A stretch of DNA of 64,000 nucleotides from Gluconobacter oxydans (GTDB taxonomy: Bacteria > Pseudomonadota > Alphaproteobacteria > Acetobacterales > Acetobacteraceae): contig NZ_BJNM01000012.1 of the NCBI RefSeq assembly GCF_006539685.1, forward strand, positions 1 to 64,000, read 5' to 3'. This document shows positions 1 to 64,000 of the stretch, piece by piece; position 1 is the stretch's first letter, and every line of letters begins with the position of its first letter. Position numbers and translations under genes: made by a program. Below the pieces are notes generated by a model that was given only the letters and a program-made list of their open reading frames with translations, did not search any database and had not been told where the DNA came from.

Positions 1-573
1 TCAACCCTGCAGGCTGCCGTAACGCAGGGCCGCTGCACCATAACCGTACCCCCCGCCCATGGCAGGCGACGTTGCGCAGCCAAGGGCATGGCAGTCAGAA
101 GCATTCAGGGTTTCAATGATGACCGGCTGCACACCGGTCGCCGCAACAATCGCATTCGTCACAGCCTGACGTGTGTTGCGTTCGGCAAACAGCGAAGCAC
201 TGATGCGCTTGCGATAGACGGCATCCGTTTCGGAAGCCTGACGGACCAGACTGCTTTCACCGAAATAATCGTCCGCAGCCATGTCCAGAAACGCGCCGCT
301 CATCGTCGCAAGACGCATCTGGGGGGAACACTCCAGCATCAGTTGCCAGATGCCAGCCAGGACAGTGCCAAACCCGCGCAGAAGAGCCGCCAGTACTGGT
401 GCGGCCTCCTCATCCAGCCCCTGAGGTTCTGAAGGAAACCATCCCTTGGGCAAAAGCCGCCGGAGCCGGCCTGCGAAATCATCTATCGAACCGGGAGCCG
501 GTCTCGTATCGAAAAGGATGCTTCCATCCGATGCCCGGAGAATATCCCGGCCTTCGTCATAAAGAATACCCAT
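1..573 (-). CDS. phage baseplate protein, Mu gp48 / P2 gpI-like (DUF2313 type)
   Basis: 190-residue protein resembling the Mu gp48/YmfQ family, which joins the baseplate wedge to the tail fibres. Supporting features are its position at the distal end of the tail gene series, an N-terminal part with a 'LLP.GW' element near residues 39-45, and a middle part (about 60-150) typical of this family, including 'YRKRISASL'. It follows the fibre-like gene with a 4-nt gap, so both are probably on one transcript. The ATG at 573 is used and the stop lies exactly at the window edge. Genes further left (fibres, lysis) are outside the window. Family assignment rests on order and length; no alignment was run. 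Confidence 0.7.
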   Translation of the reverse strand: MGILYDEGRDILRASDGSILFDTRPAPGSIDDFAGRLRRLLPKGWFPSEPQGLDEEAAPVLAALLRGFGTVLAGIWQLMLECSPQMRLATMSGAFLDMAADDYFGESSLVRQASETDAVYRKRISASLFAERNTRQAVTNAIVAATGVQPVIIETLNASDCHALGCATSPAMGGGYGYGAAALRYGSLQG

Positions 574-577
574 CCGG

Positions 578-1816
578 TCATCCCCCAGCCTGGCTGGGGC
601 TCATCAGCGGAATACGATAATCGGTACCATTGACGTTGATATGGAGAAAACCGCCATCTGCTACAGTCGGCATCGTACCTCCGGCTCCAGTGACCGGTGA
701 CGTGATCTGAAGTTCTCCCCCGCTTGCGGGAAAAAGTCCCAGATTTCCGGAGCCTCCCGTCCCTTCCTGCACATACAGACCCGCTGCCTGCGTCCCGGCT
801 CCCGCCTGAACCTGAAGCGCATTGGTCGGGCTGGCCATGCCGGCAATCGAGAAGAGTGTTTCCCCCTCGATATTGCCAAACAGGATCCCGTCATTGGTAA
901 ATTCCTGCCGCGTGCCGCTGGTGCGTTCCGTCACCGTGGAACGGACAAATGCTCCCACATTGGCACCTGCCACCCCGGAAACGGTCTCGGGCGTATGCCA
1001 CTCGACAGCATGATTCCGCGCCAGCGAAACAGCCGATGCATATCCGGAATCCTTTCCATCCGTTCCCGTCAGGGACTGGGCCCCAAAAACGATACCCGTC
1101 TGCCAGGAGTTCGGATTGGAAACGAATACTATTCCTGCCGCAGCATCAGACGTCCCCGACGTCTGCCCGCCACCCGCGCCAAGCTGAATTCCATACACGC
1201 CACCACCAACATTCGGCGCATAAGGGGTGGATTGCCCCACCGCAAGGCCACCGAAATTGACGGCCTCAAGTTCCATCCCGAATGTCGGCTGGTAATCCAC
1301 CCCTGCCATCCGCCACGCTTCACCATAATAGGCGTAGGCGGTCGTGGTGGTAGGATTGGATGTGTCATCCGAAATTCCCCAGGACGCCACCCCGATGGAG
1401 CTTGGCTGAAACCCGAGAACCGACGAGCCGCTCACCGCATCGGACGTCCGCGACGCCGCGACGAACGCACTGTTGCCGAACTGCGCAACCGACGCGCACT
1501 GGGCATCCTGCAAGGCCCAGGGACCAATGGACGTCGCCGCCATGGTCTCCGACAGCCAGTCATTTTCCGAAGAACTGGCCCGGTCACTCAGAGCGGGATT
1601 TTCCGCCGCAACACCCACCAAAAGCCGGTCCGCAAAACGTTTTACCTGCGCACCCTTGTCGGCATAGAACTGACCACTGGCCGAAACGGTGACAGGAGCC
1701 TCAGTTACCTGCGCCACAGTCGCCGTCACTGTCCGTGTTCCGCTGGCATCCGCCAGAACAAGGACCTCTTCTCCCGTCAGGGATTCGAGTTTCGGATATG
1801 TATTAAATACCGCCAT
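578..1816 (-). CDS. phage tail-fibre or tip-like structural protein
   Basis: 412 residues, rich in Gly, Ser, Thr and Ala, without signal peptide or membrane segments. The N-terminus (1-60) resembles the short tail-attachment segment of fibre proteins. The middle (about 90-290) has low-charge, aromatic-poor repeats compatible with a beta-rich trimeric fold, and the C-terminus ends in a compact segment around residues 385-405. It lies between baseplate J and the gp48-like gene, whereas fibres in Mu-like phages normally follow gp48. It could be a receptor-binding or decoration protein; the exact role is not recognised. Confidence 0.5.
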   Translation of the reverse strand: MAVFNTYPKLESLTGEEVLVLADASGTRTVTATVAQVTEAPVTVSASGQFYADKGAQVKRFADRLLVGVAAENPALSDRASSSENDWLSETMAATSIGPWALQDAQCASVAQFGNSAFVAASRTSDAVSGSSVLGFQPSSIGVASWGISDDTSNPTTTTAYAYYGEAWRMAGVDYQPTFGMELEAVNFGGLAVGQSTPYAPNVGGGVYGIQLGAGGGQTSGTSDAAAGIVFVSNPNSWQTGIVFGAQSLTGTDGKDSGYASAVSLARNHAVEWHTPETVSGVAGANVGAFVRSTVTERTSGTRQEFTNDGILFGNIEGETLFSIAGMASPTNALQVQAGAGTQAAGLYVQEGTGGSGNLGLFPASGGELQITSPVTGAGGTMPTVADGGFLHINVNGTDYRIPLMSPSQAGG

Positions 1817-1858
1817 GAAAATTCCTCATCCCTGCCGATGGATCCAGATTCCGGATCC

Positions 1859-2998
1859 TCAGCCCTGGGTGACATTGATCTGAATGCTTCCAACCACGAG
1901 CGCCTGATTGCCGTTGGCAGGAATATCAGCCTGCCCTCCATTAAGACGGACATTCAGAACCGACGTCACAGAGATCCCCGCGCCCGCATAGGCCAGGTAG
2001 GAAAGACGGCTGTACGGATATCCGGCCCCCACAGTCATCGCGACAATATCTTTCGACACGACGGACTGAATGGCGCTTGCCGCCTGCTGAACCGAAACGG
2101 AAGAGGGCACCACAACATCCATGGAAACATCCACCGTCAGAACCTGGGGCGCCTGCACCCCAAAACCGACCCCCAGGGCCCGAACAGAATCAATGACCTC
2201 ATAGACATTCGACAACAGCTGATCCGAAGGCACCCCACTTCCGTCATTGACCACAGCCGTAAAGTATCCGCTCCGCGCAACACCTGCCGCATCAAGACCA
2301 TCCCGGAGCGAATAACTCAGATCCGTCTGGACATTGGCAATGGCATTCCCCACTGCGGCCCGACTGGCAGACGCCTTTGCCGCCAGCCAGAGCGGAAAAC
2401 GCGCCCTCAGCTGACTATCCGTCTCCTGGTCGGAGCCATTCAGGAAAGGCGCCGTATTCGTCACGGTATCCAGCCCCGAGACCGCCGTGCCCATCAGGCA
2501 GATCGCACCGACCGAGACATTTCCGACCGCCCCCGCTACCTGGCATGAAACAGGCACAGACAGCGTCGTCGCACCTGCCTCACGAACATATCCGCCAGCA
2601 GACGCGGACCATGTCGGCAAGGACTGATCCTGCGTCACGACAAAGGATATTCCTCCCACAGTGCGCACAATCACTCCCGGCGGAACAACAGCCGACTGCT
2701 CGCTGGCCATAAAGGACGTAAACGTCACAAGCCCTGTCGCCGGCGTTCCCGGCAGACGGGTCATGCCAAAATCATTGACGAAACTGTCACAGTCCGCCCC
2801 CGTCGACGTCGCAAGACGGGTCCGCAACAGCGACTGCAATACCAGATACTGCAACCACAATCCCACCCCGCCGACACCTTCCATAAGCGCCCTCACAGGC
2901 GATCCGATGGAAACGTCCAGCAATTGGGAACATGAGGCCTGCGCCGTTGTCACTGCAGCCGAAACAGTCGTGGAAAAGGAACGTAAGGAGAGAGACAT
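1859..2998 (-). CDS. phage baseplate J-like protein (Mu gp47 / P2 gpJ)
   Basis: 379 residues. Baseplate wedge protein that builds the ring around the spike in contractile tails. Family signs are the early 'GSPVRALMEG' element near residue 32, the central 'ETDSQLRARFPLW' segment, which matches the conserved 'E.D..LR.R' motif of J proteins, and a C-terminal half with 'VPSDQLLSNVYEVIDSVRA'-type features. It follows the W-like gene by about 44 nt and precedes the fibre-like gene. Length is normal for the family. The order W-J is the standard P2/Mu baseplate order. Confidence 0.88.
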   Translation of the reverse strand: MSLSLRSFSTTVSAAVTTAQASCSQLLDVSIGSPVRALMEGVGGVGLWLQYLVLQSLLRTRLATSTGADCDSFVNDFGMTRLPGTPATGLVTFTSFMASEQSAVVPPGVIVRTVGGISFVVTQDQSLPTWSASAGGYVREAGATTLSVPVSCQVAGAVGNVSVGAICLMGTAVSGLDTVTNTAPFLNGSDQETDSQLRARFPLWLAAKASASRAAVGNAIANVQTDLSYSLRDGLDAAGVARSGYFTAVVNDGSGVPSDQLLSNVYEVIDSVRALGVGFGVQAPQVLTVDVSMDVVVPSSVSVQQAASAIQSVVSKDIVAMTVGAGYPYSRLSYLAYAGAGISVTSVLNVRLNGGQADIPANGNQALVVGSIQINVTQG

Positions 2999-3042
2999 CG
3001 CATCCTCTTGGAGCGGTTCAATACTGTGCCGCTCTCATCATT

Positions 3043-3402
3043 TCAGTAGGAAAAAGACAGGCTCTGCTGCTGACCGGATGCTGCATCGACATAGGACACG
3101 TCGCATCTGCAGACACCGCCGCCCTCATCCGTCACAGTCACTGTCACGGCCTGCGATGAATCCACCCCGGCATCTGCCTGAACCTGCGCCCGGATGACAG
3201 ATTCCATCGCTTCCGGTGCAATGACCTGACCGACCATGAGTGGCAGCCCCACCCCGTAATCCAGCTGCCAGATATAATCCCCGGGAACAGTCAGCAAACG
3301 CCTCAACAGACTCTGTCTCGTCAGCTCCGTGCCAGAGACCGTCTGAAGCGTGCCGGAGTTCAGAACCAGATCGTTCCCGAAAACATGTGAAAGAGCGATC
3401 AT
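3043..3402 (-). CDS. phage baseplate wedge protein, gp25/gpW-like (Mu gp46 position)
   Basis: 119 residues. Small baseplate protein of the W/gp25 type that connects sheath and wedge. The 'QSLLRRLLTVPGDYIWQLDYG' region (about 29-49) matches the usual 'RLLT..G.Y..D..YG' pattern of gp25-like proteins. Its ATG overlaps the stop of the spike gene (ATGA), indicating translational coupling. Location between V and J supports the call. The sequence is divergent, so it could equally be placed in the GP46 family. Confidence 0.7.
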   Translation of the reverse strand: MIALSHVFGNDLVLNSGTLQTVSGTELTRQSLLRRLLTVPGDYIWQLDYGVGLPLMVGQVIAPEAMESVIRAQVQADAGVDSSQAVTVTVTDEGGGVCRCDVSYVDAASGQQQSLSFSY

Positions 3403-4022
3403 CCAAGCGGTCCTTCCGTCTTCTGACTTCCCAGCAGATGGACATGCTCATTCAGCGAATGCTGATCCGTACGCACATCCCCCCCCGAAACCGTCAACCC
3501 GGCGGATGTCAGGGTCATGCTTGTCCCACCAACAGAAAAACTGATTTCCCCATCCTTCAGAACAATCCGTGCATTTCCCGCACCCACCGCCACACCAGCA
3601 GACCCGACATGCAGCCAGCCCGCTCCCGAAGACGTCGTCCCGGAAGCGCCTGACGAGGAAAGTGGCGGACGACCACACCCCCCTTTGACAAGCAGTTCAC
3701 CAGGCTGAGCAACGGCTCCGGTCAGAGGAGACACAGGCGCCATCACCACCGTGTCAAACACACATCCCGTCACGACAAGATGCTCTCCGTCCCCCTCAAC
3801 AGGCTGAAGAACAACATGCGTGCCTGGAGAAGACGGACACGCAATCCGCAGATCTCCCGCATGCACCCCGCCAGCATCTGGAATCCAGCCCGTTTCCACG
3901 TTTTCAGGCTGGATCCGGACCTTTACGGCATGATTGACAGGATCAACGGCTGAGACGATTCCAAACATCGTATGCGCCGTCCTGCCCTGAAGGGCAGCGG
4001 CATCAAAACGGGCATCACTCAT
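3399..4022 (-). CDS. phage baseplate assembly / tail spike protein V (Mu gp45-like)
   Basis: 207 residues. Central spike that pierces the host envelope when the sheath contracts. An N-terminal OB-fold-like region (about 20-100, starting 'GIVSAVDPVNHAVKVRI') is followed by short Gly/Ser/Val beta repeats (110-185). The C-terminal 'EHVHLL' near residue 195 holds an H-x-H pair, as in P2 gpV and Mu gp45 spikes, where such histidines bind an iron ion at the tip. Start and stop overlap the neighbours by ATGA on both sides. Confidence 0.88.
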   Translation of the reverse strand: MSDARFDAAALQGRTAHTMFGIVSAVDPVNHAVKVRIQPENVETGWIPDAGGVHAGDLRIACPSSPGTHVVLQPVEGDGEHLVVTGCVFDTVVMAPVSPLTGAVAQPGELLVKGGCGRPPLSSSGASGTTSSGAGWLHVGSAGVAVGAGNARIVLKDGEISFSVGGTSMTLTSAGLTVSGGDVRTDQHSLNEHVHLLGSQKTEGPLG

Positions 4023-5080
4023 GTCCCACCTCCGCGGTCCCTCAGAACAACCTGCTGCACAAATCCCCGCTCCACGGAAAACCGGGAGATCACCTGATCA
4101 ATCCCCAGGGTCTTTTCCCCATTTCCCGTTACGACAGTCATGTATTTTCTTGGCGCAATACCCGGCACACCCGGGATCCTGATCCGCACAGACAACGCAT
4201 GCGCCGCAATACGTGCATGCTTGCCACGCGCCAGCCTTTGCAACTCGTCCAGCCGCCGTCCGGGAACACGAAAGGTATGGATACTGGCATTTCCAGACGG
4301 GGCGTCCTGAGAGAATGAAACGCCATCATAATAAATCTGCGTCGTACTTCTCTGACGTGAATCCCACGATGCCATGTGCACAACCACACCCGACAGAAGC
4401 TGCAGATCCCGCGCAATACTGGTTTCAAGAACCGCGTTCCGCATGTCTGTCACCTGCACACCCGTATCGGAAGATGAGCCCAGTGGCTGGCAAACAAGAG
4501 ATGTTCCACTGGCGTAAAGGTCGCAAAAAGAGTCGCGGGCAATCGTGAATGCAAGATCCGCCGCCGTCTGAAAACGATGCTGCCCCATGAGAGCACCGCG
4601 CTTATGCTCGATCTGCCAGAACTGACCCGCCATGAGCGTAGCCTGATCAGAGGGTAGCGCAATCGCCGCATTCAGGCCTGCGGCCTGCGCCATGATTCCC
4701 AGCAATTCCTGCTGGGTATGGTTGAGCCACGCATCCTGAATCCGCAGATCCATCAGAGCCGCCAGCGCATCCCGGCATTCCATTTCCAGAACGGCATGCT
4801 CGGCCGCATATTCAATATGGTCGATCCGGCCCTCAAACAGCGTAGTCCACGAAGACGAAACGCTCTGCGTATCCCGCATCTGGAGGATCACCCATTTCCG
4901 GGCGGGGTGCTCCGTTTCAAACCACAAAGCCTGCTGCGCCTGATCCCTGACGGCAAAACGCAGCGATGCGACATCACAGGCTTCGTACCGGTTCGCATCA
5001 ATTTCGAACTGCAGAAGCGCCAGAACCGGATCAACCTGCCCATCAAAAAGAACCTGGACTTCCAGGTTTCTGACGCTCAT
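4019..5080 (-). CDS. phage late control D / baseplate hub protein (gpD, Mu gp44-like)
   Basis: 353 residues. Hub protein that caps the tail tube and holds the spike. N-terminal beta-rich segment (about 1-110, 'EVQVLFDGQVDPVLALLQFEI') is followed by the second barrel, then a C-terminal region with 'RLARGKHARIAAHALSVRIRIPG', close to the conserved 'A...A......A...' element of D proteins. It lies between X-like and V-like genes with ATGA overlaps on both sides, exactly as in P2 and Mu tail operons. Confidence 0.85.
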   Translation of the reverse strand: MSVRNLEVQVLFDGQVDPVLALLQFEIDANRYEACDVASLRFAVRDQAQQALWFETEHPARKWVILQMRDTQSVSSSWTTLFEGRIDHIEYAAEHAVLEMECRDALAALMDLRIQDAWLNHTQQELLGIMAQAAGLNAAIALPSDQATLMAGQFWQIEHKRGALMGQHRFQTAADLAFTIARDSFCDLYASGTSLVCQPLGSSSDTGVQVTDMRNAVLETSIARDLQLLSGVVVHMASWDSRQRSTTQIYYDGVSFSQDAPSGNASIHTFRVPGRRLDELQRLARGKHARIAAHALSVRIRIPGVPGIAPRKYMTVVTGNGEKTLGIDQVISRFSVERGFVQQVVLRDRGGGT

Positions 5081-5286
5081 TCCAACACCCCGTCAGGCAA
5101 ACCCGATACCAGATCACTCTCGACTGCCGGCACCTTGAGCACGACAGTTTCGGAAATCCATCCCAGATCCGGATCCGTCATCCCGTTGACCTGCGCAATC
5201 CTCCACCATTGAGAAGCATTTCCAAGCTCACGCGCGGCCACATGAAACAGCGAAATATCCGCAGCACTGACAATAATATCCTGCAT
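5077..5286 (-). CDS. phage tail protein X-like (LysM-type) small protein
   Basis: 69 residues when started at the ATG at 5286. This start follows a GAGGA ribosome site four bases upstream and avoids overlap with the preceding gene; an upstream in-frame start would add 19 residues lying inside that gene. The sequence has 'SLFHVAARELGNASQWWRIAQVN', the short LysM-like pattern of P2 gpX (67 residues), which acts at the hub. Its stop overlaps the D gene start (ATGA). Confidence 0.75.
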   Translation of the reverse strand: MQDIIVSAADISLFHVAARELGNASQWWRIAQVNGMTDPDLGWISETVVLKVPAVESDLVSGLPDGVLE

Positions 5287-5293
5287 CATGTCC

Positions 5294-6208
5294 TCATGCG
5301 AAAACGGACGGCAAAGACGTCGATTGCCCCTGCGCCACAGCAATATTCGCCGCAGAGCGATTCACCAGACTGCCCGCATCGGCCGCAGCGCTCAGAAGCG
5401 CCGCGTTCTGTCCCAAAGCGTTCAATGAAACACTGTTGACCGGCTGAATGGCTTCAACATTCTGTCCGGCTCCGGTCAGAATGGACTGCAACCCACTTCC
5501 CGCATTTTCCAGCCCCCCGGCAACAGAGGTCAGCGCGGAAGGCACCGTAGCGAGATTCATACCACTCTGCGCCACGCCGTTGACCGTCCCCAGAGCATCC
5601 GTCACCTTCGAGGCAAAACCCCCGGCACCAACAAACGTCGCCAGCGGCATGACCTGCCCGACAACCGAAGACACCTGCCCCACCGCCGTAAAAACACCTT
5701 CGGAAACATCCGAAACCACGCTGGAAAAACTGTCGAGAGCACTCCCGACATCGTCTCCCAGCACTCCGGACAGGGTACCGGAAGCCTGTACAGCCGTCGT
5801 TTCCTGTGGTCGCTCAAGAACCAGCGTATAAGAACAGACAGCGCCTTTTGCCTGGTAAACGTAATGAAACTGGGCAATCCAGACCTGGACGGAAAGCCCC
5901 GCAGCCGAAAAAGCAACCTGCTGCCCGGCCATCCGCATGCGTTCAACCGCCTGAGCCCGCATCTGCGCATCCGGACCAAGAAAGCGCCCTTTCAGCTCCA
6001 GACGCCCCGGATCGTTGCCCAGCGCATCAACAACACGCCCGCCCCCCGGAAGACGATGCACAACCAGCATCTGCCGACCGCCAACCTGCAGCGTATCGGG
6101 AACTTCAATTCCCGTCAGAACCAGATTTCCCAGTATGACAGGAGATGACGATCCCAGCCGTCCTACGGCACCAATGGCATTTTCGATGTCGGAAAGACCA
6201 ATACCCAT
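5294..6208 (-). CDS. phage baseplate/tail assembly protein in the Mu gp43 position
   Basis: 304 residues. The N-terminal 130 residues are a compact domain with mixed strands ('VILGNLVLTGIEVP', 'GRLELKGRFLG', 'FHYVYQAKGAVCSYTLVLE'), as in hub-adjacent proteins that precede gpX. The C-terminal half (about 140-304) is Ala/Ser/Gly/Val rich and low in charge, probably helical or flexible. A ribosome site (AGAGGAAG) lies upstream of the ATG. Position matches the DNA-circularisation-like gp43 of Mu, which is a tail component. The biochemical role is not established. Confidence 0.6.
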   Translation of the reverse strand: MGIGLSDIENAIGAVGRLGSSSPVILGNLVLTGIEVPDTLQVGGRQMLVVHRLPGGGRVVDALGNDPGRLELKGRFLGPDAQMRAQAVERMRMAGQQVAFSAAGLSVQVWIAQFHYVYQAKGAVCSYTLVLERPQETTAVQASGTLSGVLGDDVGSALDSFSSVVSDVSEGVFTAVGQVSSVVGQVMPLATFVGAGGFASKVTDALGTVNGVAQSGMNLATVPSALTSVAGGLENAGSGLQSILTGAGQNVEAIQPVNSVSLNALGQNAALLSAAADAGSLVNRSAANIAVAQGQSTSLPSVFA

Positions 6209-6226
6209 CGGGGAACACTTCCTCTG

Positions 6227-7084
6227 TCAGAAAAATCCGATACTTCGGCCTGGATACTGAGGCTGCATGATTTCATCCACGCCCCCGCCAGAACGTCGCG
6301 CCGCCAGACGGGACCTGCGATTGCCGAACGAGAAATCATCACGCCTCATCTCGTGATCCGCATCACCACTCACAGTGTTCCTGTCGTGATAATTCCGGAG
6401 CACCGGAGAGGCTGGAAGCGTGTCATGTCCCCGTCCAGCTCCTTCAGATGATGGCGCGTGAACAGTCTGTTTCCGAACTGGCGGAATACAGGCCGAACCT
6501 TCATCCGCCCGTATTGTCCGGCGAACGACAGGAGACACCCCTGTCGCACCATGCCTGATGCGTCCGACAGGCAATGCACGCTCGATCATTTCCCCCCGAC
6601 CGGGGGATATCATCACTCGTTCAACATCAGCAGCAGCCCGTTTCCGCGCCACCACAGTCCGTCCCGACTTTGCATCCAGTCGCCCCCACCGTTTCGGAAA
6701 AGCAGTCATCTCATGCACAGCCGCACGTATTCCCGCTTTTTCTGCAACAACGGAAAAAGGCTTCAAAGGAAGACCTGGTCGCAGAATCCGCACCGCCCGC
6801 TGTTTTTCCCGAACGGGAAACAACACCGAATGAAGTACTCCACCCCATTTACGAACAGGCGCAATCTCCTGGATGCCCTCTCTTCTTTGAAAGCCGCCAC
6901 CTCGCATCGTCCTTCCGGAAACCAGAGCCCCCCTGATGCGCGACGGCACGATCCCAGCCTGTTTTTTCAACCGTGGCACCGCCGCAACCGGAAACGACCG
7001 CTGCGCCCATGCCAACCCTCTGGAAGAAGCTGCAAAACACGTCCTGACCGAGAGAAGAGACCGCCAGATGTGCTCCCGCATCAT
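6227..7084 (-). CDS. basic protein of unknown function in the tape-measure slot
   Basis: 285 residues, strikingly rich in Arg, Gly and Val. Its ATG overlaps the stop of the frameshifted chaperone extension (ATGA at 7084-7081), which supports this strand and start. In contractile phages this slot holds the tape-measure protein, normally far longer, helical and with hydrophobic segments. None of this is visible here: there are no membrane segments, no coiled coil and many Pro/Gly. The C-terminus ends in 'PGRSIGFF'. It may be a reduced or replaced tape measure, or an accessory protein with the tape measure lost. The opposite strand also has an open frame, rejected because of context. Confidence 0.45.
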   Translation of the reverse strand: MMREHIWRSLLSVRTCFAASSRGLAWAQRSFPVAAVPRLKKQAGIVPSRIRGALVSGRTMRGGGFQRREGIQEIAPVRKWGGVLHSVLFPVREKQRAVRILRPGLPLKPFSVVAEKAGIRAAVHEMTAFPKRWGRLDAKSGRTVVARKRAAADVERVMISPGRGEMIERALPVGRIRHGATGVSPVVRRTIRADEGSACIPPVRKQTVHAPSSEGAGRGHDTLPASPVLRNYHDRNTVSGDADHEMRRDDFSFGNRRSRLAARRSGGGVDEIMQPQYPGRSIGFF

Positions 7085-7568
7085 ATCTCTCCCCGATAAC
7101 CCATCATATCCCAGTCAAAACAGTGCCCTTCCCGCTCTCCGGTAATGACACACGCGGCCAGACGCCGCGCTCTCGACCATCCTCGCAAAACATCCCACGG
7201 CACCCCGTGATCCAGCAGATACAGCATCTCCTGGAACCCGGAGTGCCGGCTCAGTTTTTTGCGACGTCCCGCAGATCCTCATCCGCATCACGCTCGAAAA
7301 GCGGCGTCAGCGCAGCAATTCCGGCCTTGCCGACCCGACGGGCCAGCTCGCGGATTTCATCCTTCGTCTGCGGCATCTGAACCGGCACACCATCAATGGC
7401 CGTCACCGAACAGATCATCTCCGCATAACCGAGCCATGCGGATGCCGAGGCGCCATTGATCGCACTGCCAGCCGCCTCGATCAGATCCAGCATATCTGCC
7501 GGATCAATCTCGCGCAGCGTCAGACGCCGGTTATCGGACAGAACAACTTCCTGCGGAAAATCACTCAC
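7081..7568 (-). CDS. frameshifted chaperone GT-type product (-1 frameshift at 7254-7260)
   Basis: After decoding the AAC of the slippery heptamer, a one-base backward slip opens a frame of 57 further codons ending at TGA 7083-7081, giving a predicted 162-residue fusion. The extension begins 'LSRHSGFQEMLYLLDHG' and ends 'DMMGYRGEI'. It carries aromatic and charged residues like other GT tails and has no good independent start. Its stop overlaps the ATG of the next gene. Frame and length were read directly from the sequence; frameshift use is inferred from the lambda G-GT and Mu gp41 precedent. Confidence 0.75.
7251..7568 (-). CDS. phage tail assembly chaperone G-type (Mu gp41 position)
   Basis: 105 residues from a GTG that overlaps the tube-gene stop (GTGA). 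In lambda, P2 and Mu relatives the gene between tube and tape measure encodes a chaperone made in two forms by -1 frameshifting. The features seen here are the position, the acidic and helical character, and a perfect slippery heptamer A-AAA-AAC at 7260-7254 immediately before the zero-frame stop. A residue run 'DEIRELARRVGKAGIAAL' lies in the second half. The product keeps the tape measure soluble during tail assembly. Confidence 0.8.
   Translation of the reverse strand: MSDFPQEVVLSDNRRLTLREIDPADMLDLIEAAGSAINGASASAWLGYAEMICSVTAIDGVPVQMPQTKDEIRELARRVGKAGIAALTPLFERDADEDLRDVAKN
7254..7260 (-). promoter_or_regulatory. programmed -1 ribosomal frameshift slippery site A-AAA-AAC
   Basis: On the minus strand the codons GCA AAA AAC TGA place the heptamer in the canonical X-XXY-YYZ register directly before the stop. 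Slippage joins the G and T frames of the tail chaperone. Confidence 0.75.
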
Positions 7569-7990
7569 GAAATCTTCGTCCTCGTAGAAGCAAAGAACTG
7601 AACCGTCTGATGGATCATGTGGTCCGCCTGCCAGGGATCACTCTTCAGCTGCATGGAAACATTGCTGAATTCCCAGGTGCTGGTCGTCCCATCCGGTTCG
7701 GTCACGTACTGATAGATCGTCCCACTTCCGACCGTCCCTGCATTCCAGTAAGCGGCCTCGACAGCCGCCACTAGATTGTCCAGCGCCGCATTGGCCCGGG
7801 CAATCTGGAACGCTCCCCGCCAGCCATTCGGAACATTGAATTCCAGTGGCACGCCGTTCAGCGGGTTGGCACGCAGAGCCTGCGTTTCCTGGGCCGCACT
7901 GAAAGACGTGACATCCCTCAGATCGACGCGCTGCCCATTCCACAGAACGGTAATCCGGCAATCCCGGCCAATGCTGTATGGATTTGCCAT
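7565..7990 (-). CDS. phage tail tube protein (contractile tail)
   Basis: 141 residues. Forms the inner tube surrounded by the sheath. It follows the sheath gene with no gap and has the typical tube-protein size and pattern: N-terminal 'GRDCRITVLWNGQRVDL', a central segment 'EFNVPNGWRGAFQIARANAALDNLVAAVEAAYW' that resembles tube proteins of Mu gpM/P2 FII type, and a beta-rich C-terminus. The stop overlaps the chaperone GTG. All features fit the normal sheath-tube-chaperone order. Confidence 0.88.
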   Translation of the reverse strand: MANPYSIGRDCRITVLWNGQRVDLRDVTSFSAAQETQALRANPLNGVPLEFNVPNGWRGAFQIARANAALDNLVAAVEAAYWNAGTVGSGTIYQYVTEPDGTTSTWEFSNVSMQLKSDPWQADHMIHQTVQFFASTRTKIS

Positions 7991-9478
7991 TTAGCCGACA
8001 CTCCCCGATGCAGAGGACACGGTGACAGACGCACCACCCTGCAGATTGACGATGAATTTCTCGTTGATGCCCTGGTACCGGACCGCAACATCCGCCTGCA
8101 CATAGCCCAGCGCCGTGCGGGACTGCGGGTTATTGCTCGAATCACAGACCACGCTGTAAGGCAGTTCACCATTCTGAACGCCCAGAATCCCCTGCGACAG
8201 CAGCGACGACAGAAAACCCAGAAGCGTCGAACGGATATCGCTGAACAGCGTGTCGTTGATCACCTCGCCGACATAAGCGCCCATGCCACCCGCAAGCGAA
8301 GACGCAATATAGTTCGTCAGGCGCGTATAATTGTCACCATTCATGGTGCTTTTGCTGGACGAATTATGCCCGCAGCGTACAGCCCAGTACGTTCCACCCG
8401 GCGCCGGATTGCAGATCACATCAATCCCAGCCGTAAACAGCACTGACAGTTCAGCCGTGGAATAGGTCGCACTGCTGCCCGTCAGACCCGCCTTCTGGCT
8501 CCCCACGATCCCCGACAGAGCCTTGTTCAGACTGGACTGCTCCGGCGAAAGAGCGGCCAGCCTGCCCCCTGCAAATGCCTGTGGGCTGACCAGCATCATG
8601 CCGTTGGTATCATCATTCCACCACAGCCAGTCACCGAACATCAGCTTGACCGACGCCGCATCCAGCCCACTCGCCGCCTTGACCGAAATAGCATTCGTCA
8701 CCGTATCGGAAGCCGGCCCGACAGCGATCATATAGACCCCTTCGGACGTCCCGAAAGCCGCCTGAGCCGTATAGGACGTGCTGTCCGTCACACCATGCAG
8801 CAGCGCCACCGCACAGCCCTGCCCGCGCAACGCATACATACCGGTCCGCACCGTGCTGTCCTGCCCGATGAACTGAGCCGTCGTCGGCACACCGCCATCC
8901 GTGCCCCCTGCAAGTGTCACACTCGCTGCAGCCACAGCCGGAACCGTCTCCGGAAGCACGACCTTCACCAGCGCATTCAGATCCTGCGCCACAGCCGCCG
9001 CAATGGCAGACCAGTCCGCCCCCGCATAGGTCGCCGCCCCCAGATCCGCATGCGTGACCGCAAGCGCATATCCGGAACCCGTAGCCGTCACGGCGACAAC
9101 GATGCCATTACCCACGCTACCCGTATGGACAGCCTGGATCGTCACGCCATCCAGCGTGCCGGATGCCGCCACATCCGTCCCGTCCGTCACCCGAACGACA
9201 ACAAAAGACGATGCTTCCTGCATCACAGCGATATTGACCGCCAGCCCCGCATCCGTCGTCTTGTTCTGCTTGGCGCCGAACGCCGCGACATAGTCGCTCA
9301 TGCCTCCGATCGGCAGCGGCATCCCCACCGGCCCCCAGCCGGCAGTGCCCACAATCCCCAGCTGCGAAGACGATGCTCCCGCCAGGGCCAGCGTCTGCGG
9401 CTGGGCGATCTGCACATAAAGATTTGGCACGGTCAGTGCCGTGGTATTCAGCGTTCCCGCCTGATAGACCAGAGACAT
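7991..9478 (-). CDS. phage contractile tail sheath protein
   Basis: 495 residues from ATG 9478, preceded by GGAGAG. A GTG at 9520 would add 14 residues but lies inside a strong hairpin and lacks the usual sheath N-terminus. Sheath hallmarks are the N-terminal 'VPNLYVQI', the central 'WLWWNDDTNGMMLVSPQAFAGGRLAALSPEQS' region (about 295-330), the 'INDTLFSDIRSTLLGFLSSLLSQG' segment, and the C-terminal beta strand 'EKFIVNLQGGASVTVSS', which swaps with neighbouring subunits. Family: Mu gpL / P2 FI. It shows that the element makes a contractile tail. Confidence 0.93.
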   Translation of the reverse strand: MSLVYQAGTLNTTALTVPNLYVQIAQPQTLALAGASSSQLGIVGTAGWGPVGMPLPIGGMSDYVAAFGAKQNKTTDAGLAVNIAVMQEASSFVVVRVTDGTDVAASGTLDGVTIQAVHTGSVGNGIVVAVTATGSGYALAVTHADLGAATYAGADWSAIAAAVAQDLNALVKVVLPETVPAVAAASVTLAGGTDGGVPTTAQFIGQDSTVRTGMYALRGQGCAVALLHGVTDSTSYTAQAAFGTSEGVYMIAVGPASDTVTNAISVKAASGLDAASVKLMFGDWLWWNDDTNGMMLVSPQAFAGGRLAALSPEQSSLNKALSGIVGSQKAGLTGSSATYSTAELSVLFTAGIDVICNPAPGGTYWAVRCGHNSSSKSTMNGDNYTRLTNYIASSLAGGMGAYVGEVINDTLFSDIRSTLLGFLSSLLSQGILGVQNGELPYSVVCDSSNNPQSRTALGYVQADVAVRYQGINEKFIVNLQGGASVTVSSASGSVG

Positions 9479-9502
9479 CCCCGGATCGCTCTCCAAAATG
9501 CA

Positions 9503-9537
9503 GAAAGCGGGCGCTCCCACAGAAGCAACCCGCTTTC
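9503..9537 (-). promoter_or_regulatory. hairpin upstream of the sheath gene
   Basis: Perfect 9-bp arms GAAAGCGGG and CCCGCTTTC (9503-9511 with 9529-9537) around a 17-base loop, followed on the minus strand by TGCATTTT and then the sheath ribosome site. It could be an attenuator or an mRNA-stabilising element; it also argues for the ATG at 9478 as the sheath start. Confidence 0.4.
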
Positions 9538-9573
9538 CTGATGAAATTTCAGCGCTTTGACTCAGTTTCTGCG

Positions 9574-10557
9574 TCAGGCAGCAGCGACCACTGTCCCGAA
9601 CTGATCAACTCCAAGCCCCGGATAGGCCGTGGCGGCAGCCTGCGCCGCAACCACAGCCTGCATGGCGTCCAGAGCCGCCGTTACCGTCTGGTTCGCTCCC
9701 CCGGGAGCCAACTCCCCGAAAGACATCGCTGCCCCGTCATCTCCAGAGAGGTTCCCGATGCCGCACAACATTTCGGAAGCCCACTGCACCTGAAGGGTGT
9801 CAAAAACCAGCTCATAGAAATAATCCCGCCGATACAACGCTTCGTTCTGCATCGTGTCGACATCTTCCACGCTCTGGAACCGGAGCTGAGCCTCCCGCCC
9901 GTCCAGAGTGCTGATCCAGCTCTGCTCCGCCAGCGCCGTATCCAGAACGGACGCCAGTGTCTCCCGCGCCGTCGCATCCGCAGTCCAGATCGAAACCCGA
10001 TAGAGCTGCGCCTGCCGCCGCGTCACCCGCACGGACTGCCCATACCCACCGGCATGACCGTTCAGAACCCGCCCCGGCACACTGACAGTCGCCCCGCTCG
10101 CCACACCATCCGTCAACGCCGCCGCCAGAGCTGCCGCAACCGTCGCTGGCGTATCCTGCGCCGTCACCGCATAAGCCGCAGAAGGAGCCCCCCCACACGG
10201 CATATCATCCAGCCAGACCGCCACCACACCCGCAGACGTGGATGTCCCGGAAAAGACGATTTCAACCGCCCCATCCGCAACGACAACCCCGACCGTAGGC
10301 TCAACCTTCTGCTGCACGCGCCAGGGCCGTCCCAGAGGTTCAGCCCATTCCGGCATTTTCCGGGGCGCCATGGTGACCGTAACGAAATCGATGTTGTTGC
10401 GGATGTTCTGCGCCGCAAAAAGATCGCTCGGCAACAGCCATCCCCGCCGCAGCACCACCTGCCGCCCCGTCACCGAAGATCCTGACAGACCCTGCGGATA
10501 AAGGATCTGCACACAGTTATAGGCCAACGCCAGCCCGACCCTGGAGGCATCCGTCAT
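9574..10557 (-). CDS. phage neck / tail terminator-like protein
   Basis: 327 residues. The N-terminal 70 residues and the C-terminal part ('FQSVEDVDTMQNEALYRRDYFYELVFDT', about 224-252) look like the neck/tail-terminator proteins encoded just before the sheath. Between them lies an Ala/Val/Gly-rich domain (about 90-185), probably an inserted beta domain. No signal peptide or membrane segment. It precedes the sheath gene and follows a small connector gene. Role inferred from position: it would cap the tail and join it to the head. Confidence 0.55.
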   Translation of the reverse strand: MTDASRVGLALAYNCVQILYPQGLSGSSVTGRQVVLRRGWLLPSDLFAAQNIRNNIDFVTVTMAPRKMPEWAEPLGRPWRVQQKVEPTVGVVVADGAVEIVFSGTSTSAGVVAVWLDDMPCGGAPSAAYAVTAQDTPATVAAALAAALTDGVASGATVSVPGRVLNGHAGGYGQSVRVTRRQAQLYRVSIWTADATARETLASVLDTALAEQSWISTLDGREAQLRFQSVEDVDTMQNEALYRRDYFYELVFDTLQVQWASEMLCGIGNLSGDDGAAMSFGELAPGGANQTVTAALDAMQAVVAAQAAATAYPGLGVDQFGTVVAAA

Positions 10558-10569
10558 TCTTATCCTCCC

Positions 10570-11169
10570 TCAGACCTGCTGAAGCGACATGGTACACCGG
10601 ATCCCGAAGCCGGAAGTTTCCACCGCATTAACCGTATAAGTCGTGCCCAGATCGGTCGTGACCGTCATGTAAGGCGTCAGCACCACCCCAGGCAGAAGCG
10701 GAAGATACATCACGGACTGTCCCGGACGCGTTGCTCCCGGAATCCCACTGCCCGAAGACTCCCCTTTCGCCCGCATGATAACGGCCGCCGGACAGTCCGA
10801 GACCAGCGTCTCCACCGTTCCCGTAACCCCGCTGACCGTCACGGTCCGGCTGCACACCACACATAAAGGCGGTCGCACAGGCTCCACGGACGCGACAAAA
10901 TAGGTCCGCCCGTTTGCTACAAGAATATCGGCAACCTGCGTATCATCCCGCCGATCCGTCAGGACATATTCTGTCGGAATCCCCCACCCGATCGGCCGCG
11001 CAAACGAAAACCCTGCATCGACGTCAAAAGCCAGCATGGGCTGCGCATGAAGGGTTTCCATCGGCGACAGACCGCCCGAAGGACGATACTGTTCCCCCAA
11101 AGCGCCAAGAACGGCCGCCGCCTTCGCATACCCTCTGGAGAGCCTGGCCGCGATCATTGCCTGCTGCAC
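10570..11169 (-). CDS. phage head-tail connector-region protein, function unknown
   Basis: 199 residues from GTG 11169, which has AGGAGG five bases upstream overlapping the stop of the preceding gene; longer in-frame starts fall inside that gene. The first 40 residues are helical; the rest is strand-rich with 'GWGIPTEYVLTDRRDD' and two cysteines in 'PLCVVCSRTVTV'. It lies between capsid and neck genes, where head completion or connector proteins are found. The family was not recognised. Confidence 0.6.
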   Translation of the reverse strand: MQQAMIAARLSRGYAKAAAVLGALGEQYRPSGGLSPMETLHAQPMLAFDVDAGFSFARPIGWGIPTEYVLTDRRDDTQVADILVANGRTYFVASVEPVRPPLCVVCSRTVTVSGVTGTVETLVSDCPAAVIMRAKGESSGSGIPGATRPGQSVMYLPLLPGVVLTPYMTVTTDLGTTYTVNAVETSGFGIRCTMSLQQV

Positions 11170-11179
11170 ACAGCCCTCC

Positions 11180-11530
11180 TCAAACCACGATCGCCCGGCC
11201 GTCCTGCAACTCCAGCCCGCCAGCCACCCCCAGAAACGCACACAGACGCCTCCGCCACAGCGTAAACAGCATCACCCGGTCCTGGACTTCCCGACCATTG
11301 TGATACCAGCCCGCCGCCCGCGCCGTGTCCAGATTGTCCGACGACGCCGTAATCGCGTTTTCCAGCGGATAAAGCTGCGCCAGATAAAGCCGGATCTGCT
11401 GAAGCTCCGCCCCGGACAAACAATTCATCCGCCATTCCAGCGCCCCTTCCACCTGAAAGAAACGCCAGGATTCTTGATTACCCTCCCGTGACCCGATCGC
11501 GGGATAACCACAGAACCGACGGATATCCAT
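11180..11530 (-). CDS. phage small connector-region protein, function unknown
   Basis: 116 residues from ATG 11530, which has GGAAGGAGA seven bases upstream; in-frame codons further upstream lack such a site. Sequence begins 'MDIRRFCGYPAIGSREG' and has 'LEWRMNCLSGAELQQIRLYLAQLYPLE' in the middle, suggesting a helical core. Position directly after the major capsid gene is typical for head-tail connectors or stoppers. No firm family match. Confidence 0.55.
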   Translation of the reverse strand: MDIRRFCGYPAIGSREGNQESWRFFQVEGALEWRMNCLSGAELQQIRLYLAQLYPLENAITASSDNLDTARAAGWYHNGREVQDRVMLFTLWRRRLCAFLGVAGGLELQDGRAIVV

Positions 11531-11601
11531 TTTCTCTCCTTCCGAGAGAATATCCGTCGATAAACCAACCGTTCCGGACATGTCATTCTCCCCGCAAGAG
11601 A

Positions 11602-11626
11602 GGCCCCTGCCTTACAGACAGGGGCC
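11602..11626 (-). terminator. hairpin after the major capsid gene (attenuator)
   Basis: Arms GGCCCCTG/CAGGGGCC with a 9-base loop just downstream of the capsid stop, followed on the minus strand by TCTCTTG. The weak T-run suggests partial termination, which would favour capsid mRNA over downstream genes. Confidence 0.45.
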
Positions 11627-11635
11627 GGAAAAACC

Positions 11636-13015
11636 TCAGAACGTCAGACCAAGCGCATCCGTGCCAAGGCTCTCGATCACGACACCACGCTTGAGATAGC
11701 TGTTCGTGGCCGTCGGAATGACCGTCATATCCGCCGTCACGTCGGTCGGCAGTGCAAAACCGCCAATCCAGTACCAGGACTGCGCAATGATCTGGCGCAG
11801 ACGATCCAGCGGCTCACGTGTCACCATCGCCACGCTGTCCACCATCTCGATCAGCGCACGCTCGGAATCCGGAATATCGGAATGACCCGTGGGCGCGCAG
11901 TCACCCTCAATCAGCGCCCCCTGCCCCAGCAGCAGCGCACGATGAATGGAACCGGAACCCAGAGACACCTGCTGCGGCGCTTCCGTCGTCGGGATGAACC
12001 GCACACCCAGAAGCTCGATCACCTGACCGGAACGATACTCTTCCGAACCATAAGCACCACGGTACAGATGCTTGAAATCCGGATCGCGGAACAGCGAGAG
12101 AAGCTGCAGATCATCCAGATAACAGTGATATGCACCATTGATCATCGGCACGTTGTTACGCCGCAGCGTCGCCACACCGGCCAGAACCTGCTGAATGCCC
12201 AGCGTATCCGCCAGACCACTCGAGCTTGCCGTCTGCAGTGCCGCCGTTGTCAGACGACCATTCGGACGGATCACCAGCGGCGCCGTGGACGCCACAACCG
12301 CCTGACCTTCCGTCCCATCCGCAACCGACACGGACGCGGAGAACGTCATCTGACCCGAAACACCGCCCGGCGCTGTGGACACATTCGTCGCATCCGCCGT
12401 CACGCTGACAAGGGTATAAACATCGCCGCCCACCGTCACGGTCATACCATTGGTCGCGCTGATCGGCGTCACCTGACCATTCACGATCACGGACTGGAAA
12501 CCACGAATGTCGTCCACCGCGATGGTGTCGCCAGCACTCCCCAGCGTCGCCGTCACACGCGTGTTGCCACCCAGGTAACCGCCCACACCATTCTGCGCAC
12601 CGCCAAACAGCGTATTGCGCGCCAGACGATCCAGCGACTGCATCGCCTGCACACCATTGGTGTTGGCATTGGCCAGGAACTGCGACGCAATTCCCACGCC
12701 ACTCGTGACCATGTTCAGGTCGATCGTATCGCCATACTGGTTGATGGAGAGCGTGTACTGCTCGACCGACCAGCCGGACGGGCTCAGACCGTTATCGAAA
12801 TTCGTATTACCAGTCGGGTTCAGCGGCGTCGTCACCGGAGCCTTGAGGCTCTTGCGGGTTTTTGTCAGCGTCTCACCGATGGCATTCGGGAACACTTCAC
12901 GATCGGCAACCTGCCGGAAACCCAGTCGGGATTTCAGACCATTCTCGAATTCACGGGCCAGAAAACCCTGCTGAATGGCGGCCTGAAGCTGAACAGGAAA
13001 ATTATCAATGCTCAT
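11636..13015 (-). CDS. phage major capsid protein (HK97-fold type)
   Basis: 459 residues from ATG 13015 ('MSIDNFPVQLQ'); an upstream in-frame start would add 14 basic residues. Builds the head shell. Supporting features are size, position after the scaffold-like gene, an N-terminal helix ('AAIQQGFLAREFENGLKS'), the 'TRKSLKAPVTTPLNPTGN' segment near 70, a Gly/Thr/Val-rich insertion at about 160-270, and a C-terminal 'REPLDRLRQIIAQSWYWIGGFALP' that resembles the end of capsid proteins of the N4-gp56-like or related group. The insertion may be a surface domain. No protease gene is visible upstream. Confidence 0.8.
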   Translation of the reverse strand: MSIDNFPVQLQAAIQQGFLAREFENGLKSRLGFRQVADREVFPNAIGETLTKTRKSLKAPVTTPLNPTGNTNFDNGLSPSGWSVEQYTLSINQYGDTIDLNMVTSGVGIASQFLANANTNGVQAMQSLDRLARNTLFGGAQNGVGGYLGGNTRVTATLGSAGDTIAVDDIRGFQSVIVNGQVTPISATNGMTVTVGGDVYTLVSVTADATNVSTAPGGVSGQMTFSASVSVADGTEGQAVVASTAPLVIRPNGRLTTAALQTASSSGLADTLGIQQVLAGVATLRRNNVPMINGAYHCYLDDLQLLSLFRDPDFKHLYRGAYGSEEYRSGQVIELLGVRFIPTTEAPQQVSLGSGSIHRALLLGQGALIEGDCAPTGHSDIPDSERALIEMVDSVAMVTREPLDRLRQIIAQSWYWIGGFALPTDVTADMTVIPTATNSYLKRGVVIESLGTDALGLTF

Positions 13016-13086
13016 GTGTTTTTTCCGTAAATGTGTTTTCTGAACCCGGCCTGCCATCAGACCCGGTCAAATATCGTCCCGGGCCT

Positions 13087-13602
13087 TCAGCCCTGGGCCA
13101 GAAACTGCCATTTGCGCGCTTCATAATCCGCCTCACTGACGGCGCGCGCATTGAACGGTTCGATCCCGCCCGGACGTGGCGCTGCCTGCCCGACGGTGGT
13201 TCCGCTCGAATATCCGGGTCGCAGCACCTCGCCGAACAGATAGGCCCGCTCCTGACGGGCCTGCTGCAAAGCCTCGGCCACACCGACCACGGAACCATCC
13301 TCACCCCGATTGATCCTTTCCAGATCAATCAGCCGCACGACATCATCAGGATTATGCGCACCATTGCGGATCGCCTCCGCTCGAAGCGCCGCCACAATGA
13401 CTTCCCGGTCACTGTCTTCCCGCATCCGGGCGAGTGCTTCCTCATGACTGCGCTGAAGCGTCTCCTGCCGCGTCACAACATCCGTCATTTCCTGACGAAC
13501 CGCCTCAACTTCGCTCCGCGCTTCATTCAGCGCCCGACGCAGAGCCTCCACATCCTCAATGGTGTCATCAGTTCCGGACATCATTCCCCCGTCAACACTC
13601 AT
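13087..13602 (-). CDS. phage scaffold-like protein (GP20-type)
   Basis: 171 residues. An acidic coiled-coil region at about 12-75 ('EDVEALRRALNEARSEVEAVRQE') is followed by a short ordered domain with 'NGAHNPDDVVRLIDLERI' and a Gly/Pro-rich tail. This is the usual layout of internal scaffolds encoded between portal and capsid. The ATG overlaps the portal stop (ATGA), showing coupling. It should guide capsid assembly and leave before DNA packaging. Confidence 0.75.
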   Translation of the reverse strand: MSVDGGMMSGTDDTIEDVEALRRALNEARSEVEAVRQEMTDVVTRQETLQRSHEEALARMREDSDREVIVAALRAEAIRNGAHNPDDVVRLIDLERINRGEDGSVVGVAEALQQARQERAYLFGEVLRPGYSSGTTVGQAAPRPGGIEPFNARAVSEADYEARKWQFLAQG

Positions 13603-15017
13603 GCTTGTTCAGAAGCACACCACTGCTCCAGCATTTTCCATTCCGTATTCGGATCAGAATTTCCCGATGCCATCGCAAACATCCGAACCGCCGTCTCGCG
13701 GCTCAGAATTCCATTGGAGACCGCCGTCACCAGACCCTGCGTCAGTGACAGAAGCTCCGGATCGGTAGACGGAAACCATGCCGGCCACCGCAAGCTCATG
13801 CGGCAGTACGGCAGGTCCTTGACCAGCCTTCCCCCGATCCGCAGCCCGTTTTCCAGAACACAGGAAAACCGGCACGCCATCCGGTAAATCGAGAGCAGTG
13901 CTCCCTCGCCATAGGAATGCCGCAGACGATCCACCAGCCAAATCAGCGGCTGGCACATCATCTCCATGGCCTTGCCCGACTGCGCACCACCAACCCGGTC
14001 GCCATGCGCCCGGTTGCCATGCAACTGCTCAAGCACCACCAGACGCAGCTCCCGATAATGATCGAGCACCGCCCCTGCCGCATTCCCGTTGATTTCCAGA
14101 AGCTTGGCATCACCTTCCGGCGGAAGCGTCAACGCCGAAGCCGCCCCGCCCTGATGTGCCACACCATCGGAAAACCCACCCGTCTTCAGCACAAGCGTCG
14201 GATCGGACCCGTATTTGAGCCCGCGCCCAGCCTGAGACAGCAGATAATCCGCCTCGATGACCGTATCGATCGCCCGCTCGAACGTGCATTCACCTTCCGG
14301 ATCACGCCCGTAAGGCCCACCCAGATTGCGCGTCCACACGATCGGCACAAACCCCAGCCCATGCCGCACAGACCGGCTCTCATCCCGGACCCCACCATCC
14401 ATCCCCACAAGCCAGGGTACGGAAACCGCACAGTCCAGAGGCGTCCAGACCCGCTGCCACCAGAACTGCGCGCCCAGAAGCTCATCCGCAATCGGATAAC
14501 CCTGCGCCGCCAGATCCCGCCCCCGGACCAGAAACCGTTCTTCAACCCGAAGCAGTTCCCCCGTCGCATCATCCCAGAACGGCGTCAGATACGCCGTCTC
14601 CAGAACCGACAGCTTCGGAACTCCAGCCGAGACCTCGAACAGGATCGCAACCGATCCCACCGATCCCAGCCGCGCCGCTTCCATCAACAGCGACGCCAGC
14701 CTGGTCTGCGAAGCGAACGTGCCCAAGGCTTCCGTCACCCGCGCATCATCCGTCACCAGACCCGGCCAGTGCGTATCCCCGAACAGCAGCGAAACCGACT
14801 CATCCACCACCGTCCGGCACAGATTTGTCCGCACCGAAGGACGCCGGCTCGACAGCGGGATATATTCCCCCGCCCCCGACTTCTCCATCGAGAACGGATG
14901 CGGCAGCGCATCATACTGCGTCCCGTCCAGAACACGCTTGAGCGCCAGCAGCCGCGCCGTCCGCGCGGACGCACCCGCGGGAACAGCGTAACGCTGTTGC
15001 AGGGACAACCAGTCCAT
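13599..15017 (-). CDS. phage portal protein
   Basis: 472 residues. Dodecameric ring at the head vertex through which DNA enters. Portal-type features are the N-terminal helix and 'KRVLDGTQYDALPHPF' element, the 'RTNLCRTVVDESVSLLFG' segment around 60-80 (typical of SPP1 gp6-like portals), and the long helical C-terminal half with 'EADYLLSQAGRGLKYGSDP' and 'RLRHSYGEGALLSIYRMACRF'. It follows the terminase large subunit after 46 nt and is coupled to the scaffold gene. Confidence 0.85.
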   Translation of the reverse strand: MDWLSLQQRYAVPAGASARTARLLALKRVLDGTQYDALPHPFSMEKSGAGEYIPLSSRRPSVRTNLCRTVVDESVSLLFGDTHWPGLVTDDARVTEALGTFASQTRLASLLMEAARLGSVGSVAILFEVSAGVPKLSVLETAYLTPFWDDATGELLRVEERFLVRGRDLAAQGYPIADELLGAQFWWQRVWTPLDCAVSVPWLVGMDGGVRDESRSVRHGLGFVPIVWTRNLGGPYGRDPEGECTFERAIDTVIEADYLLSQAGRGLKYGSDPTLVLKTGGFSDGVAHQGGAASALTLPPEGDAKLLEINGNAAGAVLDHYRELRLVVLEQLHGNRAHGDRVGGAQSGKAMEMMCQPLIWLVDRLRHSYGEGALLSIYRMACRFSCVLENGLRIGGRLVKDLPYCRMSLRWPAWFPSTDPELLSLTQGLVTAVSNGILSRETAVRMFAMASGNSDPNTEWKMLEQWCASEQA

Positions 15018-15063
15018 GTGTTCTCCATTGTTTCAGGCCGCGATCCCGACCCGGACGGTCGGT

Positions 15064-16380
15064 TCAGCGCGCCAGCGAAAATCCAGACGGACCCCAGCCC
15101 GTCATGCCGCCACTTCCGGCAAGCATCAGTTCACTCAGCCCCCAGACCATCGCATCCGCCCGATCCGGAGACCGTGGCCCGCGATACCCGCTGACCGAGA
15201 AATGACAGAGCTGATCCTCCAGAGCCGTAAACCGGCCATGATGAACAACCCTGCCAACCTCATAGAACGCTGCAACCGGCTCAGCGCGCGCCGCCTTGCC
15301 CCGCGCCGCCGTCACCAGCTTGACCGAGGCATGCGCCCGCACACTCCGGATCGTGCCCTCTACCAGAGCCCCGCCGAAGTTCCGCTCCGCAACAATGCGT
15401 TCAGCACCCCATTCATCAAATGCCCGCAGGGCCCTGGCAGCCCAGCCCGCCGGACTATCCCTGGCAGACAGATCTTCCAGAACATGCCCCACACCAGCCG
15501 CATCAATGCCGCAGACCACAATCCCGATTTCATCGGATCTGTAATCTTCCGGTCCCGCAGCCCCCGAAGGATCAACAGACACCAGAATACGCCGCATACG
15601 GGCCGCCACATCCGCCCGGCTCTGCGCCGTAATCGCCGCCTCACGCTGGAACAGCTCCAGCCGCCACAGCGCGCCTTCAACAACCGATTGATATTCACCA
15701 TAAAGAAACCGCCGCTTTTCCCGCTCAGGGAGCGCTTCAAGGCTGGCGAGATAATCCTCGCTCAGATTATCCCGGTTAGCCTGCGGATTGAGGATCATCG
15801 TCGCATACAGCGACCTGTCCGCTAACGGTTCTCCCGACTTCGGCTCGATCCCGCTTTCGAAAAGCGCATAAAGCCAGTGTCCCATACTCGGCGGATTGGC
15901 ATCGATATATTCCTTAACCGCCAGACCGGTCTTCTGTGCCAGACGCGTCAGAAGCATGTTCCGCGCGCCATAACTGATCTGGCTGGCCTCGTTCAGATAA
16001 ACCGTCGCGAATTCCAGACCGAGGATCTTCTCGGTCCGCTGCTCGTCATCCAGCCCCCCGAAAAAGATCGTCGATCCATTCGGGAACGTCACGACACAGT
16101 CCTGCCGGTCCAGCTTCCACCCGACCTGCGGAAAACACATCCGCATGACCTTCGGAAACGTGTCCCGCAGAACCGACGCCTTCAGCGCCGTCAGCCGATG
16201 GCGAAAAATGCCATGCCGACTGTCCGGTGCCTTCAGCGCCCGGATCACAACGGCCCGAACCAGAACAAAGGTCTTCCCCGACCGCGACCCGCCCCTCAGA
16301 AGAATATGCCGCGCCGGCCCACCAAGCAGCCGCACCGCCTCACGCTGCGAATCATTGAGCCTAAAGGGCGTTGTCATCAC
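15064..16380 (-). CDS. phage terminase large subunit
   Basis: 438 residues. ATP-driven DNA packaging motor with nuclease. Walker A is GSRSGKT at 31-37. Walker B-like strand with catalytic Glu is ATVYLNE at 125-131. The C-terminal nuclease shows 'LVSVDPSG' with Asp270 and late acidic residues in 'DRADAMVWG' (Asp406/Asp409). It overlaps the small subunit gene by 20 nt and precedes the portal, the standard packaging order. Confidence 0.93.
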   Translation of the reverse strand: MMTTPFRLNDSQREAVRLLGGPARHILLRGGSRSGKTFVLVRAVVIRALKAPDSRHGIFRHRLTALKASVLRDTFPKVMRMCFPQVGWKLDRQDCVVTFPNGSTIFFGGLDDEQRTEKILGLEFATVYLNEASQISYGARNMLLTRLAQKTGLAVKEYIDANPPSMGHWLYALFESGIEPKSGEPLADRSLYATMILNPQANRDNLSEDYLASLEALPEREKRRFLYGEYQSVVEGALWRLELFQREAAITAQSRADVAARMRRILVSVDPSGAAGPEDYRSDEIGIVVCGIDAAGVGHVLEDLSARDSPAGWAARALRAFDEWGAERIVAERNFGGALVEGTIRSVRAHASVKLVTAARGKAARAEPVAAFYEVGRVVHHGRFTALEDQLCHFSVSGYRGPRSPDRADAMVWGLSELMLAGSGGMTGWGPSGFSLAR

Positions 16381-16810
16381 TGCTGATGCTGATCGAGATC
16401 GTCCCCGAACGCCCCTCGGATTCCATACCCGCCCTGAAACGGGACGGACGATGCGCCCGAAGCAGAAACGCCATCAACCCGTCGCTATAGCGTTTGCGAA
16501 CAATGGGATTTCCCGTATCCGGATCGCAAACAACACGCCCAGCATAGGTAACAGGCTCATCATATCCCTCGATAGCCCTGCGCCGCGCTTCCGCTTCAAG
16601 AGCATCCGCAGCCTCTTCCAGAGCCTCCTCCCACCGGGAAGAAAATTCCTTATCCGTATCTTTCCAGAGGTATAACGTACTGCGCCGGACCTCAGCGACA
16701 CGCCCGGCTTCAGAAATATTTCCACTCACAGACAGATGTTCGAGAAATCTCTTCTTCCGTTCCCAAGACTGTTCCCGTCGCAAAGAACATTTACCAGATA
16801 CGTCTTCATC
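16361..16810 (-). CDS. phage terminase small subunit
   Basis: 149 residues from ATG 16810, with AAGG about nine bases upstream; a TTG upstream was not chosen. It recognises the packaging site on phage DNA. An N-terminal helix-turn-helix is visible: 'RKKRFLEHLSVSGNISEAGRVAEVRRSTLYLW' spans about 18-50, typical of small terminases. A helical region and a basic tail follow. Stop overlaps the large subunit gene. Confidence 0.85.
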   Translation of the reverse strand, partial: DEDVSGKCSLRREQSWERKKRFLEHLSVSGNISEAGRVAEVRRSTLYLWKDTDKEFSSRWEEALEEAADALEAEARRRAIEGYDEPVTYAGRVVCDPDTGNPIVRKRYSDGLMAFLLRAHRPSRFRAGMESEGRSGTISISISSDDNAL

Positions 16811-16855
16811 CATCTGCTTCAACCTTTTTCCCCAGATCGCCCTGAGAACCAACCA

Positions 16856-17290
16856 TCAGACGGCTCTCAGCGAAGCCTCCCTGCGGCTCATCATCATGCC
16901 ACCCTCAAGCCAGACCGCCCGAACCGGCTTGTGCCGGGGCCGATCCCTCGGACCCGCCCCTTTTCGCGCCAGGGTTTCCACATTCCGCTGCGTCTGCTCA
17001 CGTTCGGCACGCAGCGCCACACGGGAAAGGGTTTCCGGCGCGATCCGTCCAATCACCCGGGCGGAAAGAACCGACCGCTGACAGGGAATGGACCTGCACC
17101 GGACATCCAGGCGGGAAAGACCTGCATCCACCAGTTCATGCCACTCCAGAACGACATCCGCCCGATGAACCGGCTCGCCTTCATAAACGAGAGGACACCC
17201 GACAAATGAACCTGCATTTTTCTGAAGAACAATGAATGTCTGCCTGCCAGACAACACAACGCTACCAGAAGAAATTTCACACTTTTCCAT
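16856..17290 (-). CDS. small phage-locus protein, possible MazF/PemK-like fold
   Basis: 144 residues. Not firmly recognised. Residues about 15-95 have the rhythm of MazF/PemK RNases: 'GRQTFIVLQ' strand, 'ADVVLEWHEL', 'SRLDVRCRSI' and 'RVIGRIAPETLSRV' in order. The N-terminal GD-box of true MazF proteins is absent and no cognate antitoxin gene is adjacent. The C-terminal 45 residues are basic and probably disordered. It is the first gene after the terminator at 17314-17342 and lies 45 nt upstream of the terminase start. It may bind DNA or RNA in packaging or be a remnant toxin. Confidence 0.4.
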   Translation of the reverse strand: MEKCEISSGSVVLSGRQTFIVLQKNAGSFVGCPLVYEGEPVHRADVVLEWHELVDAGLSRLDVRCRSIPCQRSVLSARVIGRIAPETLSRVALRAEREQTQRNVETLARKGAGPRDRPRHKPVRAVWLEGGMMMSRREASLRAV

Positions 17291-17313
17291 AAATCAGGAA
17301 ACTTCCAAAATAA

Positions 17314-17342
17314 AAGCCGGCCTTCTTTCGAAAGGCCGGCTT
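17314..17342 (-). terminator. intrinsic terminator upstream of the phage late operon
   Basis: Perfect 11-bp arms AAGCCGGCCTT/AAGGCCGGCTT with a 7-base loop. On the minus strand it is followed by TTTTATTTT. It separates the early regulator genes from the terminase operon. Confidence 0.8.
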
Positions 17343-17377
17343 CATATTTTCATGTCGTAATTCTTCAGTATGTATTT

Positions 17378-17406
17378 TTTGTATCAAAACTGTGCTCAGA
17401 TATCAA
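17378..17406 (-). promoter_or_regulatory. candidate sigma70-type late promoter
   Basis: On the minus strand TTGATA (17406-17401) and TACAAA (17383-17378) are separated by 17 bases. The start would be near 17371, about 30 bases before the terminator hairpin, so transcripts would stop early unless antitermination occurs. Confidence 0.45.
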
Positions 17407-17420
17407 GCGGTAATTTATCG

Positions 17421-17960
17421 TTAACCAGATTTTTTCCTGTTTTTCTTTTTGGACAGCGTTTCATAGACATGTGCCAGCTGCTCCAGAAGCAGTGCACACT
17501 GAGCCGACACCTTCATCCGCGCACGCCCTTCCGACAGAGCCGGATAGAGATGCCGCGCCATGGCCGAAAACGACATCTCCCGCGCCAGGAGCATCTCGAG
17601 ACGAACATGCGCACACAGCCCCAGCATGTCACGAATCTGCGTAATCCGCGCAGAACACTGTCCGCGCCCCATCATCCAGGTGTGAATGTCTCCCCGCTCC
17701 CTGACACGGCCATCAGAAGGCGGATTTTCCACCACCCCCAGAGAGGCAAAGACATATTCGCGATACCAGCGATCCGCAGCAGCCAGTTCATCATCCCCGA
17801 TATCGCCGGCGTCATACATGGACTGCACCGCGTTCACGACCCGGAACGTATTTCCAACCTCGCGGATCTCCGAATGGCGGTACCGCTCCCCAGTCGGCCT
17901 GACCACACCATCAGACAGTCCCGCAGCAGCAACCGGTATTTCCCGCACCATCTCGAACAT
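17421..17960 (-). CDS. phage regulatory protein candidate (late regulator or antiterminator)
   Basis: 179 residues, ATG overlapping the previous stop (TGATG). The family was not recognised with certainty. Residues about 45-75 are acidic and helical ('AADRWYREYVFASLG'). Residues 110-165 form a helix-rich region 'AHVRLEMLLAREMSFSAMARHLYP' that could be a helix-turn-helix followed by a basic helix, and the protein ends in a Lys/Arg tail 'KKKNRKKSG'. It sits just upstream of a promoter-terminator pair facing the late operon, where lambdoid phages place their Q antiterminator. Confidence 0.45.
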   Translation of the reverse strand: MFEMVREIPVAAAGLSDGVVRPTGERYRHSEIREVGNTFRVVNAVQSMYDAGDIGDDELAAADRWYREYVFASLGVVENPPSDGRVRERGDIHTWMMGRGQCSARITQIRDMLGLCAHVRLEMLLAREMSFSAMARHLYPALSEGRARMKVSAQCALLLEQLAHVYETLSKKKNRKKSG

Positions 17961-18265
17961 CAGTTGATCTCCAGCCCGGCCTCACGGCCAGCCATCGGCT
18001 GCAGTCCCGGAAAGACCGGCACCAGATCCGCACCCCACAGCGCATTCCAGCTCACGGGATGACCGGCAGGAAGCGCCTCAGCCGTTTCCCTGTCCGTCAC
18101 CATCCGGACGCGCGACGAGGACGTTCCGGATGTTTTTTTAGCAGAACGTCCCCGTCCCTTGCGGGCAATGCCCTGCTCAGGTAGCCAGCCATCGGAAGCA
18201 AGCATGGCAGCGAGAGCGCTTGCGGAGACCCGACGGGGTACGGAACCTGACTTGACCTGCCTCAT
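17960..18265 (-). CDS. small early phage protein, possible DNA-binding
   Basis: 101 residues from ATG 18265 with AAGGAT upstream. It is the first gene of the leftward transcript starting beside the repressor. Residues 14-35 ('SASALAAMLASDGWLPEQG') could form a helix-turn-helix, followed by a basic Lys/Arg/Ser linker and a hydrophobic C-terminal part. Overlaps the next gene by one base. Function unknown; the position suggests an early regulator analogous to a Cro/N slot. Confidence 0.5.
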   Translation of the reverse strand: MRQVKSGSVPRRVSASALAAMLASDGWLPEQGIARKGRGRSAKKTSGTSSSRVRMVTDRETAEALPAGHPVSWNALWGADLVPVFPGLQPMAGREAGLEIN

Positions 18266-18303
18266 CTCAACATCCTTTATCAGTACAGAACTGTTTCCAA
18301 CTT

Positions 18304-18316
18304 TGGCAAAATGCCA
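18304..18316. promoter_or_regulatory. repressor operator site 1 (TGGCA-N3-TGCCA)
   Basis: Perfect inverted repeat in the divergent region between the leftward early operon and the repressor gene. One of four copies of TGGC-N5-GCCA in 700 bases. Confidence 0.6.
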
Positions 18317-18348
18317 CAGTGTGTGATAAAAAAAACTTCTTCTGGATT

Positions 18349-18361
18349 TGGCATAAAGCCA
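18349..18361. promoter_or_regulatory. repressor operator site 2 (TGGC-N5-GCCA)
   Basis: Inverted repeat TGGC ATAAA GCCA, 45 bases centre to centre from site 1 and 17 bases before the repressor start codon, so it could mediate autoregulation. Confidence 0.6.
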
Positions 18362-18377
18362 TTGCTAAAAAGGCCTC

Positions 18378-18770
18378 ATGGCCAAACACAAGCGCCCGGA
18401 CTCTCTGACTGCACTCCAACGAGCCATCGGAACTCGCATTTCCTGGGCTCGTGAACTCGTCATGCCCAATCAGAGCGAATGCGCCCGCCTGCTGGGCGTT
18501 GACGCTTCGACCCTCAACAAGATCGAACGCGGTGACCGCGCGCCCAGCGTCTTCCTCATTGCGGCACTGTCGAACCGCCTGCGCGTCTCGACAGATTTTC
18601 TTCTGAAAGGCGTCCTGAACGGTCGTACCGACGAAGAACTGGCCCTGCGGCTGGCTGCCCTGCACCCAGAACTGGTGCTCCAGCGGCAAGACATGGCTCC
18701 GAACACGGACAGAAACACATCTTCCGACACACCTGATCCGCCCAAGAGACCAGATGAGGAGATCCATTAG
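18378..18770 (+). CDS. XRE-family phage repressor (CI-like)
   Basis: 130 residues. Helix-turn-helix at about 31-58 ('NQSECARLLGVDASTLNKIERGDR') is the classic XRE/lambda-repressor type. The C-terminal 40 residues are polar, with no LexA-type Ser/Lys peptidase domain, so induction would not be by RecA-stimulated self-cleavage. It diverges from the leftward phage operon and is flanked by two operator pairs. Probable role: maintenance of lysogeny and control of its own promoter. Confidence 0.88.
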   Translation: MAKHKRPDSLTALQRAIGTRISWARELVMPNQSECARLLGVDASTLNKIERGDRAPSVFLIAALSNRLRVSTDFLLKGVLNGRTDEELALRLAALHPELVLQRQDMAPNTDRNTSSDTPDPPKRPDEEIH

Positions 18771-18959
18771 TGACTGTTTCACCGGTTTCCATACGCATTC
18801 AGGCGCCCCCCATTCGATACGACACGATAAGCTCGCCTCATCGATGGAATGAACAAATCGGAAACATCGCCGGTCATCAAAGCATCTGAATTCATTGACC
18901 GGTTCCCTTCCTTCCCCGTTGATCGCCCCCATGACAACCACCGATTAACGATAAATTAA

Positions 18960-18972
18960 TGGCACTGTGCCA
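18960..18972. promoter_or_regulatory. repressor operator site 3 (TGGCA-N3-TGCCA)
   Basis: Perfect inverted repeat TGGCA CTG TGCCA with the same outline as site 1, but located downstream of the repressor gene with no gene to control nearby. Confidence 0.55.
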
Positions 18973-18991
18973 TTGGGTCAAGGAACAAATA

Positions 18992-19004
18992 TGGCTTTGA
19001 GCCA
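18992..19004. promoter_or_regulatory. repressor operator site 4 (TGGC-N5-GCCA)
   Basis: TGGC TTTGA GCCA, 32 bases centre to centre from site 3, about three helical turns. Completes the second operator pair. Confidence 0.55.
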
Positions 19005-19149
19005 TTAAGACAGGTTTTGGCCGCCGCCAATTTTCCGCATTGCAGCCACAATCCGGCACAACGGACAGGCATCTTCAACCGCATTTCACAGAGAAATCAC
19101 GCTGAAGAGTTTCATATTACAGCTTTTTTCTGACTGTATATTTTAATGA

Positions 19150-19174
19150 AATCAGTACTTTTGAAGTACTGATT
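19150..19174. repeat. 11-bp perfect inverted repeat
   Basis: Arms AATCAGTACTT and AAGTACTGATT with a TTG loop, in AT-rich DNA. No T-run of terminator type follows on either strand, so it may be a protein-binding or recombination site. Confidence 0.45.
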
Positions 19175-19270
19175 CAATTATCGAGACATTCCATGTCCGC
19201 CCACGCGGACGCTTTTTCGAAAAAAAGTCCCGACAATTTTTTCACGATCCGAACCGCCAGACGGCCCCTT

Positions 19271-19294
19271 CCCTCAGACAGGATCGTCTGAGGG
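19271..19294. repeat. 9-bp inverted repeat downstream of dnaB
   Basis: Arms CCCTCAGAC/GTCTGAGGG with a 6-base loop, 39 bases past the dnaB stop. It may end the dnaB transcript, although it lacks a T-run. Confidence 0.4.
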
Positions 19295-19332
19295 GTACCG
19301 CGTCATTCAAAGTACTCACCCCGTGCGCAGAG

Positions 19333-20853
19333 CTACTCGTGAATGACGTCCAGATCTCCGAACCGGGTATATTCCCCTTCGAAATACAGCTGGATCATTC
19401 CGGTAGGGCCATGCCGCTGCTTCTCAAGAATCAGCTCTGCCTTGTTGTGCACCAGAGCCATCTTGCGCTGCCACTCTTCTGTCGCAGCCTGGAACTTGTC
19501 ATTGCTGTCGTAGGCACTGTCCTTGGGCTGACGCTGCTGCAGGTAATATTCGTCGCGATAAACGAACATGACCGCATCCGCATCCTGCTCAATCGAACCC
19601 GATTCGCGCAGATCCGACAGCATCGGCCGCTTGTCCTCACGCGATTCGACCTGACGTGAGAGCTGGGACAGCGCAATCACGGGCACGGAAAGCTCTTTCG
19701 CAATCGCCTTGAGTCCCTGCGTGATCATCGAGATTTCCAGAACACGACTGTCAGGCTTCGTCCCAATGGCCGGCCGCATCAACTGCAGATAATCCACCAC
19801 CACCAGGCTCAACCCCTGCGTCCGCGCCAGGCGACGGCATCTTGTCCGCATGGCAGACAGGGAAATCGCCGGTGTATCGTCGATATAGAGCGGCAGTCGC
19901 TGAAGCTCGCGCGCAACCCGGACAAACCGGTCAAATTCCTTCTGCCCGATATCACCACGACGGATCTTCTCACCCGAAACTTCAGCTTCACCCGAAAGAA
20001 TACGGGTCGCCAGCTGCTCGGATGACATTTCCAGCGAGAAAATCGCCACCGATCCCTTGGGCTTCTCGCCGCTGTCTTCGGCATCCCGCAGGATCGAGCG
20101 CGCCGCCGAGAATGCGATCTTGGTCGCCAGCGCCGTCTTGCCCATCGCAGGACGCCCGGCAAGGATGATCAGATCGGAAGGATGCAAACCACCTGTACGC
20201 TTGTCGAAGTCCCGCAGACCCGACGTCAGACCAACCACGTCGCCACTGCGCTGATAGGCCTTGGTTGCAACACTGACCGCTTCCGTCAGCGCCTTGGTAA
20301 ACGAGACAAATCCGCCTTCCTGGCCCCGCTCCGTCGCCAGCTTGAACAACGCTTCTTCAGACGCCGCAATCTGATCAGAACCATCCAGATCAGGCCGCGC
20401 CCCAAAGGCATTGTTGACGACCGTCTCACCAATATCGATCAATTGCCGACGGACCCAGGCGTCATGGATCACCCGCCCATAATCACCCGCATTGACGATA
20501 CCCACCATCGCCGTCAGCAGCTTGGCCAGATAGGCCGGCCCACCCGCAGCATCCAGAACACCGGTATGCTCGAATTCCGCCCGCATGGTCACGGGATCGG
20601 CCAACTGCCCCCGCTCGATGCGCCGGGCAATGGCCTCGTAGATCCGTCCATTGAGCGGATCGGAAAAATGAGCCGGCTCCAGAAAGTCCGAAACCCGCTC
20701 ATACGCCTTGTTGTTGGTCAGAATAGCGCCCAGAAGCGCCTGCTCGGCCGCCGTGCTGGACGGCGGACTGCGCCTCAGCAGGACACCCAGATCTCCGTCG
20801 TTCGAGGAAGCATCAGAGACGGTCGGAGAAGAATGCGATTCGATCATGTTCAC
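19333..20853 (-). CDS. dnaB: replicative DNA helicase DnaB
   Basis: 506 residues. Hexameric 5'-3' helicase of the replication fork. The N-terminal domain (about 30-135) includes 'AAEQALLGAILTN'. The RecA-like C-terminal domain has Walker A 'GRPAMGKT' ending at 240, the DnaB motif 'SLEMSSEQLATRILSGEAEV', 'VVDYLQLM' (Walker B) and 'LRESGSIEQDADAVMFVYRDEYY'. Length is normal and no intein is present. It is the last gene of an accD-folC-dnaB series. It is a host gene, not a phage helicase, judging by its neighbours. Confidence 0.97.
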   Translation of the reverse strand: MNMIESHSSPTVSDASSNDGDLGVLLRRSPPSSTAAEQALLGAILTNNKAYERVSDFLEPAHFSDPLNGRIYEAIARRIERGQLADPVTMRAEFEHTGVLDAAGGPAYLAKLLTAMVGIVNAGDYGRVIHDAWVRRQLIDIGETVVNNAFGARPDLDGSDQIAASEEALFKLATERGQEGGFVSFTKALTEAVSVATKAYQRSGDVVGLTSGLRDFDKRTGGLHPSDLIILAGRPAMGKTALATKIAFSAARSILRDAEDSGEKPKGSVAIFSLEMSSEQLATRILSGEAEVSGEKIRRGDIGQKEFDRFVRVARELQRLPLYIDDTPAISLSAMRTRCRRLARTQGLSLVVVDYLQLMRPAIGTKPDSRVLEISMITQGLKAIAKELSVPVIALSQLSRQVESREDKRPMLSDLRESGSIEQDADAVMFVYRDEYYLQQRQPKDSAYDSNDKFQAATEEWQRKMALVHNKAELILEKQRHGPTGMIQLYFEGEYTRFGDLDVIHE

Positions 20854-20892
20854 GCTGCCCTTCTACCATTCTGCATCGCGACCAGAAACGGA

Positions 20893-22215
20893 TTACCGCG
20901 CGACCCAGCCATCCTCCGCCAGAACCACACCCGCCAGATAAAGACTGCCACAGATCAGTACGCGTGCAGGCGCACCCCCTTCAGCCACCAGACGCTCCAG
21001 AGCTTCCCTGACAGTCGGACCGGCAATCGCCCGCCCCCCCGAAGCCGCAATGATCTCTTCGACCGGCATCGCCAGATGCTGCCCCGGCTCCGCCACCGCC
21101 TGAACCGAAGCCGCCCGCTCAACAATCGGCTTCAAGAACCCTGATGCATCCTTGGTCTGCTTCACACCCGCGATCACATGGACAGGCCGGTCTTTCCAGC
21201 CATCCAGCACCGTTCCCAGCACCTGTCCGGCATCCGGATTATGCCCGCCATCCAGATAGAGCTCCCAACCGGCCGGAAGCATCTGCGCCAGCATGCCATC
21301 CAGTTTCTGCAACCGCGCAGGCCAGAAAGTCTCGGAAATCCCACGATAGGCCGAAACCGGCAGACCCAGCCCCGAAACCCGCAATGCGGCCACAGCCAGT
21401 GCTGCATTCCCGGCCTGATGCTGGCCTTTCAGAGCCGGCATCGGCAGCGACAGCGCACCATCCGCATCCCGATATTCCAGACCATCGGCGTGTTCGGTAA
21501 AAACAACATCCTCCCCGATCACCCGAAGCGGCGCATTCAGTTCCGCAGCCCGACGGCGAATGACATCCAGCGCCTCCGGTGCCTGGGAGGCCGAAACAAC
21601 CGGCACCCCCTCCTTGATGATCCCGGCCTTCTCCCCGGCAATGGCCGCAACCGTACTGCCCAGAAACGCCTCATGATCCAGACTGACCGGCGTAATCACG
21701 CAGGCCGCAGGCTTCGGCACGACATTGGTCGCATCCAGCCGCCCGCCAAGTCCAACTTCCAGCACCACCAGATCAGCCGGAACCTGCGAGAACAGCAGGA
21801 ACCCCGCCGCCGTCAGAACTTCGAAAACCGTAATCGGAGCACCAGCATTGACCTGCTCGACCTTCTCGAGCGCGGCAACCAGAACATCCTCGTCCACAAG
21901 CCGCCCCGCCAGCCGGAAGCGCTCGGTCACGCTCACCAGATGCGGGCTGCTCATGACATGAACGCGCAGACCACCCGCCTCGGCAATCGCCCGCAGATTG
22001 GCGCAGGTACTGCCCTTGCCGTTCGTCCCGGCCACATGAATGACCGGCGGCAGATGACGCTCGGGATTGCCCAGCTTCGCCAGAAGCGCCTCAAGCCGCC
22101 CCAGCGAAAGATCAATCAGCGCCGGATAAAGCTCCTGCAACCGCGCAAGAACGGCACCCGGCCGTCCCTGATATTCGCCGGACAGCCGAACCGGTGCCCC
22201 ACGCTCCGCAGTCAT
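20893..22215 (-). CDS. folC: bifunctional dihydrofolate / folylpolyglutamate synthase FolC
   Basis: 440 residues. Adds glutamate to dihydropteroate and to folates. Shows the Mur-ligase-type P-loop 'HVAGTNGKGST' at about 60-70, 'SPHLVSVTERFRLAGRLVDED' for folate binding, 'VLEVGLGGRLDATNVV' and 'TPVSLDHEAFLG'. The C-terminal domain contains 'DGGHNPDAG'. Its ATG overlaps the accD stop by one base (TGATG), so translation is coupled. The accD-folC pair is a known arrangement in alphaproteobacteria. Confidence 0.96.
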   Translation of the reverse strand: MTAERGAPVRLSGEYQGRPGAVLARLQELYPALIDLSLGRLEALLAKLGNPERHLPPVIHVAGTNGKGSTCANLRAIAEAGGLRVHVMSSPHLVSVTERFRLAGRLVDEDVLVAALEKVEQVNAGAPITVFEVLTAAGFLLFSQVPADLVVLEVGLGGRLDATNVVPKPAACVITPVSLDHEAFLGSTVAAIAGEKAGIIKEGVPVVSASQAPEALDVIRRRAAELNAPLRVIGEDVVFTEHADGLEYRDADGALSLPMPALKGQHQAGNAALAVAALRVSGLGLPVSAYRGISETFWPARLQKLDGMLAQMLPAGWELYLDGGHNPDAGQVLGTVLDGWKDRPVHVIAGVKQTKDASGFLKPIVERAASVQAVAEPGQHLAMPVEEIIAASGGRAIAGPTVREALERLVAEGGAPARVLICGSLYLAGVVLAEDGWVAR

Positions 22216-23084
22216 CAGGCCGCCGCGTCGGAAACGGTTTTCTGGCGCATCATGATGCCCAGAATCCGCCCCAGCAGTTCCGGAAGCTCGGAGCGCTTGG
22301 CCACGATATCGACCATGCCGTGCTCACGCAGATACTCCGAACGCTGGAAGCCTTCCGGCAGCTTTTCACGAACGGTATCCTGAATGACGCGCGGCCCCGC
22401 GAATGCGATCAGCGCATTGGGCTCGGCGATATGCACATCGCCCAGCATCGCAAAAGACGCCGAAACACCACCCGTCGTCGGGTTTGTAAACACGACAACA
22501 TAAGGCAGACCTGCTTCCTGAAGCATCTGCACACCGATCGTCGTCCGCGGCATCTGCATCAGGCTGACAACGCCTTCCTGCATCCGCGCCCCGCCCGAAG
22601 CCGTATAGACCACCAGGGGTGCCTTCTGCAGAACAGCCAGACGGCAGGCGGCCACGAAAGCCTCGCCCAGCGCAGCACCCATCGTCCCCAGCAGGAACTC
22701 GGGGGCCATGACGGCCACAACAGCCTTCTGCCCCTTGATCATGCCGTGAGCAACGACCAGTGCCTCATCGAGATGGGACTTGTGCCGCGCATCCTTCAGG
22801 CGGTCCGTATAACGCTTGGAATCCTTGAACCCCAGCGGATCGACCGGCATCTTCGGCAGCTCGATGGTGGTGTATTCCCCCCCATCGAACGTCCAGCCCA
22901 GACGTTCCTTCGCCGTCGCCCGCATGTGATGCCCACAATGCGGACAGACCTTCTCGGACCGCTCCAGCTCCTTGGTGAGCATCATCTGCCCGCAGGACTC
23001 GCAGTTGGTCCACAGATTGTCCGGCACGTCCCGCTGAAGCAGGCCACGCAGCTTGGGTCGGACGTAGTCGGTCATCCAGCTCAT
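22215..23084 (-). CDS. accD: acetyl-CoA carboxylase carboxyltransferase subunit beta
   Basis: 289 residues. Beta half of the carboxyltransferase that makes malonyl-CoA for fatty acid synthesis. The zinc ribbon is present as Cys28, Cys31, Cys47 and Cys50. The crotonase-like core includes 'ASGGARMQEGVVSLMQM', 'NPTTGGVSASFAMLGD' and 'IAFAGPRVIQDTVREKLPEGFQ'. Length is typical. The gene follows trpA in many alphaproteobacteria; here a divergent hdeD-like gene lies between them. Confidence 0.97.
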   Translation of the reverse strand: MSWMTDYVRPKLRGLLQRDVPDNLWTNCESCGQMMLTKELERSEKVCPHCGHHMRATAKERLGWTFDGGEYTTIELPKMPVDPLGFKDSKRYTDRLKDARHKSHLDEALVVAHGMIKGQKAVVAVMAPEFLLGTMGAALGEAFVAACRLAVLQKAPLVVYTASGGARMQEGVVSLMQMPRTTIGVQMLQEAGLPYVVVFTNPTTGGVSASFAMLGDVHIAEPNALIAFAGPRVIQDTVREKLPEGFQRSEYLREHGMVDIVAKRSELPELLGRILGIMMRQKTVSDAAA

Positions 23085-23356
23085 GTCGTCTCGTTACTTT
23101 CTGCCCGCCTTCAGGACAAAGGACGGAATGGGGGGTTAAAGCCCGGCGAAGGGCTGCATTCTCTGGCGCGTTTTAACGCCCGGAGGCCAAATATGCCAGC
23201 CCAACCATCAGCGGGCCCGTTTTATCTCTCCCGCCTGCATCACAAATCATGCCATCTTCCCCAACACGACCCACCACAGCGGACGTCACGTCCGGGATCC
23301 GGCGTCTTCCCCACAAAGGGCCGCCCGACAGACCACGTCCCTGAACGGAGAAGACC

Positions 23357-23923
23357 ATGTCAGACAGTTTCAACACCATCCGCTTCCCCAGCCCACAGGG
23401 CCTCAAACCCGGCTGGTTCATCGGTTTCGGAGCTTTCCTGATCATTCTCGGCATCCTGGCCGCCCTGGATGCCATCACCACCACCCTGACCAGCATGGTC
23501 ATCCTTGGCGTCCTGATGATCATCGGCGGCGTCGCCCAGGTCATGCAGAGCTTCGCCCATCGCGGCCTGCCCGTCCCGAACCAGTGGCTCTCCGGACTGA
23601 TCGGCGGCCTTTATATCCTCGGCGGCATTCTCCTGATCGAAGAACCCGCCACGGGCTCCATTTTCCTGACCGCCATCCTCGCAGGCTGCCTGATCTTCGC
23701 AGGCCTCGCCCGCACCTTCTGGGCCGGCGGCCACCGCAACAACAGAAGCTGGCTTGCCCTCGCCATCAGCGGCCTCGTCACGCTGATCATCGGCATCATG
23801 CTCTACATGACGCTGCCCTGGTCCGGCCTGTGGCTGATCGGCATGTTCATCGCCGTGGAACTGCTCATGGCCGGCGTCGCAACCGTCCTCTTCGGGCTGT
23901 CCCTGCGTAACGACGGAATCTGA
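23357..23923 (+). CDS. HdeD-family membrane protein
   Basis: 188 residues, six predicted hydrophobic segments arranged as three hairpins (roughly 20-45, 47-70, 78-98, 103-122, 133-155, 157-182). Family DUF308/HdeD is linked to acid resistance in enteric bacteria, which suits an acid-producing organism, but the molecular mechanism is unknown. ATG preceded by GGAGAA. Stands alone on the plus strand between accD and trpA, with a hairpin between its stop and trpA. Confidence 0.88.
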   Translation: MSDSFNTIRFPSPQGLKPGWFIGFGAFLIILGILAALDAITTTLTSMVILGVLMIIGGVAQVMQSFAHRGLPVPNQWLSGLIGGLYILGGILLIEEPATGSIFLTAILAGCLIFAGLARTFWAGGHRNNRSWLALAISGLVTLIIGIMLYMTLPWSGLWLIGMFIAVELLMAGVATVLFGLSLRNDGI

Positions 23924-23931
23924 GTATCCCA

Positions 23932-23957
23932 TTCCGGCAGGTACCAGCCTGCCGGAA
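23932..23957. terminator. hairpin between convergent hdeD-like and trpA genes
   Basis: Perfect 10-bp arms TTCCGGCAGG/CCTGCCGGAA with a 6-base loop, eight bases past one stop and nine before the other. No T-run, but position suggests a bidirectional terminator. Confidence 0.6.
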
Positions 23958-23966
23958 CATCACAAA

Positions 23967-24779
23967 TCAGGCCCGGACGGCGGCCGCCAGACCTTCAAGC
24001 TGCTTCAGAACTGCCGGTACGGTCCGCTCCGTCGCCTGACCATTCTCCAGCGTTGAGGCCATGGTCTTGATCAGGGCCGAAGCCACAACAGCCGCATCCC
24101 CGATCCGAGACGCCGTCCGCGCCTGCTCCGGCGTGGAAATTCCGAACCCGATGGCCACCGGCAGGCTGGTCGCCTCCCGGATCCGCGGCAGCGCCTTCTC
24201 CAGATCCGCCGCACTCGCACTGTTCGTCCCGGTAATCCCGGTAATGCTCACATAATAGACGAACCCGCTCGCCTCCCGCAGGACATGAAACAGACGGGAG
24301 TTCGACGTCGTCGGTGCCACCAGCGAGATGATATCGAGATCAGCTTCCCGCGCATGCGCATCCAGCAGATCCGCTTCTTCGGTCGGCATGTCGACGACGA
24401 TGATCCCATCCACACCCGCCTGAGCCGCATCAAAGCAGAACTCGGCCGGACCATAGCTGTCGATCGGGTTCAGATACCCCATCAGCACGATCGGCGTTTC
24501 ATTGTCGGTCTCGCGGAACGCCCGGACCATCTCCAGCACACGCCCCAGCGTCGCCCCGGCCTTGAGGCCACGAAGTGCTGCCGCCTGAATCGTCGGTCCA
24601 TCCGCGGACGGATCGGAGAACGGCACCCCGATCTCGATCAGGTCCGCCCCGGCCGCCGGCATCGCCCGCAGCAGTTCCAGCGACGTGTCATAATCCGGGT
24701 CACAGGCCTGCAGATACGGGATCAGCGCGCCGCGCCCTTCCTTCTTCAGGGCCGCAAAACGTGTCTGGATACGGCTCAC
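23967..24779 (-). CDS. trpA: tryptophan synthase alpha chain
   Basis: 270 residues from GTG 24779, which overlaps the trpB stop (GTGA); this start gives normal TrpA length and N-terminus '[11 protein letters not shown]'. Cleaves indole-3-glycerol phosphate. Catalytic Glu49 and Asp60 are present in '[19 protein letters not shown]'. Later motifs include 'SITGITGT' and 'GFGISTPEQ' for phosphate binding. Forms a channelled complex with TrpB. Confidence 0.97.
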
Positions 24780-26014
24780 AGCTTCACTCCCAGATGATGC
24801 GCCACAGTAAAGATGTCCTTGTCCCCACGCCCGGAGACATTCAGGACAATGATCTGGTCCTTCGCCATCGTGGGCGCGATCTTCATGACATGCGCCAGCC
24901 CATGCGCGCATTCGAGCGCCGGGATAATGCCCTCCGTCCGCGTGCAGACCTGGAACGCCTCAAGCGCCTCCTCATCCGTCACACCCACATATTCAGCCCG
25001 CCCGATATCATTCAGCCAGGAATGCTCCGGCCCGATCCCCGGATAATCGAGCCCTGCGCTGATCGAATGCGCCTCCTCGATCTGCCCGTGCTTATCCTGA
25101 AGCAGATACGTCCGGTTGCCGTGGAGCACACCCGGCCGCCCACGGGAAATGGACGCCGCCGTCTTCCCGGAATCCAGCCCACGCCCCGCCGCCTCGACGC
25201 CAATCAGCCTGACGGACGCATCATCGAGGAACGGGTGGAAAATCCCCATCGCGTTCGACCCGCCACCGATGGCCGCCACGATCACATCCGGCAGGCGCCC
25301 TTCGGCCTGGGTAATCTGCTCCTTGACCTCAACCCCGATGACGGACTGGAAATCACGAACCATCTCCGGATACGGATGCGGCCCTGCGACCGTACCGACG
25401 AGGAAATACGTGTCGGCGACATTGGCCACCCAGTCACGCATGGCCTCGTTCATCGCATCCTTGAGCGTCCCCGCCCCGGCCGTTACAGGCTTCACTTCCG
25501 CGCCCAGTAGATGCATGCGGAACACATTGGGCTTCTGCCGCTCGACGTCGGTTGCGCCCATGTAAATCGTGCATTTCAGCCCAAAAAGCGCACAGACCGT
25601 CGCCGTCGCCACACCGTGCTGCCCCGCGCCGGTCTCCGCGACAATCCGCGTCTTGCCCATCCGCCGGGCGACGAGAATCTGGCCCATGACGTTGTTGAGC
25701 TTGTGCGAGCCGGTATGGTTCAGCTCTTCACGCTTGAAGTAGACCTTCGCCCCGCCAAGCTCCTCCGTCAGATGCTGCGCAAACCACAGCGGGCTCGGAC
25801 GACCGACATAATCCTTCAGATAATAGTCCAGCTCCTTGCGGAATTCCGGATCGGCCTGCGCGGCGCGATAGGCCTCATCCAGCTCCAGCAGCAGCGGCAT
25901 CAGCGTTTCCGCAACGAAGCGGCCACCGAAAATCCCGAACCGCCCCCGGTCATCCGGACCGGAACGGAGGGAATTGGCCAAAGGAGGGGACAGGGGGGAA
26001 GGTGTGTTCGTCAT
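24776..26014 (-). CDS. trpB: tryptophan synthase beta chain
   Basis: 412 residues. PLP enzyme joining indole and serine. The PLP lysine is Lys105 in 'NHTGSHKLN'. Glu and Gly-rich phosphate loop '[10 protein letters not shown]' and 'GRGDKDIFT' at the C-terminus are all in place. Coupled to trpA by a GTGA overlap. No trpF lies upstream, unlike many alphaproteobacterial trpFBA operons; the upstream neighbour is a divergent corA-type gene. Confidence 0.97.
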
Positions 26015-26194
26015 ACCGCACTCGGCTCCACTTCAGGGCCCCAATGCGATACCAAGGGCAGCCCGCGCCGTCCATCCATCTCGCTGATTTCCGACGCTTC
26101 CTGAAACAATTCCGGGACAGGACCTTGCGATCCCGCTGCAGGCAGGACATGAGAGAGCCTCACAGCCATTTCATTTGTCCCAAGGATCTGCCTG

Positions 26195-27172
26195 ATGTTC
26201 CTCGTGCGCCCCGCTGGCGTTCCGGCCCGGGAAATCGGACCGGATGTCGATATTTCCAAAGCGGTCTGGCTCGATCTCATCAATCCGACCACGGACGAAA
26301 TCGACCGTGCGGAAAAGGCCCTTGGCACCCATATCCCGCGCCGGGAAGAACTTGAGGAAATCGAAAGCTCCTCCCGCCATCACGAAGAAGGTGGGGTCCT
26401 CTATCTTTCAACCCCCCTCGTCAGACGCGCGGAAGACACGGCATTTTCCCTGCCAATCGGCTTCGTCCTGACCGACAGACGCCTCATCACCGTCCGTTAT
26501 GCCGACTATTATGGCTTCGACATCGTCGGACGCCGTCAGGCCGAACGCGACCCCGCCAAAGGCGAGCCCTCCGCCAACGAAATCCTCGTCGAGATCATTG
26601 AGGAAGTCATCAACCGTCTGGCAGACATCCTGGAGGGCCTGGGCCGCGACCTCGACGCCATCTCCAAACGGGTCTTCAACACCGACCGTCCCCGTGACCC
26701 CGCCCGGGCCGGTGAGATGCTGCGTGAAACCCTGCGCCGCCTCGGTGATGGCGGCGACCTTGCCTCCATGACCCGCGACAGCCTGCTCGGTCTGGACCGG
26801 ATCCTGATCTATATCGGCGACAGGACAGAAAAAGACCCCCAGGCCCTGAGAACCCGCATCAAGGTCGCAGAACGCGACATCGCCTCCCTCAACGACTTCG
26901 ATGCCCAGACCGTCAACAAGGTCCAGTTCCTGCTCGACGCCACACTCGGCTTCATCAGCATCGAACAGAATGACGGCATGAAGGTCCTGACCGTCGTCAG
27001 CGCGATCGGCATCCTGCCGACCCTGATCGCCGGCATCTACGGCATGAACTTCCACAACATGCCCGAACTGTCATGGAAATACGGCTACCCTTACGGCCTG
27101 ACCCTCATGGTCCTTTCGGTCGTCCTGCCGCTCTTCTGGTTCTGGCGCCGCGGCTGGTTCGGCGCCCGTTAG
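26195..27172 (+). CDS. CorA-family divalent cation transporter
   Basis: 325 residues. Pentameric inner-membrane channel for Mg2+ or related ions. The large cytoplasmic N-terminal domain has many acidic residues. The signature Gly283-Met284-Asn285 lies between two C-terminal membrane helices (about 265-285 and 300-318). AAGGAT precedes the ATG. Its stop overlaps that of the convergent DUF934 gene by four bases. The ion (Mg, Co or Zn) cannot be settled from the sequence. Confidence 0.93.
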   Translation: MFLVRPAGVPAREIGPDVDISKAVWLDLINPTTDEIDRAEKALGTHIPRREELEEIESSSRHHEEGGVLYLSTPLVRRAEDTAFSLPIGFVLTDRRLITVRYADYYGFDIVGRRQAERDPAKGEPSANEILVEIIEEVINRLADILEGLGRDLDAISKRVFNTDRPRDPARAGEMLRETLRRLGDGGDLASMTRDSLLGLDRILIYIGDRTEKDPQALRTRIKVAERDIASLNDFDAQTVNKVQFLLDATLGFISIEQNDGMKVLTVVSAIGILPTLIAGIYGMNFHNMPELSWKYGYPYGLTLMVLSVVLPLFWFWRRGWFGAR

Positions 27173-27615
27173 GGCGCCTCTTCCACCCGAAGCCCCGGCC
27201 CCACGGACCGCTCCGGCAGAACCGAGCGCTGATACGCCACCGGAAACTGCCGGAGCTGCTTTTCCCACAGAGCCGGGTCACCATTGCCGTCCTTCGGCAG
27301 GACCACACTGTCCACCCCGCACCGACGTAGAAACGCCGCCTGGTCCGGCAGGATATGCCCTTCCGCCCGGATCTCGCCCGAAAACCGCAGATATTCCCGA
27401 AGCTCCCGCGCCTGCGTGAACCCCCGCCCATCCCGGAAAATCGGGAACCGAAGCACCACAAGATCCAGCCGGTTCAGATAAGGCTTCAGAAGGGCGGGAT
27501 CATCCGCACTTTCCAGCAGAACCGCCCGCGCATCATCCCGCTCTGCCAGTTCTGCAAGCGTCACCAGCACATCATGAACCTGTGCGGTCCGCTCGCCGAG
27601 TTCAAACAGTTTCAT
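27169..27615 (-). CDS. DUF934 protein of the sulfite reductase operon
   Basis: 148 residues from ATG 27615, which follows GGGAGG six bases upstream and overlaps the end of the reductase gene by 14 bases. DUF934 proteins are small companions of alphaproteobacterial assimilatory sulfite reductases. Visible signature elements are 'LVVLRFPIFRDGRGFTQAREL' (about 52-72) and 'GHILPDQAAFLRRCGVDS'. Exact role unknown; possibly reductase assembly or electron supply. No cysH follows, because the convergent corA-type gene is next. Confidence 0.88.
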   Translation of the reverse strand: MKLFELGERTAQVHDVLVTLAELAERDDARAVLLESADDPALLKPYLNRLDLVVLRFPIFRDGRGFTQARELREYLRFSGEIRAEGHILPDQAAFLRRCGVDSVVLPKDGNGDPALWEKQLRQFPVAYQRSVLPERSVGPGLRVEEAP

Positions 27616-29275
27616 ATGCCGCCTCCCTGAAAGGCTCATGCCCCAGCCGCGTCAGCGTATCGAGGAATGTCTCTCCGCTCTCCCGGCGCCCGAGATAGCA
27701 GTCCACAAGCCGCGCAATCGCATCCACCGTTTCGTCTTCCGGCAGAGCCGCCCCCAGAATCGTCCCGATCGCCGCGCCATTCTCGGCCCGGCCACCAACC
27801 GTCAGCTGGAAGAACTCTTCCCCGCGCTTGTCCACACCCAGAAGCCCGATATGCCCGGCATGATGATGCCCACAGGCATTGATGCAGCCCGAGATGTTAA
27901 TCCGCAGCGCCCCGATTTCGGCCTGAAGCGCCGTATCCGCAAACCGGGCCCCCAGCTTCTGCGCAATCGGAATGGACCGCGCATTCGCCAGCGCACAGTA
28001 ATCCAGCCCCGGACACGCCACGATATCGCCAATCAGACCGATATTCGCTTCCGCCAGCCCGACTTCCGACAGACCCAGCCACAGATCCCGCAGCCGGTCC
28101 TTGCGCACATGTCCCAGAACCACATTCTGCAGATGCGTAATCCGGATCTCCCCGAACGAATACGCATCCGCCAGATCCGCCAGCCGTGCGATCTGGGCCG
28201 ACGTCGCATCGCCCGGAATCCCGCCCGCCGGCTTCAGCGAAATCGTGGCAATGATATGCCCCGGATCGCGATGGACATGCGTATTGCTCCGTACCCAGCG
28301 GTCAAAGAGCGGATCCTCCCGCCGCTGCTGCGCCAGAACAGCATCCGCATCGGCCGGAGCCTCAAGCAGAGGCACAGCAAACCGCGACCGGATCGCCGCA
28401 ACAGCCTCCGGCGTCAACCGATACCGCTCCAGATCCATCTGGGCGAGTTCCGCTTCAACAGCCTCGCGATAGGCCTCGACCCCGATCGCCTGAACCAGAA
28501 TCTTGATCCGCGCCTTGTAGATATTGTCCCGCCGTCCATGCGCATTATAGACGCGCAGAATGGCCTCAAGCGTCGCCAGAAGATGCTCTTCCCGCACGCT
28601 GTCGAACAGCTCTTCACCAATGACCGGCGTCCGCCCCAGACCACCACCCACGAAAATCCGGAACACCGGCGCCCCATCCTCACCCGGACGGGCCAGAATC
28701 CCGATGTCATGGAATCGCGCCGCCACCCGGTCATTCGGACTGCCCGAAATCGCAATCTTGAACTTGCGCGGCAGGAACGTGAACTCGGGATGCAGCGTGG
28801 ACCACTGACGCAGGATCTCCGCATGAACCCGAGGGTCCACCAGTTCATCCGCCGCAGCGCCCGCATACTCATCCGCCGTCACATTGCGGATGCAGTTCCC
28901 GCTGGTCTGGATGGCATGCATGTCCACCTCAGCCAACTCACGCAGAATGGCCGGGGTGTCCTCCAGCCGGATCCAATTGAACTGAATGTTCTGGCGCGTC
29001 GTGAAATGCCCGTAATCACGATCATACCGCCGGGCAATCTCGCCCAGCTTGCGCAACTGCCGGCTATCCAGAATTCCATAGGGAATGGCAACCCGCAGCA
29101 TATAGGCATGAAGCTGCAGATAGAGCCCGTTCATCAGCCGCAGCGGCTTGAACTCATCCTCGCTCAGCGTCCCGTCCAGACGACGCTGCACCTGCCCCTC
29201 AAACTCGGCAATCCGCGCCTGAAGGAAATCCCGGTCTATCCGGTCATACTGGTAATGGCCGACAGGAATGCTCAC
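27602..29275 (-). CDS. cysI: assimilatory sulfite (nitrite/sulfite) reductase hemoprotein
   Basis: 557 residues. Six-electron reduction of sulfite to sulfide using siroheme and a [4Fe-4S] cluster. Cluster ligands are visible as Cys421-x5-Cys427 ('CPGLDYC') and Cys464-x3-Cys468 ('CINAC'). Both ferredoxin-like halves are present, with 'GHFTTRQNIQFNW' and 'TSGNCIRNV'. Flanking DUF2849 and DUF934 genes support a sulfite rather than nitrite role. Coupled to DUF2849 by an ATGA overlap. Confidence 0.92.
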   Translation of the reverse strand: MSIPVGHYQYDRIDRDFLQARIAEFEGQVQRRLDGTLSEDEFKPLRLMNGLYLQLHAYMLRVAIPYGILDSRQLRKLGEIARRYDRDYGHFTTRQNIQFNWIRLEDTPAILRELAEVDMHAIQTSGNCIRNVTADEYAGAAADELVDPRVHAEILRQWSTLHPEFTFLPRKFKIAISGSPNDRVAARFHDIGILARPGEDGAPVFRIFVGGGLGRTPVIGEELFDSVREEHLLATLEAILRVYNAHGRRDNIYKARIKILVQAIGVEAYREAVEAELAQMDLERYRLTPEAVAAIRSRFAVPLLEAPADADAVLAQQRREDPLFDRWVRSNTHVHRDPGHIIATISLKPAGGIPGDATSAQIARLADLADAYSFGEIRITHLQNVVLGHVRKDRLRDLWLGLSEVGLAEANIGLIGDIVACPGLDYCALANARSIPIAQKLGARFADTALQAEIGALRINISGCINACGHHHAGHIGLLGVDKRGEEFFQLTVGGRAENGAAIGTILGAALPEDETVDAIARLVDCYLGRRESGETFLDTLTRLGHEPFREAAYETV

Positions 29276-29589
29276 TGTTCGGTCTCCACTGCAAATTCGG
29301 GATGAACTGTCGGGCCATGCGCCCGGATCTTTTCACGAACCGTGACAGGCTCTGGCGGAACAGCAGCCTGTACCGCCGTATCATAGACGCCCACCACCCC
29401 ATCACGCTGGGCTTCCCCGGCCACACGCGCGAGCACTGCTTCCGCCTCATCCGCATCCAGAAGGGCCGCGCGTCCAATGTGAAGATCCCACGCCCCGTCC
29501 GCACACCACCAGACGGTACGACCATCCAGCAGGCGATTGGCAGTCAGAACCAGCTTCTGGCCAGGTTCAAGTCGGACAGGACGTTTCAT
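29272..29589 (-). CDS. DUF2849 protein, first gene of the sulfite reductase operon
   Basis: 105 residues. Family DUF2849 is found almost only directly upstream of cysI in alphaproteobacteria, often after siroheme synthase cysG, which is missing here. Signature parts are 'KLVLTANRLLDGRTVWW' (12-28) and 'DLHIGRAALLDADEAEAVLA' (about 35-54). No membrane segment. Possibly aids siroheme insertion or electron transfer; this is inference. Confidence 0.85.
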   Translation of the reverse strand: MKRPVRLEPGQKLVLTANRLLDGRTVWWCADGAWDLHIGRAALLDADEAEAVLARVAGEAQRDGVVGVYDTAVQAAVPPEPVTVREKIRAHGPTVHPEFAVETEQ

Positions 29590-29797
29590 CAGCGCTCACC
29601 TTCCTGATGAATCCCGACCTGACCTTCAGACCGGACCCATCATGAATCCGTCCCTGTTCCCACGCCTGAACAGCAGAGCGCAGGCATATCAGAAACAGGA
29701 AATTCACCACAGCAGATCAAACATTGATCCATCATGGTAAGATATCCAGCCCTGTAAAACCTATTTCGTGGTTTTTACAAAATACTTTTTTTAATAG

Positions 29798-30244
29798 TTA
29801 TATGGAGAAGGAAATCGGTGCCCGGCTTGGACGCTGCATTCCGGCCTCTTCCGCATTCTGCAGCAGATGCTCCAGCGTGACGGACGCCATCTTTTCCGAA
29901 ACCTCATGATCCACTGACTGCCAGAACGGCTCCAGAACCTTGGTCCGCAGAAGATTGACCCCATCCCCCGGCATTTCCGGATCTTCCGTCACAGTCCGGA
30001 CGATCTCGTTCAGCGTGATGGTCCGCGGCGGCCGCCCCAGGCGATAGCCGCCCTTGGGCCCACGGACACTGGAAAGCAGACCGGCCCGGGACAGCGCCTG
30101 CAGCACGGGCTCGATCCCCCGACGCAGCATGTCACCACGTCTGGCAATATCCGCACCACTCACGACCCCGGATCGGCCCGCATGGAAAGCGACATCCAGC
30201 ATGATGGATATGGCGGTCAAAGCTCTATCACGGCGGAGATACAT
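29798..30244 (-). CDS. Rrf2-family transcriptional regulator, cysteine-free
   Basis: 148 residues. Winged helix N-terminus: 'ALTAISIMLDVAFHA', 'ADIARRGDMLRRGIEPVLQALSRAGLLSSVRGPKGGYRLGR' is the diagnostic Rrf2 wing. The three Fe-S cysteines of IscR and NsrR are absent; there is no cysteine at all. This recalls CymR, the cysteine-free Rrf2 repressor of cysteine synthesis in Firmicutes. It precedes the sulfite reductase genes in the same direction, separated by about 208 bases, so it may control them. Confidence 0.9.
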   Translation of the reverse strand: MYLRRDRALTAISIMLDVAFHAGRSGVVSGADIARRGDMLRRGIEPVLQALSRAGLLSSVRGPKGGYRLGRPPRTITLNEIVRTVTEDPEMPGDGVNLLRTKVLEPFWQSVDHEVSEKMASVTLEHLLQNAEEAGMQRPSRAPISFSI

Positions 30245-30329
30245 GAGAATTCCGATTTGCTGCGACAGACGATATCATCATGACATAGTCCGATTTCAGT
30301 TCGTCTATCTTGTTTTCCATGCTGGAATG

Positions 30330-31481
30330 TCAATCGCCCCGTGAGGGGTTCTCCTGATTTCCAACATATTCCCGATGAAAACGGTGCCCCAGAGAGGTCA
30401 GGACCTCGTATCCGATCGTTCCCGCCGCTTCCGCGACATCATCGACACTGCGTCTGGGCCCGATCAGATCGACCATCATGTCGGGACCAAGTTTTCCTTC
30501 CGGCACATCTGAAATATCCACGATCAGGGAATCCATCGAGACCCGCCCCAGAATCGGCAGACGGATATCCTCGAACCACGCACAGCCCTGCCCGGCGCCA
30601 TGCCGGGAAAAACCATCCGCATACCCGACAGCCACCGTCGCAATCCGGCGCACCCGCTCAGGCCGATAGGTCAGGCCATAGCCAACCCCCTCACCTGGCA
30701 AAATCTCACGGATCTGCAGAACATGGGCCTGAAGCCGGACCACCGGCGACAGCGGATTGGGGCCAGTCCGGTTGGGTGCAATTCCATACAGTGCGGCACC
30801 CGGTCGCACGACATCCAGATGATAGTCCGTCCCCAGGAAAATCCCCGACGATGCAGACAGACTGAGCGGCGCAGGCGGCAGCCGCGCGGACATCTGCAAC
30901 AGCCGGTCTTTCTGGGCGTGATTGGCAGGATGATCGGGCGTATCGGCACAGGCCAGATGGCTCATGACAAGACCGACCTTCAACCCGTCCACAAGCCCCT
31001 TATCCGCCTGCAGGGTTTCAAGATCGGCGTCGGAGAGACCGAACCGTGACATCCCGCTATCAACCTGAAGCGCCGCTTCAGGGAGCGCGTCTGTCCGCGA
31101 GCCCTCGTCGCGCCACAGCGCAATCTGCTCAAGACTGTTCAGGACAGGCCGCAAACCATAGCGCACGCAGTCCGCGGACGCCCCGGGGCGCGGCCCATGC
31201 AGCACCGTAATCCGGGCCTTTTCCGACACAACGGACCGCAGCCTGATGCCCTCATCGACATGCGCGACAAAGAAATCCGTGGCTCCGGCATTCTCCAGAA
31301 CCGGGGCAACCCGCTCGATTCCCAGCCCATAGGCATCCGCCTTGACGACCGCCGCACAGGAAGCGCCTGAGGCCAGCGTCTGAAGATACCGGTAATTGGA
31401 AGCAATCGCGTCCAGATCCACCGTCAGGCGGGCACCGGCACGATAGGAAGGCCACAGAGGATCAGGACATGCACTCATCAT
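30330..31481 (-). CDS. alr: alanine racemase
   Basis: 383 residues. PLP enzyme supplying D-alanine for peptidoglycan. PLP lysine Lys47 in 'VVKADAYGLG'. 'GVGYGLTYRPE' and 'VAVGYADGFSRHGAG' hold the conserved Tyr/Arg, and 'ISMDSLIVDISD' region follows as expected ('GRVSMD'). Divergent from the Lrp-family gene at 31596, suggesting joint control of alanine metabolism. Confidence 0.95.
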   Translation of the reverse strand: MMSACPDPLWPSYRAGARLTVDLDAIASNYRYLQTLASGASCAAVVKADAYGLGIERVAPVLENAGATDFFVAHVDEGIRLRSVVSEKARITVLHGPRPGASADCVRYGLRPVLNSLEQIALWRDEGSRTDALPEAALQVDSGMSRFGLSDADLETLQADKGLVDGLKVGLVMSHLACADTPDHPANHAQKDRLLQMSARLPPAPLSLSASSGIFLGTDYHLDVVRPGAALYGIAPNRTGPNPLSPVVRLQAHVLQIREILPGEGVGYGLTYRPERVRRIATVAVGYADGFSRHGAGQGCAWFEDIRLPILGRVSMDSLIVDISDVPEGKLGPDMMVDLIGPRRSVDDVAEAAGTIGYEVLTSLGHRFHREYVGNQENPSRGD

Positions 31482-31490
31482 GAAAGATGA

Positions 31491-31519
31491 GAATATCCTC
31501 TTCCCGATCAGAATATCCT
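31491..31519. repeat. direct repeat GAATATCCT, 20-bp spacing, between alr and the Lrp gene
   Basis: GAATATCCT occurs at 31491-31499 and again at 31511-31519, about two helical turns apart, in the divergent promoter region. Lrp-type regulators bind such phased repeats; this is a candidate site. Confidence 0.35.
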
Positions 31520-31595
31520 GCCGGACGACCGCATAATCTTTCAGTTAACAAAAAATCTATGATCGAAAATGCGAAAATAGACCGATAATTCCATC

Positions 31596-32060
31596 ATGAT
31601 CTTCGACCGCACCACCGAATCCATCCTGCGCATCCTCCAGCACGACGGACGCCTCAGCAATGCCGAGCTGGCACAGCGTGTGGGCCTCTCCCCGTCGGCC
31701 TGCCTCCGACGCGTCCGCCTGCTTGAGGAACAGGGCATCATCCGGGGCTACCGAGCCGTCATCGACGAACGCTCGGCCCACAAACTCACCACCGTCATCG
31801 TCCAGATCACCCTTGAGCGCCTGACGGATGAAACGCTCCGCCGATTCGAAGCCCGTATCCGCGAATGCCCCGATGTCCGGGAGTGTTATCTCATGACGGG
31901 TGAGGCCGATTACCTGCTCCACGTCGCCGCACGCGATCTGGCGGATTACGAACGCATCCACAAGGAAGAGCTCTCCCGTCTCCCCGGCGTCGTCCGCATC
32001 CAGAGCAATTTCGCAATCCGCGCCGTCGTCCAGCGCTGGATCAGCCAGGATTCTCCCTGA
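31596..32060 (+). CDS. Lrp/AsnC-family transcriptional regulator
   Basis: 154 residues. N-terminal helix-turn-helix ('ESILRILQHDGRLSNAELAQRVGLSPSACLRRVRLLEEQGII', about 5-47) and a C-terminal RAM ligand domain ('VRECYLMTGEADYLLHV', about 98-115). It diverges from alr and most likely responds to an amino acid such as alanine. Typical length. Confidence 0.94.
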   Translation: MIFDRTTESILRILQHDGRLSNAELAQRVGLSPSACLRRVRLLEEQGIIRGYRAVIDERSAHKLTTVIVQITLERLTDETLRRFEARIRECPDVRECYLMTGEADYLLHVAARDLADYERIHKEELSRLPGVVRIQSNFAIRAVVQRWISQDSP

Positions 32061-32083
32061 GTCGCCCAAAATCAAAAATGCAT

Positions 32084-32112
32084 TTGCGAACCATTTGCAT
32101 TTGAACTAGGCT
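32084..32112 (+). promoter_or_regulatory. bfd promoter with Fur-like box
   Basis: TTGCGAACCATTTGCA at 32084-32099 is one base from an alphaproteobacterial Fur-box pattern (TTGCGAA-N2-ATTCGCA). It overlaps a -35 TTGCGA, with a 17-base spacer to TAGGCT (32107-32112). Iron repression of bfd would fit. Confidence 0.5.
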
Positions 32113-32150
32113 CGCTTCATCGGTCCCAGTGAACGGAAGCCTGCTTCTCC

Positions 32151-32351
32151 ATGATCGTCTGCTCATGCAACGCGCTGTCCCACCAGGACATCGAAATCGC
32201 AATCCACAACGGAGCATCCCGACCGGCGGAAATCTACTCAGCCCGGAAATGCAAGGCCAAATGCGGCAACTGCGTCCCCGGCATCGTCTGCCTGCTGCGC
32301 TCGGCCCTTCAGAAAGCCCAGTCCGAACAGACACATCTCAACGCCGCATAA
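32151..32351 (+). CDS. bfd: bacterioferritin-associated ferredoxin
   Basis: 66 residues. [2Fe-2S] protein that reduces bacterioferritin to release stored iron. The BFD-fold cysteines are present: Cys4, Cys6, Cys38 and Cys41, with an extra Cys34. Convergent with bfr, the expected partner. An iron-responsive promoter is likely (see box at 32084). Compact helix-turn-helix [2Fe-2S] motif spans residues 1-55. Confidence 0.95.
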   Translation: MIVCSCNALSHQDIEIAIHNGASRPAEIYSARKCKAKCGNCVPGIVCLLRSALQKAQSEQTHLNAA

Positions 32352-32356
32352 AAAAA

Positions 32357-32378
32357 CAACCCGGACAATGCCGGGTTG
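32357..32378 (-). terminator. intrinsic terminator of bfr
   Basis: 8-bp stem CAACCCGG/CCGGGTTG with a 6-base loop, followed on the minus strand by six T (32356-32351). It also lies just past the bfd stop. Confidence 0.8.
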
Positions 32379-32404
32379 CTTGAACGTCATACTGTAACGC
32401 TGCT

Positions 32405-32893
32405 TCAGTCCTGATCGGGTGCCGAAGCGGAGTTCTTCTGGATGTAACGCTCGATCCCAACCTGCTTGATCAGGTCGAACTGACGATCAATGAAGTCCTC
32501 GTGCTCTTCTTCGTTGACGAGGATTTTCAGCAGAAGATCGCGCGAGACATAATCCCGGACGCTTTCACAGTAAGCGATCCCTTCCCGCAGATCCTGAATG
32601 GCCTTCTCTTCAAGCTTCAGATCGCATTCCAGGACTTCCTGAACCGTCTGGCCAATCAGAATCGGGTTCAGACGCTGAACATTCGGCAGACCACCCAGGA
32701 ACAGGATCCGCTCGATCAGCCAGTCCGCATGACGCATTTCCTCAATGGACTCGTCATATTCCTTCTTCCCCAGATGGGTCACACCCCAGTGCCGGAGCGT
32801 CCGGGCATGAAGGAAATACTGGTTGATCGCCGTCAGCTCATTCGTGAGCTGCGTGTTAAGATGCTCGATCACAACAGGATCTTTGATAGCCAT
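32405..32893 (-). CDS. bfr: bacterioferritin
   Basis: 162 residues from ATG 32893 ('MAIKDPVVIEHL'); in-frame upstream codons lack the bacterioferritin start. Iron-storage cage with ferroxidase centre. Ligands are visible, one residue shifted from E. coli: Glu19, Glu52 and His55, with heme ligand Met53. 'NEEEHEDFIDRQFDLI' supplies the last ligands. Paired with convergent bfd. Confidence 0.96.
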   Translation of the reverse strand: MAIKDPVVIEHLNTQLTNELTAINQYFLHARTLRHWGVTHLGKKEYDESIEEMRHADWLIERILFLGGLPNVQRLNPILIGQTVQEVLECDLKLEEKAIQDLREGIAYCESVRDYVSRDLLLKILVNEEEHEDFIDRQFDLIKQVGIERYIQKNSASAPDQD

Positions 32894-33054
32894 GGTCCCA
32901 GACTCTCCGAAAAAAGGTGAAGATATCGAACACGGGGAACAAAGGAAAATCATATTCCCCACAGCCCCCGTCCTCAAAATCCAGAATCAGGCCGTGCGAC
33001 TACCCTCAGTCGCGAACAGAGCCTTCTTCCGCTTCCAGACGAGGGATCAGGAAT

Positions 33055-35313
33055 TCAGCGCTCCGCACGCCGCACTTCAGAAAAATCCTGCGCCAGAACC
33101 TCCGGAGCGCACAATCCGCCAGGTTGCGTACAGCCCGGAACCTGAGGATAGAGCACGACAGGCAGCGCCTTCCCATCCAGATCACGCAGAGCCTGCGGAG
33201 TCTGGGACTGGATGAAGACACGGATACGGCGCTCCCCGGTTCCATTTCCATACACCGCAAATCCCAGGGCAGATCCGATGGGAATCTCATCCTCGGCATA
33301 GCCGGGAACACGAAAATGAAGACCCAGCATGGTCTGCAGGGGACCGATCGTGTCGTCATGCCCCATATAAAGCCTGAATGCAGGCCCACCCTCATCCCGG
33401 AGATCCTGAAGCAGCCGCGCCCTCATCTCGCGAGAGAGCGGTTCGGCCAGAGCGCGGGGACGCACCACCGCTTCCAGCATGCCAGCGTGCAGGGCGCTTA
33501 AGGTCCCGAGGTCGCCCACATCCAGAACACCTGACGGTGTCTGAACCAGCGGCTTTCCATCGAGATAGGACAGCATGAGTGCTTCGGACAGGGAAGACGC
33601 CTGCGCGACCGGCCCCGTAAGAACAAGCTGGTGCCCCGTCGCATCCACACCAACATGCGCAGGCGCGCTCAGAAACCCACAGGATGCCGGACCACAATCC
33701 AGCACACGCCCCAGCAGTTTGAGAGCCTCACCTTTCGCACGGAAAATGCGATCCGCATCAGGCAGTTGCGGAATAATCGCAGACATATCAAAACGCGCCG
33801 GATCAGCATCCAGCGGAGAAAAAAGAACATCCGGCTGACCAGGCGGCTTGTGCATGACCGTCATTGAACAGCCCGGCATGAAGCCACGCACAAATGCCTC
33901 AGCACTGGCGATAGTCCGCGCGGAGGAATTGGCACGGACCGCCACAGCGCCTGCGGACGGACAGGCTTTCGCCGGCATCAGCCCCGCTTCCGCCATCCAC
34001 ACCCGGTCAAATGTTCCAAGCGCCGTCAGCCCCAGCGCCCCATGAGGCGTCAGATCCCCTGGAGCCCCACTCCATTGCGGCCATCCCCCTGCAATCCCAA
34101 CACCCGCGGGAACCTGCCCGGCAAGAGGAGAGCGGATGCCATGCCGCATCACCATGATCATCCGCTCAAGGTGAAAATCGCCTTTCGCAGGCGTCTCGAT
34201 CAAACGGGACTGACAATCGGCCGGCGCGGAGACCGGATTGCAGCGAACAGCGGCGTTATCGAGAAACCCGACATGATAACCGCTCCATCGCGCAGGTTCG
34301 GCATCGGGGTAATCCGTACTGACAATCTGCGCCCCACTGGCCAGCATCGCATCCCGACGCCCCACATCTCCCGAACGCCCCTCAACGGTGTCGGCATCAG
34401 AGCGCGTCCGCACGAGAAAATGACGGCGTACCAGCGTTGCGATATCGCCCCCGGGCCCGTCATTCATCTCGGTAAACGCAGCATCCGGCGCACCCGGATC
34501 AGCATTCGTAAAAGCCACACGCCCGCGCAGCGCGGAATGCCCTCTCAGATACAAGCTCCGGTCACTGCGCTGATCCAGCAGAAACACGACCTTCCCACGC
34601 GCCTGCCCCATCGTGGGCCAACCCTTAGTCAGGATCGCGCTGCGCAGATCAGGAGCATCTCCCCGTACGTCATCCGGCGTCAGAAGCTGGGACGGCAAAA
34701 ATACACTGCGAATGGCCGAATCAAGCGCATCGAATGTCGCCGCATCAAAGGGCTCAGCTTCCGTCCCGCCGGGAATATCGTTGTGCTGCTCCACTTCGAG
34801 AATAACGAAAACCGGTACATGCCCCGGATGCGCGACAGACCAGTCCCGGATCTGGCTCAGACACTGAAGCAACGGCTGGCACGTCGCGTGCTGGTCAATG
34901 TCCGGAATGTGCATGACCTTAAAACCGGGCTGACGCATGATCGCCTGATCGGAAGGCGAAAGTGACCACACATCTTCCGGAACACCAGGCCGATGCGGAC
35001 GGGCAAAGCGGCCGCCCGCCGTATCCGCATAGATATCCAGTTCAAGCTGCCGGACACCCCCATCAAGCTGCGCAGCCAATGGCGGATGCTGGTAGTCCAG
35101 TTCCCGCACGAGGTCGGGTGCGGATGCCAGAAGCCGGGACCGGATCGCAGGATCAAGACCGGCATGATAGCTGTTATGGGATCCGATGATCTGAATCTGA
35201 TCCAGACGCAGACTGTCCTGCCGCGTTTCCGCCATGGCCGTCGCCGCTATCGAGACACCCCCCGCAGCCACGAGAGCAATAGCCAGACGCGAAGCAACGG
35301 GGAGAGAAATCAT
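33055..35313 (-). CDS. exported fusion of phosphoinositide phospholipase C and histidine acid phosphatase
   Basis: 752 residues from ATG 35313. Signal peptide 1-28 ending 'TAMA'. The first half (about 30-365) resembles Ca2+-dependent PI-PLC-C1: 'IIGSHNSYH' with catalytic-type His46, 'LDIYADTAGG', and 'VMHIPDIDQHATC'. The second half (about 375-750) is a histidine acid phosphatase/phytase: 'MRHGIRSP' with His391 as nucleophile and 'MGHDDTIG' with His652-Asp653 as proton donor. Such a two-domain enzyme could split phosphatidylinositol and then dephosphorylate the released inositol phosphate. It lies downstream of a TonB receptor gene. Single continuous frame; no frameshift evident. Confidence 0.85.
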   Translation of the reverse strand: MISLPVASRLAIALVAAGGVSIAATAMAETRQDSLRLDQIQIIGSHNSYHAGLDPAIRSRLLASAPDLVRELDYQHPPLAAQLDGGVRQLELDIYADTAGGRFARPHRPGVPEDVWSLSPSDQAIMRQPGFKVMHIPDIDQHATCQPLLQCLSQIRDWSVAHPGHVPVFVILEVEQHNDIPGGTEAEPFDAATFDALDSAIRSVFLPSQLLTPDDVRGDAPDLRSAILTKGWPTMGQARGKVVFLLDQRSDRSLYLRGHSALRGRVAFTNADPGAPDAAFTEMNDGPGGDIATLVRRHFLVRTRSDADTVEGRSGDVGRRDAMLASGAQIVSTDYPDAEPARWSGYHVGFLDNAAVRCNPVSAPADCQSRLIETPAKGDFHLERMIMVMRHGIRSPLAGQVPAGVGIAGGWPQWSGAPGDLTPHGALGLTALGTFDRVWMAEAGLMPAKACPSAGAVAVRANSSARTIASAEAFVRGFMPGCSMTVMHKPPGQPDVLFSPLDADPARFDMSAIIPQLPDADRIFRAKGEALKLLGRVLDCGPASCGFLSAPAHVGVDATGHQLVLTGPVAQASSLSEALMLSYLDGKPLVQTPSGVLDVGDLGTLSALHAGMLEAVVRPRALAEPLSREMRARLLQDLRDEGGPAFRLYMGHDDTIGPLQTMLGLHFRVPGYAEDEIPIGSALGFAVYGNGTGERRIRVFIQSQTPQALRDLDGKALPVVLYPQVPGCTQPGGLCAPEVLAQDFSEVRRAER

Positions 35314-35398
35314 GGCTCTGTTCCGCAATAAAATCCGGACGATAACGCTATCCGGACAAATGAACGTCACGGCACCCGCCGCGACAGAATAAAGACAA

Positions 35399-35424
35399 CC
35401 GTCCGGATCCCGGGATCCGGACGG
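35399..35424 (-). terminator. 26-bp perfect palindrome after the TonB receptor gene
   Basis: Self-complementary 13-base halves with core CCCGGG. On the minus strand it is followed by TTGTCTTTATT. Probable terminator or processing hairpin between receptor and phospholipase-phosphatase genes. Confidence 0.65.
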
Positions 35425-35444
35425 CGCATGTCATGTCTCGGAAA

Positions 35445-38345
35445 TCAGAAGCGATAACCGGCGTTCAGGAAGAAGGTCCGCGATGTCAGGATATTCTGCG
35501 GAACCGCATTGCTGTGCCGCCCGATCGTCAAACGATAGAAACGGTTCACACCCAGGTTCTGGGCCGAGAAATCCACATGCAACCGCTTGGTCACCGCATA
35601 TCCCAGATGCGCATCCAGATTCAGGCTCGGCTGCACCCAGGCATCAAGCGAACTGCTGTTCAGGTTCGTCTTGAAGTTGTTCGGCGTTCCCCACAGACCG
35701 TATTCGTACAGATAGGCATCCACAAAACGCCAGTTCAGATCGAACTGGAACGACCCCTTGTTGTAAAACGCCCCCGCATTGGTCATCCAGCGCGGCGCAT
35801 CCTGCATGTTTTCCGTTGAACTGAGATATGCATTGTTCAGATGGGCCCGCGACATTTCCCATGTCGCCGTCCCGCGCACTCCCAGACCATCAAACGGCGC
35901 GGGCAGCCCCTTGAACTGATGCTCGAACGCGAATTCGAGACCAAACAGCGTCGCACTGCCACCGTTTTCAGGATGGGAAACGCTGTTGGCAATTCCTGCC
36001 GTGGTGGTCTCGTTATTATACGAACCACCATTGTCATAAATATAATTGGAAAGCTGCTTGTAGAACCCGGCCAGCGAGAAGCTCGTGGTCGAACTCGGCA
36101 TCCACTGCCAGGACAGATCGTAATTGACAGCCGTCGTCGCCTTGAGGTTCGGATTACCTGTCGTAATGCTCAGCGTTCCGTCATCATTGCGGGTAATCTG
36201 CGAGCCACCACTCAGCTGGAAGAAGGACGGCCGCGTATAGCTTGTCCACACCGATGCACGATAGACGGTATCCTGCCGCGGACGATAGGTCAGATGAATG
36301 CTCGGCAGCGCCTTGAAGTAATGACTGTTGGTCGCCGACCAGCCATAATGGGCATCCGCAGTCGAGACACCTTCATTGCCACTGGCCCAGTAGGTGTTAT
36401 GCAGATCTGACTGCTCGAACCGGATCCCGGGAACGACCTGCAATTTTCCGAAATGCATCTGGGCGGAAACATACCCGGCATAGACGGTTTCGGTCCCCCC
36501 GATCGTGTTCCCGTTCCAGGCATCCTTGTCCATGTATTTCCAGTTATAGGGATCCGCCAGATAGTTGCTGAGCAACGCGGAACGGCTGATGGTCGGCGTA
36601 TAGAAATTATACGCCCCCGGGATCAGCGAAGAGAGGCTCCCATCCACCAGTCCGGTCTGCGACAGCGTGCCACCGGCAGGATAGGCGCCAGAGCCCCCGT
36701 TATCCTGACCTTCCGTGTCCCGGTTGATATAATTCCGCCAGCTCGTCTGATACTTGAAGCCCGCAGAAATCGTGTCGATATGGAATCTGTCGAGACGATA
36801 ACTCATATCGAGCGACGTCCCTGTACGAAGCTGCCAGGCATCCGACTGGACATATTCGCCGCGGTTATGCGTCGGAAAATCCAGGGTCCCGTTCGCAACA
36901 GCGGCCTGCGCAGACGTCAGCCCGACAGTCGGCATCCCGTCCTTGTAAACGAAATTCGGCGCGCCATCGAAAGCCGCAACACCCGACTGCCAGGCCGATG
37001 TTTCAATATGATCGCGGCTGATGGTGCCCCAGCTCAGAAAAGCCGAAGGCGAAATGGAAAACCGTCCGAGCTTCTTGTCCATGCCCAGCTTCATGGTGCC
37101 AAGCTGTTCAAGTGTCGGGTTTGTTTCGTACCAGTAATGGACATTAGTCCGGGTGATCGACGGCGCATAGGACCCGTCCGCCTGCTCGACATAGGAAATC
37201 ATGCCAGCGCTGGACGCACCGCTGTCATTTCCGTGAATCGCGACCTGATAGATGTCCTGCTGCGTGTCGGAATAGGATTCCGTGCCCTGAAGATAAACCC
37301 GCGTCGAACTGTCCGGACGCCATTCAAAACCCGCAGTACCGCCATAGCGTTTCGTCACACCGATACTGGCCTGCGGATCAACGCCAAACAGCTGGAGACT
37401 CTTGACCGGATCCTGCCCCGGATAAAGATCGCCCTGCGCATCCATGGCACGCGACACCCCCCATTCACCACCCGAATAGGTCTGCTCGCCGGCCGCGAAA
37501 TAGCGCTGATTATAATATCCGCTCATGTAAAACCCGAACTGGTCGGATTTTCCGAAAACGGAGGAAATTTCAGCCGCACCATTTCCGCCAATGGCACTCG
37601 CACCGTAATCAGCGGCCTTTTCGTTATACTGCCCCCCAAGCTGGAGAGAGCCATGCGTTCCATGTCCGTAATCAAACGCATTCGGCATTTCAAAATTGAC
37701 GATACCGCCAATGGCATCTCCATCCATGCCAGGGGTCAGCGTCTTGTTGGCATCAATCCTGAAAAATCCGGTCGGCGGCAGCAGATCCAGCGAAACCGTC
37801 CGGCTGAATGGCGCCGCTTCCGCAACATCGATACCGTTGATCTGGTTGATATTGTACTGCCCGTTCATCCCACGCAGCGACACCGTGGCTCCCGTGCCGC
37901 GGGCAGCCGTATCAATACCGCCGAAATTGCCCTGCATGCTGGTCGGCATGACGGTCACACCCGGCAACCTGGCCAGCGCTTCCGTCACATTCTGGGCCGG
38001 TAGCCGTGCGAGATCTTTCGCACTCAGGCTCATCATTTCATTCTGCGCCTTGAGCTGCCTCCCCGAAGACGTCCCGAACCCCGTGACATGCACCTGTTCT
38101 TGATCATGGCTCACCAGATCACTGGGCGGAACATGAGCAGCCTTGGCGGCAGGCGGAACGGCAGCAGGCTTTGCCTGCGCAGCGGCAGGAGCCTGATGCG
38201 TTTTCACGGCCTTGCGGGTATGGGTTTTCTTGAGCGACTTCGTTTCGGCGGCGGCCGGCTGCCCAAGCTGGACCCCCACGATCACCACAGGAATAAGACA
38301 GCTGAACGCCTTCCAGGGCGACTGCTGCCGGTACGATTTGGACAT
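35445..38345 (-). CDS. TonB-dependent outer-membrane receptor
   Basis: 966 residues from ATG 38345 with GGAGAAG six bases upstream. Signal peptide 1-35 ('AFSCLIPVVIVGVQLGQPAAA'). An Ala/Lys/Pro-rich segment follows, then the plug domain (about 90-215: 'NVTEALARLPGVTVM', 'VSLRGMNGQYNINQINGIDV', 'GGIVNFEMP'), then a 22-strand barrel ending in an aromatic residue ('NAGYRF'). Resembles receptors for carbohydrate-type substrates (TonB-dependent, TIGR01782-like). It sits between a Gfo/Idh gene and the phospholipase-phosphatase, so inositol-containing glycans or phosphates are plausible substrates. Confidence 0.93.
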   Translation of the reverse strand: MSKSYRQQSPWKAFSCLIPVVIVGVQLGQPAAAETKSLKKTHTRKAVKTHQAPAAAQAKPAAVPPAAKAAHVPPSDLVSHDQEQVHVTGFGTSSGRQLKAQNEMMSLSAKDLARLPAQNVTEALARLPGVTVMPTSMQGNFGGIDTAARGTGATVSLRGMNGQYNINQINGIDVAEAAPFSRTVSLDLLPPTGFFRIDANKTLTPGMDGDAIGGIVNFEMPNAFDYGHGTHGSLQLGGQYNEKAADYGASAIGGNGAAEISSVFGKSDQFGFYMSGYYNQRYFAAGEQTYSGGEWGVSRAMDAQGDLYPGQDPVKSLQLFGVDPQASIGVTKRYGGTAGFEWRPDSSTRVYLQGTESYSDTQQDIYQVAIHGNDSGASSAGMISYVEQADGSYAPSITRTNVHYWYETNPTLEQLGTMKLGMDKKLGRFSISPSAFLSWGTISRDHIETSAWQSGVAAFDGAPNFVYKDGMPTVGLTSAQAAVANGTLDFPTHNRGEYVQSDAWQLRTGTSLDMSYRLDRFHIDTISAGFKYQTSWRNYINRDTEGQDNGGSGAYPAGGTLSQTGLVDGSLSSLIPGAYNFYTPTISRSALLSNYLADPYNWKYMDKDAWNGNTIGGTETVYAGYVSAQMHFGKLQVVPGIRFEQSDLHNTYWASGNEGVSTADAHYGWSATNSHYFKALPSIHLTYRPRQDTVYRASVWTSYTRPSFFQLSGGSQITRNDDGTLSITTGNPNLKATTAVNYDLSWQWMPSSTTSFSLAGFYKQLSNYIYDNGGSYNNETTTAGIANSVSHPENGGSATLFGLEFAFEHQFKGLPAPFDGLGVRGTATWEMSRAHLNNAYLSSTENMQDAPRWMTNAGAFYNKGSFQFDLNWRFVDAYLYEYGLWGTPNNFKTNLNSSSLDAWVQPSLNLDAHLGYAVTKRLHVDFSAQNLGVNRFYRLTIGRHSNAVPQNILTSRTFFLNAGYRF

Positions 38346-38429
38346 CAGGACTTCTCCATGGAGCGCGCGAACAGCTTCCCCATCCGGAGATCCTGTCCAC
38401 ACATTGATTTCTGCTAGGGGTAAGCGCCC

Positions 38430-39524
38430 TCAGACGGGCGACATGCTAGCTTTTGCAACCTCGATGATCTGCCGGCACAGGGTCAGATCAGCGAGCGCAT
38501 TGGAAAAGGGATCGACAAGCGGCGCACCCGTCACGACCGCGTCGTGAAAAGCGACCAGCTCCGCATTGAACGGATCTTGATAATAAGGACCATATTCCGT
38601 AACGCGGTTCTCGGAACCGACGGTTTCCTGGAAGGTGACACCCGCCGGAAGATTCCGGATGTAAGGGGTGTCGTAACGGACCTGAAGCCGCTGCGTATTT
38701 GAAAGCACCTCAATGGACGATTCAAATCGCGCAACATCGTCGATCAGACATTCATAGGAAGCAATGAAGCTTCCATAATCAAACCAGATACTGATTTCCG
38801 TCCCCGTAGCGCCAAAATGCGCCGCGAGAACACGTTCCGGGCTGCCCCGCAGGACACGCATGGCTGAAAACGCATGAATTCCCAGCCCGGTGAGAACCTC
38901 GTACCCCCGCAGAAGCGAGGGAGGAGCATCGGCTCCACAGACGGAAAGAATTGCGTCTCTTCGCGCCTGCCGCCCAGCGACCAGCATATCGTCCGGAATG
39001 TCACCATCCGGCACGGCAACCGGCGTCACCTGCCCGAAAAACCACGGCCCCTCACAGATAACATCCCGGATACGGACATGACGGATTGGTCCAAGTTCAG
39101 GCAGAAGCGTACACGCCTTCTGGAACGCCGGAGCGTAACAGCGCATGTAACCCACCATCCCCACGCGATCCGTCCGTTCAAAATCCTCGTTAAGAGGCCT
39201 GAATTCTGCTTCCGTCAGACATGCCGGCTTTTCGAGAAAAACATGCAGCCCTGCAGCAAAGGCCTTCCGTGCATGTTCCGCATGATACTGGTCCGGACTG
39301 AGGATCATGACGGCATCGAACACCCGGTCCGCAAAAAAATTCTCAATATCCGTATGGATATGCGGCACCCCCCAGTGACGCCCGACAGCCTGCGCCACTG
39401 AAGGAGACGGATCATAAATCGAAACGACATCAAACCGATCCGACAGCTGGTGAAGAATCGGGAGGTGAATGAGCTGGGCCACTTCGCCAGCACCAATCAG
39501 CCCGAGGGTAAGCCGTCTCACCAT
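38430..39524 (-). CDS. Gfo/Idh/MocA-family oxidoreductase (inositol-dehydrogenase-like)
   Basis: 364 residues. NAD(P)-dependent sugar or cyclitol dehydrogenase. Rossmann motif 'GLIGAGEVAQ' at 8-17, the conserved 'EKPACLTEAEF' around 98-108, and an alpha/beta C-terminal domain with 'YEVLTGLGIHAFSAMR'. The family includes IolG; substrate not determined. First gene of a leftward series with TonB receptor and phospholipase-phosphatase, divergent from the GH76/ABC operon. Confidence 0.85.
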   Translation of the reverse strand: MVRRLTLGLIGAGEVAQLIHLPILHQLSDRFDVVSIYDPSPSVAQAVGRHWGVPHIHTDIENFFADRVFDAVMILSPDQYHAEHARKAFAAGLHVFLEKPACLTEAEFRPLNEDFERTDRVGMVGYMRCYAPAFQKACTLLPELGPIRHVRIRDVICEGPWFFGQVTPVAVPDGDIPDDMLVAGRQARRDAILSVCGADAPPSLLRGYEVLTGLGIHAFSAMRVLRGSPERVLAAHFGATGTEISIWFDYGSFIASYECLIDDVARFESSIEVLSNTQRLQVRYDTPYIRNLPAGVTFQETVGSENRVTEYGPYYQDPFNAELVAFHDAVVTGAPLVDPFSNALADLTLCRQIIEVAKASMSPV

Positions 39525-40087
39525 GATGAATGATCCTTGCCGCGAATTAATTTCCTAAAATTGATTTATTTGAGAGGGCACCCGTTTAGCAACGGTAACT
39601 TGATGAAACTATCATGACACCCAAAAACCCTATTCGAACATGTCGGAAAAATACCTCTCCCTGCTGCCCGGCGATATATAAAACAATTTATTTTCAATTA
39701 CTTGCTATCAACAATCATTTAAAGGAGCAGCTTTTTTCGCGAAAGTTTCACTTTACTTTTGCCCAGACAACATCAAAGCCTGATTGCGAACGGAACGTCC
39801 GTTCCAGGGACGAAAACCGCACCAGAAAACATGAAAAAGGTGCGAAATTTCAGGAATAATCTTCTATTTTAATGATTAAATCTTTTAATGAGATTAAATA
39901 TCTTTCCAAGAATCCTGTTTTTTTACCCACTCATTCTCACCATTCCGAAGACAGTTTCAGCCTTCTCGCATCACAAAAAAAACTCTGCCCGGATTTATTC
40001 CATTCTGATTGTCAATTTTCACGATGAACCCACGGATGTGTCATGCCAGCCTGCTCTGCTCCCATAAGCTCAAGGCCTGAAACCCCG
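39525..40087. promoter_or_regulatory. 563-bp AT-rich divergent control region with inverted repeats
   Basis: No credible gene. Visible elements are CCGTT-TAGC-AACGG (39582-39595), GGAACG-TC-CGTTCC (39792-39805), and two tandem AT-rich repeats TTTAAT-G-ATTAAA (39868-39880) and TTTAAT-GAG-ATTAAA (39884-39898). The last two resemble operators of ROK-type repressors. The region lies between the two arms of the locus. Confidence 0.5.
39868..39898. repeat. tandem AT-rich inverted repeats, candidate ROK operators
   Basis: Two copies of TTTAAT-N1/3-ATTAAA, 17 bases centre to centre, upstream of the GH76 gene. A ROK repressor is encoded in the same locus. Confidence 0.45.
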
Positions 40088-41038
40088 ATGGCACGCACAT
40101 GCTCTTCTAAACAGGCGATCCGGACCATCACTACCCTGACAGTCTTTGCGCTGGGCGCATTTCTTCCTGCCCCGAGTGCCTGCGCACAAAATCCGGAAAA
40201 AGAGCAGACGGCCCGGACACTCCAGACCCTCATGAACCGCTACGAAACTGCCAGCCCTTCAGACTGGCGGGATCTACATGCGTGGCAGCGTTTCGTGACG
40301 GTCAGTACGCTGTCTGATTATGAAATCATGTCGGGGAGTACCCGCTTTCACAACAGCGCCCTCCGTGCGCTCCAGAACCGTCAGGGGCTGGACGGAAACG
40401 ACGATGACCTGTGGGTCGCGCAGGCGGACCTCGACATGGCACGCCTTACACACAACCCGACCCAGATCCAGGACGCACGCAATATCTTCGATACCATCGC
40501 CTCGAAATACTGGGACGGGCATTGCGGTGGCGGCGTATGGTGGGACCATGCACGAACCTACAAAAATGCCATTACAAACGAACTGTTCCTGAGCACGGCA
40601 ACCCGACTTTATCGCTTCACGCATGAGCAAGCCTACAGAGACTGGGCCCTGAAAAGCTGGTCCTGGTTCCGGAACAGCGGAATGATTGCCCCCGACAACC
40701 TGATCAATGACGGGCTGGACAACCAGTGCCGAAATAACGGCGGCCCGGCATACAGCTACAATCAGGGCGTAATCCTTGATGGGCTTCTGGAAATCTCGGC
40801 CCTGACAGAAGACGGCGCGCCACAACAGACGGCATCGCGAATTGCATTGGCCGCCATCAGGGCCTTCACGCCTTCTCCCGGAACATTCCAGGAGCCCGGC
40901 GGCCCCATGAACACGGATGCAAGAATTTTTCGCGGCATCTTTGTCCGGGCACTCGGCCACGTTGCAGCTTCAGAAGTCGACCATACGACGCGCACCAGAA
41001 TTGCGGACTGGCTGTCGCAGCAGGCCCGATCCGCCTGA
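40088..41038 (+). CDS. glycoside hydrolase family 76 (alpha-1,6-mannanase-like), exported
   Basis: 316 residues from ATG 40088. Signal peptide 1-34 ('TLTVFALGAFLPAPSACA'). GH76 enzymes cut alpha-1,6-mannan backbones such as yeast cell-wall mannan. The catalytic Asp cluster Asp105-Asp107 in 'NDDDLWVAQ' matches the family's paired Asp. Other marks are 'GGGVWWDHARTYKNAITNELFLS' and 'YSYNQGVILDGLLE'. Length is a little short for the family but covers the alpha/alpha barrel. A further start at 40043 is possible. Next gene is an ABC binding protein, 131 bases downstream. Confidence 0.88.
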   Translation: MARTCSSKQAIRTITTLTVFALGAFLPAPSACAQNPEKEQTARTLQTLMNRYETASPSDWRDLHAWQRFVTVSTLSDYEIMSGSTRFHNSALRALQNRQGLDGNDDDLWVAQADLDMARLTHNPTQIQDARNIFDTIASKYWDGHCGGGVWWDHARTYKNAITNELFLSTATRLYRFTHEQAYRDWALKSWSWFRNSGMIAPDNLINDGLDNQCRNNGGPAYSYNQGVILDGLLEISALTEDGAPQQTASRIALAAIRAFTPSPGTFQEPGGPMNTDARIFRGIFVRALGHVAASEVDHTTRTRIADWLSQQARSA

Positions 41039-41169
41039 AACAGCAGAAAACCGGACGCCCTCACCAGCGACACCTGGAACGACCATCCCTTTCATGCCTC
41101 AGCGCAGGGACAAATCACCGCAGCCTCTCTCTTCATGGCCACCGCCCTTTCCCAAGGCACAGAAACGCC

Positions 41170-42486
41170 GTGAAAAAGAGGGGACAAGTCGGACACCCGG
41201 TGCGCCGGAAAAATATATGGTCATGGACTCTCTGCGGGCTCCTTCTTGCCGGAACAGCCGCTACTTGTCCTGCCAAGGCCGCCACGCTGACCGTTTTCTG
41301 CTCATCCAGCGGAACCGAACTGTCCCTGTGCCATCAGGCCGTCCAAAGCTGGATGGAAAAAACGGGCCATGAGGTCCGGGTCATTGCCCTCCCCTCCGAC
41401 TGGGGAACGGTCCTCCCGCTCTACCGTCAGCTGCTCTCAGCCCATCATCCCGTCGCCGATGTCCTGATCCTTGACAGCACCTGGATCGGAGCTCTGGCCC
41501 CGCTCCTTCTGGACATTCCCCCCACCGACGATGACGCGGCCACCCGGCCGCCGCCCTTTCAGATTGAGGGCCGACAGGTCGCACTGCCGTGGTACCGGGA
41601 CATCGGGCTACTGTTCTACCGTCGCGATCTGCTTGAGCGCTATCACCTGCCGGTCCCGACACGCTGGAGCGATCTCGAACGAACCGCCACACTAATTCAG
41701 AATGCTGAATATCAGAGAGGTCACCCGATCTGGGGCTATGTCTGGCAGGGCCGGACCTCGGAAAGTCTCGTCTGCAATGCCCTGGAATGGGACGGCGCGG
41801 AAAATCCCGTCGCAACCGATGGTACAGTCAGAACCAGCCTGCCCGGCCTGCAGCGCGCCCTCGAGCGTGCCACCCGCTGGGTTGGCACAGTCTCGCCCCC
41901 GGGCGTCCTCAACTACGACGAGGAAAATGCCCGCGGCATTTTCCAGTCCGGTCATGCAGTCTTCATGCGGAACTGGGTCTATGCCTGGGCCCTCGCCAAC
42001 AGCCCCGACAGCCCCGTTTCCGGAAAGATCGGCGTAGCCCCCCTGCCCCGAGACACGCAGGATGCCCCGAGCGGCATAGACGGCACAGTCTATCTGGGGA
42101 TCCCCCGCAATACGGCACACCCTGCCGAAGCCCTCTCCCTGCTGCATTATCTGACCAGCGAGGCCGTTGAACGCCATCAGGCACTTGCCGGAGGCTATAT
42201 CCCTGCCCGGACATCCCTTCTTGATGATCCTGAAATCCGCAGCGCCATTCCCATCCTGGACACCATTCGCCCGGCCCTCGCCTCCCTCGGACTCCGGCCG
42301 GTCGCACAGACCGGAATCGACTATCCCCGCGTCTCGTGGATCATGGCGAACCACTTCAAGGACGCCCTGCGCAGCACACACCCGTCGCCGCAGACGCTCA
42401 CTTCTCTCGTCTCCTCACTGGAGCAGCTTGCCATGCTCGGTCAGTGGACGCTTTCCAACTCAATGATCGAGAGGCACAGACCATGA
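41170..42486 (+). CDS. sugar ABC transporter periplasmic binding protein
   Basis: 438 residues from a GTG. Signal peptide about 1-37 ('SWTLCGLLLAGTAATCPAKA'). Binding-protein family 1, related to maltose/trehalose ThuE-type proteins: 'VRVIALPSDWGTVLPLYRQ', 'WYRDIGLLFYRRDLLERYHLPVPTRWSDL', 'GYVWQGRTSESLVCNALEW' and 'FQSGHAVFMRNWVYAWAL'. Coupled to the next gene by ATGA. Delivers a sugar or glycoside from the periplasm to the permeases encoded downstream. Confidence 0.9.
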   Translation: MKKRGQVGHPVRRKNIWSWTLCGLLLAGTAATCPAKAATLTVFCSSSGTELSLCHQAVQSWMEKTGHEVRVIALPSDWGTVLPLYRQLLSAHHPVADVLILDSTWIGALAPLLLDIPPTDDDAATRPPPFQIEGRQVALPWYRDIGLLFYRRDLLERYHLPVPTRWSDLERTATLIQNAEYQRGHPIWGYVWQGRTSESLVCNALEWDGAENPVATDGTVRTSLPGLQRALERATRWVGTVSPPGVLNYDEENARGIFQSGHAVFMRNWVYAWALANSPDSPVSGKIGVAPLPRDTQDAPSGIDGTVYLGIPRNTAHPAEALSLLHYLTSEAVERHQALAGGYIPARTSLLDDPEIRSAIPILDTIRPALASLGLRPVAQTGIDYPRVSWIMANHFKDALRSTHPSPQTLTSLVSSLEQLAMLGQWTLSNSMIERHRP

Positions 42487-43355
42487 CCATCCGAACTGCC
42501 ACTGCCCCTGATGCATGGGGCGTCTGGTACGCCAGTGACCCGAAACAGACCCCGTGGGAGCGTTACCTCGATGAGGTCGCAGCCTCCGGTTACAGCTGGA
42601 CCGAACTCGGTCCGTGGGGCTATCTCCCGACTGATCCCGCACAGCTTCAGAACGTGCTGTCCAGCCGTGGTCTCGGCCTGTGTGGCGCAGCGGTCGTTCA
42701 TCCCCTGACCGCACCGGATGCCCTGGAAACCCTGCGTGACAGACTGCGCCCCCTGTGCCGGACCCTGGTCGCCACCAACACGCCTTGGCTGCTGCTGATG
42801 GATGATTCAGACGCCTATCTCACCCCTGAAGCCCGGATCGCCACCCCGGAAATCTGGAAACGCATGATGCATGTCATCACGACGGTTGCCCGGGAAATCC
42901 GGCATGAGCATGGTCTGCACCTCCTGTTCCATCCCCATGTCGGCACTGCCGTCGAAACCGAAGCGGAAATCCTCCGTCTGCTGAACGACACCCCTGCCGA
43001 TCAGGTCGAACTCTGCTTCGATTTCGGCCACCACGCCTATACCGGAGCGGATGCACTCGCTTTCATGCGCCAGCACGCATCGCGCATCCCGTATTATCAT
43101 TTCAAAAATCTGGACGGAGCCATCCATGCCCGGGCCATGGCCGCGGGAACACCTTTCATGGAAGTCTTCCAGAATGGTGTGATGTGTGAACTGGACAAAG
43201 GTATTCTGGACTTCACCGAAGTCGTGGATTTCCTGCGCAAACAGGACTTCGACGGCTTCGTCGTGGTCGAGCAGGATATGTATCCCTGCCCCCCTGACAA
43301 ACCCCTTCCCATCGCACGCCACAACAGAGACGTGCTGAAACGGCTCGGCCTGTGA
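42483..43355 (+). CDS. xylose-isomerase-like TIM-barrel protein (IolE/sugar isomerase-like)
   Basis: 290 residues from ATG 42483 (ATGA overlap). Metal-dependent sugar isomerase, epimerase or inosose dehydratase type. Features: 'GYSWTELGPWGYLPTDPAQLQ' (about 32-52), metal ligand region 'LLFHPHVGTAVE', 'VELCFDFGHHAYTGADALAFMRQHASRIPYYHFKNLD', and 'FDGFVVVEQDM'. The pattern is closest to IolE-like proteins. Could act on inosose or a keto-sugar made by the Gfo/Idh enzyme; substrate not proven. Confidence 0.82.
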   Translation: MTIRTATAPDAWGVWYASDPKQTPWERYLDEVAASGYSWTELGPWGYLPTDPAQLQNVLSSRGLGLCGAAVVHPLTAPDALETLRDRLRPLCRTLVATNTPWLLLMDDSDAYLTPEARIATPEIWKRMMHVITTVAREIRHEHGLHLLFHPHVGTAVETEAEILRLLNDTPADQVELCFDFGHHAYTGADALAFMRQHASRIPYYHFKNLDGAIHARAMAAGTPFMEVFQNGVMCELDKGILDFTEVVDFLRKQDFDGFVVVEQDMYPCPPDKPLPIARHNRDVLKRLGL

Positions 43356-44293
43356 CCCCTTCCCTGTCCCGATCTCCCATTCTCGGAATTGACGTTGGCG
43401 CCACCAAGATCGCGGCCGGCATGGTCAATCCGTGTACGGGAGAAATATGCTTCCTCACCCGCATCCCCACGCGGCGTCACGTCGCGCCCGGGGAAATCGT
43501 CTCCGACATCACCGCTATCGTGGCACAGGTCATGGACGCGGCCCGGCGGGATCCCCACGGCCCCGATGACATGCCCCGGGCCGCAGGCATTGCCGTTCCG
43601 GAACTGGTGGACATCACAGGACAGATCCGGAGCGCCTGGAACTTCCCGCTCCCCGATCTTACCCGCACCATCCACGAACATACCGGCCTCTCCGTCCGGC
43701 TGGAAAGCGATGTCCGTGCCGCGGCCTTTGCGGAAGCCCGTTTCGGGTCCGGCCAGTCCTGCGACAGCTTCGCCTATTTCTCCCTCGGCTCCGGGATCAG
43801 CTATACGCTGTGCCTGAACGGGCGCCCCTACAGGGGCACACATGGTTTTGCCATCCATTTCGCCAGCTCCAGCCTTGCGGTCCCCACGGAAGACCGCACC
43901 CGTCTCAGCATCGCCATCCCCGAGGATTTTGCATCCGGGCTGGGGATGGAGCGTCTGTGGGCCGCGCGGGGCGGCGAAAAACTGAAAGAGGGCGTCCATA
44001 CGCTCGAAACCCTTGCCGCCGCCGGAGACAGCCGTGCAAAAGGCGTCATCGAGGACGCCGCCGGCATGACCGGTCGCCTCATCGCACAGGCCGTCAACAT
44101 GCTTGACCCTGAAAAAATTGTTCTGGGCGGCGGTCTTGGATGCTCGGAAGGATTTTACCGCCAGAAACTGGAGGAACATATCCGCGCCAATATCTGGGAA
44201 CGCTCCTTTGCGGACATTCCCATCCTCATCGCCGGACTGGGGGAACAATCCGGCATCATCGGTGCGGCGCTGAGCGCGCTGGCGGCGGACTGA
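43352..44293 (+). CDS. ROK-family sugar kinase-like protein
   Basis: 313 residues from GTG 43352 (GTGA overlap). ATP-site motif 'GIDVGATK' at 12-19 and catalytic Asp120 in 'LESDVRAAAFAEARFG'. The usual ROK zinc motif (Cys-x-Cys-Gly) is absent. The C-terminus has 'EKIVLGGGLG'. Probably phosphorylates a sugar imported by the flanking ABC system, though loss of the zinc motif leaves a non-kinase role possible. Confidence 0.8.
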   Translation: MTPSLSRSPILGIDVGATKIAAGMVNPCTGEICFLTRIPTRRHVAPGEIVSDITAIVAQVMDAARRDPHGPDDMPRAAGIAVPELVDITGQIRSAWNFPLPDLTRTIHEHTGLSVRLESDVRAAAFAEARFGSGQSCDSFAYFSLGSGISYTLCLNGRPYRGTHGFAIHFASSSLAVPTEDRTRLSIAIPEDFASGLGMERLWAARGGEKLKEGVHTLETLAAAGDSRAKGVIEDAAGMTGRLIAQAVNMLDPEKIVLGGGLGCSEGFYRQKLEEHIRANIWERSFADIPILIAGLGEQSGIIGAALSALAAD

Positions 44294-44302
44294 CGATCTC
44301 CC

Positions 44303-45202
44303 ATGCTGACTGTCCCGCTTTCAAAACGGTTTGACTGGCGCCCCTGGGCTCTTGTCGCTCCGGCACTGATCGTGCTGATGACAGTCACCGCAATTCCGTT
44401 CGCCCGAACGATCTGGCTTGCCTTCCATGATGATCCACACGGCTTCATGCAGGCACAACCGGGATGGAGTCTGACCAATTTCCGGGTTCTGCTTCAGGAC
44501 AGGGCCTGGTGGACCGCCGTCAGCACAACGCTGCTTTTCGCAGCTGGAGCCGTCATCAGCGAAACCTGCGCCGGTCTGGCGATTGCCATGCTGCTTCAGG
44601 GCTACAGTCTGAAACTCCGGGGCATCCTGCTGGCCATTATCCTTCTGCCCTGGGCCGTTCCCTCCGTCGTGGCCGCCCGTCTGTGGAACTGGATGCTCAA
44701 TGACCAGTACGGCATCATCAACGCGATGCTCGTCCGGCTGGGCCTGCTGCATCAGGGCGTTGCATGGATCACCCATCCGCGCAGCATGGTCGCCGTCATG
44801 ATCGCCATCGACTTCTGGCAGGCGACCCCTTTCATGGCGCTGCTTTCCCTTGCCGGATTACAGTCCATCCCCACCGATGTTTTCGAAGCTGCAAAACTTG
44901 ATGGCGCCTCACCCTGGCAGCGCTTCATCTCCATCACCCTGCCCCTCGTCGCCCCCGTCCTGTCCATAGCCGTGCTGTTCCGTCTGCTAGACGCCCTGCG
45001 GATGTTCGATCTGGCCAGCGTGCTGTACGGAACGGATATGAGCGGCATGACCCTCTCCGCCTTCGTGCAGAGCCAGATCGTCCAGTTCGGAGCACCAGGC
45101 TACGGCGCGGCGTCGGCGCTTGGAACCCTCGGCATCATCGCTCTTGCCGCAGCGCTCTATGGTGTGTGCCTGAAGATTCCAGGGTGGATACGCTCATCGT
45201 GA
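44303..45202 (+). CDS. sugar ABC transporter permease, MalF/UgpA type
   Basis: 299 residues with six predicted membrane segments (about 13-35, 72-95, 104-128, 155-175, 205-225, 260-285). The cytoplasmic EAA loop, which contacts the ATPase, is 'EAAKLDGASPWQRFISI'. Partner of the next permease and of the binding protein upstream. No ATPase gene occurs in the operon. Confidence 0.92.
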   Translation: MLTVPLSKRFDWRPWALVAPALIVLMTVTAIPFARTIWLAFHDDPHGFMQAQPGWSLTNFRVLLQDRAWWTAVSTTLLFAAGAVISETCAGLAIAMLLQGYSLKLRGILLAIILLPWAVPSVVAARLWNWMLNDQYGIINAMLVRLGLLHQGVAWITHPRSMVAVMIAIDFWQATPFMALLSLAGLQSIPTDVFEAAKLDGASPWQRFISITLPLVAPVLSIAVLFRLLDALRMFDLASVLYGTDMSGMTLSAFVQSQIVQFGAPGYGAASALGTLGIIALAAALYGVCLKIPGWIRSS

Positions 45203-46026
45203 GACTCACAACAGAGATGCTGGTCACAGGACGTCTGGTCGCGATGGCCTTCATCATCCTGCACACGCTGTTTCCACTCTACTGGGCGCTGGTTACGTCA
45301 TTCCGTCACGGAACCACACTTTTTTCCACAGCCCTCTTCACGTTCCCCGACCTTGAAAACTACAGAAAAGTCCTCGGCGGTCCCGAACTGTGGCGGGAGA
45401 CGTTCAACTCGGTCCTGTGCGCCGGTTCCGTTACGCTCCTCTCACTCCTACTCGGCATTCCAGCAGCCTATGCCCTCGGTCAGATGAGTTTTCCCGGGCG
45501 CCGGCTGGTGCTTGGCCTCCTGCTGCTCTGCTCGATGCTGCCCCAGATCGCCATCCTGTCCGGCCTGTTCGAACTGATCTCGGCCATGGGGCTGTATGAT
45601 CACGTCGAAAGCATCATTTTTGCCGACCTGTTCTTTGCCCTTCCCTTCACGATCTGGTTATTGACGGGTTTTTTCCGGGACCTCCCCCCCGAACTGGACG
45701 ACGCGGCAAAACTGGACGGCTGCAGCCTGATGCGCCGGATCTTCAGCATTCACCTGCTCCTGGTCTGGCCGGGAATTGCCGCCACAGGACTGCTGAACAT
45801 CATGACGTGCTGGAACGAGTTTCTTTTTGCCCTGACCTTCACACTCAACGACTCAGCCCGTACCCTTCCGGTCGGTATCGGACTGACTTCCGCTCCAGGC
45901 CGGTTTGAACTTCCTTTCGGGACCATCATGGCCGCATCCCTTCTCGCAACCCTCCCCCCGATCCTGCTCGTCCTGTTCTTCCAGAACCGCATTGCCTCCG
46001 GCCTGACTGCGGGGGCTGTCAAATGA
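45199..46026 (+). CDS. sugar ABC transporter permease, MalG/UgpE type
   Basis: 275 residues from GTG 45199, the start that overlaps the previous stop as GTGA, as other genes here do; earlier GTGs would lengthen it by 11 residues. Six membrane segments. EAA loop 'DDAAKLDGCSLMRRIFSI'. Begins with a short cytoplasmic tail before the first helix ('LVAMAFIILHTLFPLYWALV'). Its stop overlaps the ROK repressor start by four bases. Confidence 0.92.
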   Translation: MRLTTEMLVTGRLVAMAFIILHTLFPLYWALVTSFRHGTTLFSTALFTFPDLENYRKVLGGPELWRETFNSVLCAGSVTLLSLLLGIPAAYALGQMSFPGRRLVLGLLLLCSMLPQIAILSGLFELISAMGLYDHVESIIFADLFFALPFTIWLLTGFFRDLPPELDDAAKLDGCSLMRRIFSIHLLLVWPGIAATGLLNIMTCWNEFLFALTFTLNDSARTLPVGIGLTSAPGRFELPFGTIMAASLLATLPPILLVLFFQNRIASGLTAGAVK

Positions 46027-47246
46027 ACGAAAACACCCGATCCGACGGCGCCGGGCAGGCCTATTCCCGGATCTACAACCGTCGCCTGATCTTCGAACTC
46101 CTCCATCAGGCCGGGCCACTGAGCCGGGTGGACATCGCGGACCGTATCGGCCTCAAACCGCAGACAATTTCCGGCATCACCCGTGAGCTTCTGACACAGG
46201 GCCTCATTCACGAGGTCGGCAAATCCGTGGGCCAGCGCGGACAGCCCCAGACCTATCTCGCCCCCAATCCCGACGCCGGATATTCGCTGGGCATGCATGT
46301 CGATCAGGGACGGATCTCGATTGTCCTCGGCGATCTTCTGCTGAACATCCGCCAACGGATCGAATGGGTCGGCGAGACGACCGATCCCGCAGCCACGACG
46401 ACCGTCATGGCACAGCTTGCAGAGACCATGATTCTCGAAAGCGGGATCGAAAAGCAGAAGATCTGGGGCATTGGCCTCGTCCTTCCCACACTCAACGCGG
46501 ATACCTACGAAGCCGAAATGACCATGCCTGGATGGGATCTGTGGCGTGGTTTTGACGTGGCTGGAAAACTCGGATCCCTTCTGGACCTGCCCGTCCTGAT
46601 GGAAAACGACGCCACCGCGGCCGCCATGGCCGAACTGTTCTCCCATCCCGGAACCCCGCCCCGCAATGCCGTTCTGGTCTATATCGGATATGGCACCGGG
46701 GCAGGCATCGTCGTGGACGGAATGCCCATGAAAGGCGCCCGCGGGAACGCAGGTGAACTCGGCCTTCTCCCGCTGCCTCTCTGCCTCCCCGACAGTCCCG
46801 GCGGCGTGATCGATGACCAGCTTTCGCTCCATGCCATCGCCCGCATGCTGCACTGCCCGGTGGCGGAACTGACCCCCGAGACGATCGGCAACATGCATGC
46901 CAGCCGTGACAGCACCCTCATGCACTGGATGGAAACAGCGACGAAGACCCTCCGCTTCCTCGTAGCAATCATAGAAACCGCATTCGATCCCGAAACGATC
47001 TTACTGAGCGGCGGATTCCCGGAATCAGTCCTTTCGGCACTGGTGGAACGGGCCTACCCCCTTCTGCCCTCGCTGAGTGCAACCCGGGATCGCGAATTAC
47101 CGCGCCTCACCACAGCGACCCTCCTCACAGATGGCCCCGTAATCGGCGGAATGACATTGCCAGTCTTCGTCAACACAAAACCGAATTTCCGCCATCTCTA
47201 CATACGCCAGGTCGGCAGCGACGAACGCCCGTTCGATCATCGCTAA
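46023..47246 (+). CDS. ROK-family transcriptional repressor (NagC/XylR-like)
   Basis: 407 residues. N-terminal winged helix ('RLIFELLHQAGPLSRVDIADRIGLKPQTISGITRELLTQGLI', about 22-63) fused to a ROK sugar-binding domain with 'LMENDATAAAMAELF' and 'VYIGYGTGAGIVVDG'. The zinc-binding Cys motif of ROK proteins is missing ('GNAGELGLLPLPLCLP'). Last gene of the ABC operon; expected to repress it and perhaps the divergent arm, with a sugar as inducer. Overlaps the convergent CobW gene by four bases. Confidence 0.9.
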   Translation: MNENTRSDGAGQAYSRIYNRRLIFELLHQAGPLSRVDIADRIGLKPQTISGITRELLTQGLIHEVGKSVGQRGQPQTYLAPNPDAGYSLGMHVDQGRISIVLGDLLLNIRQRIEWVGETTDPAATTTVMAQLAETMILESGIEKQKIWGIGLVLPTLNADTYEAEMTMPGWDLWRGFDVAGKLGSLLDLPVLMENDATAAAMAELFSHPGTPPRNAVLVYIGYGTGAGIVVDGMPMKGARGNAGELGLLPLPLCLPDSPGGVIDDQLSLHAIARMLHCPVAELTPETIGNMHASRDSTLMHWMETATKTLRFLVAIIETAFDPETILLSGGFPESVLSALVERAYPLLPSLSATRDRELPRLTTATLLTDGPVIGGMTLPVFVNTKPNFRHLYIRQVGSDERPFDHR

Positions 47247-48235
47247 GGATTTAGTCCCGCATTTCGAGAGGCCCTCTCTCTCATAGCGTCAAGATCATCC
47301 TTCAGCGCCTGCGGATCAAACATCCCTTTCCGACCAATGAACACAAGTCGGGTGTCGGGATCGGACCGGGCCTTCTCGGGTGCCCGCCCGATGGTAATCC
47401 GGGACCCTGTCATCTGAAGCAGCAATGCACGCTTTGGAGCAGTCGCGAGATAGAGGATGCCTTTTGCCCGAAGCAGCACCGGAGCATGGCGTTCGATCAC
47501 CGCGCGAAATCCCGTCAGGTCCAGCGGAAACTCCCGTCGCCACTCCAGGCTGACGAAATCATCGTCAATGCTCTCCCCTTCAGACCGAAAAAGGGATTTT
47601 TCCGTTTTCCGATCCAGGGGACGAAAAAGCCCCTCATGCATCAGCAGGCTGCCTGAAAAAGGCAGGACCGGTATCCCGCGCCCGATCTCCCGAAGTTGGT
47701 CTTCTGCATCCCTGACACCAGCTTTTCCAAGCTCGTCCGTATGGGAAAGAACGATCATGTCCGAAGACAGGATCTGCTCTTTCCACAAAGGATCTTCAGT
47801 CACCCTGGCCTGCGCGACCACATCGGCAGCGTTCACGACACAGATCACCCCTTCAAGGGCCGCATACTGCCAGAGAATGGGATCTGCCAACGCCCTGCGC
47901 ATTTCCTGAAGCTTCGAAACCCCGCTGCATTCGATAAAAATGGCCTCAGGCAACGGCCGACGGGACAGAACCATTCTCAGCGTAGAGAACAGATCAGCCT
48001 GCAGGGAACAGCAGATGCAGCCATTCCTCAGCGCCAGCACGTCCTCATCCCGCCGCTCCACCAGCAACCCGTCGATATCAATCGCGCCGAAATCATTGAC
48101 GAGAATGGCAAGACGCCGATGCTGCTGCGCCCTGAGCAGTCGGTTGAGCAGCGTGGTTTTCCCGGCACCAAGAAAACCGCCCACCACGTGCACCGGAACG
48201 GCCGCAGCCTCTCCCAGGCCAGCTTCCCGGCTCAC
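47243..48235 (-). CDS. CobW/G3E-family GTPase metal chaperone
   Basis: 330 residues from GTG 48235 (GTGA overlap with the deacylase stop); a TTG 12 bases upstream was not chosen. P-loop 'GFLGAGKT' at 20-27, metal motif Cys73-x-Cys75-Cys76 ('GCICCSL'), Walker B 'IECSG', and 'SHTDE' near the NKxD position. COG0523 proteins load zinc or another metal into target enzymes. Last gene of an operon encoding two metal-dependent hydrolases, which may be its clients. Confidence 0.88.
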   Translation of the reverse strand: MSREAGLGEAAAVPVHVVGGFLGAGKTTLLNRLLRAQQHRRLAILVNDFGAIDIDGLLVERRDEDVLALRNGCICCSLQADLFSTLRMVLSRRPLPEAIFIECSGVSKLQEMRRALADPILWQYAALEGVICVVNAADVVAQARVTEDPLWKEQILSSDMIVLSHTDELGKAGVRDAEDQLREIGRGIPVLPFSGSLLMHEGLFRPLDRKTEKSLFRSEGESIDDDFVSLEWRREFPLDLTGFRAVIERHAPVLLRAKGILYLATAPKRALLLQMTGSRITIGRAPEKARSDPDTRLVFIGRKGMFDPQALKDDLDAMRERASRNAGLNP

Positions 48236-49722
48236 ACCACCCCGCAATACCCACGGACGGGCTGTCCCGGAAAAGCGTCCCGGTTGAGTTCGCCCCCGGA
48301 AATCACGGACTGACCATTGACCAGAAGATAACGAACCCCTTCCGAAGGGCGGTTCATGGCCGCGAAATCCGCACGATCCGTAATCGTATCGGCATCGAAC
48401 ACGACAATATCGGCATCACACCTTTCCTGAAGGCGCCCCTTCCGGCGCATCTGCGGGGAAACCGTCTCGAGGATTTTCGCGGGGCCAAGCGAACAGCGCC
48501 GCATGGCCTCGCATAACGAAACCCTGGAGCGCTCACGCAGATATTCCCGCAAAAACCGCGAAAAAGTCCCCGACGAACGGGGATGGGCCACCGCCGTCTC
48601 AGGCAAAGGCCAGTCCAGCCCCTCGTAAACGGAACCATCCGGAAGCGTCCAGGGCATGGCATCCGAGGCAATGACCCCGCCCGGATAAAGAACCGACACA
48701 TCCAGCAGATCCTGCGCCGACGGATCGCTCTCCACATCCAGAAAATGCCAGAGCACGAGCGTATCAGGCCGCTCCCGCTGCACGTCCAGAACCTCTTCAC
48801 GGCTTTCGAACCGATGCCCGTCATCGACCCGCTGGATTGCCGTATAGGGACTGCCCGTCCGCTCCCGGAACGCCGCCTCACCAAAAAGCGGCGACCCGAT
48901 CACCGTGGAACCCGTTCCATACGGATAGGCCTCGACCGTGATGTTCAGCCCCTGCTTCTGTGCCGTGGACACAAGCTCCGCCGCCTGCCGGATATCCAGC
49001 AGACTCGTGCTGTTGAAATGACAGATATGCATGTGCGCGCCGGTCGCACCTGCATAGCCGATCAGACGGGTATAGGCCTCGATGGAACTGCGCGGATCGA
49101 TATTCGAGGAGTAGGCGATATGCGTATAGGTCGGCACCTCATGACGCTTCGCCAACGTACAGAGATCCACGAGTTCCTTCGCCCCGACGCCGGGAACATA
49201 GGCATGGGGAATACCGATCCCCAGCCCCCCTTCCGACAATCCCTGCCCGACCAGCGACAGAATATCCCGCAGCTCCGAAGAACTCGCCGTATTCTCGCTC
49301 CATCGGGGATCATCGTAACACTTCCCCATGAACGAAAGAGAAGGCTCCACCGGCCGGCCGATCATCGCGCTGATCCGCGCAAAGGCCCACGCCACCGAGG
49401 CCCCATAATTCAGAACCCGGCCACGCTCCTGCTGGCGGGCATACCAGTTAGAAACCGGCAGAATCCCGACTTCCAGTTCCAGAGATGTCGTCACCCCGTC
49501 AAACGCCTGCATGCGATCGGAGGCCACACATTGCCCATGGGCATGAAGATCAATGAAGCCGGGAGCCACCACGAGCCCCGTCGCATCGATTTCACGCTGC
49601 GCATTGCCAGAAAAAGAGCCGACACGCTGGATGATCCCGTCCTGGACCGCCACATCGCCGACCTGCTCCAGCCCCGTTTCCGGATCAACCAGCAGACCAT
49701 TACGGATCACGAGATCAAACAC
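48232..49722 (-). CDS. N-acyl-D-amino-acid deacylase-like amidohydrolase
   Basis: 496 residues. Metal-dependent amidohydrolase of the D-aminoacylase/dihydroorotase-like type. Metal site His60-x-His62 in 'GFIDLHAHG'; later 'HICHFNSTS' and the Asp in 'GVIASDAMPW' are expected ligands. The beta-sandwich is formed by the N-terminal ('FDLVIRNGLLVDPETG') and C-terminal ('ADIVVFDADTITD') parts. No signal peptide, so cytosolic. Probably removes an acyl group from a D-amino acid; the exact substrate is unknown. Confidence 0.88.
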   Translation of the reverse strand: MFDLVIRNGLLVDPETGLEQVGDVAVQDGIIQRVGSFSGNAQREIDATGLVVAPGFIDLHAHGQCVASDRMQAFDGVTTSLELEVGILPVSNWYARQQERGRVLNYGASVAWAFARISAMIGRPVEPSLSFMGKCYDDPRWSENTASSSELRDILSLVGQGLSEGGLGIGIPHAYVPGVGAKELVDLCTLAKRHEVPTYTHIAYSSNIDPRSSIEAYTRLIGYAGATGAHMHICHFNSTSLLDIRQAAELVSTAQKQGLNITVEAYPYGTGSTVIGSPLFGEAAFRERTGSPYTAIQRVDDGHRFESREEVLDVQRERPDTLVLWHFLDVESDPSAQDLLDVSVLYPGGVIASDAMPWTLPDGSVYEGLDWPLPETAVAHPRSSGTFSRFLREYLRERSRVSLCEAMRRCSLGPAKILETVSPQMRRKGRLQERCDADIVVFDADTITDRADFAAMNRPSEGVRYLLVNGQSVISGGELNRDAFPGQPVRGYCGVV

Positions 49723-49754
49723 GTGCGCCCCCTTTCACGACGTCCGGCCTGCCC

Positions 49755-51197
49755 TCAGTGAGACAGATCCGAAAACAGCACCAGCAGATCCTCGATGGCA
49801 GGCGCAATGCTGGCCACAGGCGTGCGCTCGTTCAGGCCATGCATGAAGGAATCCGAGTTCTTGATGAAAATCGGACTGATCCCGTAGCTCGGCACATCAT
49901 GGAAGCGGAACCACATGCTGTCACTCGCCCCTGAAGACAGCGCCGGGAAAACGGCAACACCCGGATAGGCGACCTGCATCCCATGCTCGATCGCCTTGAT
50001 CACATCCGGACGCATGGGCGATGCGGCAGTCTGAACCGATCCTTCCGTCGCATCCTCGATCTTCATGGACGGATCCTGCGCAGCCTGGCGCAGTTCTTCC
50101 ATGATGGCCGCGCGAGGGTGGCCCGGGAAAATCCGGCAGTTGATATCGGCCGTCACCTTCTGCGGCAGGGCATTCAGCGCATGCCCCCCCTCGATCATGG
50201 TCACGACGCAGGTCGTTCCGATGCGGCCAATATAGGACGGGTCTGAAGACAGCGTGCGAATGGCTTTTTCATCTGCAGGGTTTTTCGCAAAAGCCTTCAT
50301 GGCAGCAGCCATTTCCGGCTTTTGCCAGCGCGCAGCATTCAGGAAATAACTGCGGCTGAGCTCGTTAACTTCCGGTTTGAAACGGTGCTGCTGGATCCGC
50401 AGAAGATCAGCCGCAAGCTCGTCGATCGCATTCACCGGACGCGGCTCGGAAGAATGCCCCCCCGGATTGGTCACGGTCAGGCGGAAATCGGCATAATTCT
50501 TTTCCGCACCTTCCCAGGTGAAATAATCCGGCTTGCCCGTCTTCTCATCGAGCGTCCCGTTCGCGCCGTCCATGTTCAGCACCAGTTCGGCATTGGAGAG
50601 CTTGTCCGCGATGATGGCACCCGTCGCCATCGTGGTCTCTTCATCCCCCGAAAACTCGATGATGATATCGCGCCGCGGCTTGTACCCCTCGCGTTTGAGC
50701 TCCAGAAGAGCAGCAATCGCCAGCGTGTCATCCAGCTTCATATCCGTGGAGCCGCGGCCCAGAAGATAGCCGTTCTCGATCTGCGGCTTGAACGGATCAT
50801 GCGTCCAGTCCGACGCCTTGGCTTCCACAACGTCCATGTGCCCTGAAATCACCAGAGGCTTGAGGGACGGATCCTGCCCCGGCCAGCGGGCGATCAGATA
50901 GGCCGTGTCCTTGTAAGGCGTGATCGTAATATCGGACGGGGCGAAACCGCCCTTGACCAGCGCATCGCGGAACAGCGCAGCCACTTGCGGCGTCTGGTTC
51001 CCCGGCCCAGCGACCGAGCGCAACGCAATGGATTTTTCAGCCAGCTCCAGAGCCTGGTCCGCCGCAGCCTGATGATCCGCCGGCGCACTCAATGCCTGGG
51101 CCACGGTCAGATCACCGGCCAGCAGCAGAAAGCCGCTTTTCAGCAGAGCCTTGCCCATCCGCTTCCGAGAAAGCCGCGTCCGCTTGAATACGTTCAT
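49755..51197 (-). CDS. exported M20-family metallopeptidase (carboxypeptidase/dipeptidase type)
   Basis: 480 residues. N-terminal signal peptide about 1-38 ('LLKSGFLLLAGDLTVAQALSA'). Di-zinc ligands are visible: His120-x-Asp122 ('SGHMDV'), Asp152 ('GRGSTDMK'), and Glu186-Glu187 ('SGDEETT'). A dimerisation domain follows in the middle. M20 enzymes cleave dipeptides, acyl-amino acids or carnosine-type substrates. In an operon with receptor, permease and deacylase, it likely cuts imported substrate in the periplasm. Confidence 0.92.
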   Translation of the reverse strand: MNVFKRTRLSRKRMGKALLKSGFLLLAGDLTVAQALSAPADHQAAADQALELAEKSIALRSVAGPGNQTPQVAALFRDALVKGGFAPSDITITPYKDTAYLIARWPGQDPSLKPLVISGHMDVVEAKASDWTHDPFKPQIENGYLLGRGSTDMKLDDTLAIAALLELKREGYKPRRDIIIEFSGDEETTMATGAIIADKLSNAELVLNMDGANGTLDEKTGKPDYFTWEGAEKNYADFRLTVTNPGGHSSEPRPVNAIDELAADLLRIQQHRFKPEVNELSRSYFLNAARWQKPEMAAAMKAFAKNPADEKAIRTLSSDPSYIGRIGTTCVVTMIEGGHALNALPQKVTADINCRIFPGHPRAAIMEELRQAAQDPSMKIEDATEGSVQTAASPMRPDVIKAIEHGMQVAYPGVAVFPALSSGASDSMWFRFHDVPSYGISPIFIKNSDSFMHGLNERTPVASIAPAIEDLLVLFSDLSH

Positions 51198-51276
51198 GCC
51201 TTACCCCTTTTGATGCCCTGAAAATCCAGAGATGAAACCACGATCAGACGCCGCCTTCCTACTCCCGGCGGGAACA

Positions 51277-51798
51277 TCATTTCGCAGGAAAACGTTTTTT
51301 ATTCACATCGTTCCTCGATGCCACCACATCGATTTCGACCAGCCAGTGCTGATTGGTCAGATGAGGAACCTCGATAACGGTCCGGGCCGGAAAACCGCTT
51401 CTGAACCTGGCCCGATAAGTCTGCATCATGCCGTCGAAATCCATGTGGCCCAGCCGCGGATCAGCCACCAGATAGACATGCATCTGTACGACATCCTGCA
51501 ATGTCATCCCGAAATGCCCCAGCGCCCCCGAGATCTGATCCAGCGCACTCCGGGTCTGCTCCGCGGTTGTCGTGCCGGAAGCCCTGTCCGGCGCAGGCCC
51601 CAGACCGGAGACATAAACTGTCTCCGCTCCTGCCGGGACCTGAACAGCCGCCGAAATCGGAAAATCATCCTTCGGATCAGAATAACGCTGCACGCCCTGC
51701 GCCGACGCAACCTGCACACTCCCCGCTACCCCGACAGCAAGCAGAGCAACCTGACACCACCGACGCCGCATATCAGCAGGAAGAAGGACGGGAGACAT
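51277..51798 (-). CDS. RidA-family protein with signal peptide
   Basis: 173 residues from ATG 51798 with AAGGAG upstream; it overlaps the permease gene by 26 bases. Signal peptide about 1-34 ('QVALLAVGVAGSVQVASA'). RidA/YjgF fold (about 45-170) with 'QTRSALDQISGALGHFGMTLQDVVQMHVYL' and the Arg in 'PARTVIEVPHL' that binds substrate carboxylate. RidA proteins hydrolyse reactive enamines or imines, normally in the cytosol; an exported form is unusual. Confidence 0.88.
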   Translation of the reverse strand: MSPVLLPADMRRRWCQVALLAVGVAGSVQVASAQGVQRYSDPKDDFPISAAVQVPAGAETVYVSGLGPAPDRASGTTTAEQTRSALDQISGALGHFGMTLQDVVQMHVYLVADPRLGHMDFDGMMQTYRARFRSGFPARTVIEVPHLTNQHWLVEIDVVASRNDVNKKRFPAK

Positions 51799-53176
51799 CA
51801 CCGACACTGCTCCTTCGGGATACGACCGCATAGAACAGGCTGGTCACAACAAGACTGACCAGCCACGAAACATCCACCTTGTGAAGATAGGGGACGAAAA
51901 AGCCCGTGAAGAATTCATTCTTCAGAAACGGGATTTCAACGAGTACGCCGAGAACATAACTTCCGACCGCAGCCCAGTTGACGTAGCCGTATATGCCCCC
52001 GTCCTTCCGAAAAAAGGACTCAACATCATAATCGCCATGACGCAGAACGTAGTAATCGTACAGGTTGATTGCCGTCCAGGGCACCATGACCGCCATCAGG
52101 ATATCCAGAAAAGCCGCATAGGACTTCATAAAACTGTCCGCCATGCCCAGCGCGAAAAACAGCGACAGACCCAGCAGTGCGCAGGTCAGGACAACCCGGC
52201 TTTTCAGCCCGGCCCGCCATGCAGGCAGAAAGGTCTGGATGATCGTGATGCTCGACAGCGCCCCGCAATAGACACTCATGGCATTGGCCAGGGCAATGGA
52301 CAGGGACAGAACCACCAGCACCGGCGCGCCCCACACTCCCGCCAGATGACCCAGCGACTGCACCACACTTTCGCCAGGCCATTGCAGGACCAGAAAGGCC
52401 CCCAGGACCATCGGCAGGATCGTGCCCAGCACCGTCCCGCCGTAACTCGCCCAGAACGTGTTCCGGACGGACAGACTGTCCTCAGGCAGATAGCGCGATG
52501 AGTCGGAAACATACGGCGCATAGGCAATCTGCCAGAGTGCCGCGATCGAAAACATGCCGCAGAAACCGGCGACCGAGCCATGCAGTTCCGTCAGAAGCGT
52601 GACCGGCATGTGCCAGAACCCGACCACCAGACAGTACATGACCGCAATCCCGGACAGCCAGGTCACGGCCTTCGAACACGCATGGATCGCCCCATACCCC
52701 AGAATACAGGGAACGAGACTGATAAAGGCCAGCAGCAGAACGGCCGGGACCCGCCCCAACACAGGCAGGGCATCGTCCAGAGCCTCACCACCCACGACAC
52801 AGTTCGAAGCCGCGAACCCGATATACATCAGCACGACCAGAACAATAATCGGAACTGCTCCCCAGACGCCGAACTGTCCGCGGCTCTGCACCATCTGCGG
52901 CACACCCAGAACCGGGCCCTGCGCGGCATGGAGCGCCATGAAAACCGCGCCCACCAGATTGCCGGCAATCACCGCGACAATCGCCCAGATCAGGGACAGA
53001 TCGAAGATCTTTGGTCCCAGCGCCCCGGTTACGATCGTCAGAAGCGTCATGTTCGTACTGAACCAGACCGTAAACAGGTCGCGGACACGTCCATGCCGGT
53101 GTTCCGTCGGGATCCGATAGATCGTATGAACCTCGACGGACTGGTGGAATTCAGCCCTGCGCACCTGTTCCGTCAT
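51773..53176 (-). CDS. NCS1-family permease (cytosine/purine/hydantoin type)
   Basis: 467 residues, about 12 membrane helices. NCS1 marks are the early 'HRHGRVRDLFTVWFSTNMTLLT' segment (22-46), 'VLGVPQMVQSRGQFGVWGA' (about 90-108) and 'DYYVLRHGDYDV'. These transporters bring in nucleobases, hydantoins, allantoin or imidazole-like compounds with H+ or Na+. Coupled to the TonB receptor by a TGATG overlap; it moves the product of receptor import across the inner membrane. Confidence 0.92.
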   Translation of the reverse strand: MTEQVRRAEFHQSVEVHTIYRIPTEHRHGRVRDLFTVWFSTNMTLLTIVTGALGPKIFDLSLIWAIVAVIAGNLVGAVFMALHAAQGPVLGVPQMVQSRGQFGVWGAVPIIVLVVLMYIGFAASNCVVGGEALDDALPVLGRVPAVLLLAFISLVPCILGYGAIHACSKAVTWLSGIAVMYCLVVGFWHMPVTLLTELHGSVAGFCGMFSIAALWQIAYAPYVSDSSRYLPEDSLSVRNTFWASYGGTVLGTILPMVLGAFLVLQWPGESVVQSLGHLAGVWGAPVLVVLSLSIALANAMSVYCGALSSITIIQTFLPAWRAGLKSRVVLTCALLGLSLFFALGMADSFMKSYAAFLDILMAVMVPWTAINLYDYYVLRHGDYDVESFFRKDGGIYGYVNWAAVGSYVLGVLVEIPFLKNEFFTGFFVPYLHKVDVSWLVSLVVTSLFYAVVSRRSSVGDVSRPSSC

Positions 53177-55698
53177 CAGAATTCCGCCTTGAGCGTGCCA
53201 TAGTACTGACGCGGCGCGCCCACAAGGAACGACTGGTAGTCGCCCGACATCGGCACACCCGTCTCACCCATCGTGGAAATATACTTCGTGTTCGTCAGGT
53301 TATAGACATTGAACTCGAAGGTCAGGTTCTGGACGAAATCCAGACTTCTGGAATATTTTCCAAGGTTGCCGAAACGATACCGCGCACCCAGCGTCTCAAT
53401 CCAGTAAGAGGGAATTTTCATATCCCCTGTATAGCTGTAATTGCGCGTGCCAAGGAACTGGGTATCGAGATGCGCGGAGAAGTTCCGCCACTCATAGGCC
53501 AGGCTCGCCTTGTACATGAAGCGCGGATAGGCAACGATCTGCTGCCCCTTGATGTGATAGGTCGTTCCTGCTTCCGTAACGTTGTTGTCATAGGTTGCAT
53601 GGTTGTAGCTGATGCTGTTGTACAGCGAGAGTCCCTTGATGGGCATCAGCGTCAGACCGGCATCCACGCCATTCATGGTCACGCCACCCACATTCGCAAC
53701 CGTGGAAACCGGGTTGACGATTGAACCCGACGTCACCTGCTGCAGGCGATTGTGGAAATTCGTTCTGTAGGCATGCACGGACGCCAGAGCGTATTTGTGT
53801 GTGAAACGATAGCCGACCGCAAAATTCCAGTCCGTCTCAGGCTTCAGACCACCATTCTGCAGCAGCTGGTTATACGCGGACTGTGAAACGGAAAAGGGCG
53901 ACGCTCCTTCCTTGAAGGCCTGGACAGGATAGGACTTCACGTTCTCCGCGATATCGAAATAAAGCTCATGATGCTTCAGGAAATGCCAGTCTCCGCTGAT
54001 ATGCGGCAGGAACGCCTTGGCCGTCGTAATGCTGCCACCTGCAATCTGGCCAACACCCGTATAGCTCTCATCATTGGCATACTGCCCACCCCGCACCGTC
54101 TGCAGAAGCGACTTGAAGCCGAAATGCAGGGAAAGGTTGGGCAGAACGTGATACGTGTCCTGAACGAAAGCCGTAAAGCTGTTGGAATTAAGGTTCTGCC
54201 CCCATAGCGTGGCATAAGGATCGGGAAGTTCCCCGACCGAATTGACAGGCTTGGCCTTCCCGGATTCCACATCCGAAAGCAGCGGCTCCTGATACCCGAA
54301 ACGTCCCACATCCGTATGGAAGTTTTCATACCAGACGCCACCGCTGATATCATTATGTGCGATCTGGTAATGAAGCGCAGACGTAAAACCAAAGCGCTGG
54401 GAATGCGTCACGGTCGCCTGGTCGATCAGCGGCGCACCATTGGGAGAAGAAACATACGGATTGGCCCAGGTTCCGCGCAGATACTGCCCGTGACCGTACA
54501 CCACACTTTCCCAACGCAGCCGATCCGTCAGGGCCAGATTGGCTTTCAGACCGCCCAGATAATCACGCTCAACCAGTGCGCCATCGTAATAGGATGCATC
54601 CCACGGATCGGACATTTTGGAATAACCCGCCGGCAGCGCACCACCCGGCAGACCATTTGCCGAAAGCGCGGACAGATAGGCTTTCTTATAGGCGTTGGGC
54701 GTGCCGTAAAAGTTGTCGATCCCGTAGCCGCCATTCTTGAGCATGTCGAAGGACATGTCCTGATACAGATAGCTCTGCGTCAGGTTGTAATCGAAGAAAG
54801 ACGAAATACTGCTGCGCTCACCAATCGGCTGGACAAACTTGGCGTTGACCTGCTGACCGAACTGGTCCCCGCCCCCTTTCCACTTATCCTGCGAATTGCG
54901 CATGTAGGAGACGTAAAACCGCGTGCCGCTCTTGTTCAGATCGCCACTATCCATCCGCAGAATCGTATGAAATCCGCTGTTTGACCCGAATGTCTGTGAC
55001 GCCAGACCACCCGCCTTGTGCTTGGGATCGGAAGAAACATACTCGACAGCACCACCCAGATTGCTGGTGCTGGCAACGGATTCAGCCCCGGCCCCCATGG
55101 AAACATCCATCCGCCCGACATTCTCGGCCGAGATCGCATTGACGGAGTTCAGACCATTGAAGGTATGGAATTCCTGATCGCCCAGCGGAATGCCATCCAG
55201 CGTCATGCCGATCTGGTTCTGCAGGAAGCCATGCATATAGAACTGGGTAGACCAGGTATCCATGCCCTGCGGATCATCGGACTGGAACATGACGCCCGGC
55301 TGACGCGCCAGAACCTTGAGCGGATTGGTGCCCGGCACCGCGTCTGCCAGCGCTTCGGAAGATACGGTCGTAACGGCACCGTGAGGAACGTGATGGGCCG
55401 TCACCTGCATGCTCTCGCTTTCCAGCGCCTCACGCGCCGTCGCACGACGGGCCCGCGCGGCTTTCGAACGGACAGGTGCTACCGGAGCAGCCTTACCAGG
55501 ATTGTGATGGACGACGGGACGGGTCTGCTTCTTGGGATCTGCGGCCTGGGCCGCGCAGCAGGAAAATGCCGTCGATGCGAGGACCCAGACCAGAAACGAA
55601 GATGCACCCTTTCGTTTCAGATCCGGCTGAGATCTGCTTCCTGAGACGGGAAAACAACAGGCATCCTGATCCGGTGATGGAATGTTATTCTTGGACAT
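53176..55698 (-). CDS. TonB-dependent outer-membrane receptor (second)
   Basis: 840 residues from ATG 55698 with GGGA upstream; a TTG 21 bases upstream was not used. Signal peptide about 30-55 ('SFLVWVLASTAFSCCAAQA'), then a basic linker, then the plug (about 95-215: 'NPLKVLARQPGVMFQSDDPQ', 'MTLDGIPLGDQEF', 'SNLGGAVEYVSSDP'). Barrel ends 'LKAEF'. First gene of the NCS1-RidA-M20-deacylase-CobW operon. The substrate is likely a nitrogenous compound processed by these enzymes. Confidence 0.92.
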   Translation of the reverse strand: MSKNNIPSPDQDACCFPVSGSRSQPDLKRKGASSFLVWVLASTAFSCCAAQAADPKKQTRPVVHHNPGKAAPVAPVRSKAARARRATAREALESESMQVTAHHVPHGAVTTVSSEALADAVPGTNPLKVLARQPGVMFQSDDPQGMDTWSTQFYMHGFLQNQIGMTLDGIPLGDQEFHTFNGLNSVNAISAENVGRMDVSMGAGAESVASTSNLGGAVEYVSSDPKHKAGGLASQTFGSNSGFHTILRMDSGDLNKSGTRFYVSYMRNSQDKWKGGGDQFGQQVNAKFVQPIGERSSISSFFDYNLTQSYLYQDMSFDMLKNGGYGIDNFYGTPNAYKKAYLSALSANGLPGGALPAGYSKMSDPWDASYYDGALVERDYLGGLKANLALTDRLRWESVVYGHGQYLRGTWANPYVSSPNGAPLIDQATVTHSQRFGFTSALHYQIAHNDISGGVWYENFHTDVGRFGYQEPLLSDVESGKAKPVNSVGELPDPYATLWGQNLNSNSFTAFVQDTYHVLPNLSLHFGFKSLLQTVRGGQYANDESYTGVGQIAGGSITTAKAFLPHISGDWHFLKHHELYFDIAENVKSYPVQAFKEGASPFSVSQSAYNQLLQNGGLKPETDWNFAVGYRFTHKYALASVHAYRTNFHNRLQQVTSGSIVNPVSTVANVGGVTMNGVDAGLTLMPIKGLSLYNSISYNHATYDNNVTEAGTTYHIKGQQIVAYPRFMYKASLAYEWRNFSAHLDTQFLGTRNYSYTGDMKIPSYWIETLGARYRFGNLGKYSRSLDFVQNLTFEFNVYNLTNTKYISTMGETGVPMSGDYQSFLVGAPRQYYGTLKAEF

Positions 55699-56129
55699 CA
55701 TATTCCCGTACTTTCCCAAAGCAGTCGTTTGAAGGAGACACCATCAGTCACTGACAGGCTACAGAGGAAACCGAAAGGCATGCGGCCTTTTCGGGATAGA
55801 CCATGTCATTCCGGAAAAAGGTTGTCTATGTCTATTCTGATATCGAACTGGTTTTTTGGAAATTCTTCCCCTTCAGCAGACACCATACCGACATCATTTT
55901 TCGCCCCAAACGCCTTAAAATATCCCCTTCTATCAATATCCTATTCTCTAAGATCGCGCCCTTGTCCACAACGGAAAACACCCCTGAAAAAAGCGCGTGA
56001 AAAGGCCTGAAAAACACATCCTGAGCCCCTTCAGCCTCTGGATATCCCAAAGAATCTATGGTTGTATTTACAAGTTAAATGATCCCGTCCCACACAGCCC
56101 CCAGCCCCTTCTTCCCGTGGAGCCATCGC
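55699..56129. promoter_or_regulatory. 431-bp divergent region between TonB receptor and hisC-like genes
   Basis: No gene seen. Contains a short palindrome TCAGT-C-ACTGA (55744-55754), a hairpin CCGAAAGGC/GCCTTTTCGG (55771-55794) in the receptor leader, and a HutC-like operator at 56062-56073 near the hisC-like gene. Confidence 0.5.
56062..56073 (+). promoter_or_regulatory. HutC-like operator upstream of the hisC-like operon
   Basis: TTGTA-TT-TACAA, a perfect inverted repeat matching the TTGTATA-type GntR/HutC operator. A related site occurs upstream of hutU at 63657-63669. Confidence 0.6.
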
Positions 56130-57284
56130 ATGAACACCGCCCCTGAATGCCGGACCCCTCCCCTCTCCCTGGCCCGGGCTGAAGTCCGTCAGCTGCCGGT
56201 CTATAATGCGGGCCTGTCAGAAGACGCCGTGCGGGCAAAATACGGCATTCCGCGGATCACCAAACTGGGCAGCAACGAAAACCCTTATGGGCCGTCTCCC
56301 GCGGCTCTGGAGCACTGGACCGAAATAGCCTCCAGCCTGTTCCGCTATCCGGACGCTTCTGCCGAGGGGCTTCGGGAGGAACTGTCCCGTCAGACCGGAA
56401 TCGACACGGACCGGATTGTTATCGGAAACGGTTCCGAACAGATCATCCGCATGATCTGTGAAGCCTTCCTTTCCCCCGGAGACCGCCTCGTCACGGTCCT
56501 GCCGTCCTTCGGATTGCATCTGATCTGGCCACAGATGATGGGCGCCAGGGCAGAAGCCATCCCCATGACGGCAGATGCCCGTTTCGACCTGCCGCAGCTC
56601 CATCAGGCCGTAACATCCGATCCCCTCAAGGTCCTGATGTTCTCAAACCCGTCCAATCCCGTCGGCTGCCTGATGACAGGCGACGCCATGCAGAACCTGA
56701 TCGACGCCTGCCCGGCGGACACGCTGATCGTCATCGACGAAGCCTACTGGGAATATGCGCGCTCCAGCCCGGATTATGCCGACAGCCTCACCATCCTCAA
56801 AAACCAGTCGCGCCCCTGGATGGTTCTGAGAACATTCTCGAAAGCCTATGGCCTGGCCGGACTGCGCGTCGGCTACGCCCTGACATCTGATCCCGGCCTC
56901 ACCGCCGTCATGACCCGCGTCCGCGATCCGTTCAACAGCAACAGCGCAGCGCTGGAAATGGCCCGGCTGAGCCTGCTCGATCAGGAGCACATGCACAAAA
57001 CGGTGGGCGCAACCCTGGCCGAAGGCAAAGCGCTGAAAGCGGCTCTGGAAGAGCGCGGTTATTTCGTCGCACAGTCCTTTGCCAATTTCCTGTTCTTCAA
57101 CGCCCGCGAATCCGCTTCAGCCCTCGCCGAACGCCTTCTCGAACAGGGCGTCATCGTCAAACCCTGGAAGGAAAAGGGCTACGAGACCTGGATCCGCGTC
57201 AGCATTGCGCGTCCTGAAGACAGCCAGGCCTTCCTTGCCGCCCTCGATCGCGTCCGTCAGCCCTCACACTCCTCCGCAGCCTGA
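56130..57284 (+). CDS. HisC-like aminotransferase in the hut regulon
   Basis: 384 residues from ATG 56130 with GTGGAG upstream. PLP-fold I aminotransferase of the histidinol-phosphate type. Lys238 in '[10 protein letters not shown]' binds PLP; '[11 protein letters not shown]' and 'VIDEAYWEY' are standard. First gene of an operon with a D-2-hydroxyacid dehydrogenase and hutD, with a HutC-like operator upstream. In this context it may transaminate histidine or imidazole-pyruvate rather than act in histidine synthesis. An aromatic aminotransferase role is an alternative. Confidence 0.88.
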
Positions 57285-57297
57285 GAAGGAACGCGCC

Positions 57298-58704
57298 ATG
57301 ACCGGCCCCTCTGCCGCCGAACGCGCCGCCCGGCGTCTCTCCCCTCTTTTCGGGGATCGCCTGACCGCCAACGAGACGGTCCGCGATCATCACGCCCACG
57401 GCGAAGGATGGCGCCACCCGGATCAGACGCTGCTGCCGGCGTATGTCCTGTTTGCCCGCACAACGCAGGACGTGTCCGACGCCCTGCGGATCTGCCATGA
57501 GGAAAACGTTCCCGTCATTCCCTTCGGCGGCGGCACCTCTCTTGAAGGACAGCTGACGCCCGTTCCCGGTTGCATCAGCGTCGATCTGTCCATGATGACG
57601 GATATTCTCGACGTCTCGCCCGAGAACCTGACCTGCCGCGTGCAGGCGGGCGTGACCCGGCAGGATCTGAACCTCCATCTGCGGACACAGGGCCTGTTCT
57701 TTCCGGTCGATCCCGGGGGCGAGGCGACGTTTGGCGGAATGTGCGCGACCCGGGCGTCCGGCACCGGCGCCATGCGCTACGGCACCATGCGCGCCAACGT
57801 GCTGGGCCTGACGGCCGTTCTGGCCGACGGACGTATCCTCCATACAGGGGGCGCCGTGCGCAAGGCCGCCACAGGCTATGATCTGACGGGGTTGCTCATC
57901 GGTTCGGAAGGCACGCTGGCCGTCATCACGGAAGTCCAGGCCCAGCTCCATCCCATCCCCGAGGCCGTGGGGGCTGCGGTCTGCCAGTTCCCGACACTGG
58001 CCTGCGCCGTGGAGACGGCTGTCCTCGTGATCCAGTGCGGCCTGACGGTCGGCCGGATGGAACTGCTCGACGACGTCCAGATGGACGCCTGCATCCAGTA
58101 CTCCCACCTCACGGGCTACGACGCCCTCCCCACCATGTTCTTCGAGCTGACAGGCTCCCCCGCCAGCGTCGCGGAGCAGGAAACAGTGCTGCGCGATCTC
58201 GTGGAAGGCCAGGGTGGCCAGTCCTTCCGCTGGGCCACCGCAACCGAGGAGCGCAACACGCTGTGGAAGGCGCGTCATGACGCCTTCTGGGCCTGCATGG
58301 CCTATCGCCCCGGCTACAGAGGCATCACCACGGACGCCATCGTCCCCATCGCCGCCCTGACGGAACTCATGACCGGCGCCAGAGCCGATATCGACGCCTC
58401 CGGCCTGCTGGCCCCCATTGTCGGCCATGTCGGAGACGGCAATTTCCACACCGTCATCCTGATCCCCCCCAATGACGCGGATGCCGAAAAGCGCGCCCTC
58501 GAACTGGATCATAAAATCATCCGCCGCGCCCTCTCGCTGGGCGGCTCCGCAAGTGGCGAACACGGGATCGGCCTCGCAAAACAGATCTTCATGACCGAAG
58601 AACACGAACCTGCCGCCCTGTCCGTCATGCGCGCCATCAAGAGCGCACTGGACCCGAAGAACATCCTCAACCCCGGAAAACTCGTTCCCGCAGACGTCCC
58701 ATGA
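57298..58704 (+). CDS. FAD-linked D-2-hydroxyacid dehydrogenase (GlcD / D-lactate type)
   Basis: 468 residues from ATG 57298 with AAGGA upstream. VAO-type flavoprotein. FAD domain shows 'PFGGGTSLEGQ' and 'GGMCATRASGTGAMRYG'. C-terminal marks 'VGHVGDGNFH' and 'ASGEHGIG' are typical of GlcD and D-lactate dehydrogenases. Coupled to hutD by ATGA. In a hut operon, a D-imidazolelactate substrate is plausible; glycolate or lactate cannot be excluded. Confidence 0.9.
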   Translation: MTGPSAAERAARRLSPLFGDRLTANETVRDHHAHGEGWRHPDQTLLPAYVLFARTTQDVSDALRICHEENVPVIPFGGGTSLEGQLTPVPGCISVDLSMMTDILDVSPENLTCRVQAGVTRQDLNLHLRTQGLFFPVDPGGEATFGGMCATRASGTGAMRYGTMRANVLGLTAVLADGRILHTGGAVRKAATGYDLTGLLIGSEGTLAVITEVQAQLHPIPEAVGAAVCQFPTLACAVETAVLVIQCGLTVGRMELLDDVQMDACIQYSHLTGYDALPTMFFELTGSPASVAEQETVLRDLVEGQGGQSFRWATATEERNTLWKARHDAFWACMAYRPGYRGITTDAIVPIAALTELMTGARADIDASGLLAPIVGHVGDGNFHTVILIPPNDADAEKRALELDHKIIRRALSLGGSASGEHGIGLAKQIFMTEEHEPAALSVMRAIKSALDPKNILNPGKLVPADVP

Positions 58705-59234
58705 GCATTCGGCACATCCGTCTGCCCACCGTGTCCGCAAGCCCATGGAAAAATGGTGCCGGCACCACCCGCCTGCTGACCGAACAGCCGGAATGGCGCC
58801 TCAGCGTCGCCAGCATCACCCAACCCGCACGGTTCTCCAGCTTTGCGGGTCTGTTCAGACAGATGGGACTTCTGACCGGGAACGGCGTCCGGCTTTTTCC
58901 CGTTTCGGGCGCTCCACCCCTTCTGCTGGATCAGCCCGGCAGCGTGATCCGGTTCAGTGGCGACCTCCCCCTGACCGGCGCACCTCTGAACGGCCCGGTA
59001 GACGTCCTGAACCTGATGCGCCCTGATGGCAGCACAGGCCCGGACCTGACCGCCATCACGCCCGAAAATCTTCCTTCAGATGCTCTGCTGGGTTTTATCG
59101 CCGTAGACGGGCACTGGGACGTTACGACCAAAGAGCAGCATTACACGCTCGCACCGGGAGACATCCTTCTGAGCGAAATCCCCTTTAAGCTCACGGTCCT
59201 GAAAGCGGGTCAGATCGCCTACGCCGTCACCTGA
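58701..59234 (+). CDS. hutD: HutD-family protein
   Basis: 177 residues, two cupin-like halves. HutD occurs in hut operons of proteobacteria, where it is thought to limit or sense urocanate. 'SPWKNGAGTTRLLTEQP' (14-30) is the family signature; 'RLSVASITQPARFSSFAGLFRQMGLLTG' follows. Last gene of the rightward operon; ends eight bases inside the convergent oxidase gene. Confidence 0.9.
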   Translation: MSIRHIRLPTVSASPWKNGAGTTRLLTEQPEWRLSVASITQPARFSSFAGLFRQMGLLTGNGVRLFPVSGAPPLLLDQPGSVIRFSGDLPLTGAPLNGPVDVLNLMRPDGSTGPDLTAITPENLPSDALLGFIAVDGHWDVTTKEQHYTLAPGDILLSEIPFKLTVLKAGQIAYAVT

Positions 59235-60372
59235 CCGGCCGGAGCGCTGCCACTCCCTGCGCCCGCAGCGACGCAAGATCCACCATCCCGCCCAGACGCA
59301 GGACATCGCGGATTTCACCGCCCAGCCCGTCTACCAGACTGCGAACGCCTCTCTCACCACCCGCAGCAAGTGCCCAGGCCCAGGGACGGCCGATCCCCAC
59401 AGCCTTCGCGCCCAGCGCCAGCGCGGTCACGACGTCCCCGCCCCAGCGGACACCCCCATCAAGAATGACGTCCGTCTCCCCCTTCAGGGCCTCGACAATG
59501 TCCGACAGGACGGAAAGCGACGACGGAGCCGGGTCCATCTGCCGCCCCCCATGATTGGAAACGATCACCGTCTGCGCCCCCGCCTTCTGGCAGGCCAGCG
59601 CGTCCCCGGCGTCCATGATTCCCTTCACGGCAAGCTGCCCCGGCCAGACGGAGCGCAGCCAATCCAGATCCTTCCAGGTCAGCGTCGGATCGATCTGGGA
59701 CGCCGCATTCCTAGCCTGCTCCATCAGGTTACTGCCCATGCCATAAGGCGCCAGATTGCCGATTTTCGGCATCCCGTTCCGCAGCATCCCCGCCGTCCAG
59801 CGCGGATGCGCGGCCATGGACAGCACATGCCGCAGGGACGGACGCGTCAGATTGCGAAAGCCGTTGCGCACATCGCGCAGCCGGAGCGGCGTGATCGGCG
59901 TATCAACTGTCAGGATAATGTTCCGGATGCCGCAGCTCTCCGCCCGGCGCAGCATGTCGCGGGTAATGCCCCGGTCACGGAACACATAGATCTGGGCCGC
60001 GAGCGTCACGCCCGGCACCCGGGAGAGCGTCTCCAGCGACTGAATGGCGAATGTGGACACCGCCATCGGCAATCCCGCTGAAGCCGCAACCCGCGCAGCC
60101 CGGATTTCGCCGTCCGGACACATCAGGCCGCCGAAGCCCAGCGGGGCAAACATGAACGGGAGCCGATGCGTGGCCCCCAGAAAAGACCCGGACAGGTCGC
60201 AGTCCGAAACATCCACCAGACATTTCGGAACAACCGCCCAGCGTTCAAAGGCCCGGCGATTGGCCCGGACGGTGCGCTCCGAATGGGAGCCACCGTTGAC
60301 ATAATCTCGGAAAATACGGGGAAGAACCCTGTCAGCCCGCCGATGCAAAGCCGCAATGCCGTGATGGTCCAT
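59227..60372 (-). CDS. FMN-dependent L-2-hydroxyacid oxidase/dehydrogenase (LldD type)
   Basis: 381 residues. TIM-barrel FMN enzyme; catalytic His274 in 'SNHGGRQMD', with 'MFAPLGFGGLMCPDGE' and 'LDGGVRWGGDVVTALALGAKAVGIGRPW' for FMN binding. Lies directly downstream of hutH in the same direction (23-base gap). Together with the D-specific enzyme it would oxidise both forms of a 2-hydroxyacid, possibly imidazolelactate; lactate or mandelate are alternatives. Confidence 0.9.
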   Translation of the reverse strand: MDHHGIAALHRRADRVLPRIFRDYVNGGSHSERTVRANRRAFERWAVVPKCLVDVSDCDLSGSFLGATHRLPFMFAPLGFGGLMCPDGEIRAARVAASAGLPMAVSTFAIQSLETLSRVPGVTLAAQIYVFRDRGITRDMLRRAESCGIRNIILTVDTPITPLRLRDVRNGFRNLTRPSLRHVLSMAAHPRWTAGMLRNGMPKIGNLAPYGMGSNLMEQARNAASQIDPTLTWKDLDWLRSVWPGQLAVKGIMDAGDALACQKAGAQTVIVSNHGGRQMDPAPSSLSVLSDIVEALKGETDVILDGGVRWGGDVVTALALGAKAVGIGRPWAWALAAGGERGVRSLVDGLGGEIRDVLRLGGMVDLASLRAQGVAALRPVR

Positions 60373-60395
60373 TCCCCGTTGTTCTCCCGTTCCGA

Positions 60396-61943
60396 TCAGC
60401 CCTCAAGAGCAGGCAGGGCAACGCCTGACCCGACACAGCTTCCCAGAGCGCCATCGATGATGAGCGCGCGGGCAGCTTCCATGTCCGGCGTGAACAGCCG
60501 GTCCTGGGCAAAGAAGGGCACAGTTTTCCGCAACGTCTTCGCGACTTCAAGCAGCGGCGCGGACGTTTCCAGCGGCGCCAGGAAATCAAGTCCCTGCACG
60601 GCCGCCAGATATTCAACCGCAATGATCGTCCGGACATTGTCCACGATATCGCCGACGCGACGCGCGGCAAACGTCGCCATGGAGACGTGATCTTCCTGGT
60701 TGGCCGAAGTCGGTAGACTGTCCACACTCGCCGGATGGGCCAGCGTCTTGTTTTCGGACGCCAGAGCCGCAGCCGTCACCTGCGCGATCATGAAACCGGA
60801 GTTCAGCCCGCTGTCCTGCACCAGGAACGGCGGAAGACCGCTCATCTGTGCATCGACCAGCAGCGCCAGACGCCGCTCAGCAATCGCCCCGACTTCGGAG
60901 ACAGCAATTGCCATGAGATCCGCGGCAATCGCCACAGGCTCGGCATGGAAATTGCCACCCGAGATCATCTCATCCGTGTCCGGGAAGTGGATCGGATTGT
61001 CTGAAACCGCATTCGCCTCGATCACCAGAACCCGCGCCGCCTGACGCAGATTGTCCAGACAGGCACCCATGACCTGCGGCTGGCAGCGCAGGCAGTACGG
61101 ATCCTGAACCCGCTCGTCATCCTCGAGATGCGATGCCCGGATGGCAGACCCCTGCATCAGCGCACGATAGACCGCCGCACACTCGATCTGCCCTTTCTGA
61201 CCGCGCAGTTCATGCAGACGCGGATCGAACGGCGCATCCGTGCCCCGCGCCGCATCAAGCGTCAGGCCACCCGTGATAAGGGCCGCATGAAACAGCCGCT
61301 CGGCATCAAGAAGCGCCGCAATCGCCAGCGCCGTAGAGGCCTGCGTGCCGTTCAGAAGGGCCAGACCCTCCTTGGCCCCCAGAACCAGAGGCTCAAGCCC
61401 GGCCGCCTTCAGGGCCTCGTCGCCTTTGAGGCGCTTACCCTGATAGAATGCCTCACCTTCACCGATCACCACAGCCGACATATGCGCCAGTGGAGCCAGA
61501 TCGCCCGAAGCGCCAACCGATCCCTTCTCCGGAATAACGGGCACAACGCCTTGGTTCAGCATGTCCAGCAGAAGCTGCACGATCTGCGGACGCACACCCG
61601 AATAGCCACGCGCCAGACCATTGGCCTTGAGCAGCAGGATCAGGCGCACCACACGCTCCGGCATCGGCTGACCGATCCCCGCAGCATGGCTCAGCACCAG
61701 ATTGCGCTGCAGATCGCGCAGACGGTCATCGGGAATCCGGGTCTTCGCGAGTTTTCCGAAACCCGTATTCACCCCATAGACAGGCTCGCCACGCCCGACG
61801 ATCCGCTCCACGGACTCCGCCGCACGCTGCAGGGCCTCAAAGGTCCCGTCGTCCAGACGGACATCCATCTGGCCGAAATAGAAGTCCCGCAGGTCGCTGA
61901 GCGTGATCTTGCCGGGCGTGATTGTAAAAATGCTGGTTGTCAT
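60396..61943 (-). CDS. hutH: histidine ammonia-lyase
   Basis: 515 residues. Deaminates histidine to urocanate. The self-formed MIO electrophile comes from Ala145-Ser146-Gly147 in '[15 protein letters not shown]'. '[15 protein letters not shown]' and '[15 protein letters not shown]' are also diagnostic. Seven bases separate it from hutU, so both are in one operon. Length typical. Confidence 0.97.
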
Positions 61944-61950
61944 GATGATC

Positions 61951-63636
61951 TCAGGCTCCGCGGGTGATCATGGGAAGGTCGAGGCCCTTCTCGCGGGCAC
62001 AGTCAGTTGCAATGTCGTAACCGGCATCTGCGTGCCGCATGACGCCCGTAGCCGGGTCGTTCCACAGCACCCGCTCCAGACGCCGCGCCGCATCCGGCGT
62101 ACCATCTGCCACAATCACCATGCCGGAATGCTGGGAGAAGCCCATGCCGACGCCACCGCCATGATGCAGGGACACCCAGGTCGCGCCCGACGCCGTATTG
62201 AGCAGCGCATTCAGCAGCGGCCAGTCGGACACAGCGTCCGATCCGTCACGCATGCTCTCGGTCTCACGGTTCGGACTGGCGACCGAACCACTGTCCAGAT
62301 GGTCACGGCCAATCACGATCGGGCCCTTGAGCTCACCGCTGGCCACCATTTCGTTGAACGCCAGTCCCAGACGGTGACGGTCCCCCAGACCGACCCAGCA
62401 GATGCGCGAAGGCAGTCCCTGGAAGTGGATCTTCTCCCGCGCCATATCGAGCCAGTTATGAAGATGCTTGTCGTCCGGCAGCAGTTCCTTGACCTTCTGG
62501 TCCGTCTTGAAGATGTCTTCCGGATCCCCCGAAAGCGCTGCCCAGCGGAACGGCCCGATACCCCGGCAGAACAGCGGGCGGATATAGGCCGGCACGAAGC
62601 CCGGGAAGGCAAAGGCGTCTTCAAGCCCTTCGTCAAAGGCCATCTGGCGGATGTTGTTGCCGTAATCGAAAGTCGGAATGCCCTGGCGATGGAACGCCAC
62701 CATGGCCTCGACCTGAAGCCGCATGGACTCCCGCGCCGCCTTCTCAACCGCCGCAGGATTGGTAATCCGCATCTTCTCGGCCTGCTCCAGCGACCATCCG
62801 GCCGGCAGATAACCGTTCAGCGGATCATGGGCGGAGGTCTGATCCGTCACACCATCCGGACGGATGCCGCGCCGTACCAGTTCCGGGAAGACTTCGGCAG
62901 CATTTCCCAGAAGACCCACGGAAACGGCCTCGCCTTTCGCACAGGCGTCCTGAATGATTTCCAGAGCCTCATCGAGCGTATCGACCTGACGGTCCAGATA
63001 TCCCGTCTCAAGCCGCTTGCGGATGCGGGACGGCTCACATTCGACCGCCAGCATGGACGCACCAGCCATGACAGCCGCCAGAGGCTGCGCCCCGCTCATG
63101 CCGCCCAGACCGCCCGTCAGAATCCAGCGCCCCTTGAGGTTCCCGCCATAATACTGGCGCCCCATTTCCACGAAGGTCTCGTACGTGCCCTGAACAATGC
63201 CCTGCGAGCCGATATAGATCCACGATCCCGCCGTCATCTGCCCGTACATCATGAGCCCGGCCCGATCGAGTTCGTTGAACTTCTCCCAGGTCGCCCAGTG
63301 CGGCACGAGGTTGGAGTTCGCGATCAGCACACGCGGCGCATCGGCATGCGTCCGGAATACGCCAACCGGCTTGCCGGACTGCACCAGAAGCGTCTGGTCG
63401 TCTTCCAGATCACGCAGCGCCTCGACGATCCTGTCATAGCAGTCCCAGTTCCGCGCCGCGCGACCGATGCCGCCATAGACAACGAGCTCGGACGGCTTTT
63501 CCGCCACGTCGGGATCCAGATTGTTCATCAGCATCCGGAGCGGCGCTTCCGTCTGCCAGCTCTTGGCCGAGAGTTCAGGCCCGGTCGGGGCACGGATGAC
63601 ACGATCATTCGAAAGGCGGTTGCCGGGATCACTCAT
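61951..63636 (-). CDS. hutU: urocanate hydratase
   Basis: 561 residues from ATG 63636 ('[10 protein letters not shown]'); in-frame codons upstream overlap the operator. NAD-containing enzyme converting urocanate to imidazolone propionate. Visible marks are '[16 protein letters not shown]'-type N-terminal strand ('[17 protein letters not shown]'), '[19 protein letters not shown]' for NAD, and '[16 protein letters not shown]'. First gene of the hutUH-oxidase operon. Confidence 0.97.
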
Positions 63637-63656
63637 GGGCTTCATCCTGTATGAAC

Positions 63657-63669
63657 TTGTATATACCAA
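63657..63669 (-). promoter_or_regulatory. HutC-like operator upstream of hutU
   Basis: TTGTATATACCAA lies just after the candidate -10, 21 bases before the hutU start codon. It closely resembles the operator at 56062-56073 and published HutC sites of the TTGTATATACAA type. Confidence 0.6.
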
Positions 63670-63697
63670 TACTCAAATCGCTCTGCGGAATTGTCAA
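63669..63697 (-). promoter_or_regulatory. candidate hutU promoter
   Basis: TTGACA at 63697-63692, 17-base spacer, GAGTAT at 63674-63669 on the minus strand, in the gap between hutG and hutU. The operator covers the expected transcription start. Confidence 0.55.
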
Positions 63698-63722
63698 TCC
63701 ATTTATGAAATGACATCGGGAT

Positions 63723-64000
63723 TTATTTTCCCGAACAGGCCGCCTCGGGCCGCCAGCACAGCGCAGTCTCAAGCAGGCCATCGATCATCCGCGACAGACG
63801 CACCGCCTTCTCCAGATCGATCGGCCAGGGCGCCTCTCCGCTCCGCAGATAGGTGGACTGCGCAATTTCAAGCTGGATGGCATGGATGCCACGCTCTGGC
63901 TGGCCGTAATGCCGCGTCGTGTATCCACCCTTGAAACGCCCATTGACGACATGGCTATAAGCCACGTTTCCAGCCAGCCTCTGCCCCAGAAGAGTCTGCA
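63723..64000 (-). CDS. hutG: N-formylglutamate amidohydrolase HutG, C-terminal part
   Basis: Partial; the gene continues beyond the window edge on its 5' side. The visible 92 residues end 'CWRPEAACSGK'. The frame runs through a GTG at 63965 with the family-like sequence 'GNVAYSHVVNGRFKGGYTTRHYGQPERGIHAIQLEIAQ', which matches the FGase C-terminal 'N.PFKGGYITRHYG....VHALQLEM' pattern. Converts formylglutamate to glutamate in the alternative hut pathway. Upstream of hutU in the same direction. Confidence 0.88.
   Translation of the reverse strand, partial: QTLLGQRLAGNVAYSHVVNGRFKGGYTTRHYGQPERGIHAIQLEIAQSTYLRSGEAPWPIDLEKAVRLSRMIDGLLETALCWRPEAACSGK

Follow-up and report, generated by a model that had tools for sequence, protein, structure and literature searches.

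Organisation of the locus

The window, a stretch of 64,000 nucleotides from the 2.7 Mb draft genome assembly of a Gluconobacter strain, carries ten genes in two divergent arms at 33055-47246 (Table 1). Read leftward, the left arm encodes a Gfo/Idh/MocA-family dehydrogenase (GFO), a TonB-dependent receptor and a fusion of PI-PLC to a histidine acid phosphatase (PLC-HAP). The right arm encodes a GH76 glycosidase followed by an ABC solute-binding protein, an IolE-like enzyme, a ROK kinase, two permeases and a ROK repressor; from the binding protein onward its genes overlap or almost touch, with gaps of -4, -4, 9, -37 and -4. All ten open reading frames named in an initial annotation of this DNA are present, and the families assigned there to both arms were borne out by Pfam profile searches. 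The inter-arm region of 563 bp given in that annotation is correct for translation of GH76 from the ATG at 40088, after which a signal peptide follows; the ATG at 40043 would leave 518 bp. Signal-peptide-like N-termini are present on the secreted parts, and no such start was seen on the dehydrogenase, the IolE-like enzyme, the ROK kinase or the ROK repressor.

Table 1. Features of the two-armed locus (positions are those of the window)
Feature	Position	Strand	Remarks
PI-PLC/histidine acid phosphatase fusion (PLC-HAP)	33055..35370	-	PF16670 + PF00328; likely start ATG 35313, signal peptide
TonB-dependent receptor, TIGR01782 subfamily	35445..38402	-	442 bits
Gfo/Idh/MocA-family dehydrogenase (GFO), own subfamily, cytoplasmic	38430..39524	-	GFO_IDH_MocA profile
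Divergent control region	39525..40087	none	between dehydrogenase and GH76 genes
GH76 glycosidase, predicted secreted	40043..41038	+	likely start 40088; PF03663
ABC solute-binding protein, alpha-disaccharide type	41170..42486	+	SBP_bac_1; best solved relative 6jb0, 220 bits
IolE-like TIM-barrel enzyme, IolE active-site motifs	42483..43355	+	AP_endonuc_2; TIGR04379 140 bits
ROK sugar kinase	43352..44293	+	ROK profile
ABC sugar permease 1, UgpA/MalF type	44303..45202	+	BPD_transp_1
ABC sugar permease 2, UgpE/MalG type	45166..46026	+	BPD_transp_1
ROK-family repressor, NagC/Mlc type	46023..47246	+	winged helix plus ROK domain

Within the control region lies a perfect palindrome, TTTCGCGAAA, at 39735-39744, which weakly suggests a putative ROK operator. 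A search for palindromic motifs across the loci described below gave a score of 123, against 81-88 for shuffles. An operator common to all loci was nevertheless not retained, since the palindrome sites divide along the two locus lineages, a pattern that relatedness alone may produce. Directly upstream of the dehydrogenase gene, at 39547-39568, is an element TTAATTT..AAATTGATTTA, and similar elements occur in Gluconobacter and Novacetimonas loci. Beyond the right arm, 47243-53176 holds a convergent run of genes for a CobW GTPase, an amidohydrolase, an M20-like peptidase, a RidA-like protein and an NCS1-like transporter, which is conserved in Gluconobacter sp. P1C6_b.

Distribution of the gene set

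The initial annotation regarded the two arms as one unit and proposed a synteny search, which has confirmed their unity. The genes for GFO, TonB receptor, GH76, binding protein, IolE-like enzyme, ROK kinase, permeases and ROK repressor are adjacent in all ten acetic acid bacterial loci found: those of the window, Gluconobacter sp. P1C6_b, G. kanchanaburiensis, G. cerevisiae, Novacetimonas maltaceti, N. hansenii (where the contig stops within the ROK kinase gene), Brytella acorum, Acidomonas methanolica, Gluconacetobacter sacchari and Acetobacter senegalensis. Six genera are represented, and the recurrence of the set in nine other acetic acid bacteria is far beyond chance. PLC-HAP is found in nine of the ten, N. 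maltaceti having an OprB porin in its place. Within the genus the arm set occurs in 4 of 26 genomes, and the full PLC-HAP fusion in exactly those four (p 7e-5, relatedness ignored); in a sample of 200 Acetobacteraceae genomes the arm was found in four, the fusion in six and both in three (p 6e-5, relatedness ignored).

The loci fall into two diverged lineages which differ in left-arm gene order, and in some loci a different TonB receptor has taken the place of the original (28-32% identity versus 91%). The retained company of the genes is the more telling because the receptor has been swapped and the order has changed. G. cerevisiae carries a locus of the Acidomonas-like lineage; the locus has therefore moved between genera, and is an accessory, horizontally shared gene set. 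One M20 peptidase gene follows the window locus and also stands close to the G. cerevisiae locus (L038:983-19898), which is of the other lineage and is separated from it by a truncated amidohydrolase gene; this neighbourhood is a possible insertion hotspot.

Orthologues of GFO (47-52% identical), the IolE-like enzyme (57-62%) and the ROK repressor (43-53%) also occur together in Rhizobiales (L060-L080). Unlike the window locus, these loci have a GH38 or NagB-like gene plus an ATPase, and lack GH76, PLC and TonB receptor. In a first type the core is accompanied by another ABC importer, with a GH38 alpha-mannosidase in 11 of 16 loci. In a second type the order runs IolE-like gene, NagB-like gene, ROK kinase gene; midpoint-rooted trees place proteins of this type with those of the acetic acid bacteria, whose own loci have no NagB-like gene. 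The NagB-like protein is a relative of glucosamine-6-phosphate deaminase (121 bits against a cut-off of 326) which keeps the DGH motif. The reaction is uncertain because a proline stands where NagB has a catalytic glutamate. The presence of this gene in the Rhizobiales lineage nearest the acetic acid bacteria hints at glucosamine.

The secreted enzymes and their target

The PLC-HAP protein matches PI-PLC-C1 (PF16670) with 413 bits and, fused to it, His_Phos_2 with 66 bits. In the PI-PLC half the residues H65, H154, E110 and D112 are invariant in 13 sequences, and the profile together with the catalytic histidines identifies a Ca2+-dependent PI-PLC. The phosphatase half has the motifs RHGIRSP and GHDD, with R409, H410, G411, R413, H671 and D672 invariant in the same number of sequences, and thereby the RHGxRxP and HD signatures of branch 2 histidine acid phosphatases.

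A sample of 397 Acetobacteraceae genomes yielded 17 fused PLC-HAP genes, one of them frame-broken. All 17 adjoin a TonB receptor gene, which in three genomes is the sole such neighbour, and 14 adjoin an alpha-mannosidase gene, either GH76 (eight) or GH92 (six). GH92 is an alpha-mannosidase family unrelated to GH76. The six GH92-linked fusions all belong to one genus, that of Ga. sacchari, where TonB receptor, PLC-HAP and GH92 (535 bits) form an operon. Behind the 14 of 17 stand about two independent evolutionary events and not fourteen. Like the window locus, this Gluconacetobacter operon combines a TonB receptor and PLC-HAP with an adjacent alpha-mannosidase, but GH92 replaces GH76 and the ABC/GFO/IolE part is lacking. 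The fusion gene has thus gained an alpha-mannosidase partner by two unrelated routes, and the pairing points to a substrate which holds both phosphoinositol and alpha-mannose.

Some related arrangements were also observed. In the Gluconacetobacter operon (L082:7063-14308, L092-L096) a DUF4880 gene lies ahead. Other acetic acid bacteria have tandem pairs of PLC-only genes without the phosphatase half (L101, L102 and L041; G133, G196 and G033). In one further genome, G394 (L100:7019-19354), genes for a TonB receptor and an AppA-like phosphatase immediately adjoin Gfo-like genes and a group of iol genes in which iolC, iolD and iolE exceed their cut-offs, an arrangement that looks like inositol-phosphate scavenging.

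The glycosidase is a clear GH76 member (PF03663, 140 bits against a cut-off of 25.9), with an invariant catalytic Asp pair, D120/D121, and conserved W81 and D223. Its closest solved sequence is CtGH76 of Chaetomium (9r4k, 125 bits), ahead of Lin0763 (78), CtDfg5 (66) and Bacillus Aman6 (47). CtGH76 sits in a subfamily of mixed fungal and bacterial membership, and soaking of its crystals showed fragments of glucosamine and mannose positioned as in the GPI core, whilst its authors could not demonstrate alpha-1,6-mannosidase activity by TLC (PMC12295086). The window enzyme shares with the CtGH76/Dfg5-type enzymes the fold, the DD pair, the -1 tryptophan and the -2 aspartate; among the CtGH76 contact residues the equivalents of W111 and D268 are kept and W110 is replaced by alanine. 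It differs further in being bacterial and in lying within an uptake operon, and its activity is a prediction. In predicted fold the window enzyme stands equally close to CtGH76 (Z 28.9) and Aman6 (Z 29.0).

The initial annotation had GH76 attacking yeast mannan. Degradation of this polymer was looked for by way of the exo-mannosidases GH92, GH125 or GH38, and no match to any of the three was found in the window genome or in G. kanchanaburiensis (G011), GH92 and GH38 having been sought with single query sequences. GH92 is present elsewhere in the genome of several relatives. Ordinary mannan breakdown is thus unlikely in the window genome, and the case for a general yeast-mannan system is further weakened by the enzyme being nearer in sequence to CtGH76 than to bacterial mannanases. 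The Bacteroides yeast alpha-mannan loci likewise place an outer-membrane receptor and GH76 near the cell surface. The window locus differs from them in lacking SusD, GH92, GH125 and GH38, and in carrying PLC-HAP, an ABC importer and the GFO/IolE pair.

Yeasts, plants and animals all bear GPI anchors and related mannosyl-phosphoinositides on their surface. By the same logic the target may be a lipid other than a GPI anchor, namely phosphatidylinositol mannoside or lipomannan from actinobacteria, GIPC from plants or MIPC from yeast, although this is rather unlikely. Lipomannan contains alpha-1,6-mannosidic bonds cut by a GH76 enzyme, LamH (PMC12295086), and plant GIPC is degraded by a known fungal phospholipase C (PMC11496612); the nearness of the window GH76 to the mixed CtGH76 subfamily, and the NagB-like gene of the sister locus, which favours an amino sugar, argue against such lipids.

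Uptake, intracellular enzymes and a candidate route

For the dehydrogenase and the IolE-like enzyme the top-scoring named families are IolG and IolE, and the initial annotation had IolG/IolE-like enzymes acting on inositol. Both fall well below the equivalog cut-offs, however: the dehydrogenase matches IolG (TIGR04380) over its N-terminal part only, with 79.3 of 355 bits, and the IolE-like enzyme matches IolE (TIGR04379) with 139.9 of 290. IolD is required by the known inositol catabolic pathway. The window genome lacks it (best match 188 of 715 bits), as do those of five among six relatives, which makes six of the seven genomes tested; in the exception, G127, it lies away from the locus with a separate IolE-like gene. 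Free-inositol catabolism was therefore rejected as the main function. The locus has in common with the myo-inositol iol operon an IolE-like enzyme, a Gfo dehydrogenase and an ABC importer, but differs in lacking IolD in both locus and genome, in the low scores of its two enzymes and in its ROK regulator. The broader proposal that the locus feeds two ordinary pathways, free myo-inositol catabolism and yeast alpha-mannan digestion, can draw on these best-scoring families and on the closest outgroup IolE-like proteins (37-40%), which adjoin IolD; given the scores, the distribution of IolD and the missing exo-mannosidases, it is highly improbable.

The binding protein is nearest to binders of alpha-disaccharides, its best solved relatives being 6jb0 (220 bits), MalE3 (177) and a trehalose/maltose-binding protein (149). 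The predicted structure of the dehydrogenase (pLDDT 91.6) has a fold close to levoglucosan and glycoside dehydrogenases, although fold comparison was discarded as a means of naming its substrate, the levoglucosan, scyllo-inositol and 1,5-anhydrofructose enzymes lying within about one Z unit. These relationships, together with the occurrence of the core without PLC in Rhizobiales and N. maltaceti, would suit an operon for alpha-glycoside or alpha-mannoside uptake by a 3-keto-glycoside route, with PLC-HAP as an addition that serves only to scavenge phosphate or lipid. Against this, the IolE-like protein keeps the IolE active-site motifs and scores 95.6 bits with solved IolE but 21.8 with 2-hydroxy-3-keto-glucal hydratase, and PLC-HAP is kept in nearly all of the acetic acid bacterial loci and tied to mannosidases elsewhere; we consider such an operon distinctly unlikely. 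From these matches, and from the next relatives (37-40%) lying beside IolD, we take the IolE-like chemistry to be probably that of an inositol-like ring, or a similar elimination, with a different substrate in either case.

Trimming of a small mannosylated head group followed by import of an alpha-glycoside of disaccharide size is favoured by the likeness to CtGH76, the lack of exo-mannosidase matches and the relatives of the binding protein. We tentatively propose that the locus scavenges phosphoinositide glycans bearing mannose, and most likely the core glycans of yeast or plant GPI anchors, which is quite possible, if short of probable. The overall reading of the initial annotation is partly supported, in that the arms form one unit and the company of PLC-HAP and alpha-mannosidases, in two unrelated arrangements, is what mannosylated phosphoinositides would lead one to expect; free-inositol catabolism and a general yeast-mannan system find no support.

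From gene content, conservation, intact catalytic motifs and co-localisation we infer substrates and reactions as follows. The TonB receptor and secreted enzymes would meet the glycolipid or its fragments. The PI-PLC half would sever the lipid from its inositol-phosphate head, which the phosphatase half would dephosphorylate, whilst GH76 would cleave the core glycan at Man-alpha1,6-Man or Man-alpha1,4-GlcN. The binding protein and the permeases, borrowing the ATPase of another operon, could then import an alpha-glycoside about as large as a disaccharide, for example glucosaminyl-inositol or mannosyl-inositol. The dehydrogenase would oxidise it, the IolE-like enzyme would eliminate the sugar from the keto-cyclitol or keto-sugar, and the ROK kinase would phosphorylate the released hexose or glucosamine, the ROK repressor presumably governing both arms. 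Glucosaminyl-inositol as the imported compound would fit every part. In its full form, with PLC-HAP and GH76 generating glucosaminyl-inositol from a GPI anchor, and the imported compound split by the oxidise-and-eliminate Gfo/IolE-like pair instead of a glycosidase, the route is somewhat unlikely. The three genomes with PLC-HAP and TonB receptor only, and the N. maltaceti locus without PLC-HAP, count against scavenging of mannosylated phosphoinositide glycans, as do the equal closeness of the GH76 fold to Aman6, the replaced W110, and the proline of the NagB-like protein together with its absence from acetic acid bacterial loci.

The sugar ABC importer described in the initial annotation stands as regards binding protein and permeases, but the ATPase gene is absent at the locus, and no protein in the window genome exceeds 35% identity to the ATPase of the relatives, leaving the CUT1 set of binding protein, two permeases and MalK-type ATPase incomplete. 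Four relatives encode a MalK-type ATPase at the locus end, Ga. sacchari and Acidomonas methanolica being examples of an in-locus ATPase, and in Gluconobacter P1C6_b, G. cerevisiae and Brytella the gene belongs to an operon for a polyol transporter. The window genome seems to lack the polyol ABC operon from which G002 and G025 obtain the ATPase. Its nagB, intact in ten relatives, is broken into two pieces with a stop (L087; G000:C28:13148-13796). The neighbours of the broken gene, for a nagA-like amidohydrolase, an MFS transporter and a BadF-type kinase, look intact. Because there is no good MalK-type ATPase match and nagB is broken, the pathway may be impaired or decaying in this strain, or the draft assembly may be missing pieces.

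In the open-access literature searched, we found no paper tying PI-PLC or histidine acid phosphatase to Gluconobacter, and none on GH76 in acetic acid bacteria or on bacterial GPI-glycan catabolism. Gluconobacter is a fruit-dwelling acetic acid bacterium, and yeast is a plausible source of the glycan. If the proposal is correct, the locus would account for one of the means by which acetic acid bacteria subsist on the yeasts of fruit, would be a source of enzymes for trimming GPI anchors, and would provide a function for an IolE/Gfo subfamily also found in Rhizobiales.
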